Virus record (IMG/VR): IMGVR_UViG_3300025073_000126
Coordinates: 1-31,967 of that record
DNA from: a virus
Strand: one strand, 5' to 3'
DNA: 31,967 nt
In this document: piece by piece, positions 1-31,967 of the stretch
Numbering within the stretch: position 1 is the first letter of the stretch
Layout: every line of letters begins with the position of its first letter
The notes under the pieces: model-generated
Seen by the model: the letters and a program-made list of their open reading frames with translations, nothing else
Databases searched by the model: none
What the model was told of the DNA's origin: nothing
Made by a program: the position numbers and the translations under genes

Positions 1-2989
1 GTTGCATTCCAGCTCTTAAAGACTGTTTAACGGTATCTCGGATGAACATAACAGAGATTTCTTCATCTTCTACGAATCCACTTTGACTCGTGGTTCTACC
101 AGCCAATACTCGGCCACCACCAGTCACAGGTTGCAGAACTGTAACACCCTCGCTTCCTAAAGAGTTCAGGAGAGTTTTCTTTAACTGCTTATCTCGTAGG
201 ATAGAAAATCCTTGTAAAACTTTATTAGTTAATGGCAATGCAACATTTTGATGTCCAGAGAACCAACCAGCAGCGCAAGCAGCAAGATAAAATCCATCAA
301 TATATACATTAGTTCCATTGATGTTTCTAACAATTCGATCTGGCCAGAAGTACATGGAACGATTTCCTGTATAATTATGGCTTAACTGATAATCTACCAA
401 ATCTTCTATATTACTATTCAATACTTCTTCTGGATCGTCACCTTGTATACCTTCTAGAATACCAATATCTTCTACTGCTATATCTTCTGTTCCAATTAAT
501 GCAGCAGCGGTCACACCCTGTTGTGCGCCAAAGAAAGCAAATCGCTCTTTTTGAATCGCAATTGTGCTCATATTTTCGACATGTGTTACGGCAGCTCTAA
601 AGATACCAGTTCTATTTTGTAATGGCAAAGGCACAACAATCTGACATTCCACAGACTCTAAAGCTTCAAATGCGTCAAACCAATTTGTATCAAAAAAATC
701 TGCATCATTTTGGTCTATATACGAAATTCGAATTCCATCGCCTGTTTGTAAAGTTCCGCTATCTACCAAATCCTTGTGGAAAAGCAGAGCGGCTCTAACA
801 TTGGTTGTATCAGATTCATCTTTAATGAAGAACTGGATATCAAAACCATCACCAGTTATAACTGTAGAAGAACCATCATTAGCAACAACAGTAACTGTAC
901 TATCATCTGTAATGGCAGTAATAATTAATTCTGCACCAGGACTTGTAGAGCCAAAAAGCTGTGTACTAACATCATCTACCGTGGTATATACAGTACCAGA
1001 AGAGTTTTCTACACTTTGAATAACAATAATCCTTCCAACATCTGCGGCATCAAAATCAACCTCTGAGGTAACAAAAGTACCTGTTGCAGATGCTATTTCT
1101 CCATTGAAACCCTGACCGGTAATCTTATAACTTGTATTAATTATAGTATAAGAGAATGCAGTATCAGTACTGGAAATAAAATTGGTTTGTCCTGTAGAAT
1201 TTTCATATTGTGAATTATAAAAAGCAATTTTATTTGGGAAGAGCTGAGTTTCTTCCGAATCTCTTATGACAAAAATATTTACCTGTGTATCACCGTCAGG
1301 TCTACCCGATTTCAAGCCCGTAGTTGGAATAGGAATAACAAACAATAAATCATCTACTTCACAGTCTGCTTCATTCCCACCACAAGCCGTAAAACCTCCA
1401 TTACCATTACTATCTACTTCTTCTAAGAGAGTAACAGAGGTTCGTCTAGAAATTGAAGGCTTAGCTTGTAAAGCTAAAACACCTGGGGCGCCATTCTCAA
1501 AAGCTAATTGAGCGCCCAAGGATAATGTATTAGTTAAACTTGGAGTACCATGTTTTGCATATAAAGATGGAGCAGAAACGAAAAACTCTGGATCTTCTAT
1601 ATCAACAGAATCTATATATCGAACTTTAAGCTCATCGCCGCGTACCAAAACTCTGGAGTTAACATCAATAAAAAATTTATCTCCAACCTCAAAAGGAACC
1701 GCGCCCTCTTGAATGCCAAAAAGCAGAATACCATTGGTTTCCAGCAAATGCCATGTAAGTCCTGATTCGGCTATACCATCTACCAAGCCCTCTGTTAAGC
1801 CAGATGGGAATGCCGCTGTAGAATCGTCGAGATCTTGAACTCGAATTCGTCTAGAAGAGGTAACTGCGGTGATGCTATATACACCTGTACTATCTCCACT
1901 GCAAATCATAAGAACTTTTCCAACATCTCCACTTGCAAAATTACCTGCTACAACTGGGGTTCCGGTGGTTGCTCCGTGTGCAACGGTATAATCATCTATA
2001 AATAGATTTGTAGCTCTAATTTCCCAAGTTTGATTATCCGCAGTAGTATCCAAACTATCTGTAACCAAAGTTAAGGTAGTTTTACCTGTACCAGAGCTAT
2101 ATGCAAAAGATTCAATTTCAATGCCTGTATAACCATCTACACATAAGTAATCGCCAGCTACAACTTGCCCTTGTGAAACCAAATCTCCAGAAAAACTAAA
2201 CTGATCAGTAGTTAAAATAGTTGAATCACCACTTTTATCTACAGGACTACCCACTCCAAATGCATCACTTGTGGCAACCACAAAGCCGTCAGTACAAACA
2301 TCATCATTTCCGGATACAGCTCCTGCTGATCCAGTGACATATGCACTGTGGAAAAGTATAGGCTGATTAGCTGCATCTCTTAGTTGTCCAGAAACTGCAC
2401 CACTTAATGAAAATATTGCACGACCAGGAACCGGATCTCCATTGGAATCTCTAATAACCCCCGCACACCTAACCGTCCAACGTTCCGCTGGAGCGCCAGT
2501 ATCTAAAATGGATATAAGATCAAATGTACCACATGTATCATCTATAATTATACCTGTTCCAATGTTTAAAGAACTAGCGGAGTATTTTTTACCATCTTGA
2601 TCTCCAATGCTTGCACCTTGAAGCTCCAAACATCCTGTATCAAGATCTATTCTATAATCAAAAGTACCATCAAAACTACTTGTATCAATAACATCTTCAG
2701 TACCATACAATAGATTTTCATTAACATAAACTTCTGTTCTACCACTTACTAAGGAAGTTGCTCCAATATTAAAAAAGCGTCCAGCAGCATCATCTGTCGG
2801 GCTACAACTATCATCACCATCAAGACCGCTTCCAGCAGCAGAAGCTATTAATGTGCGTTCTTTAAGTCCTTCCCCAACAACACAAACAATTCTGGTACCT
2901 CCAGGAAGAGAAACACCTTGAGAAATTACTCTATCTCTCGCAAAAACTCCTGGTTGAACGTATGAACTTATACCTGGTATGTTAGCCAT
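1..2989 (-). CDS. Contractile tail sheath protein (C-terminus runs off left edge)
   Basis: The minus-strand frame opens at ATG 2989 and stays open to the window edge, giving 996 codons without a stop; I checked the frame at both ends and at several middle points. The N-terminus (MANIPGISSYVQPGVFARDR) has the 'PGVY/F' opening typical of phage tail sheaths. The last part seen, with 'NRTGIFRAAVTHVENMSTIA' and 'MYFWPDRIVRNINGTNVYID', fits the conserved sheath C-terminal domain. Sheath subunits polymerise around the tail tube and contract at infection. Family members are usually about 350-700 aa, so this one is exceptionally long; the central part is beta-rich, Asp/Gly/Thr-rich and probably one or more inserted surface domains. 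A GGAG ribosome site lies just upstream, inside the end of the 43-aa gene. The tube protein is expected to lie beyond the left edge. Confidence 0.82.
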   Translation of the reverse strand, partial: MANIPGISSYVQPGVFARDRVISQGVSLPGGTRIVCVVGEGLKERTLIASAAGSGLDGDDSCSPTDDAAGRFFNIGATSLVSGRTEVYVNENLLYGTEDVIDTSSFDGTFDYRIDLDTGCLELQGASIGDQDGKKYSASSLNIGTGIIIDDTCGTFDLISILDTGAPAERWTVRCAGVIRDSNGDPVPGRAIFSLSGAVSGQLRDAANQPILFHSAYVTGSAGAVSGNDDVCTDGFVVATSDAFGVGSPVDKSGDSTILTTDQFSFSGDLVSQGQVVAGDYLCVDGYTGIEIESFAYSSGTGKTTLTLVTDSLDTTADNQTWEIRATNLFIDDYTVAHGATTGTPVVAGNFASGDVGKVLMICSGDSTGVYSITAVTSSRRIRVQDLDDSTAAFPSGLTEGLVDGIAESGLTWHLLETNGILLFGIQEGAVPFEVGDKFFIDVNSRVLVRGDELKVRYIDSVDIEDPEFFVSAPSLYAKHGTPSLTNTLSLGAQLAFENGAPGVLALQAKPSISRRTSVTLLEEVDSNGNGGFTACGGNEADCEVDDLLFVIPIPTTGLKSGRPDGDTQVNIFVIRDSEETQLFPNKIAFYNSQYENSTGQTNFISSTDTAFSYTIINTSYKITGQGFNGEIASATGTFVTSEVDFDAADVGRIIVIQSVENSSGTVYTTVDDVSTQLFGSTSPGAELIITAITDDSTVTVVANDGSSTVITGDGFDIQFFIKDESDTTNVRAALLFHKDLVDSGTLQTGDGIRISYIDQNDADFFDTNWFDAFEALESVECQIVVPLPLQNRTGIFRAAVTHVENMSTIAIQKERFAFFGAQQGVTAAALIGTEDIAVEDIGILEGIQGDDPEEVLNSNIEDLVDYQLSHNYTGNRSMYFWPDRIVRNINGTNVYIDGFYLAACAAGWFSGHQNVALPLTNKVLQGFSILRDKQLKKTLLNSLGSEGVTVLQPVTGGGRVLAGRTTSQSGFVEDEEISVMFIRDTVKQSLRAGMQ

Positions 2990-2990
2990 A

Positions 2991-3122
2991 TTAAACTCCT
3001 AAGCCTTTTATAATTCTAAAATCTTTTATATCGGAATTATAAAACTCCGCATGTTTATTACTACCAAATCTTTTTTGAACCAATAATTGTTCAATTTTTT
3101 GATTAATAATTGATTTAAACAT
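2991..3122 (-). CDS. 43-aa mini-protein translationally coupled to the sheath gene
   Basis: A short frame starts at ATG 3122 behind a strong GAGGAG site (complement of 3131-3138) and ends with a TAA one base before the sheath ATG, so its last codons carry the ribosome site of the sheath gene. The product is basic and probably helical (MFKSIINQKIEQLLVQKRFG at the N-terminus) and has no recognisable domain. The good ribosome site, the coupling to the next gene and the lack of any other gene in the 178-bp space between sheath and upstream gene support translation. It may be a real small tail-assembly protein or only a leader that couples translation. Confidence 0.5.
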   Translation of the reverse strand: MFKSIINQKIEQLLVQKRFGSNKHAEFYNSDIKDFRIIKGLGV

Positions 3123-3167
3123 AGTTCAATAGCTCCTCAAACTCATTTCACACTCTTATATTAGTAG

Positions 3168-3980
3168 TTAAGATATCTCGGCTAGTTCCAAAATATCATC
3201 ATATTTAAGTACTAAAGCATCTGCTTTTGTTGTCATTCCAGGAATCGGAGTTCGAACAGAATCGAAATAGAAAAGTAATTTTTCTATTGTATTATCTATT
3301 GGGATTTCAACCCTCCATTCTGAATATGTTGAAAGACTAATTGTCTGATTGTATACATAGTCATTAGCATATGGTTCAGCATTTTCACCACTAATAGATA
3401 AATTATTAATAAACAAACCATTGGCTCTTAATTCATTCCAAACAACATATTGCAAAATCATCGCCACCATATCAACCAATTCTTCTAATTCAGATTGACT
3501 TTCTGAATATATTGTTACATCAAAATTCATATCCCATGCTCCAGCATAAACCCTATGAGATGGGACAAGAGTATCAGTAATAAACCCAGTAATACTTTCC
3601 TCTCTATCTTTTCTATATTTAATTGTAGCATTTTGATTGAAGGAAATTGGTTTATATTTGCCGCCATTATTTTTTATAACAATAGCGGGATAAAATTTAA
3701 CTTCATATCTAAAAATATCACTAATTAAAATTTGAGTAGTTTCCTCTGAATCAACTTCTATACCAGTCAAATCTCTGGTTTTTGGAAAACCATATTCATC
3801 CATTCTATATGTAAAGATTGAATCATTAGCAAAATGTTTCCGCAAAACATCTATTAATAGATTCTTCGGTTGCATAATACAGACTTGTTGTATAATAGAA
3901 TTATCTTCAAATAAATTAGAATAAACTCGATGATCACCATTAAAAGCTGTACCTGGAGTAGCTTGATTATCAATAGACAT
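3168..3980 (-). CDS. Candidate tail terminator / neck protein (270 aa)
   Basis: A 270-aa mixed alpha/beta protein, with ATG behind a GGGAGGAG ribosome site. Residues of roughly 130-235 read like the compact alpha/beta fold of tail-terminator or tail-completion proteins: a beta strand 'MNFDVTIYSES', a long helix 'ELEELVDMVAMILQYVVWNE', a short strand near 'GLFINNLSISGE', and a final strand pair near 'VYNQTISLSTYSEWRVEIPI'. Such proteins cap the tail tube and join it to the neck. The position just upstream of the sheath gene suits this role. No residue signature proves it; another neck or baseplate function is possible. The gene is followed by the 43-aa mini-gene and the sheath. Confidence 0.4.
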   Translation of the reverse strand: MSIDNQATPGTAFNGDHRVYSNLFEDNSIIQQVCIMQPKNLLIDVLRKHFANDSIFTYRMDEYGFPKTRDLTGIEVDSEETTQILISDIFRYEVKFYPAIVIKNNGGKYKPISFNQNATIKYRKDREESITGFITDTLVPSHRVYAGAWDMNFDVTIYSESQSELEELVDMVAMILQYVVWNELRANGLFINNLSISGENAEPYANDYVYNQTISLSTYSEWRVEIPIDNTIEKLLFYFDSVRTPIPGMTTKADALVLKYDDILELAEIS

Positions 3981-4030
3981 TATTAAACTCCTCCCACTTA
4001 TATTGATGATTAATATATATTTTTATAATC

Positions 4031-4369
4031 CTATCTCATATGTAAAGGAAGATAAGGATCTTTCTCTATTATCTTTGCTTGATCACAAAAATGTTTTATA
4101 CCAGAAATAAATCTATCTAAAGAACTCCTGTTATCAATATCCTCTTTATTAATAACTATTGTTTTTCTAATCACTAATTCTACAACAATATTATCATCAA
4201 CTGATGGATGATCATGTCCAGAAACAATTTCAACACCATAATCATCAGATAAAACCTTTACATCATCTAGGACTAATTTATTACATATATAACTTGTAAT
4301 ATTATTTACCGTTTTATTAAAAGATTCCTTTCGTTCTTCTTTATTTTGATATATCTTTACAGCTAACAT
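4031..4369 (-). CDS. Hypothetical protein (112 aa), probably virion-associated
   Basis: I do not recognise this small alpha/beta protein. It begins with a Lys/Glu-rich helix (residues 5-30), then alternating strands and helices around 'DDNIVVELVIRKTIVINKED', and has a Cys in the C-terminal helix ('ISGIKHFCDQAKII'). The start ATG overlaps the stop of the upstream gene (TGATG), and a GAGGTGA ribosome site lies inside that gene's last codons, so the two are translationally coupled. No signal peptide or membrane segment is visible. Its place between fibre-associated and terminator-like genes suggests a tail assembly or minor tail role, which is inference from context only. Confidence 0.45.
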   Translation of the reverse strand: MLAVKIYQNKEERKESFNKTVNNITSYICNKLVLDDVKVLSDDYGVEIVSGHDHPSVDDNIVVELVIRKTIVINKEDIDNRSSLDRFISGIKHFCDQAKIIEKDPYLPLHMR

Positions 4370-4878
4370 CAGGTCACCTCAAATTCTTTTATTCCATTTA
4401 TTAATTCAATAACTCTATTTATTGGTTTAAATTTTCTACTTCCAAATGTGTGATTATATTCAACACCATATTTACCAGAAGGTAGCCGAACAGACCAATG
4501 ACCATCTTCATTTGTGATTTTTTCTTTAATAACTTCTCCAATCTCATTATATATAGTTACATTTACACCTTTAATCGGAGAATTATTTTTACTAAAAATA
4601 TATCCAAATAATTTAATATCACCTATTATCAAATCTTTACTGCGAGCAGGAATGATATCATTTGATACAATCTTAGGGACATCTATCTTTGGTAATTTTG
4701 GTGCAACAGCAGAAACAGCGGCTTCATCAGATTTTATAGATTTAGATAATTTAGAAACTTTATTGTTTAATAATTTAATATTATTATCTATTATGACTAA
4801 ATATTTTTCCATAGATTCTAATCTTTCAGATATAGAATAGATTTCATCTATTGCGGATTTTACTTTTTCTTCTGGCAT
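4369..4878 (-). CDS. Coiled-coil protein with C-terminal Ig-like (carboxypeptidase regulatory-type) domain
   Basis: This 169-aa protein has a heptad-like helical N-terminus (about residues 1-50, 'ERLESMEKYLVIIDNNIKLL'), a Pro/Val/Ile linker, and a beta-sandwich C-terminal domain from about residue 84. The pattern 'GYIFSKNNSPIKGVNVTIYN' followed by 'TNEDGHWSVRLPSGKYGVEY' is the classic layout of the carboxypeptidase regulatory-like / transthyretin-like fold (G.v....g.pi.ga.V.i.....t..DG.f...l..G.Y.v). In phages such domains decorate fibres, baseplates and capsids and may bind surface glycans. It starts behind an AAGGA site 9 bp after the 1203-aa fibre gene, so it may be a small fibre-associated or chaperone-like partner of that fibre. 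Domain assignment is firm; the role is inferred. Confidence 0.6.
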   Translation of the reverse strand: MPEEKVKSAIDEIYSISERLESMEKYLVIIDNNIKLLNNKVSKLSKSIKSDEAAVSAVAPKLPKIDVPKIVSNDIIPARSKDLIIGDIKLFGYIFSKNNSPIKGVNVTIYNEIGEVIKEKITNEDGHWSVRLPSGKYGVEYNHTFGSRKFKPINRVIELINGIKEFEVT

Positions 4879-4886
4879 ATTAATCC

Positions 4887-7800
4887 TTATGTTCTGGCAT
4901 TATTTGCTTCAATAACATTTGATAAAGTTACTATATACATAGTTTCAATAATATCAAATCCTACACTTGCTACTACTGGAGACATATCTGTGGCAATATT
5001 ATTGCATACAATTACGTTTTGAATTGTAAAGCTAACAGAATCTGGAAATGTTATCCCGCCGTACTCTACACCCATCTTGTGGAATCGGCATCCTGTAACA
5101 ATCAGGTTGCCCATGACCAGCCCCCCAATGATTATACTACTCTCTGGAATAAAAGTAATCTCATCAGCTTGTCCTACGGCAATAGCATATTCTCCTACAA
5201 GATCTGCGTCTATGCCCGTACCATAGGCGATATTATCGCTTCCTATGAAATTAACATTCTGAACTCTAAATGTAGCCTTATTACTTGCTGGTTCCGATAA
5301 TTTCACAAGAGGTTGTGTAATAGAAATTACGCAACCGACAGCAGAGATATCATCAGATGTATGATATGTGAAGTCTTCAAAGGTGACACCATTAATAATT
5401 CTATTTGAACCTGTTTTGGTATCTGCTCCAACTAAGAATAATGCATCTCCAAAATCTATATTACCACTGTTTGGAGTGGTTCCAAAGGCAAAAGCTCCAG
5501 ACTTAGTTAGTACAGTATCTGGTCCAGCTCCACAAATTTTAATATCACAGTCTATTATGATAGTTGAGGAAATTGAAAAATCTCCCTGATCTATATAAAC
5601 AATCGGAGTACCCTGTCCTGGATGTAGCTCTGTAAATCGTTTTGCATATTCAATTGCTGGAGCGACTTCTGTAAAGTGTCCAAAATTTTGTGTTTTAGAT
5701 ACAACAATTTTCCCAGATTTGAGATCTAAACGATCAATAAAATATCTTAGATCAGTAATGGTTGTGGTAGTGGCATCTATGAAAGCTAAATGAATGATAT
5801 CTTGATCAGCTAAAGAAGAGATTTGATCTGTATAGCCATCAGTATATCCATCTGGATTTGTTATCTGTTCGCCATACACCACGCATCCAGATGTATTGAT
5901 GCCAATATAAAAATCATCAGAAGTATTAAATCTAAAAGAACTGTATCCAGCTATTTCATATCTAATTCCACTAATATAAATAATGCCCGCACTTATATCT
6001 ACCTCATGATAATAAATTGCAGATCCAAAACTATCTACTTCACCACTATCAATTAATAAAAGATTAGTAACCTCCAAACCACGAACAACACCGCTGGCTC
6101 TTAATTCATTTCTCGGACCCTCTATGTATCTCTCCAATACATTTTCACTAATGATCGTATCATCAACGGTCCCACTTTGCCTCTTATCAAGAACTGATGG
6201 TACACCTATTCCGTTGTATTCTCCGAGAACTCTTCCTAAAGAAGTAGAAAAAGTGCCTCTACAAACTCTATAATTGTTACTAGATACTTCATCAAATCCA
6301 TATAAATCTACAACCTGTTGCACAGTAGGAATACCAGAACTATAAACTGCAATGGAAACAAAAGATAGGCCGTCACTTGCCAACAGCTTGTATTGTCCAG
6401 TTTGTCCAACATAAATGGGTTGACCAGATTGTAGAGATGGATCTGTTAAATATGCCATTCCACTTGTATTTACTGTAACGGTCGCGGAAGTTGAGGATAG
6501 CAAAAATCCTCGTGATACATCTGTTATAATTGCTGCAAAACCATTATTATAGATTGCACCATCTATTTCTAGTCTTTTATGATAATGAATATCTGAATCT
6601 TCAGTGATAAAGATATCAAACATAATTGAACCTTGACTAGATACGGACTCTGTAAAATTCATCTCATCTATTGCTGCTGTCGCTCTGATTATATATATAG
6701 AACCGGATGCACCAAGATCCCCTGCTAATGACAATGTGACTGAATCAAGAGTAATTATTCCAGAAGAAATATTTGATATTCTATATGTGCCATCATCTGT
6801 TGATGAATCTGAACCAGTAATTACTACTAAATCTCCAACTCTAACACCTAAAGCTATAAATGTTCCTGAAAATAAACTTAGGGTATTTGTTCCGGAAATT
6901 ATTTCTATATCATCACTAGTAAGAGTAATTATTTGTCCAAAAGAATCTAATAATAGTCCATTGATCAAATAACCATTTCCAGTGTTTCCTTCTATTGTTA
7001 AATCTAAGGAGTCAATCAAACCTAATTCTGTTGTGCCATCATTAGTTGATCCGGCAGATACTTTTAGTGTTCTATTGATAATATCACTTGACACATTTGG
7101 TAAAATATGAGTTAAAGCTAATTCATAGCAATCTCCCTGCTTAAGCTTATAAGCTAAAAAATTTAGATTTTGTTCAACTGATTGTTCATTAATTTTATTA
7201 ACAACGGAAGACAAGGTTTGTTCACTAACATTATTATCATATGTGCTAATTTGAACGACAGTTTTACCATCAATAGCTAAACCAAAAGCATTCTCATTAA
7301 CTGTAATTTTAGATGGCATAATTCCATTAGAAATAATTGTTGCAGAATTCGGGTTTGCAATTACAACATCTGGTGTATTACTATAATCAGCCCTTGGGCG
7401 AACTGTACAATTTAATCCGTTTGCATTATAAACAACATATGGATTTTTTGAAATAGATGCAGATAGTCCTGAGGTTGAGTCTCCCAATGGGGTTCCCAAG
7501 ACTATTACAGCAGTAATAGTCACACCAGATGTTATTATCTCTACGATTTGATAACCTTTGTTATCAGCATCTGTATCAGAATTGCTTAAATTAAGAATAT
7601 CAAAAACCTCAACAAGATTAAGAGGTGTTTGTGCAGAATTAAAAGAAAATCTTGTTCTGGATCCTTCCCTAACAAAGCTGACTGAGGCCGAAGCAACAAC
7701 CACATCTCCCAATCCTAAAGCTTCATATCCATCAGTTATGGAGCCTGTTCTAATTCTTCCATTAGAAGATAGATTTAAGGCGTGATTTCTAAGTCCGACT

Positions 7801-8498
7801 CCCTCTAAATTTGCAAGATCTTCTACTGCGCCTTGTACTGAATCTTGAAAAACTACATCTGAAACATTAGACTTATCAAAGAATAACTGGTCTGCACGAT
7901 GTGATGTGTTAGTTGATGATACAGTTCCATCGAAATTAATATGTCCATTTATTAATGACTCTAATGAAGCCTGCAAACTTTCTCCAGCTAAACCAGTGAA
8001 AGCTGTGGCGCTAGCTGATACAACGGCTTCTTCTACAGTAATAGCAGAAGCTAAATGTCGATTAATTGAACCAGGATATATATGTGCTGAAAATACAGCA
8101 TTCAAAGCCTCTATTTGATCTGCAAAAGTCATAATCTCACTAGATAAAATAGAAATTTCATCTTGCAAAACTTGTGTAGGAAAGGTTAATCTAAGTTTTG
8201 CTTCAGAAATTGCAGCTACATTTGAAACGTCAGTGTCAACAATAGGTCCCGATAGTACGTTTGCTAAAGTTAAAGCATCTTTGCGAATATTTCCGCTCTC
8301 ATCAATGGATGAATTAATTCTAGAAGCAACAGTATTCCCACTTGATCCTTGAGGGTTGATTCCAAGAGTCTGCTCGATATTAAAAATTGCAGAGCGTAAA
8401 CTGTTAATTATCTCAGAACCAATCTCAGTAATATTATCACGTACTGGTGGGATTTCCCTAGATGTATCCAAAGAGCTAGGATAATTCGATTTAGACAT
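4887..8498 (-). CDS. Tail fibre / adhesin with beta-helix region, paralogue B (1203 aa)
   Basis: A very long beta-rich protein that closely resembles its upstream neighbour. Residues 1-120 form a conserved, partly helical attachment region ('LTLANVLSGPI', 'AAISEAKLRLTFPTQVLQDE'). The middle is Ser/Thr/Ile/Gly-rich repeats of beta strands. From about residue 936 a segment 'FGHFTEVAPAIEYAKRFTEL' leads into 'GTPIVYIDQGDFSIS', the entry to a pectin-lyase-like right-handed beta-helix that continues to the C-terminus. This is the architecture of phage tail spikes and fibres, which bind and sometimes cleave surface polysaccharide. No catalytic residues could be identified. Its ribosome site (GGAGGA) lies inside the last codons of the upstream paralogue (Ile-Gly-Gly-Phe-stop), so translation of the two is coupled. 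Confidence 0.72.
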   Translation of the reverse strand: MSKSNYPSSLDTSREIPPVRDNITEIGSEIINSLRSAIFNIEQTLGINPQGSSGNTVASRINSSIDESGNIRKDALTLANVLSGPIVDTDVSNVAAISEAKLRLTFPTQVLQDEISILSSEIMTFADQIEALNAVFSAHIYPGSINRHLASAITVEEAVVSASATAFTGLAGESLQASLESLINGHINFDGTVSSTNTSHRADQLFFDKSNVSDVVFQDSVQGAVEDLANLEGVGLRNHALNLSSNGRIRTGSITDGYEALGLGDVVVASASVSFVREGSRTRFSFNSAQTPLNLVEVFDILNLSNSDTDADNKGYQIVEIITSGVTITAVIVLGTPLGDSTSGLSASISKNPYVVYNANGLNCTVRPRADYSNTPDVVIANPNSATIISNGIMPSKITVNENAFGLAIDGKTVVQISTYDNNVSEQTLSSVVNKINEQSVEQNLNFLAYKLKQGDCYELALTHILPNVSSDIINRTLKVSAGSTNDGTTELGLIDSLDLTIEGNTGNGYLINGLLLDSFGQIITLTSDDIEIISGTNTLSLFSGTFIALGVRVGDLVVITGSDSSTDDGTYRISNISSGIITLDSVTLSLAGDLGASGSIYIIRATAAIDEMNFTESVSSQGSIMFDIFITEDSDIHYHKRLEIDGAIYNNGFAAIITDVSRGFLLSSTSATVTVNTSGMAYLTDPSLQSGQPIYVGQTGQYKLLASDGLSFVSIAVYSSGIPTVQQVVDLYGFDEVSSNNYRVCRGTFSTSLGRVLGEYNGIGVPSVLDKRQSGTVDDTIISENVLERYIEGPRNELRASGVVRGLEVTNLLLIDSGEVDSFGSAIYYHEVDISAGIIYISGIRYEIAGYSSFRFNTSDDFYIGINTSGCVVYGEQITNPDGYTDGYTDQISSLADQDIIHLAFIDATTTTITDLRYFIDRLDLKSGKIVVSKTQNFGHFTEVAPAIEYAKRFTELHPGQGTPIVYIDQGDFSISSTIIIDCDIKICGAGPDTVLTKSGAFAFGTTPNSGNIDFGDALFLVGADTKTGSNRIINGVTFEDFTYHTSDDISAVGCVISITQPLVKLSEPASNKATFRVQNVNFIGSDNIAYGTGIDADLVGEYAIAVGQADEITFIPESSIIIGGLVMGNLIVTGCRFHKMGVEYGGITFPDSVSFTIQNVIVCNNIATDMSPVVASVGFDIIETMYIVTLSNVIEANNART

Positions 8499-8500
8499 TA

Positions 8501-11500
8501 TTAAAATCCTCCAATAGATTGGACATCACTAATAGTTACTTTATATCTTATATCTACAATATATTGCTCATCCACTACACTAGTACGTAAAAATTTTACA
8601 TAAAAGAACTTATTATTTGCTCCACTAATACTTAATCCAGATGCTCTAGAAAAACCCAATGTTGCTGCTCCACCATGTAATCCGACAGTACCAGTTCCTG
8701 AACTTTCAAGAGTTCGTGTTAAATTTAAATCCTCAGAATATATCTCATAATCATAAGAACTAAAAGATGCGCCAGAAGTATAAAAACTAACTTCAATCTG
8801 TGTCATGGTCTGACCAGCCATGAGATCTGGAAGACGAATAATACAGTAATCTGTTATACTATTATTATCTCGGATGACTTTTACAAATCTTGTGCCATTA
8901 TTTATAACTGTAAAACTCATTCCCGGAATCGGAATACCCATTGCTATCTCAGATAATTGATCCACATGAATATATTTATAAGCATCTTTGGATGCATTAT
9001 ATTCAAATGAATCTCCCTTAATATAATCACTAGATTCAATAAATCCGCCAATATATTGATTAGCCTCAGATCTTGTGCCAAGTTTTACTCCACTGGAAAA
9101 CTCTGGAGCACTAACATTAGACATGTCATTATGATTATCAGAAATACAATTTCCATAAATATCAATATTTGCGCCATCTGCAACTGATGCGAAACTAAGA
9201 ATATCTTCGTTAAAAAAATCCCCGCCGGAATCTTGTAGTTTTATATTGTTACAGAATTGTAAATTTTGAATCCTAGAAGTCTCCTCCACGCTTACTTTGC
9301 ATGCTATAAATTTACAATTATTTATTCTAATATTACCTTTATTTGAAGAAGTATCACTAATTTCTCCAAGAATAATCGACATACTACCAAGTAAACTATC
9401 AATTGCATTGGTTGTAAAATTAGTAAAATCAAAAATTAACGAATCTAATTCTATACCAAAAGAATAATTAGTCCCAGCTCCATCATCTAAATTAAGGTCT
9501 ATTAATTCAAGTCTTGTATTTTCTAATTTAAAATCTGAAAATTTAACAAATCCATTAGTTAAAGCATCAACTGGTACAGTTATAACAGCAAATCCGCCGC
9601 CAACTATTGGAAGTATTCCTCGTAAATAAACAGTTGTATCACTACAAATTATTTTTATTCTAAATTTAAGAACTGAACTATTCCCTTCTCCAATAATATT
9701 AAGAGGGAAGTCAATAATTACTCCTTGATTATAGATTTCAGTATAAATTTCATTTCCAGTAGTGATAGGATCAAAAATTAAACTGATCATATAATCACCC
9801 AAAGTTATATCTGAATGATCTATTTCGACAGTAACTTCATGAACTCCAGATTTCAAATGAACAGATGGAGTACCAGAAGCTGGAAATAAATCTGAAAATC
9901 TTTTTACATATTTAACGGCTTTTGGAAATGAAGAAAAATGTCCAAATTTTGGATCGGGAGAAACAGACACTGCATTTAATAATTTCATATCTAAATTACT
10001 TATGAACAATCTTAGATCTAAAATCCTAACAGTAGTGTTGTCATATTCTATGGTGGCTATCAAAACATAGTCACTTTCAGCAAAGGGATTATTACAACTT
10101 CCGGAGATAGCTGGAGCAAATACTATTTCTCCTTCTAAATTAACAGCGATATAAAATTTATCTACAGAAGAGGATGGTATGTCGGTTATAATTGTGATGG
10201 TATCTAAAACAAATCTTTTACCTCTCACATAACAAACTCCTGCATCAATTGTAATAGAATATAATCCACTAGATATAGTACAATCAGTTAATTCTAGTCC
10301 GCGAATAATACCTCCGGTTCGCATTTCATAGATTGGTCTTTCTATAATATTAGCAATCGCCTGCGTATGAAGATCTTCCCAACCTACTGTACCCTTGGAT
10401 ATTGATGAAAAAATTCTTGAATTATCTGTACCTACTCCACCTGTAACTCTTCCTTTAAAATTACTATATGGAATTTTTCCAAGTAGTAAAGAGGATTTTT
10501 GATTAAGAGAATTAAATCCATAAACTGTAGTTGTGGTTGTGCCATTAATAGTAAGATATGCTTCTAAAATTGCTGCACTTGGTATATGAATTTTTAAACT
10601 TCTATTTTCAATTCCAGAGTGAATCCATAAATATATATCATTTCCTTCAATTCTCGTTTTAGTTCCACCATCTAAGGAAATTTTCACTTCACTATTTTCT
10701 ATTTCAATAATTATAGATAATTCATCATCTGTTATTATGGTATCAGTATAGTCAACAATAGAAAAAATTGCATCTATTCCAGAAATACTTGCAGAATATT
10801 CCAATCTCTTATTCCACTGAGCTTTCTGATTTTCATCTAAATATGCTTCGACGATCGCTGTGCCATAACCCCCTGATACTTTATCGAATACTAATGTATC
10901 TAAATTTAAAATACTATCATAAATTTCAAATAAAGTGGTATCAGTTGATGCATTAACAAAACCGCTTGGTAGCTGATCTGAACTCAAAATAATAGATGTA
11001 GATGAAATGCCTGAAATAACAAAAGATCCATTATCTCCACTATTTACTGCATTAGATATAACTAAAATATCTCCAATTTTAATATCTAATTCTAAAAAAT
11101 TAACAGATGTATTTCCAATAGAAATAGATGTACTCCCAGAGAAAAAAGATAAGCCTGTAGTATTTAGCTTCTCCTTAAGTCCAGTATATGGTATTCCAGC
11201 AATATAATATTTTGAGCCAATCTCAGAATAGAAAGTTTCATCTTGTATATAATCCAATCCTGCTGCAACGATACCATTATCAGTACTTTGTCCTACTTTA
11301 AAAGTATGATTAATTATCTCTGTATCAGGAAGATTATGTACTATAACAAATTCAACACCACCATCCTCTAGATTTAATCGATAAGCAGAAAAATTATAAT
11401 TTGATTCAACACATTGTTCATTGATTCTTTTTATAATAGAATCTACTGATTGATGTATAGAGCCCGCATCATAAAGGTTTAGGATTATATCAGATGCGCC

Positions 11501-12757
11501 ATCTACACTTAATGTTATTAATTTATTTGTACTAGTTATTTCTGATGGTTTTACACCAGATGATACAACGGCCACTGCATTTGGATTTGCAATTTGAATT
11601 GCATTAGCAGAAGTGAGCAATGCCTTTTCTCTAACTGATAATAATAACCCAGCAACATTTTGAGTCTTATGAGGATTTTTAGCTATAGTTACCTTCGTGG
11701 TGGAGGTGCTTCCACCATGTAAAAGAGCGCATATTTCTACACTTTGCACTTTAGATAAATCTGTTGAAAGGTTTATTTTGGCAATTTGGAACGTACCAGT
11801 ATACAAATTATCTATATCAATAATATCTTCTATATAAACCAAATCACCAATCTTAAGATCAAATCCACTTAAAGTAATTGGTGTATTTGGAGTAATTAAA
11901 GTTAAACCATCAGAATCTCCAGATGAAGTGGAAAATGTTGCTGATATCTGTTCTGCTAAAATTAATCCAAGTAATGAACTTGTTGGATCTGTAATATATC
12001 CTTTTCGTAAATATCCATTTGTATGCATAAACCCTTGATGGGCTATAGTCTGTAAATCTGTTAATAAAATTGTTTTTTCAATAGCTTCTTGTACATCATC
12101 CGCTGTTAATAGTCCATTAACATCATCATCATCAAAATATATTTGATAAGCCTGATGTGAATTATTTGTTGAAGAAATACCAGAACCTGTATAATTTATA
12201 TGTCTATTATGAAGATCTTCAAATGCTTCCTGAACATCATCAGCCTCAATATTGATTATCGATGTATCAGAACCTATAGCAGTAATGGGGGCAGTTGAGA
12301 TAGCAGCAGCTTTATGACGATTAATTGCAGCACTATGCAAATGAGCAGCTAAAGATGTAGATAGTGCTACAATTTCTGCAATTATAGATGATAATTCACT
12401 ATTTACAATAGAAATCTCATCTTGTAAAACTTGTGTTGGAAATGCTAGTCGTAATTTATCTTCAGAAATTGCAGCAACATTTGAAACATCAGCATCCGTA
12501 ATTGGACCAGATAACACGTTTGCTAAAGTTAAAGCATCTTTTCTAATATTTCCATTACCATCCAATGAAATATTAATCCGATTAGATACAGTATTTCCTA
12601 CAATTCCATGAGGATTTATTCCAAGAGTTTTTTCAATATTAAAAATAGCAGTACGTAAGCCATTAATAGCCTCTGAACCTATCTCTAAAATATTGTCTCT
12701 TACGGCTGGGATCTCTTTAGAAGTATCCAATGATGCCGGATAATTTGATTTAGCCAT
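8501..12757 (-). CDS. Tail fibre / adhesin with beta-helix region, paralogue A (1418 aa)
   Basis: The longest complete gene here. Its first 120 residues are nearly the same as those of the next gene ('LTLANVLSGPI', 'LRLAFPTQVLQDEIS'), and the similarity continues in weaker form through the middle to a matching 'FGHFSSFPKAVKYVKRFSDL' segment near residue 937 that starts a beta-helix. The C-terminal part is different and about 215 residues longer: after the beta-helix, from about residue 1260, it has a separate beta-sandwich-like domain ending 'IRYKVTISDVQSIGGF', probably the receptor-binding tip. The start ATG overlaps the upstream stop (TAATG), with GGAG in the upstream gene's final codons. 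The role as tail fibre or spike is inferred from size, beta content, tandem duplication and position among tail genes. Confidence 0.72.
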   Translation of the reverse strand: MAKSNYPASLDTSKEIPAVRDNILEIGSEAINGLRTAIFNIEKTLGINPHGIVGNTVSNRINISLDGNGNIRKDALTLANVLSGPITDADVSNVAAISEDKLRLAFPTQVLQDEISIVNSELSSIIAEIVALSTSLAAHLHSAAINRHKAAAISTAPITAIGSDTSIINIEADDVQEAFEDLHNRHINYTGSGISSTNNSHQAYQIYFDDDDVNGLLTADDVQEAIEKTILLTDLQTIAHQGFMHTNGYLRKGYITDPTSSLLGLILAEQISATFSTSSGDSDGLTLITPNTPITLSGFDLKIGDLVYIEDIIDIDNLYTGTFQIAKINLSTDLSKVQSVEICALLHGGSTSTTKVTIAKNPHKTQNVAGLLLSVREKALLTSANAIQIANPNAVAVVSSGVKPSEITSTNKLITLSVDGASDIILNLYDAGSIHQSVDSIIKRINEQCVESNYNFSAYRLNLEDGGVEFVIVHNLPDTEIINHTFKVGQSTDNGIVAAGLDYIQDETFYSEIGSKYYIAGIPYTGLKEKLNTTGLSFFSGSTSISIGNTSVNFLELDIKIGDILVISNAVNSGDNGSFVISGISSTSIILSSDQLPSGFVNASTDTTLFEIYDSILNLDTLVFDKVSGGYGTAIVEAYLDENQKAQWNKRLEYSASISGIDAIFSIVDYTDTIITDDELSIIIEIENSEVKISLDGGTKTRIEGNDIYLWIHSGIENRSLKIHIPSAAILEAYLTINGTTTTTVYGFNSLNQKSSLLLGKIPYSNFKGRVTGGVGTDNSRIFSSISKGTVGWEDLHTQAIANIIERPIYEMRTGGIIRGLELTDCTISSGLYSITIDAGVCYVRGKRFVLDTITIITDIPSSSVDKFYIAVNLEGEIVFAPAISGSCNNPFAESDYVLIATIEYDNTTVRILDLRLFISNLDMKLLNAVSVSPDPKFGHFSSFPKAVKYVKRFSDLFPASGTPSVHLKSGVHEVTVEIDHSDITLGDYMISLIFDPITTGNEIYTEIYNQGVIIDFPLNIIGEGNSSVLKFRIKIICSDTTVYLRGILPIVGGGFAVITVPVDALTNGFVKFSDFKLENTRLELIDLNLDDGAGTNYSFGIELDSLIFDFTNFTTNAIDSLLGSMSIILGEISDTSSNKGNIRINNCKFIACKVSVEETSRIQNLQFCNNIKLQDSGGDFFNEDILSFASVADGANIDIYGNCISDNHNDMSNVSAPEFSSGVKLGTRSEANQYIGGFIESSDYIKGDSFEYNASKDAYKYIHVDQLSEIAMGIPIPGMSFTVINNGTRFVKVIRDNNSITDYCIIRLPDLMAGQTMTQIEVSFYTSGASFSSYDYEIYSEDLNLTRTLESSGTGTVGLHGGAATLGFSRASGLSISGANNKFFYVKFLRTSVVDEQYIVDIRYKVTISDVQSIGGF

Positions 12758-13206
12758 TAATTCGTCTCCACTGTATCCCCGACCTTATCACCAATATAGA
12801 TAGCTCCACCAGCAACAACCATTCCTAAGGCTAAGTATCCAATATTACGTAAAATATTTAAATTTTCTTGTCGCTCTAAATCTTTTATTCTATTTTGATG
12901 AAGTTCACCTAAAGACTTCCATTCAGTAATTTGTGCATTTTTTACTTCTAATAATTCATCTAAAGTATTAATTTGTTTTTCCTGAACAACTATCAGATCT
13001 TGAACAGCCACTAGGCGCTCCTCCTTTAGTTCTAATTCTTCAATCCTTTTTCTTAGATCATCTGCTTCATCCACAGAAAATACGATAGAATCTTCTTGTA
13101 GAATAGCACCAGACTTCATTACATCTGATCCATAAGCTATATTAGAAAAAATTATTGTAAAAGAAATCATAATAGCAAAGAAAATATGTGTAATAGCTTT
13201 AAGCAT
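12757..13206 (-). CDS. Exported coiled-coil protein with C-terminal membrane segment (spanin-like build)
   Basis: The 149-aa product starts with a hydrophobic signal sequence (residues 5-26, 'IFFAIMISFTIIFSNIAYG') with a plausible signal peptidase I site after 'AYG'. A long charged coiled coil follows (about 45-115, 'DDLRKRIEELELKEERLVAV'), and then a C-terminal transmembrane segment ('IGYLALGMVVAGGAIYIGD', about 120-140). An exported domain anchored at the C-terminus with a coiled-coil stalk resembles the topology of one-piece spanins, which bridge the two membranes in Gram-negative hosts, but the lipobox Cys they need is absent. It overlaps the 76-aa gene by 8 bp and the fibre gene by 1 bp. 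It could equally be a structural or fibre-related membrane protein. Confidence 0.45.
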   Translation of the reverse strand: MLKAITHIFFAIMISFTIIFSNIAYGSDVMKSGAILQEDSIVFSVDEADDLRKRIEELELKEERLVAVQDLIVVQEKQINTLDELLEVKNAQITEWKSLGELHQNRIKDLERQENLNILRNIGYLALGMVVAGGAIYIGDKVGDTVETN

Positions 13207-13429
13207 CTGTTTCTACCCTATCTATATTTATTTCTGGAAAGTCAAATTTATTTGGATTAATCATAGATTCTAGTTGCAATACATCAATATCTATTTCTTG
13301 ATCTAAACTATTTAAAGCAGTTTCTTTAGCTTCTAAATCATTAGAATATCTTATTATCGCAATTGCTATTTTAGTTTTTAGATTTGTTGTATCTATAGAT
13401 TTAATCAAATTTGTTAAATTATATTTCAT
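13199..13429 (-). CDS. Small helical hypothetical protein (76 aa)
   Basis: A short protein, largely helical and acidic toward the C-terminus ('LNSLDQEIDIDVLQLESMIN'), with no membrane segment, Cys or known domain. The ATG overlaps the stop of the upstream gene (TAATG type) and a GGA-rich ribosome site lies in the last codons of that gene ('SRGF'). Its own end overlaps the next gene by 8 bp. It sits in the middle of a run of four small coupled genes of which the other three encode membrane proteins, so it may be a soluble partner or regulator of that cassette. No function can be assigned. Confidence 0.4.
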   Translation of the reverse strand: MKYNLTNLIKSIDTTNLKTKIAIAIIRYSNDLEAKETALNSLDQEIDIDVLQLESMINPNKFDFPEINIDRVETDA

Positions 13430-13758
13430 TAAAATCCTCTAGAATCAAAAAAACTATCTAACTCTTCTATAGACATTTCTCTGCCAAGTTTTAATTCCTT
13501 GGTATCAATAATTTCAAGTTTTTCAATAATCTTCTGCTTTTCATCAACCAGAAGGGTTAATTTAGCCTTTTTTGCTTCTTCATCTTTTCCTAAATGTGTT
13601 AGTTCAATTTCATGTGTATTTTTAGCTAATTCATATTTCAGCTTATCTCTTGCTGAAAATTTTCTTTTAATAGTGGCAAACAAAAACATCGCCAATATAA
13701 AGCCTAGTATGCCAAGAGCAATTTTAAATTTTATATTAAATTTCTTAAACCAAGTCAT
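13429..13758 (-). CDS. Membrane-anchored coiled-coil protein (inner-membrane spanin-like)
   Basis: This 109-aa product has one N-terminal transmembrane segment (residues 11-29, 'FKIALGILGFILAMFLFATI') flanked by Lys residues on the cytoplasmic side, then a long charged helical part (35-95) with coiled-coil character. An N-in anchor plus a helical periplasmic domain is the usual build of an inner-membrane spanin (Rz type), and the gene lies directly downstream of a holin-like gene. No sequence motif confirms this; Rz proteins are very diverse and the topology could also suit a structural or chaperone protein. Start and stop overlap by one base with both neighbours, so this is a translationally coupled cassette. 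Confidence 0.4.
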   Translation of the reverse strand: MTWFKKFNIKFKIALGILGFILAMFLFATIKRKFSARDKLKYELAKNTHEIELTHLGKDEEAKKAKLTLLVDEKQKIIEKLEIIDTKELKLGREMSIEELDSFFDSRGF

Positions 13759-14096
13759 TATTCTACTCCAGAAGGTTCGCCGGAAGGTTCAAATCCTACT
13801 AAAGAGGCGGGATCTTTGGTTACAATAGGATCAGGTTGATTTGAAGGAGTAGAGATTGGAAATTTCAAGCTTCCATAAGCTGTACCGGTCCATCGTCTAG
13901 TCACATAAGCCATTAAAGTTGGGGCTAAAAATGCTGTCATAGCTCCAGCCTCCATAGCTGCAAAAGAAAAAGTTACTCCAAAAATAGTACATACACCAAA
14001 TGTAGATAATAATATGTTAATTACTACCACTATAAACGCAATAATTGCGATAGTTAGCATAGCATCTGGTTTACCATCTGTATTTTTAATCCACAT
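13758..14096 (-). CDS. Small membrane protein with two hydrophobic segments (holin candidate)
   Basis: This 112-aa protein has two hydrophobic helices (about residues 12-32 'MLTIAIIAFIVVVINILLS' and 38-63 'FGVTFSFAAMEAGAMTAFLA'), then Tyr-Val-Thr-Arg-Arg and a hydrophilic Pro/Ser-rich tail. Two membrane spans, short length and a charged tail suit a class II-like holin, which forms membrane lesions that release or activate the lysin. It has the strongest ribosome site of the cassette, a GGAGGAGGAGG run (complement of 14101-14113), suggesting high expression. The gene starts 15 bp after the baseplate-like gene and leads a run of coupled small genes. Holin is a hypothesis from size and topology. 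Confidence 0.42.
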   Translation of the reverse strand: MWIKNTDGKPDAMLTIAIIAFIVVVINILLSTFGVCTIFGVTFSFAAMEAGAMTAFLAPTLMAYVTRRWTGTAYGSLKFPISTPSNQPDPIVTKDPASLVGFEPSGEPSGVE

Positions 14097-14111
14097 TAAA
14101 CCTCCTCCTCC

Positions 14112-16100
14112 TTATAATATCCAATCAAATGTATATACTATATCTGTTTTATCTAATCTTTTTAATTCTAATCTTTGTCTAGTAAAATGTCTAAAGACTA
14201 TTTTTTCACGGCTCACCTTTAAAACCTCATAAATATATTCTTGATCATCAGTAAAATCAAACCTAACTATCAAATCCCTATCTTTGATAGCGGGGATGGG
14301 TATAGTCCAAGCACTAGGTTCAAACTCTTGTTGTAAGTGCTCATAAGAACCTAACTTTAAATCTTCCGCAGAATCAGCAAAAGATAAAACTACTCTTCTA
14401 TCTTCTCTGCGTAAATTATTATATTGAACAAATCCACCAACATATCCAGTTCCAAAACATTCTTTGCAGCTTTTAACCTTTGGATGAATTCGTCTAGAAG
14501 ATACACAACTGCATGTTTGCCCATTCCAAATTCTTTTTAATAAAATTATCGGTTCTCCAACTTGGTCTAACAAAACCTCTTCTATGCCGATTAATCTATC
14601 CCAAAGATTAAAACCTCTAAGTCCATTATATTCTCCTCCAAGATAACTTCCGCAATCATCTATTCCATTTAATGTACGTTGAGGAAGGGCTCTGTGATAC
14701 CCACAGAAGTCATAACCTTGAAAAAACTTTCTGTCATTATCTGAATAATCAGTAACAACTAAACCAACATTATTAACCTGCCTTTGCATATCATACCCAT
14801 CATGATATGTTGGGGTAGCCATTGTAATCACTGTATTTTCATCTTTGCAATTTGAGAAAAAAGTTACTTCATCACCAATTACATAAATGCCGGCAGAAGA
14901 ATTTAGAAGCCCACGTCCATCTGCTGGAATTAAAAAGGCATTATCATTTATAGATAATCCATTATATCTAAGAAGTTCTGTGCCAATTAATAAATAACCC
15001 TTTTCACCAAATCCCTCTATAGAGTCTACATAGATCTTGGTGTCAGTATCTAATGTTGGTCTTGCTATTGTAGTGGACGAGGGAAAGGCCCATAACCCAT
15101 CAGAAATCTCTGTGGCACCAGAAAAGTCCAAGGCATCCTTATAGGTTTCCATTGCTCTAGCCGCAAATGATAATGTGACCCCAGTGGAAAATCCCGAAAT
15201 CGTTGCAGAGAGAACATCTGCTCTAGCAATATAATCTGGCAAAGAATCAAAAATTTCCAATCTATTTTGATTAATATAAATTAAAACATAAATATCACTT
15301 TTATACGCTCGTTTCGCCGGAATATTCCATTCTAGTTTTAATGATTGTCCATCTCCAACATCAGAAACCTTTTGAATACCTTGAAAAAAACCTATAAATC
15401 CGGTTTGTGGAAAAATAGCAGGTAATGTAGCTTTAAGCTGATTAACGGTAAAGTCGATTCGACCTGTAGATTGACCCCCATTTTCATCAGATATAGACCA
15501 ATTTATATAATAATCTCCATTGCGAAATGATTCTATTGGATCTATTTTGATCAATACAGATGTTGAATCAGAATCAATAGCAGATAAAGCTCCATTTGGA
15601 CCAGACTCAAATATACCACTAACAATATAATCTAATCCATTGATACTTACTTGGATTGATGATAAGTCAATATCATCTAATGGATCTTCAAATTCTAAAG
15701 TATATAATTGTGGACCAGTAACTATACCTCGATGTACTGGATTTGATTCAATCAATACTGGTGCTTCTTTAATAGTTTTAAACATATATGTTTGATTAAA
15801 ATATATTCCATTAATGTCTTGGACTTGTATTTTGACATATATTTGAGATCCTTTAGGTAAGTTACTTTCTGGATCAATTACTATATTAAAATTTGCTCCA
15901 TCTGGATTTATTTCAGAATTTAATCCATCAAATCCTTCTTGAAATTCAACACCTTCTATAACTCTATAACCACGCATTTCTACTATTAGAGTAGAAATAT
16001 TTATTCCAGTACCATCATCTAAAAGAGTAAATTCAATATTTGTATCAAGAGAAACCTGTTTCTCTCCTTCTGATGGTGATAATCCTGAAATTGAAATCAT
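14112..16100 (-). CDS. Baseplate/tail structural protein with Ig-like domains and a zinc knuckle
   Basis: A 662-aa protein, if the start is ATG 16100: a GGAG site lies 6 bp before this ATG, whereas the ATG four codons earlier has no site. The N-terminus ('SISGLSPSEGEKQVSLDTNI') is typical of bacterial Ig-like domains, and a second Ig-like repeat follows (about 110-225). The middle is a beta-rich region. Near the C-terminus four cysteines, C530, C532, C545 and C548, form a CxC-x12-CxxC knuckle followed by 'FGTGYVGGF', which probably holds a zinc ion. The final part is a compact beta-rich domain. Ig-like modules plus a metal knuckle in a long tail-region protein point to a baseplate or neck component. 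The exact role is not recognised. Confidence 0.55.
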   Translation of the reverse strand: MISISGLSPSEGEKQVSLDTNIEFTLLDDGTGINISTLIVEMRGYRVIEGVEFQEGFDGLNSEINPDGANFNIVIDPESNLPKGSQIYVKIQVQDINGIYFNQTYMFKTIKEAPVLIESNPVHRGIVTGPQLYTLEFEDPLDDIDLSSIQVSINGLDYIVSGIFESGPNGALSAIDSDSTSVLIKIDPIESFRNGDYYINWSISDENGGQSTGRIDFTVNQLKATLPAIFPQTGFIGFFQGIQKVSDVGDGQSLKLEWNIPAKRAYKSDIYVLIYINQNRLEIFDSLPDYIARADVLSATISGFSTGVTLSFAARAMETYKDALDFSGATEISDGLWAFPSSTTIARPTLDTDTKIYVDSIEGFGEKGYLLIGTELLRYNGLSINDNAFLIPADGRGLLNSSAGIYVIGDEVTFFSNCKDENTVITMATPTYHDGYDMQRQVNNVGLVVTDYSDNDRKFFQGYDFCGYHRALPQRTLNGIDDCGSYLGGEYNGLRGFNLWDRLIGIEEVLLDQVGEPIILLKRIWNGQTCSCVSSRRIHPKVKSCKECFGTGYVGGFVQYNNLRREDRRVVLSFADSAEDLKLGSYEHLQQEFEPSAWTIPIPAIKDRDLIVRFDFTDDQEYIYEVLKVSREKIVFRHFTRQRLELKRLDKTDIVYTFDWIL

Positions 16101-16149
16101 ATACATCTCCATATTAAAATTGGCTTCTATTAATAGAGATGCACAATTT

Positions 16150-16698
16150 CTATGCTTTCATTATTTCCTCAATTTTATCATACCTCTCAGAACGAGGAAT
16201 ATCATGATGATCTAAGAGTCTAATAATATATTCTAAAAAATCTTTTTTGGCTGGACCTTGTAATTTATTAAGCATATCTTCTAAGTCTAAATCTTCCAAG
16301 TCTGTATCACCAATCATAAAAGCAAATTGATTAGCAAAAGCCTCTTTTTCATCTGGACGATCCAAATATTCATCATCAGCATATGGATCCTTGTCCAAAT
16401 CTTCTCTTTCCATATGCTGAAGAGAGTGCGTAACTTCATGAATTGCATATCTCATAATAACATCATAATCTTCAGATAAAAGATCTTCATTAAGATAAAT
16501 CTTAGAATCAATAGTTTTAGCAGAAACATCTAACTCTATAAAATCTATAGGGATGCCATCAATGATATCTATAGGTAATTTATAATCTTTACAAGTCTGC
16601 TGAATAATTGGAGACTCTTTTAAATCACGTCTAATCTGCGCTAATGTTTCTACTTTGCTCTTCAAGACTCCCATTTTTTTTGCTCGAATTATTATCAT
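16150..16698 (-). CDS. HExxH zinc metallopeptidase-like protein
   Basis: The product (182 aa from ATG 16698) has 'YAIHEVTHSLQHM', the HExxH zinc-peptidase signature (H87, E88, H91), followed about 28 residues later by 'PDEKEAFANQFAF', where E119 is a likely third zinc ligand as in gluzincins. So the fold is probably a small zincin. Start choice: GGAG lies 7 bp before ATG 16698, while ATG 16713 has no such site. It overlaps the 76-aa gene by 68 bp in another frame, unusually long for this genome. Substrate is unknown: it may process virion proteins, act on the host cell wall or act in the host cytoplasm; no signal peptide is seen. Confidence 0.62.
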   Translation of the reverse strand: MIIIRAKKMGVLKSKVETLAQIRRDLKESPIIQQTCKDYKLPIDIIDGIPIDFIELDVSAKTIDSKIYLNEDLLSEDYDVIMRYAIHEVTHSLQHMEREDLDKDPYADDEYLDRPDEKEAFANQFAFMIGDTDLEDLDLEDMLNKLQGPAKKDFLEYIIRLLDHHDIPRSERYDKIEEIMKA

Positions 16699-16861
16699 AA
16701 AGTTTCTCCACATTAATTGATGATCTTTTAAAAGAGTTAAATAAATTGTCTATAGTAATCCCAAGGTGTTCTTGCAACGTGTGACACTCTAATAATAATT
16801 TATTTAACTCTTGTTCTGCTAATGAACTTGACAAAATACATCCATCATCTTTTAGACTCAT
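16631..16861 (-). CDS. Small hypothetical protein (76 aa) overlapping the metallopeptidase gene
   Basis: It starts at ATG 16861 behind an AGGAG site, directly after the stop of the upstream 171-aa gene. The first half is predicted helical ('LAEQELNKLLLECHTLQEHL'), the C-terminal third is Ser/Asn-rich and probably disordered, and the latter is encoded by bases that also encode the start of the metallopeptidase in another frame. No domain is recognised. The clean ribosome site supports translation; the overlap might mean that its product helps or delays production of the peptidase, which is inference. Confidence 0.45.
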   Translation of the reverse strand: MSLKDDGCILSSSLAEQELNKLLLECHTLQEHLGITIDNLFNSFKRSSINVEKLYDNNSSKKNGSLEEQSRNISAD

Positions 16862-17377
16862 TTATTGACTCCTATATGTTTCAAGTGTCATTCTGACCTT
16901 TTCTAATGCAATAGTTAATTCTAAGATATTTTTATTATATTTAGTAATAATGTCTTTTAATTCATCTACACGTTCTGCGTTTACTTTAGATATATCCTTG
17001 CTATGTTGAGATAATCGGTCTGCATCATTTCTAATGGTACAACTCAAAGAATTAATACTTTCCTCTATAGACCGACGAACATACCAAATTGGGATACCAT
17101 CTGCATCTTTAACAGAGTGCCAATTCCAAAGATCAAATACTTTTACATGTATATCATAAATTTCTTTTTCTATTTCAAGAAACCGTACATTTAAACTTTT
17201 AATATCATCTAAGATATCTTTGTGCACAGCATCAGGTAATTGCACAGCATCAGGTGATTGCACTTTTGGTTTGGAATCCTTTTTGTAACCTGTCCACCAA
17301 ATATATATTATTGAAAGGATAAAGAGAAATCCAAAGATTCCTCCTTTTTCCAGTAAGAATGCTACAAGCAATTCCAT
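16862..17377 (-). CDS. Single-pass membrane protein with coiled-coil stalk
   Basis: A 171-aa protein with an N-terminal transmembrane helix (residues 13-30, 'GIFGFLFILSIIYIWWTG'), a linker with a small duplicated peptide (SPDAVQ / LPDAVH, encoded by an 18-bp tandem repeat), then long helices that look coiled-coil. Between them is a conserved-looking polar motif, 'NWHSVKDADGIPIWYVRR' (residues 85-102). The start is supported by a GGGAGGA site. The topology suits an anchored protein with a cytoplasmic or periplasmic stalk. It may be part of a lysis, adsorption or superinfection-exclusion function, but there is no firm evidence. It is the first gene after a 188-bp space, so its transcription may restart there. 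Confidence 0.5.
   Translation of the reverse strand: MELLVAFLLEKGGIFGFLFILSIIYIWWTGYKKDSKPKVQSPDAVQLPDAVHKDILDDIKSLNVRFLEIEKEIYDIHVKVFDLWNWHSVKDADGIPIWYVRRSIEESINSLSCTIRNDADRLSQHSKDISKVNAERVDELKDIITKYNKNILELTIALEKVRMTLETYRSQ
17223..17258 (-). repeat. 18-bp tandem duplication within the membrane-protein gene
   Basis: Two 18-bp units, 17223-17240 and 17241-17258, differ at one base and are followed by five bases of a third. They encode a repeated six-residue linker (PDAV core) just after the transmembrane segment. In-frame linker repeats of this type arise by slippage and can vary in number between relatives. Confidence 0.8.
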
Positions 17378-17565
17378 TAGATCCTCCCAATATAAAAAAT
17401 GACATTTTGTTTATCAATATATCTTTTAATAGTATTATCTTTTAGTAGTAGCCTACTCTCAATTCTCAAGCCCTTTCACGTATAGAACCGATTCTATTAT
17501 ATGATTTTTTTTTAAATAATTAGTAAATGATGAAGATACATCGTGTTCTAATGTCACTGAATCTG
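17378..17565. other. Intergenic space with AT-rich direct repeats
   Basis: This 188-bp space is the longest in the left half of the window that holds no gene I accept. On the minus strand it contains two near-identical stretches, TACTAAAAGATA and TACTATTAAAAGATA (about 17408-17440), and a T-rich run near 17510. A promoter for the 171-aa membrane protein may lie here, but no -35/-10 pair at proper spacing can be recognised. A 39-codon open frame is discussed among the rejected items. Confidence 0.3.
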
Positions 17566-18489
17566 TTAAATGATGCGCCTAGAACGGCAATGTCTTAAAC
17601 GTTGAAAAGCGGGGGCCCCACTAGAAAGGTTGCTATAAGTTCCATAACCGCGTGGTCCAGGACGAATACTATTCTTCATAAACTTCAAACGCTCTCTATA
17701 TGCAGTTAACCAATTACTATAATGAGTTTGTAAAAAGTCACCCAACTGTGGTGGTTGATAATTTAACCCACCATCAGAAATTGTAAAGTCTCTACCCTTT
17801 TCTATAATTGCCTGAGAAGCTAAGGCAAAAATATACGCTCCTTCGACAATTGCTTCAGAGAATAAAGTTTTAATAATTTGATCCGCAAATGTATAAGCCG
17901 TAAAGAAGGGCACCATATTAAATTCAGATAAAGCCATGCTTAAAAAGGCTACTAATGCTTCATCATCAAAAACATTACACGTTTCTGTTACTATTTCACC
18001 ATATCCATCTGTAATGAATGCTCCAAATCTATCTCTAGAAGGTTTAACACCTGTTGAATTGAGTCTAATTTTTAATAAATATAATAAATAATTTATTGTT
18101 GCTAATTCTTCTTGTGAAAAATCTAAAGAAACATCATCACCTAATGTAATCTGTCCGGGACCGGTATCTGCGGTCAAAGCGTTATCTGCTGTTACAACAG
18201 AAAATGAAAATGACACTTCAAATGGTGCATTATCAATATTTGCACTCCAGGTATCGACCCAATCATCAACTTCTGCATCAGCTTCTACAGTATAAGTATA
18301 TTGATAAAGACCAATGCTTACTCTTGATACATCTGTTGAGGTGGCAGATAATATTATAGAACCATTTGGATCTAAAATCTCTATTGTGGGTGAATCATCT
18401 GCATCAACTTCTTTTCCATTAGCATCATAATATTGAATTTGAAGAAGAACTTCTTGGCCCTGTACTGCTGCGTCTCTATTATTAGCCAT
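17566..18489 (-). CDS. Virion (neck/connector-type) protein with N-terminal Ig-like domain
   Basis: The 307-aa product has a beta-sandwich N-terminal domain (residues 1-105, 'EVLLQIQYYDANGKEVDADD', 'IGLYQYTYTV'), similar to macroglobulin/Ig-like modules, then a helical domain (about 120-270) and a basic tail ('RLRHCRSRRII'). In the helical part 'LNYQPPQLGDFLQTHYSNW' followed by a helix 'AYRERLKFMKNSIRPGPRG' resembles a region common to head-tail region proteins of large phages. The start follows an AAGGAG site and overlaps the upstream gene by 8 bp. A neck or head-tail joining role is inferred from the position between capsid and tail genes and from this likeness; no catalytic residues are visible. 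Confidence 0.5.
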   Translation of the reverse strand: MANNRDAAVQGQEVLLQIQYYDANGKEVDADDSPTIEILDPNGSIILSATSTDVSRVSIGLYQYTYTVEADAEVDDWVDTWSANIDNAPFEVSFSFSVVTADNALTADTGPGQITLGDDVSLDFSQEELATINYLLYLLKIRLNSTGVKPSRDRFGAFITDGYGEIVTETCNVFDDEALVAFLSMALSEFNMVPFFTAYTFADQIIKTLFSEAIVEGAYIFALASQAIIEKGRDFTISDGGLNYQPPQLGDFLQTHYSNWLTAYRERLKFMKNSIRPGPRGYGTYSNLSSGAPAFQRLRHCRSRRII

Positions 18490-18718
18490 TATAAACTCCT
18501 TGTTTACTGTATAGAAGCTTTTTGATTAATCTTATTTGATTATCAAATTTAGAAAAATCTGAATTAATATATTCTAAAGACAAGCGGGCAGCCATTTGGT
18601 TGTGATTATCTAATTTAAATTTACCATCATTATGCTTAATAGCTTTTCTAATTTCTAAACCTTTCATTGATAAAAAAGCAGCTAACGATAAGTCTGATAT
18701 AATGTATATATTATTCAT
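18482..18718 (-). CDS. Small conserved-type phage protein (DUF5659-like)
   Basis: A 78-aa alpha/beta protein. The N-terminal 'YIISDLSLAAFLSMKGLEIR' and the late 'SLEYINSDFSKFDNQIRLIK' match my memory of a small phage/bacterial family of unknown function (DUF5659-like: a 'sDl.lAAfL...G' opening, an 'F.f' strand, and a final helix with 'Y.ns....f...ir.LK.ll'). No function is known for it. It lies immediately upstream of, and overlapping by 8 bp, the Ig-like neck protein gene. Its ribosome site is weak (GTGAG). The family assignment is from memory of the pattern only and should be treated as tentative. Confidence 0.45.
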   Translation of the reverse strand: MNNIYIISDLSLAAFLSMKGLEIRKAIKHNDGKFKLDNHNQMAARLSLEYINSDFSKFDNQIRLIKKLLYSKQGVYNG

Positions 18719-18757
18719 GATGGGCTCACTTATCTAACATTAATTAATAGATTACTT

Positions 18758-19219
18758 TTATCTATGTGCTGAGCAAAAATCATGAGTTTTTGGAGCTTGT
18801 CGCTTGCACTGCTTCCCATTTTCTTTTGTAAACAAACATCTTTTAAATTCTGTAATGGTCGGAATCTCATCAAAATCTTCCATTATAATTGGAGAAAAGT
18901 TTTCTAAATCTTCATCTTCTTCCATAACAATAGGAGATGGAGCTTGTTCTTTTTTAAATTCTGGAGATGTATTTGATTCCGAATCTTGTAATTCTTCGAA
19001 GCCATAAATTTCAGCTCGACGCTGTTGTTCATTTGCCGCCTCAATATCATCTAAGTCTTTTTGAAATTCAAAAAAATCATTATAAGCAGCATCATATTCT
19101 TCTACATCTTTTTCAACCAATTGTATACCGCGTCGTCCAGAATCTTTTGGTAAAGGCACCTGCCTTTGAGGTTTACCCTCAATTAAAAACGTCCGCTGAA
19201 TTAGAAGATTCTTTCTCAT
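18758..19219 (-). CDS. Acidic protein with C-terminal Cys/His zinc-binding motif
   Basis: A 153-aa product from ATG 19219, chosen because GGAGG lies 6 bp upstream; a GTG two codons earlier would lie nearly on top of that site. The middle is strongly acidic and low in complexity ('EEDEDLENFSPIIMEDFDEI'), probably disordered. The end, 'CLFTKENGKQCKRQAPKTHD' then 'FCSAHR', has C128, C138, C149 and H152, a small CCCH zinc-binding unit of the kind found at the ends of many small phage and bacterial proteins. Role unknown; it may bind nucleic acid or protein. The first 41 bp overlap the end of the M15 peptidase gene, so the two are coupled. Confidence 0.5.
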   Translation of the reverse strand: MRKNLLIQRTFLIEGKPQRQVPLPKDSGRRGIQLVEKDVEEYDAAYNDFFEFQKDLDDIEAANEQQRRAEIYGFEELQDSESNTSPEFKKEQAPSPIVMEEDEDLENFSPIIMEDFDEIPTITEFKRCLFTKENGKQCKRQAPKTHDFCSAHR

Positions 19220-19907
19220 CTCCACCCTCCTTCATTTTTAAACCCCAATGCCACCATTCTTCTTTGTAATTCTCAAAACCTTCAGAAGATAAAGCATCTG
19301 CAAGAATTTTTCTATTCTGTTTGATATCTAAATCAATATCATCAGAATCTAATCTATCACTTTGATCCATATTAGCATTTCCATTTTTATCAAAACCCAT
19401 CTCTACTTCTTTATCTTTATATAAAAGAGTTAAGTCTACCGATCGGCCACTTCTATGATTTAAGTATGAAATATTATCTGAATCTAATTTAAGTTCTTCA
19501 TACCCTCCTGTATAAGTTTTTAATTTTTCACGCCAATCATCTGGATTAGTATCTTTCAATTCCCTCTCTTGTGTTTTAACTATTTTCTTCTGTTCATCAA
19601 GAGTTCTGTATCCATATAAAATTAAAAAATTATAACCATCAGGAAGAGTATCTTCGGCTTTTCTTAAAGATTCTAATACATCTGTAGCCAATTTTATATT
19701 TTTACCATCCACTAACCATCTGGCATCTATTTTAAATCCATGTTCTGAAACATCAACAAGAAAAGGGTCTTCATCGGAATCGCTAAACATTAGATCTAAA
19801 ACATCTAAACTTTCTTGATATAATCCTTGTTTTGATAAAATTGAAGCCAATGCAATTAGCCTTAGTCTCTTCAAATCATTAGGCGGACTTTTAACATTGA
19901 AAGGCAT
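19179..19907 (-). CDS. VanX-like D-Ala-D-Ala dipeptidase / M15 peptidase with N-terminal helical tag
   Basis: The 242-aa protein has the complete zinc site of M15D peptidases: 'NHRSGRSVDLTL' gives H151 and D158, and 'EEWWHWGL' gives the catalytic E217 and third ligand H220. Spacings H-x6-D and E-x2-H equal those of VanX (H116/D123 and E181/H184), and R101 in 'ILYGYRT' corresponds to VanX R71. The enzyme should cleave D-Ala-D-Ala or a related bond in peptidoglycan precursors or crosslinks; in a phage it may be the endolysin or a virion wall-degrading enzyme. The first 40 residues are extra relative to VanX and carry a helical-hairpin motif ('ALASILSKQGLYQESLDVLD') shared with the neighbouring kinase-like proteins. 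No signal peptide. Good AGGAG site. Confidence 0.75.
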   Translation of the reverse strand: MPFNVKSPPNDLKRLRLIALASILSKQGLYQESLDVLDLMFSDSDEDPFLVDVSEHGFKIDARWLVDGKNIKLATDVLESLRKAEDTLPDGYNFLILYGYRTLDEQKKIVKTQERELKDTNPDDWREKLKTYTGGYEELKLDSDNISYLNHRSGRSVDLTLLYKDKEVEMGFDKNGNANMDQSDRLDSDDIDLDIKQNRKILADALSSEGFENYKEEWWHWGLKMKEGGDEKESSNSADVFN

Positions 19908-19992
19908 TAATTACTCCTATACAATATGACTATTAATATTAATATTATGAAATATGATGAGAGTATTATCCAACATATTAATGGGAAAGCGC

Positions 19993-20841
19993 ATGATTCA
20001 TTCAAAACTAAATACGTTATCCAAAATTTTACGGGCTCAAGAATTAAATGATGAAGCAAAGGCAATAGATAATCTTTTTAATAATTTTGGCGAAGAAACT
20101 GACGAAACCCTTTCTGCTATAAATTGGGAACAAGAGTTAAATCAAAAACCATTTGCCGGAGATATTGATCCAGAAGAGGCAAGTTTTTTTGGATTATCTA
20201 ACTCTCTATTGTATGAACTAAATAAAAAGCCATTTACAGATACAAATACATATGATATTAAAAACATCAAAAAGTCCTTGATAGATTTAGGATTAAAAGA
20301 GAGTGGAAGTGGCTACTTTCGAATAGTATATTCTTTACCAAGTAGTGAAGATTTTGTTTTAAAAATATCAAAAAGTGGCGAATCTGGCATTAAAATGAAT
20401 AAAGATGAGTTCTACCTTCAGCAAGAATTTAGCGGTTTATTTCCAAAAGTTTATGCTCATTCAGATTCCTTTTCATGGATTATTATAGAATCAGCAAATG
20501 TTATAAAATTTAATTCTGAAATAAATAAATTTTTTCCAAAAATAGCTGCGTTTATAGATCAACAAAACTCTGATGATTCACCACTTGTTACGGATATATT
20601 TAGTATATTTAATAGATATGATCTGCTACCTATAGCAAACTTATTACACTGCACTGAAACAGAAGTTAAAGCGGTTCTTAAGAGCGATCCTTTATTTTTA
20701 AGATTATTAAAAGTTTCAAATAAAACAGGGCTAAGCATAGATGAGATTCGCCAGGATAACGTTGGAACTTCTAAAATAACTGGCGAATTTATGATATTAG
20801 ATGCTTCTATCTTCGATGAACCACATAAAGGATTATTTTAA
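19993..20841 (+). CDS. Kinase-like fold protein, paralogue 1 (plus strand)
   Basis: The 282-aa product from ATG 19993 aligns end to end with the next gene. The earlier ATG at 19954 would add 13 residues with no match in the paralogue and no ribosome site. The N-terminal tag 'LNTLSKILRAQELNDEAKAI' precedes a kinase-like domain: a Gly-poor loop 'GSGYFRIVYSLP', a Lys strand 'FVLKISK', a Glu-rich helix 'DEFYLQQEFSGLFPKVYAH', a hinge 'FSWIIIESANVI', a catalytic-type loop 'EIRQDNVG' and a DFG-like 'ILDAS'. The Asp expected at the catalytic loop is Glu, so activity is uncertain; pseudokinase or small-molecule kinase-like (aminoglycoside phosphotransferase-type) are both open. It is one of two genes transcribed opposite to all others. 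Confidence 0.55.
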   Translation: MIHSKLNTLSKILRAQELNDEAKAIDNLFNNFGEETDETLSAINWEQELNQKPFAGDIDPEEASFFGLSNSLLYELNKKPFTDTNTYDIKNIKKSLIDLGLKESGSGYFRIVYSLPSSEDFVLKISKSGESGIKMNKDEFYLQQEFSGLFPKVYAHSDSFSWIIIESANVIKFNSEINKFFPKIAAFIDQQNSDDSPLVTDIFSIFNRYDLLPIANLLHCTETEVKAVLKSDPLFLRLLKVSNKTGLSIDEIRQDNVGTSKITGEFMILDASIFDEPHKGLF

Positions 20842-20863
20842 ATCTTTTTATTAAGAGGACCGT

Positions 20864-21661
20864 ATGTTTACTTCAAAGCTTAAAATATTATCTAATCTTC
20901 TACGTGCTCAAGAATTAAATGATGAAGCAAAAGAAGTAGATGATTTATCTATTATTGATTGGGAAAAAGAATTAGGACAGAAACCGCTTTCAGATACACA
21001 AGAAGAAGAAGAATTTCTGGGACTTACCTCTGGGTTATTAGATAAATTAAATAATGAATTACAAAATAAATCTACTCTAAGAGCCGTAAATGATTATCTA
21101 AAGTCTCTTGGATTTAAATATATTAGTGAAGGTGCGTTTAGAGCTGTTTATAGTTTACCAAATAATGATGCTTTTGTATTAAAAGTTTCCAAAAGCTCCC
21201 TTTATTATGATATGAATGAAAATGAGTTTAAACTACAGCAAGAATTTAGCGGTCTATTTCCAAAGGTTTACGCTCATTCTAAGGATTTCTTTTGGATTAT
21301 GGTTGAAGCAGTAAATGTTATAACTAACGATGAAGATATAGACCGATTCTTTCCTATATTAACTTCTTATTTAGACGAGAAATATCCCTTGGAACAACAA
21401 GCGCTTTATATTGAAAAAAAACCATTAATAGCAAATATACTTGCATATAGTTATAATTCTATATATACAGCACAATTACTACGATGCGAAAAAGATGATG
21501 TCATAAATATTTTAAGAATGGATCCACTATTTTCTAGATTATTAGATTTGAGAGAAAAAATAGGTATGACTTTAAGTGAAATTAGAAAAGGAAATGTAGG
21601 CACATCGAAAGTCACAGGAGAATTTAGAATAATAGATGCATCCGTAAGCCAAATGCTTTAA
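20864..21661 (+). CDS. Kinase-like fold protein, paralogue 2 (plus strand)
   Basis: This 265-aa protein follows its paralogue by 22 bp and has a strong AGAGGA ribosome site. Matches include the N-terminal tag 'KILSNLLRAQELNDEAKEVD', 'GAFRAVYSLPNNDAFVLKVS' (nucleotide-loop and Lys strand), 'NEFKLQQEFSGLFPKVYAHS', the hinge 'FFWIMVEAVNVI', and the C-terminal 'EIRKGNVGTSK' then 'FRIIDAS'. As in the first copy, Glu stands where kinases have the catalytic-loop Asp, while the Asn and the metal-binding Asp are kept. Divergence is greatest in the helical insert (about residues 150-230). The end of the gene meets the end of the convergent ART-like gene with only 5 bp between. Substrate unknown. Confidence 0.55.
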   Translation: MFTSKLKILSNLLRAQELNDEAKEVDDLSIIDWEKELGQKPLSDTQEEEEFLGLTSGLLDKLNNELQNKSTLRAVNDYLKSLGFKYISEGAFRAVYSLPNNDAFVLKVSKSSLYYDMNENEFKLQQEFSGLFPKVYAHSKDFFWIMVEAVNVITNDEDIDRFFPILTSYLDEKYPLEQQALYIEKKPLIANILAYSYNSIYTAQLLRCEKDDVINILRMDPLFSRLLDLREKIGMTLSEIRKGNVGTSKVTGEFRIIDASVSQML

Positions 21662-21666
21662 TATAA

Positions 21667-22596
21667 TTAAATCGTATCTATATCTTCTTCGTGCTCTAAA
21701 TCCTTCCACCAATCCTCTTTGATACTTTTATCATATTTACTCTCAGAAGGATTAAAAGCTCCTCCTCTTCTGTAAAAAACTAATGGTTTATATATCAGAA
21801 CTTTATGATTCATATCTTTAATAATCCAATCCAAAATTCCGCAAAAATTAGAATATGATTGGGCGAGGCATAAATCCTGATATCCTCCAGACATGTAAAT
21901 ATTGACATTTTCATTATCAATTAAAATATCTGAAACTATTTTTTCAAAAACATCTTTTCCCATCTCTGTATCAAGAGAATGCTTGGTATTCTGTTCTAAA
22001 AAATCTCTTAATTCTATATATTTATCATGACTTGGGTTTTTTTTGATAAAACGATCATTTCTATAATCATAAGAATAAAAAAAATTTGTTATTACAAGAT
22101 CAAATTTTGAAATATTAGATTTTACTACATTAACATAATTGCCGAATTCCTCTTGGGAAAGTTCCAAAGAGCAGTCTGGATGTATTAAGATTAACATATT
22201 TTTAATATTATTTGAACAAGTCAATAATTTTAAAACATCTTTATATCCATTTAAGTTATATTTTTTAAGTGAATCATATAGGCTTATAACTTTATTACTA
22301 TATGAAGATAATTTAACTCTCAGAAATTCTGAATCTGCTGTAGAATTATTATATTTAGCTATTCCCACTAAAGTGGCTTTTAATAATTCTTTGCCTGTAT
22401 ATTTATATTCACCGGGATTATCTGCATCTTTAAACATATCATCAGGAATTAAACAAAGAAAAACGCCATAATCTTCTCCATGGTAAACAGAGGAGGTTAT
22501 GGCGTGATCAATTGCAAACTTACGATTTTTAGTTAAATAATCTCCGGGTCGAATATTGTCTGCTGTAATTGGCATAGCACGATAAAATCGATTCAT
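21667..22596 (-). CDS. ADP-ribosyltransferase-like domain fused to an alpha/beta (isochorismatase-like?) domain
   Basis: The 309-aa product starts at ATG 22596 behind GGGAG; the TTG one codon earlier is less likely. Residues 1-80 ('FYRAMPITADNIRPGDYLTK', 'FAIDHAITSS', 'YGVFLCLIPDDMF', 'GEYKYTG') follow the layout of compact ART domains in phage polyvalent proteins: R6 in the first strand, a 'GD.lT....fA..HA' segment, then strands before a Glu/Tyr-rich loop. The C-terminal 175 residues form an alternating alpha/beta domain, with 'NMLILIHPDCSLE' (131-145), 'FDLVITNFFYSYD' (165-177) and 'VNIYMSGGYQDLCLAQ' (231-246). The last strand-turn-Cys pattern (C243) recalls isochorismatase/nicotinamidase folds. 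The ART call is moderate, the second domain is a guess. It converges with the kinase-like pair. Confidence 0.5.
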   Translation of the reverse strand: MNRFYRAMPITADNIRPGDYLTKNRKFAIDHAITSSVYHGEDYGVFLCLIPDDMFKDADNPGEYKYTGKELLKATLVGIAKYNNSTADSEFLRVKLSSYSNKVISLYDSLKKYNLNGYKDVLKLLTCSNNIKNMLILIHPDCSLELSQEEFGNYVNVVKSNISKFDLVITNFFYSYDYRNDRFIKKNPSHDKYIELRDFLEQNTKHSLDTEMGKDVFEKIVSDILIDNENVNIYMSGGYQDLCLAQSYSNFCGILDWIIKDMNHKVLIYKPLVFYRRGGAFNPSESKYDKSIKEDWWKDLEHEEDIDTI

Positions 22597-22603
22597 CAAA
22601 TTT

Positions 22604-22620
22604 CTCCCATCTAATGGGAG
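22604..22620 (-). promoter_or_regulatory. Hairpin covering the ribosome-binding site of the ART-like gene
   Basis: A perfect 7-bp inverted repeat (CTCCCAT / ATGGGAG, arms 22604-22610 and 22614-22620) with a 3-base loop lies in the mRNA leader. Its 3' arm on the transcript contains the GGGAG that should bind 16S rRNA 7 bp before ATG 22596. When folded, the hairpin would hide the site and reduce translation. No poly-U follows, so it is not a typical terminator. Confidence 0.45.
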
Positions 22621-22657
22621 CGCTAAATATTAATATGTTTGCTTCTATAAATCCACA

Positions 22658-23971
22658 TTAAACGGTAAAGACTCTGTCAAGTATTTTACCTATTTTACGA
22701 GTATACCAATCCAAATTAAATAATACATCTAGATCTTCTTTATTTAAATATTTTTTTAAATCTGATGATTCAAGTACTACATCATATAGTAGGCGACTTT
22801 CTGACCAAGATTTAGCTGCACAATTTTGAACCAAAGTATATGCCTCTTCGCGAGATAGTCCTTTTTCTACTAACGCTAACATTATACGTTGAGCTACAAA
22901 GGCGCCACCAGTCAGTTCTATATTTTTAAGCATATTATTAGGTAGGATTTGCAATCCAGATAAGATCTCATTTAATCTCTCTAACATAAAGTGTACCGTA
23001 ACCGTAGCATCTGGGCCTATAACCCGTTCCACTGAAGAATGAGAAATGTCTCGCTCATGCCATAATACCACATTTTCCATTGCAGAATCTGCATAACCAC
23101 GGACAAGTCTGGCTAACCCACAAAGATTTTCACTAAGAATAGGATTTCTCTTATGAGGCATCGCAGAGCTACCCTTTTGGCCATCAGAAAATGGCTCCAT
23201 TACTTCCATAATTTCTGTGCGTTGAAGATTACGAATTTCAACCACAATTTTTTCAATTGAAGTTGCTAACAACGCGAGACAATGAAAATAGTGAGCATGA
23301 AGATCTCTTTGAATGATTTGATTTGAAATTGGAGAAGGAGTTAACCCCAAGTGTTGACAAACGTATTCCTCTATTCTTGGATCTAGATGAGCAAATGTTC
23401 CAACTACACCGGACAATTTACCAACAGCAACTTCTTTTGTGGCCCGAGACAATCTCTCTTTATCTCTCCGTAATTGATCCCATAATATAGCCATCTTCAT
23501 TCCGAAGGTTGTTGGTTCAGCATGGATTCCGTGACTACGACCCATACATAAAGTAAAAGCATGTTTATGAGACAACGCTTCTAATATTTGTAATACATTA
23601 TTTAAAGAATTTAATATTAATTCTCCAGACTCTTTTAGTTGTATTGCAAAAGCTGTGTCTAATACATCACTGCTTGTCATTCCTTTATGTAGATATCGGG
23701 CCGATTCTCCAATAGTTTCGTTTATCATAGTTAAAAAAGCAATAACATCATGCTTTGTTGTATTTTCAATTTCGATAATACGTTCTACAGGAAACTTATC
23801 TGGCAATAAACATTTTGAACCCAAACGACAAGCTGCCGCAATTCCATCTGGGATTTCTTTAATTTCTTCCATTGCTTCGCATGCCAATAATTCAATCTCC
23901 AGCATGATACTGTATTTGCGTTGATCTGACCAAATAGCAATAGCTTCTGGTTTTGCATATCGATAAATCAT
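22658..23971 (-). CDS. purB: Adenylosuccinate lyase
   Basis: This 437-aa enzyme aligns over its full length with B. subtilis-type PurB (431 aa), from the N-terminal 'MIYRYAKPEAIAIWSDQRKY' to the C-terminal helix. PurB catalyses two fumarate-releasing steps of purine synthesis: SAICAR to AICAR, and adenylosuccinate to AMP. Catalytic elements are intact: H74 in 'TTKHDVIAF', H147 in 'GRSHGIHAEPT', and the flexible signature loop 'GSSAMPHKRNP' (267-277) with the catalytic Ser. Further conserved blocks are 'GKLSGVVGTFAHLDP', 'QIIQRDLHAHY' and 'LWHERDISHSS'. The gene has a strong AAAGGAG site and sits 9 bp after the small 83-aa gene. A complete copy in a phage structural region is unusual and suggests boosting of adenine nucleotide supply during infection. 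Confidence 0.93.
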   Translation of the reverse strand: MIYRYAKPEAIAIWSDQRKYSIMLEIELLACEAMEEIKEIPDGIAAACRLGSKCLLPDKFPVERIIEIENTTKHDVIAFLTMINETIGESARYLHKGMTSSDVLDTAFAIQLKESGELILNSLNNVLQILEALSHKHAFTLCMGRSHGIHAEPTTFGMKMAILWDQLRRDKERLSRATKEVAVGKLSGVVGTFAHLDPRIEEYVCQHLGLTPSPISNQIIQRDLHAHYFHCLALLATSIEKIVVEIRNLQRTEIMEVMEPFSDGQKGSSAMPHKRNPILSENLCGLARLVRGYADSAMENVVLWHERDISHSSVERVIGPDATVTVHFMLERLNEILSGLQILPNNMLKNIELTGGAFVAQRIMLALVEKGLSREEAYTLVQNCAAKSWSESRLLYDVVLESSDLKKYLNKEDLDVLFNLDWYTRKIGKILDRVFTV

Positions 23972-23980
23972 AATGCTCCT

Positions 23981-24232
23981 TTATACAAATAGATCCATAT
24001 TATGAATAATTATTTCTTGTACTTTTTTTGATAATACATCAAATACTTCAGATATTTGATATGGTTCATATTCGTGCATCTCATCAGACCAAATCCATAA
24101 TGTAACTTTGCTATTTACAATACAAAATTTTACACATTCGCTTTGGTCGAGAAGGCGATATTTTCCAATATCATAACCAATTGCCTCAAAATCATCACAC
24201 AATTGTTTATATTCAGAAAACCAAAAATTCAT
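23981..24232 (-). CDS. Small hypothetical protein (83 aa) upstream of purB
   Basis: An acidic, aromatic-rich alpha/beta protein with two Cys residues ('YRLLDQSECVKFCIVNSKVT') and three Trp residues ('VTLWIWSDEMHEYEPYQISE'), ending in a helix. No domain is recognised and no membrane segment or signal peptide is visible. The start follows an AAGGA site. It lies 9 bp upstream of purB in the same direction, so the two are probably cotranscribed; whether it has a part in nucleotide metabolism is unknown. Confidence 0.5.
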   Translation of the reverse strand: MNFWFSEYKQLCDDFEAIGYDIGKYRLLDQSECVKFCIVNSKVTLWIWSDEMHEYEPYQISEVFDVLSKKVQEIIIHNMDLFV

Positions 24233-24241
24233 TTATAATCC

Positions 24242-24412
24242 TTATAAATCTTCTTGAAATATATAATCTTTCCAAGGTCTAATAATAATTCTCCACGCAT
24301 CTTTATAAAAGTCACTAATAAAGTTTTGAATATCTGAATCTAAATCCATTATTTTATCAGTTAATCGATGATTTTTCTTAAATCTGTTCCAGAACAATCT
24401 ATATCTAGTAAA
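24242..24412 (-). pseudogene. Possible gene remnant or very small gene
   Basis: A minus-strand frame is open for 57 codons from a TGA at 24413-24415 to a TAA at 24242. The translation looks protein-like (aromatic and charged, 'WNRFKKNHRLTDKMDLDSDI', then 'FISDFYKDAWRIIIRPWKDY'). The only ATG (24349) would give 35 aa and has no ribosome site. The frames just upstream also look coding-like in short pieces. I read this as either the decayed end of a gene or a tiny gene with an unrecognised start. Confidence 0.3.
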
Positions 24413-24507
24413 TCAATTGCCCAAAATAGACGGCAAACCACCTATATGGAATATACCGGACGGGGGATCTTGGTTCAAGATTATATGAATTAGAAAGGTA
24501 AGAAAAA

Positions 24508-25923
24508 TTATTTAATATTATTTTGCAAAAAGGTTAAAATTGCTTGTACGTGATTTAAAAAATCTGATTGTAGAGAAACAGATTTCATAGAATTACACGT
24601 TTGACAACAAGAAACAATATTCTCCGGAATATAACCTTCATCGTTGTTTACTCTATCTAATCCAATTGTATTTATAACAGAGCCACAATAATGACATGGT
24701 TTTTGCCAATACTTAATAAAATAAGTATATGATAAAGCAAATTGAAAACCTTTCTTTCTCGCTCTTCTTTTGTGCACATTATATCTTGCGGTTGGTGTAA
24801 GATACATATCTTTCGTTATATTACCAGAATATTTTACATGAGGAAGAACATCTTCTATTTCTCCGGTTTCTTGATAAGAAGATATTTTACGAAGATGATT
24901 AAAGAATTCAGATTCACTTAATGCATTTTTCATATAATTGCATCGCGTACAGCATGGAGCACAATTATTTATTTCATATCCTTTACTAGAGTCTATTCTA
25001 TCAATACCATTATTATTTAATATACCACAATATCTACATGGCTTAGAAGTTATTTCCAAAAATTCACTCATAGAGATAGAAACATTCTTTTTGCGATAAT
25101 TTGCCTGACAAATAAGACTTGTCCATCGGCCATTATCTGTTTTGTGATATTCTGCATTCTTTTTTAATCTTTCCTCTCTGTGTACTATATAGTATTTTTT
25201 ATTTACTCTTTTATAGTGTTCTAAATTTTCCAGTCTCCATTTTTTGCTTTTTAATAGATATTTTCTTTTATTTATTGGATTTGAAATATATTTAGAATGT
25301 AATTTACTTTTACAAGTTTTACAAGCCGTTTCATAACCATCACCTCTAGAAGAATCTTTATTAAAAGAATCTATCAATAAGGTTTGTTGACATACTTTGC
25401 ATTTTTTAATAGTTGGAGCCTGTACTATTCCGAACGCAATCTGTTGTTGTTTTTTTAAAACACTTTTGCGTCTTTGCTCTTTTCGACAAGATTTACAACT
25501 ATTCTCATAACCATCTTTGGTTATATTATTATGATCAAAATCAACTAATGATAATCTCTGTTCACACTTCTTACAGGTTTTATGAGTTAATAGGTTAATA
25601 TTTATAGGCTCTTTAATTTTATTACTTTTTAATTTTTTTCGCTTTTCAGCTCGTTTTGCATTAATTTTATCTTTATTTAAATGATAATGCTCAAGGGCGC
25701 TTGCATTATAATGCTCTTTGTTTTCGATTCTCCACTTATCTCTCGTATCTATCATTTTTTGTTTTTTTGCAGGATCTGAAGTTCGTTTTAAATAAATATC
25801 ATGGCAACATGCTTTGCATTGAGATTTTAAATTATCTAAATTATATTTATCTTTTCCAAATTCAGATATTGATTTTGTTTGCTTGCACGCAGAGCATGTT
25901 TTGGTATCAAAATTATCATTCAT
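24508..25923 (-). CDS. Double-HNH endonuclease-like protein with three zinc-ribbon modules
   Basis: This 471-aa Lys-rich protein has three N-terminal modules of one design, CxxC-(11-13)-F-(10-15)-CxxC: 'TCSACKQTKSISEFGKDKYN', 'TCKKCEQRLSLVDFDHNNIT' and 'KCKVCQQTLLIDSFNKDSSR', each closed by a second CxxC (residues about 10-40, 118-148, 172-205). Two HNH-like cores follow near residues 293-335 and 409-450: 'CRYCGILNNNGIDRIDSSKG' with 'CCTRCNYMKN', and 'CHYCGSVINTIGLDRVNNDE' with 'CCQTCNSMKS'. These have the CxxC, D-R-(I/V), GY, N, CxxCN and Lys of phage HNH nucleases, though His of 'DHI' is replaced by Arg. It is probably a free-standing homing-type nuclease that inserted after the capsid gene. 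It has an AGGAG site. Confidence 0.65.
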   Translation of the reverse strand: MNDNFDTKTCSACKQTKSISEFGKDKYNLDNLKSQCKACCHDIYLKRTSDPAKKQKMIDTRDKWRIENKEHYNASALEHYHLNKDKINAKRAEKRKKLKSNKIKEPININLLTHKTCKKCEQRLSLVDFDHNNITKDGYENSCKSCRKEQRRKSVLKKQQQIAFGIVQAPTIKKCKVCQQTLLIDSFNKDSSRGDGYETACKTCKSKLHSKYISNPINKRKYLLKSKKWRLENLEHYKRVNKKYYIVHREERLKKNAEYHKTDNGRWTSLICQANYRKKNVSISMSEFLEITSKPCRYCGILNNNGIDRIDSSKGYEINNCAPCCTRCNYMKNALSESEFFNHLRKISSYQETGEIEDVLPHVKYSGNITKDMYLTPTARYNVHKRRARKKGFQFALSYTYFIKYWQKPCHYCGSVINTIGLDRVNNDEGYIPENIVSCCQTCNSMKSVSLQSDFLNHVQAILTFLQNNIK

Positions 25924-25968
25924 TGTATAACTCCTATTTATTTTACACTTGTTAATGCAGCCATAGAA

Positions 25969-25974
25969 ATTATA
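25969..25974 (-). promoter_or_regulatory. Possible -10 element for the HNH gene
   Basis: A perfect TATAAT on the minus strand, 46 bp before ATG 25923 and downstream of the capsid terminator, so the HNH gene would need its own start of transcription about here. No good -35 box at 16-18 bp is visible, so this is weak evidence in an AT-rich space. Confidence 0.22.
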
Positions 25975-26060
25975 CTAAATTATTTCAAAACACTCTTGGG
26001 ATTTTTATAAAAATTTTGCCAAGCAATTTAAACTAGGATGGGTTGTAACCGAAATCTTTT

Positions 26061-26096
26061 ATAAAAAAATCCTCCAAAATTTCTTTTGGAGGATTT
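26061..26096 (-). terminator. Strong intrinsic terminator after the major capsid gene
   Basis: A perfect 13-bp stem (arms 26067-26079 and 26084-26096) closes on a 4-base loop that reads GAAA in the transcript, a stable GNRA tetraloop. Seven U residues follow directly in the RNA (complement of 26063-26069). It lies 32 bp after the capsid stop codon and separates the highly expressed head genes from the accessory block. Confidence 0.9.
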
Positions 26097-26127
26097 GGAA
26101 TTTTAACGATCTCTCTAAAACTTAGAT

Positions 26128-27141
26128 TTAATCAGTCACATAACCACTTGCAGCGCCACGAGGATTGACGATACCTATACCTATTATTTCACTCACCACC
26201 CAGCCTAACTTCAATTGTTTAGGTTCGTCAGCGGGTAATACTTCTATGTCCTGGCGAATAGGCATAACACCTACGAACTCAGGATCTGCAACTGCGAAAA
26301 CCTGACGGTTCTCAACAACCTTAGAGACGATGATGTCGGCACCGAAGATTGAGCCATAAAGGCCAGTTTGTAGCAATTCACGCTGAGTAACAGGATCTAC
26401 CTGTGAAGCACCAGCAGCACCAGCAGATTCCCAATTGAGCATATCGGTAAATTCGTTGATATGCATAAAATATTTAGAAGTTACCAGGTCCCACCGATCA
26501 ACTTGACGCTTTAGAGCCAAAAGGCCCTGCTTTGAAAGTTCATCAGCAGTTGTAGTATTATCTAAACGCTGGTAGGCATTCTCTCCACCTTTAGCACTAT
26601 CAGTTGCGAAATCAAGAGCAGCAAATACGTTCTTGTCTTCCTGGGCTTGAATTTCCTGACGAGCCTTTTGCTGGGCACGATCGATAACATTAAATCTCCG
26701 ACGCTTGACTTCAGCAATACGGACAGTTGGGTTAGAAACCACTTCAAACTCAGGAATAGTTACTCTGTCACCAAAAACGCGTGATTCTGGAGCGGTACCG
26801 TTACTAGAAATAACAACTGCACCAACATCAATATCGCGGTCATATATTGGCAAAGCACCTTGTGGGAGGGGATCGACTACGAGAGCCTTTCGTCCTACAC
26901 CCTGATAGTCAAGGTTTCTTCGGATTGGGTTGGCCATAGCCTGACCTAAAGCAATTTTGCCTTCTTGAGTCATTAGAGCTTGCTTGATCATCTCATCTCT
27001 CTGCTCTTCATTTAGTGAGGAACCTTGAGATAGAGCTGAACTAGAAGGTGCTAACTCTTCAATAATTGACGCATACCTTACGATCTGGGCCAAAGCATCT
27101 TTTACGTTTTTTGCGCTTAATTCGCCTTGTGTATTAAACAT
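26128..27141 (-). CDS. Major capsid protein (HK97-fold type)
   Basis: This 337-aa protein has the profile of phage major heads: an N-terminal helical part (residues 1-75), an extended acidic/beta region ('LPQGALPIYDRDIDVGAVVI', 'VTIPEFEVVSNPTVRIAEVK'), a long helix 'FNVIDRAQQKARQEIQAQED' typical of the HK97 spine, then a P-domain-like 'LLALKRQVDRWDLVTSKYFM', and a beta-rich end ('IFGADIIVSKVVENRQVFAV', 'LKLGWVVSEIIGIGIVNPRG'). Its strong AAGGAG site, richer G+C and regular codon use fit a highly expressed gene. It is preceded by a head-associated gene and followed by a strong terminator. A separate cleavable scaffold domain is not obvious. Confidence 0.78.
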   Translation of the reverse strand: MFNTQGELSAKNVKDALAQIVRYASIIEELAPSSSALSQGSSLNEEQRDEMIKQALMTQEGKIALGQAMANPIRRNLDYQGVGRKALVVDPLPQGALPIYDRDIDVGAVVISSNGTAPESRVFGDRVTIPEFEVVSNPTVRIAEVKRRRFNVIDRAQQKARQEIQAQEDKNVFAALDFATDSAKGGENAYQRLDNTTTADELSKQGLLALKRQVDRWDLVTSKYFMHINEFTDMLNWESAGAAGASQVDPVTQRELLQTGLYGSIFGADIIVSKVVENRQVFAVADPEFVGVMPIRQDIEVLPADEPKQLKLGWVVSEIIGIGIVNPRGAASGYVTD

Positions 27142-27155
27142 AATTTAACTCCTTA

Positions 27156-27818
27156 TTATGCAATTTGGACGCCAGCAAGGTACAATGCACCATACTGTGA
27201 GGTTGAGGTTTCGCCGGCCATGGTATTCGTAGTTGAAACTAGAGAAATATCATCAACACGACCGATATGTAAAGCGACAGCAATACCATTGCCACCACCT
27301 GTGGTAGTTAATTTACCATCATTAGTACCATCGGCAGCATCACCATAAATTGGTGCATTAAGGGTTGCGGCAGCATATTCGGCAGAAGAAGTCCATGCAT
27401 CAGAAGTGATACCATAAAGTCCTGGTTTGGTCCACAAAGTGGCCTTACCTGAACCGACCATGGTGCTTGGTCCAATAACAACAACACCTGAGGTTGAAGA
27501 GGTACCAAATCCAGTTCCTTTACCGACAGTTGCTCCAATTACAGTACCAAACATGGTGCCATAACTTGCGGATCCGTCACCGCCGACAGAGCTACCTTCA
27601 TCAACTAATCCATAGAAAACGCTATGAGTTGCTACGCGTCCTAAGATCAAATGAATCTGGGGACCTGGGTCACCAAAAACATCCGCAGCATACAAGTCTG
27701 TTGCTACGTTAAGAGCCTGAAGTACCGCAACTTCACCGCCCACAATTAAGGAGACGTTGTCGTCTTCGATATCAAATTGGCCTAGGGGTTCAATTCCTGG
27801 CTGTAGTGGTTTTAACAT
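27156..27818 (-). CDS. Probable head decoration / cement protein
   Basis: A 220-aa Gly/Ser/Thr/Ala-rich beta protein with no charge clusters ('YGTMFGTVIGATVGKGTGFG', 'STSGVVVIGPSTMVGSG'), and the same G+C-rich codon use as the adjacent capsid gene. It starts behind TAGGAG and ends 14 bp before the capsid gene, so both are likely made in large amounts from one transcript. A second abundant head protein next to the major capsid protein is normally a decoration or cement protein that stabilises the expanded shell. There is no diagnostic motif, so a minor capsid or vertex protein is the alternative. Confidence 0.6.
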   Translation of the reverse strand: MLKPLQPGIEPLGQFDIEDDNVSLIVGGEVAVLQALNVATDLYAADVFGDPGPQIHLILGRVATHSVFYGLVDEGSSVGGDGSASYGTMFGTVIGATVGKGTGFGTSSTSGVVVIGPSTMVGSGKATLWTKPGLYGITSDAWTSSAEYAAATLNAPIYGDAADGTNDGKLTTTGGGNGIAVALHIGRVDDISLVSTTNTMAGETSTSQYGALYLAGVQIA

Positions 27819-27839
27819 AAGTTGTTCTCCTACTTATTT

Positions 27840-30497
27840 TTAATTTAGAATAGATTCAATCGTTGAATCTATCATTTTAGAAACTTCAAAAAGTCCGTCA
27901 TTATCAGCTTGATTTGCAATTTTAATCAAAGCGTCAATCACTGCGAGATCAGCGTGTTTTCCTCGAAAGTTTCCTGTAGGAGCGCTCTTAGCCACACCTT
28001 CAGAATGTGATTTTTGCTCTAGCAAATTTTCCACTAAGCCCCCATTTCCCATTGCATCAGAAACAACAATAGCATTTGGATGTGCTTCGTGAATTAAGTC
28101 TGCACCCTTCTCTTTATGAACATCATAAAGATCAGAATAATCAGCCTTTACATTCTCCCTCTTCTGATTATACATGCTTTTAAGCCCTGCATAATATAAC
28201 TTAGAATATTGATCTGAAAGACCAGAAATAGCATCACTTATATACTTATTTGGATATTGATCTGCCATTTTCCTCATACCAATGTTTAATCTATTAGTAG
28301 ATTCTTTAATAAAACTCTGTGAAAGTAATAGATTTTCAGCCACTTTTTGTGAAACTGGATTATTACGATAATAATTTATAGCATTTTTCCATCCACTATG
28401 TCTGCGGCGTCCTTGTTTGGGTAATGAATGTCGAATAAACTTTCTTAATTGAGAACGATTAAATACGCCCTCTTTATAAAGATAACCTAAAGAATTTAAA
28501 TAATCAATTTGTGGATTACCAGTTTTCCTGATAAAACCTCCCCATCTATTATCCGGATCCATAAAGGCCATACCTAATGGAGTTTGTAATAAATCACTTG
28601 CAATTCTAAAAGCCGCACTTCTAAATCCTGGTGGTTTATTTGAGATATCTATTTTTTCTCCATAAACATCTAAAATAATAGGATTATCAGATCCAGAACC
28701 AAGATCTGTTGAGGCTCCAGTTGAGGCTCCGGGTCTACTTTCTGCAATAGGTCCTGTGGCTGCACCAATATTAGCACTTCCAGCTCCTGCACTAATTGCA
28801 GATTCAGCGGCTGGGTAAATGTCGATTACCACCTGTCTCCAATGTTCTAAAGCACTCAGCAGTTGCTGATCCGCCTGAATAGTCTCTTGGAAGCCATCTA
28901 GAGAAGCCAAGTCACCTCTAAGAGCTTCTTGATTTGTTAAAAATTCCGTAATTTCAGCTTTTAATTCTTCCGTTTGTTTTGCGGCAATTATCATAGCGGC
29001 CGGATCTTTTGGTTCCATTAAAATAGAAGCACTCTCTTCATTATCTTTTAATTCATCCAAAACATCTATATTCTGTTCGTTACCATAAGTTCTTTGATTA
29101 AAACGTAACGTTCCATGAGCAGCTCTAGCGGCAGCAATTGCTTTTCCCAAATCTGAAACGCTGGTTTGATATGTTTGTAGGTCATCTTTATTATCAGGAT
29201 TAGATAAGTAATCCCACAACGATATTCCACCCCAAGCTAATAAACCCAATACTGCGGCTATACCCAGCCCTTTAAGGGCTAGTGGTCCTGCAACTCCGAG
29301 TAAAAATTTTCCTACCACTCCCTTTTGAACAGCGGCTGAAAAATTTTGAGCAATCTCTGTATTTTTTAAAAGTCTACTTGACTCTTCGGCACCAGCCTTC
29401 TTGGAAGCTGTGGCCAAACTTTTAGTCTCTTTTTCCACCATCTTTTTGACAGCTTTTGCTTGTTCGTCAGATAAGCCCTTTGCTATTTTTGCTTTATCTG
29501 TGTGTATTTGAGCGACTTCATCTGCAATACTTTGCAATTTTTGAGCAGATTCAGCAGATTCTTGTTTTAATGACTCTATAACTGGCTGAATTGCTCGTTT
29601 AGTTTCTTCTCCAGAACGTGCGGCGGCAGTAGATAATTCTGCAATAGAAGCTTCCATCGCACCAAGTCTGGCAGCAATTTCAACGCTATTATCTAATGAC
29701 TCTACAGCTTTAGCTGGCATAGCTACACCAGTAGCTTGCTCAACCTTAGCTTTTGTAACTGCTACTTTTGGAGCAGAATTTTGTCGAATTCTTGCGCCCA
29801 ACTCGCCTTCTTGAAGTGGCTTTGGTTTTGGAGCCACCGGGACGCCTCGACCTCTTATACCAGCCGCTGGTTGAGCGGGAGACTGCACTTTTGGAGCAAT
29901 TGGAGGTTCTGCTTTTGGAGCAATTGGAAGTTCTGCTTTTGGAGCAACTGGAGGTTCTACTTTTGGAGTAACTGAAGGTTCTACTTTTGGAGTAACTGAA
30001 GGTTCTACTTTTGGAGGACCTATGGTCTTTAAACGTCTTGAGGCTACTTCTAAAAGCGCAACTTGATCTGGGCCTTCTTTTGAGACGACTCGCTGCATAT
30101 ATGCAACTAATTTAGCAGACTCTGTATCATTTATAGAAATCCCTTTAATAGCATCTAATACATCTTCGCAATTCATTACTGCTTCTTGTATAAAATCTTC
30201 CGAAGTATCTATCCAGTTTGGATCTGTCAACTTAGGTCCATTATTAGAAAGCTGTTCCCCAATAAATCTAAGTTTTCTACCGATAGCAGGTAAAGATTTC
30301 CCTTCGGTGACTTTCGTAAAAACTTCTAAAAGTTGTTGGGAAGAATCAAAAGATATTTTAGTAGCAGATGGAAATAATTCTTTAAATAAAGCTTCACCAA
30401 CTTCCGTTGCTTTACCAGCTTTTTTGGTCAAATATTTTTGCATTATATCAGAATAAATATCAAATATTTCTGAGGAACCTGCGCGATTTATTTTCAT
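27840..30497 (-). CDS. Large modular head protein with Pro-rich repeat, coiled coil, hydrophobic segment and helical tag
   Basis: An 885-aa protein in ordered modules: a helical N-terminal domain (1-160), a six-unit Pro-rich repeat (162-209, unit PKVEPSVT and variants), a basic linker (210-265), a long coiled coil (about 270-375), a hydrophobic Gly/Leu/Ala segment that could span or enter a membrane (396-430, 'GLGIAAVLGLLAWGGISLWD'), a second helical and Gly/Ser-rich part, then a helical domain (about 590-860), and at the end the hairpin motif 'DALIKIANQADNDGLFEVSK'. I recognise no protease active site. Position upstream of capsid genes suggests an inner-head, ejected or scaffolding protein; the possible membrane segment would suit DNA ejection. 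Its GGAG site overlaps the upstream stop. Confidence 0.5.
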   Translation of the reverse strand: MKINRAGSSEIFDIYSDIMQKYLTKKAGKATEVGEALFKELFPSATKISFDSSQQLLEVFTKVTEGKSLPAIGRKLRFIGEQLSNNGPKLTDPNWIDTSEDFIQEAVMNCEDVLDAIKGISINDTESAKLVAYMQRVVSKEGPDQVALLEVASRRLKTIGPPKVEPSVTPKVEPSVTPKVEPPVAPKAELPIAPKAEPPIAPKVQSPAQPAAGIRGRGVPVAPKPKPLQEGELGARIRQNSAPKVAVTKAKVEQATGVAMPAKAVESLDNSVEIAARLGAMEASIAELSTAAARSGEETKRAIQPVIESLKQESAESAQKLQSIADEVAQIHTDKAKIAKGLSDEQAKAVKKMVEKETKSLATASKKAGAEESSRLLKNTEIAQNFSAAVQKGVVGKFLLGVAGPLALKGLGIAAVLGLLAWGGISLWDYLSNPDNKDDLQTYQTSVSDLGKAIAAARAAHGTLRFNQRTYGNEQNIDVLDELKDNEESASILMEPKDPAAMIIAAKQTEELKAEITEFLTNQEALRGDLASLDGFQETIQADQQLLSALEHWRQVVIDIYPAAESAISAGAGSANIGAATGPIAESRPGASTGASTDLGSGSDNPIILDVYGEKIDISNKPPGFRSAAFRIASDLLQTPLGMAFMDPDNRWGGFIRKTGNPQIDYLNSLGYLYKEGVFNRSQLRKFIRHSLPKQGRRRHSGWKNAINYYRNNPVSQKVAENLLLSQSFIKESTNRLNIGMRKMADQYPNKYISDAISGLSDQYSKLYYAGLKSMYNQKRENVKADYSDLYDVHKEKGADLIHEAHPNAIVVSDAMGNGGLVENLLEQKSHSEGVAKSAPTGNFRGKHADLAVIDALIKIANQADNDGLFEVSKMIDSTIESILN
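29871..30014 (-). repeat. 24-bp in-frame tandem repeat encoding a Pro-rich linker
   Basis: Six 24-bp units encode PKVEPSVT (twice), PKVEPPVA, PKAELPIA, PKAEPPIA and PKVQSPAQ, running right to left on the plus strand. The first two units are nearly identical in DNA; the others drift. This is an extended, polyproline-rich spacer between two helical domains and is likely to vary in copy number between relatives. Confidence 0.9.
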
Positions 30498-30500
30498 AAT

Positions 30501-30887
30501 TTATTCTCCGGAAATTTCAGATATTGTTCTCTCAATCCGGTAGGCCAGTTTAATATTACCTAGATCTGCGGCAGCTTCAGCAGCAAGTTTAAGTTCTAAT
30601 AACAACTTTGCTTTTGCTTCTTTTTGCTCTTCTTCGCTTATCTCTTCTAACTCAGGATTTGTTTCTGCGTCATCTGCTAAGGCAGAATCAACAAATGCAT
30701 CTAAACTTTTCTTTGCATCACCCATAGTATTTTTAACTTCAGTAGCCTTCTGATTGACTGTATCTAACGTAGAAGCTTGAGCCATCAAATCTAATCTTTC
30801 GGCTAAAGAAAGAATATATTTTTCAAATTCCATAGCCGTTTCGCTCTGTTCCCAAGCCTGTTTAGTTATATGATCCCATTTTGGCAT
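30501..30887 (-). CDS. Acidic helical head-region protein (scaffold-like) with C-terminal helical tag
   Basis: A 128-aa, almost entirely helical protein, very acidic around residues 70-90 ('ALADDAETNPELEEISEEEQ'). Size, charge and helicity suit a scaffolding or core protein of the prohead, and it lies in the head gene cluster directly upstream of the 885-aa protein. Its last 25 residues ('KLAAEAAADLGNIKLAYRIE', then 'RTISEIS') match the C-terminus of that neighbour (G and I-(D/E)-x-T-I in the same places). The ribosome site is AGGAG. The stop lies 3 bp before the next ATG, with the next ribosome site in its last codons. Confidence 0.5.
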   Translation of the reverse strand: MPKWDHITKQAWEQSETAMEFEKYILSLAERLDLMAQASTLDTVNQKATEVKNTMGDAKKSLDAFVDSALADDAETNPELEEISEEEQKEAKAKLLLELKLAAEAAADLGNIKLAYRIERTISEISGE

Positions 30888-31027
30888 AATAATCTCCTAA
30901 TCTATGATAAATTAGTTTAATTAGTAGTCTAGTGTATTAATATCAAAGCGGGTACATCTAAATTATATTTTAATGCTGCCGCTAATCTATGCTATCACTC
31001 TTAAGATTAAATATCATTTGATAATTT

Positions 31028-31111
31028 TTAAATAGCATATGCAAAATTATTCAGATTCATGGATATTAAGAATTGCAATAATTCTTTTAATTTTAGACCC
31101 AACTTATTCAT
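31028..31111 (-). CDS. 27-residue micro-ORF resembling a stand-alone copy of the helical tag
   Basis: ATG 31111 follows an AGAGGA ribosome site at good distance, and the frame ends at TAA 31028. The product is 'KLKELLQFLISMNLNNFAYA' with short flanks; it aligns without gaps to the tag of the kinase-like proteins (shared L, L, L-N, A, A-I positions). Downstream to about 30929, other frames also look protein-like, notably 'RLAAALKYNLDVPALILI', so this may be the start of a small gene broken by frameshifts. The two readings cannot be separated here. Confidence 0.35.
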   Translation of the reverse strand: MNKLGLKLKELLQFLISMNLNNFAYAI

Positions 31112-31128
31112 AAATTATATCCTCTATT

Positions 31129-31824
31129 TTAGACGAAAAGAAATTCCAAAGTTCCCATCAATGATGATGGCGGACCAGTCACATATGCTACTGCGGGATG
31201 GCCCTCTGTAGGTTGGGCGGTAGTTAATTTTCCGTCTAATCCTACATATAAATTTGCATTTAATGGATAAATTTGAGTGGTATCAAACTGGTCTGTAGCA
31301 TATATTCCCCGATGATAATGTACCGTTACCCGACCCGATCCAACTGTAGAATCATCTCCAGGTTTCGTTGCTATTCTATATACATAACTAGTTATTATTT
31401 TAAAAGCATCATTATTTCCATCTTCATCTGAATCATAATTCAATACAGTACCAGCAGGTACAATTACCAACCCATTTACATCATTTAAAGATACTGTAAT
31501 GGTAGATGTGAAACTATTTCGATTTACATTTGGAAATTCTAATGGAGCCATTACTTCTGCAATATTAGTTTTTACTCCATTAACCTCTACTATATTAGAG
31601 GAGGCTACTTCAATTACTATAATTTCATCAATTTGAGCTTTACTAAATGCATTTGTCCTGGCATCATCTATTATTCCTAATGGCGCCGTTCCATCACTAA
31701 CTCCCACAACGATATCATTTCCTAAAATTTTAAGCTGTGCAATCATACCTGGCTCAAATTCGGCCGTAGGATCCAAAGGATAACTTGCAGGTAATGATGT
31801 GCCGGTATGTATAACTCTTAGCAT
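31129..31824 (-). CDS. Probable virion/head protein with beta-rich fold
   Basis: A 231-aa beta-rich protein with a Gly/Ala/Asp composition like head decoration or vertex proteins: 'PTAEFEPGMIAQLKILGNDI', 'GTAPLGIIDDARTNAFSKAQ', and a terminal strand pattern. One loop, 'DSDEDGNNDAF' (about residues 130-140), has the spacing of a calcium-binding D-x-D-x-D-G loop. It starts behind GGAG, shortly after a terminator, and so is probably the first gene of the head transcript. No exact family is recognised; position and composition favour a structural role. Confidence 0.5.
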   Translation of the reverse strand: MLRVIHTGTSLPASYPLDPTAEFEPGMIAQLKILGNDIVVGVSDGTAPLGIIDDARTNAFSKAQIDEIIVIEVASSNIVEVNGVKTNIAEVMAPLEFPNVNRNSFTSTITVSLNDVNGLVIVPAGTVLNYDSDEDGNNDAFKIITSYVYRIATKPGDDSTVGSGRVTVHYHRGIYATDQFDTTQIYPLNANLYVGLDGKLTTAQPTEGHPAVAYVTGPPSSLMGTLEFLFV

Positions 31825-31862
31825 ATATTCTCCAGTATTTTAATTCAATACAAATAATTAAT

Positions 31863-31894
31863 AAAAATATAGGAGACCATTGTAGTCTCCTATA
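31863..31894 (-). terminator. Intrinsic terminator of the gene entering from the right
   Basis: A perfect 10-bp stem (arms 31868-31877 and 31885-31894) with a 7-base loop is followed in the minus-strand transcript by U5 (complement of 31863-31867) and AU-rich sequence. It lies 39 bp past the stop at 31933, and separates that gene from the head transcript that starts to its left. Confidence 0.82.
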
Positions 31895-31932
31895 CATAAT
31901 ACTTTGTTTTAAATTTTGATTATCAATTTATC

Positions 31933-31967
31933 TTAAGAGGTTTTCTTGATATTATCAATTGTAGCAA
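31933..31967 (-). CDS. C-terminal end of an upstream gene (truncated by window edge)
   Basis: The last codons, ATIDNIKKTS-stop, read on the minus strand from the edge to TAA at 31933, the only frame at the edge that ends just ahead of the terminator. Only about 11 residues are visible, so the product cannot be named; prohead protease or portal genes are common here but this is unproven. Confidence 0.45.
   Translation of the reverse strand, partial: ATIDNIKKTS

Follow-up and report, generated by a model that had tools for sequence, protein, structure and literature searches.

The internal proteins of phage T4 are described as carrying a capsid-targeting sequence (CTS), a short terminal module that occurs on diverse, variable proteins and is tied to the prohead core; a CTS has also been reported in DarB of phage P1 and suggested, in the form of long propeptides, in SPN3US (PMC3012670, PMC9026906, PMC9024508, PMC5694885). 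Some giant phages, such as SPN3US, are reported to carry and eject many head proteins (PMC10052503). In phage P22, the C-terminus of the scaffolding protein is described as a U-shaped helical hairpin (helix-turn-helix) lying on the inner face of the coat in the procapsid (PMC9965877), and bacterial microcompartments are described as using encapsulation peptides, short helical domains on enzymes, to load a protein shell (PMC11157265, PMC12339742). For uncultivated phages, the head cargo is currently unreadable from sequence.

Here we analyze a window of 31,967 nucleotides from a viral record, which is the reverse complement of positions 101171-133137 of contig G001, the same phage. A first-pass annotation of this DNA had pointed to a common helical-hairpin pattern in six segments, namely the N-termini of an M15 peptidase and of two kinase-like proteins, the C-termini of an 885-aa and a 128-aa head protein, and a 27-codon micro-ORF.

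A recurrent motif in related phage contigs

Searches with held-out profiles (for each contig, that contig's own copies were omitted, the remaining rows still having been picked by the iterated search) revealed 80 copies of the motif at E<0.01 on 74 carriers among the 2,910 ORFs that 11 related phage contigs encode, whereas reversed proteins gave none; at E<1, the counts were 104 real and 2 reversed. The iterated profile itself, trained on the same contigs as were counted, including that of the window's phage, found 84 copies, with 0 in reversed proteins and a mean of 0.0 over ten shuffles. Contig G009 was left out of the counts, as 66.7% of its 31-mers are common to G007, and contig G010 was read in part only. 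The gene set consists of the longest ORFs from a simple caller, and some N-terminal offsets are start-choice artefacts. The held-out copies are terminal in 57 of 80 cases (71%), compared to 15.5% expected by chance placement, with 40 at the N-terminus, 17 at the C-terminus and 23 internal. The motif had been said to lie always at one end, which is approximately correct.

The recurrence is therefore real and beyond chance, as proposed, and both checks suggested for it, a profile scored against random helices and conservation in relatives, came out in favor of the motif as a whole on the contigs examined. The account that selection by eye had caught amphipathic helices alike by chance is refuted for the entire motif: the held-out and reversed counts, the terminal enrichment, the DNA islands described below and the lack of any profile match in 8 other phage records, including phage G and T4, leave it with practically no probability. 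It does hold for the micro-ORF, and is possible for the two kinase-like N-termini and the window's 128-aa C-terminus taken alone.

In one search, a tag query matched 15 of 20 records, several of them near-duplicates (G000 lies within G001; G007/G009; apparently G012/G015) and one, in G014, doubtful because of a stop inside. Up to 24 copies occur in a single 223-kb fragment. Twenty further tag-bearing contigs, which are fragments, contain a relative of the capsid protein in only 4 cases, so that the carriers may belong to more than one capsid clade; as these contigs and the additional tag loci were found via the tag, they give no independent frequency. A tblastn search of named phages with the typed consensus returned one chance match, to an ssRNA phage (E 2). 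Two pattern scans of cellular genome contigs, able to detect close copies only, gave 36 and 75 pattern matches and 0 relatives, and a Pfam search at E<=10 with four tag sequences, one of them a composite consensus, gave a single chance-level match (RasGAP_C, E 0.13).

Sequence, predicted fold and modularity of the tag

The tag spans about 28 residues with the consensus L-I-K-L-A-x-x-L-D-x-x-G-L-x-x-E-A-D-x-x-D-x-I-I. Conserved positions of the N-terminal copies are L6 (93%), A10 (78%), L13 (97%), G17 (82%), A22 (82%) and D26 (80%), and the conserved leucines and alanines are regularly spaced. The tag is predicted to form two short amphipathic helices with a turn between them. This hairpin was modeled for the 128-aa copy only, the model of the 265-aa kinase-like protein being unusable (mean pLDDT 39.8), and for most copies the fold is extrapolated.

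The full search gave 80 carriers, which outside the tag fall into 48 families. Gene pairs within a genome share a DNA island of about 90 bases with up to 83% similarity, their identity outside the tag being about 28%, and some orthologs end where the tag would start. The module is thus detachable, and it is fused N-terminally, C-terminally or between domains to many unrelated proteins of this phage-G-like megaphage group. Tags of different families are also more similar within a genome than between genomes (0.382 versus 0.334; none of 500 label shuffles gave such a difference). A pattern of this kind would arise if all tags of one phage had to suit a single partner, or from recent copying. DNA islands between otherwise unrelated genes and the presence or absence of the tag among orthologs would suit a largely functionless DNA module, selfish or passive, carried from one gene end to another by recombination. 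We regard this as very improbable, since the N-terminal copies keep the six conserved residues at a mean protein identity of only 33-44%, which argues for selection on the protein, with the caveat that the profile would miss copies that lack those residues.

K-x-A comes after the tag in many copies, and A-(D/E)-D is conserved in the 128-aa family; neither motif could be linked to the prohead protease. Among internal starts of the first set, 10 of 11 have a Shine-Dalgarno match of at least 4 bases, compared to 16.4% of 9,595 other internal ATGs; 8 of these 11 belong to one blast cluster, and in the new loci a Shine-Dalgarno match is present in only 2 of 5.

Tag copies in the window

Table 1. 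Features of the 31,967-nucleotide window
Feature	Position	Strand	Remark
M15-type peptidase, N-terminal tag (residues 14-41)	19785..19868	-	ORF 19179-19907
295-aa kinase-like protein, likely N-terminal tag	19996..20085	+	ORF 19954-20841
265-aa kinase-like protein, likely N-terminal tag	20870..20953	+	ORF 20864-21661
Major capsid protein (context)	26128..27141	-	phrog_2522 major head protein, E 1.5e-72
Probable capsid decoration protein, 220 aa (context)	27156..27818	-	by position
885-aa head-operon protein, C-terminal tag	27852..27941	-	ORF 27840-30497
128-aa head-operon protein, divergent C-terminal hairpin	30519..30605	-	ORF 30501-30887
27-codon micro-ORF, rejected as tag copy	31028..31111	-	no profile match
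199-aa head-operon protein, 3' end of gene (body past window edge)	31933..31967	-	last 35 bases

Four main copies of the window score between E 2e-8 and 9e-6 with the iterated profile among 355 window ORFs, the next ORF being at 0.59. Two of the six segments named initially, in the 885-aa protein and the M15 peptidase, are independently firm; the kinase-like pair is likely, the 128-aa segment divergent and the micro-ORF spurious. The 885-aa C-terminal copy is the best of the window (E 8.9e-4, profile without G001 and G002), and the remark that C-terminal copies are the weaker ones is wrong for it. Used as sole query against other contigs, where 70 of 2,453 ORFs are tagged, it retrieves tagged proteins at 9 of the top 10 and 18 of the top 20 ranks. 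The M15 N-terminal copy, at E 0.073 with the same profile among the 355 window ORFs, retrieves 5 of the top 10 and 9 of the top 20, and we accept it on these sequence matches as a true copy. Its protein body matches Pfam Peptidase_M15 (E 1.6e-10).

The N-termini of the 295-aa and 265-aa kinase-like proteins reach held-out E-values of 1.0 and 1.4, ranks 4 and 5 of 355. They lie at the right end and in register, and are likely tag copies by their sequence, though not independently significant: a profile of the pair retrieved 0 tagged proteins among its top 20 matches, and the two proteins are paralogs, so that their tags count in effect as one copy. The likely true start of the 295-aa ORF is the ATG at 19993. 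The label "kinase-like" was given in the first-pass annotation and is weakly supported by a match of the 265-aa body to the protein kinase family phrog_15752 (E 0.042) and by an ORF elsewhere in the same phage (G001 247725-248849) that matches Pkinase at E 0.0024, below the cut-off. The 265-aa body also matches phrog_4301 (function unknown, E 4.4e-7). Homologs of the M15 peptidase and the 265-aa protein were absent at E<=1e-3 from 50,697 phage records. For the micro-ORF, which had been taken as nearly all motif, the surrounding intergenic gap is unconserved, measuring 39-69 bases in 7 relatives and about 1 kb in 2.

Related hairpins in the head operon

Related hairpins close three protein families of the head operon, those of the 199-aa, the 885-aa and, in divergent form, the 128-aa protein. 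The 199-aa gene (G001 100606-101205) encodes a clear C-terminal tag (E 3.4e-7) preceded by a weaker second copy (E 0.15, both held-out), neither of which had been noticed earlier. A C-terminal match at E<=0.01 is found in 24 of 30 other distinct homologs, and the family aligns to the tag with an hhalign E-value of 1.3e-7. The C-terminal tails of the 885-aa family also align with the tag profile (hhalign E 1.4e-8). Among its 55 distinct tails, 10 match at E<=0.01 and 17 at E<=10, and about 29, judged by eye, stop just before the tag. This copy is thus facultative, and head assembly must be able to proceed without it. At E<=0.1, the same 50,697 phage records contained no homolog of the 885-aa protein.

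The 128-aa C-terminus is absent from the 12 best iterated-profile matches in the window, and among 32 other distinct members of its family 0 match at E<=0.01 and 7 at E<=1. Profile-profile alignment of the family with the tag nevertheless gives 29 gapless columns (hhalign E 0.002, probability 14%), and the C-terminal hairpin region is the longest strongly conserved stretch of the family. The AlphaFold2 model displays helices at residues 85-108 and 112-126, with 10-residue pLDDT means of 69-87 and a pTM of 0.35; Foldseek returned nothing from the PDB at E<=0.001. We find a divergent, family-level match credible on these alignments; the claimed segment itself does not score in the window.

The gene just upstream of the three tagged head genes encodes a head maturation protease domain (phrog_18299, E 5.5e-14). 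Core and scaffold genes usually sit between protease and capsid genes, and the three tagged genes thus stand at the usual core/scaffold place; the 128-aa protein is by position a candidate scaffold or core protein. The major capsid protein is 50.5% identical to gp27 of phage G, in which no tag match is found at E<=1. In phage G, an annotated decoration protein gene directly precedes the major capsid gene; the 220-aa protein, whose gene lies between those of the 885-aa and major capsid proteins and which has no family match in Pfam and PHROG searches, is by position a probable capsid decoration protein.

Carriers of the tag

The carriers are mostly orphans and cell-wall hydrolases, and known enzymes are rare. 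Of the 80 tagged proteins, 78 were scanned (two span piece borders), and they match 5 Pfam families: M15 peptidase, SLT transglycosylase, DUF5591, OmpA and MgtE_N, the last two below Pfam's own cut-off. In contrast, 78 untagged controls matched for length and genome hit 52 families, such as ribonucleotide reductase, adenylosuccinate synthetase and sigma factors. PADLOC returned 0 of 10 tagged proteins. N-tagged orphan genes occur in runs, and tagged genes are dispersed over the genomes.

This make-up also bears on where the tag may lead. A 590-aa tagged protein (G001 28420-30192) has matches to PHROGs of tail lysins and tape measures, with a further weak one to a glycine zipper, and some carriers may therefore sit in the tail. 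M15 and SLT cell-wall hydrolases are also found on tails, and together with the scattering of tagged genes across genomes these points would suit docking into another assembly, such as the tail or baseplate, an ejection conduit or an intracellular phage compartment. We consider such a destination unlikely, though it carries some weight: among three tagged proteins searched against PHROGs (199, 464 and 590 aa), the 590-aa protein stands alone in having tail matches, and the most regular copy in relatives is the 199-aa C-terminus, encoded between the prohead protease and major capsid genes with related copies on its neighbors.

Degrons and chaperone handles, too, occur at both termini and between domains, and the similarity of tags within a genome would also suit one adaptor protein. 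A regulatory, chaperone or degradation signal, read by a phage or host chaperone or protease, nonetheless seems distinctly improbable to us, as the head-operon carriers and the scarcity of known replication and metabolism enzymes suit a structural destination better.

A proposed role in prohead docking

We propose that the tag is a hairpin by which cargo docks in the prohead, a reading just on the probable side in our judgment, in which packaging itself is inferred. It draws on the held-out and reversed counts, the terminal bias, the 48 families, the DNA islands and the within-genome likeness of tags, together with the related hairpins on three head-operon families and the orphan and hydrolase carrier set. 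The tag would bind one common surface inside the growing prohead, possibly the coat's inner face or a core built from the 199-aa and 128-aa proteins, whose C-termini are related hairpins. Such binding would enclose cell-wall hydrolases, some other enzymes and many small orphans in the head, from which they might be ejected with the DNA; any cleavage of the tag would be equally conjectural. Against this stand the facultative 885-aa tag, the weak 128-aa match, the kinase-like copies, the phage G genome without a match, the 23 internal copies, the 590-aa carrier with its tail matches, the few capsid relatives on further tagged contigs, the failure to connect a protease site with the tag and the many carriers of no known function. 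No virion proteome or binding datum was found for this phage group. The docking tag proposed initially, T4-like but of another kind, fits the modularity, the head-operon placement, the hydrolases and the runs of N-tagged orphans, though only two of the six copies first listed are independently firm.

More tentatively, and with greater doubt than belief, a single exchangeable hairpin may serve these uncultivated megaphages as a head-loading code, the core and dozens of fast-changing cargo proteins being tagged at whichever end is free. Recombination of the module of about 90 bases would bring in new cargo, and a ribosome-binding site inside the genes of one metallopeptidase family, just ahead of the tag, would yield a second, N-terminally tagged product of the same gene.

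If the tag does load the head, candidate head cargo can be listed across the whole group with a 28-residue profile, mostly proteins of unknown function, and the tagged set marks likely early effectors. As a transferable module that can be placed at either terminus, the tag would also allow enzymes to be packed into very large capsids.

Comparison with known systems

The two-helix size of the tag resembles tetratricopeptide hairpins, and a Foldseek comparison of the 128-aa model listed TPR/TOM20 structures, all at E-values of 2 or more. Unlike tetratricopeptide repeats, the tags are mostly single, at protein ends, with no tandem solenoid and no meaningful Pfam match. Encapsulin cargo-loading peptides, like those of microcompartments, load enzymes into a shell. 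Both are, as described, short loading modules, a role proposed here for the tag, and belong to bacterial organelles with other shells; the likeness is one of description only.

The P22 scaffolding protein provides a precedent for a coat-binding helical hairpin, and its C-terminal hairpin may have a counterpart in the one predicted here for the 128-aa protein, a candidate scaffold by position. In P22 the hairpin is described on the scaffold, whereas here hairpins of the tag type occur on several head-operon and many cargo-like proteins, and this comparison, too, is by description only.

The T4 CTS, as described for IPIII, is N-terminal, about 10 residues long and removed by the prohead protease. 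The tag, by contrast, is about 28 residues long, more than the 10-20 of such N-terminal sequences, likely a helical hairpin, and N-terminal, C-terminal or internal; a protease domain is encoded beside the tagged head genes, and no cleavage site could be assigned to the tag. The T4 genome gave no tag profile match at E<=1, in a search that included no positive record but used the query that matched 15 of 20 records above, and no sequence relation to the CTS was seen. The likeness to the CTS, as far as the sources describe it, lies in a terminal module common to otherwise unrelated proteins whose bodies vary by gene. If it is a loading tag, the hairpin would represent a second, independently evolved solution beside the T4 capsid-targeting sequence.

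Recurrence and placement of the tag

The 31,967-base window is part of the genome of a phage-G-like megaphage. The major capsid protein that it encodes is 50.5% identical to gp27 of phage G, and the window lies in reverse orientation at positions 101171-133137 of G001, a 335-kb IMG/VR contig. With this capsid protein as bait, eighty related loci were retrieved. From the contigs carrying these loci, eleven were examined at full length and a twelfth over part of its length; one of the eleven, the near-duplicate G009, was excluded before counting.

The first-pass annotation had claimed that a short helical-hairpin motif, hereafter the tag, recurs at the ends of unrelated proteins. A seed profile made from four window segments (the M15 peptidase, two proteins labeled kinase-like, and the C-terminus of the 885-aa protein) gave eight matches at E<0.01, the four seeds included, and none in reversed proteins, the new copies in relatives lying mostly at protein ends. 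Using the 24-row alignment A2 and three rounds of searching in 2,910 ORFs, we obtained 84 copies at E<0.01, with none in reversed proteins and a mean of 0.0 over ten shuffles. Since the iterated profile was trained on the contigs in which copies were counted, the search was repeated with each contig's own copies omitted, those of both G001 and G002 being left out when either was searched. This held-out search bears out the claimed recurrence, with 80 copies at E<0.01 in 74 proteins against 0 in reversed sequences. Of these copies, 40 are N-terminal, 17 C-terminal and 23 internal, compared to 10.5%, 5.0% and 84.5% expected by chance. A scan of IMG/VR for sequences close to the tag added 92 copies different from the first set (60 N-terminal, 13 C-terminal, 19 internal) at 78 loci, which were selected via the tag itself and thus provide extra sequences and no independent frequency.

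Profile A2 matched 15 of the 16 IMG/VR records tried, some being near-duplicates and one match doubtful. It matched none of four other phage records, including phage G, and none of T4, phiKZ, SPN3US and PaBG; in 84,980 cellular genomes, scanned twice by pattern, no relative was found. A capsid-protein relative is present in four of 20 further tag-carrying contigs, the others being fragments without one. One of these four, 371 kb long, combines a 56% identical capsid protein with 11 tag copies.

A homologous module

Sequence comparison shows that the tag is a homologous module rather than a product of convergence. After masking of the tag, the 80 carriers from the iterated search form 48 families (blastp E<1e-3), some of which remote homology could unite. 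Between genes of one genome, the DNA of the tag reaches 81-83% identity, with flanks (60 bases upstream, 90 bases downstream) about 28% identical on average. Tag likeness between different families is 0.382 within a genome versus 0.334 between genomes, which none of 500 shuffles reach. One gene, encoding a 155-aa protein upstream of the terminase gene, occurs in both forms: in contigs G001, G002 and G007 the protein stops at '..LQTD' or '..LQSD', or a little beyond, while in G004, G008, G012 and G013 it continues into the tag. By eye, about 29 of 55 distinct tails in the 885-aa family also stop just before the tag.

Segments named in the first-pass annotation

Six window segments had been named as copies. 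Four of them were scored among 355 window ORFs with a profile lacking G001 and G002, and used as queries on the other contigs (the two kinase-like ones as a pair), where 70 of 2,453 ORFs are tagged. The 885-aa C-terminus (E 9e-4; 18 tagged proteins in the top 20) and the M15 N-terminus (E 0.073; 9 in the top 20) are firm copies. The two kinase-like N-termini score E 1.0 and 1.4 (ranks 4 and 5) and retrieve no tagged protein in the top 20; their place and register make the pair likely, but unproven, tag copies. The 128-aa C-terminus has no detectable match in the window, yet it is its family's longest strongly conserved stretch, and its predicted structure is a helix-turn-helix with helices at 85-108 and 112-126. 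Its alignment with the tag profile is free of gaps (hhalign E 0.002, probability 14%). The 27-codon micro-ORF proved spurious and was dropped.

Tags on head-operon proteins

The gene order is protease, 199-aa, 231-aa, 128-aa, 885-aa, 220-aa and capsid protein, the gene preceding the 199-aa gene encoding a head maturation protease domain. Core and scaffold genes usually lie between the protease and capsid genes, so that the 199-aa, 128-aa and 885-aa families occupy this position. The 199-aa protein, whose body lies just beyond the window edge, has a clear C-terminal copy (held-out E 3.4e-7) preceded by a weaker one (E 0.15). At E<=0.01, a C-terminal match is present in 24 of the 30 other distinct homologs of the 199-aa protein, in 0 of 32 members of the 128-aa family and in 10 of the 55 tails from the 885-aa family. 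The 199-aa family thus carries the tag regularly, the 128-aa family in divergent form and the 885-aa family as an option. Alignment A4 of the 128-aa family (window 30501-30887, minus strand) displays a conserved A-(D/E)-D in mid-protein, with a conserved N-terminal block (W..ED.....SEV) on one side and the C-terminal hairpin on the other; this A-(D/E)-D may be a prohead protease site.

Candidate cargo and internal starts

The 78 tagged proteins that were scanned matched no more than five Pfam families, each through a single protein: M15 peptidase, SLT transglycosylase and DUF5591 above Pfam's cut-off, OmpA and MgtE_N below it. In an untagged control set of 78, matched to the tagged one by length and genome, 52 families were hit, among them ribonucleotide reductase, adenylosuccinate synthetase, sigma factors and AAA ATPases. 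By eye, an HExxH metallopeptidase family is also among the carriers. N-tagged orphan genes form runs in some genomes, such as five within G012 1900-5448. The internal proteins of T4, otherwise diverse, share a short terminal capsid-targeting sequence (PMC9026906). In G003, G004, G012 and other contigs, K-K-x-A or K-x-A comes after many N-terminal tags, and a similar K-K-x-A starts several HExxH metallopeptidases; it may serve in processing or as a second targeting signal.

Eleven internal copies have an in-frame ATG at the tag start. In 10 of them the ATG has a Shine-Dalgarno match spanning 4 bases or more; the corresponding shares are 16.4% among 9,595 other internal ATGs and 69.9% among 1,134 gene starts. 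One blast cluster, with a metallopeptidase-like part followed by the tag and a tail, supplies eight of the 11. At new loci, only two of five internal tag ATGs follow a Shine-Dalgarno sequence. These sequence features suggest that the metallopeptidase-tag-tail family makes nested, tagged second products; most of the loci tabulated belong to this HExxH family.

Coordinates of the window capsid gene and of loci (L numbers) with internal starts
Feature	Location	Strand	Match
Major capsid protein	26128-27141	-	phrog_2522
Internal ATG and Shine-Dalgarno-like sequence before tag	L110:8441-9634	-	
Internal ATG and Shine-Dalgarno-like sequence before tag	L108:16316-17275	-	
Internal ATG and Shine-Dalgarno-like sequence before tag	L151:12427-13380	-	
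Internal ATG and Shine-Dalgarno-like sequence before tag	L214:10107-10970	-	
Internal ATG and Shine-Dalgarno-like sequence before tag	L203:12229-13158	+	
Internal ATG and Shine-Dalgarno-like sequence before tag	L189:15122-16459	-	
Internal ATG and Shine-Dalgarno-like sequence before tag	L086:7523-8917	+	

Other genes

An adenylosuccinate lyase is encoded at window 22658-23971 (minus; Pfam Lyase_1, E 6.4e-52), and G001 30764-31804 (plus) reads, from its start, like an adenylosuccinate synthetase; the latter belongs to the untagged control set, in which one protein has a match to the adenylosuccinate synthetase family. The phage thus carries part of purine synthesis. Between the capsid and lyase genes, a 471-aa ORF (24508-25923, minus) shows, by eye in its translation, repeated CxxC-type motifs and an HNH-like pattern, and is perhaps a homing endonuclease. 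The portal and terminase genes of G001 (90249-94109 and 87366-90239, both plus) each have matches to several unrelated PHROGs, among them stretches of LAGLIDADG endonuclease, thymidylate synthase and PhoH; this pattern suggests that they contain inteins or insertions.

Proposed role and comparison with known systems

The reading we favor, with modest confidence, is that the tag docks proteins into the prohead. The hairpin would bind one site inside the head, and a single such site would account for the use of either protein end, the loss and gain among orthologs, the likeness of tags of one phage and their presence on head-operon proteins. Against head docking count the fact that the 885-aa protein carries its copy only optionally, the tail-like matches of one carrier, the lack of a cleavage site for the tag and the many carriers, a majority, without known function.

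Literature searches, largely outside subscription journals, on capsid targeting, jumbo-phage internal proteins, helical hairpins, phage G virions, P22 scaffolds and encapsulation peptides listed no description of the module. In P22, a C-terminal helix-turn-helix holds the scaffold on the coat (PMC9965877). The tag would act like a capsid-targeting sequence, yet does not belong to the T4 type: it has no profile match in T4, is longer than the T4 sequence, probably forms a hairpin and is used at both protein ends.
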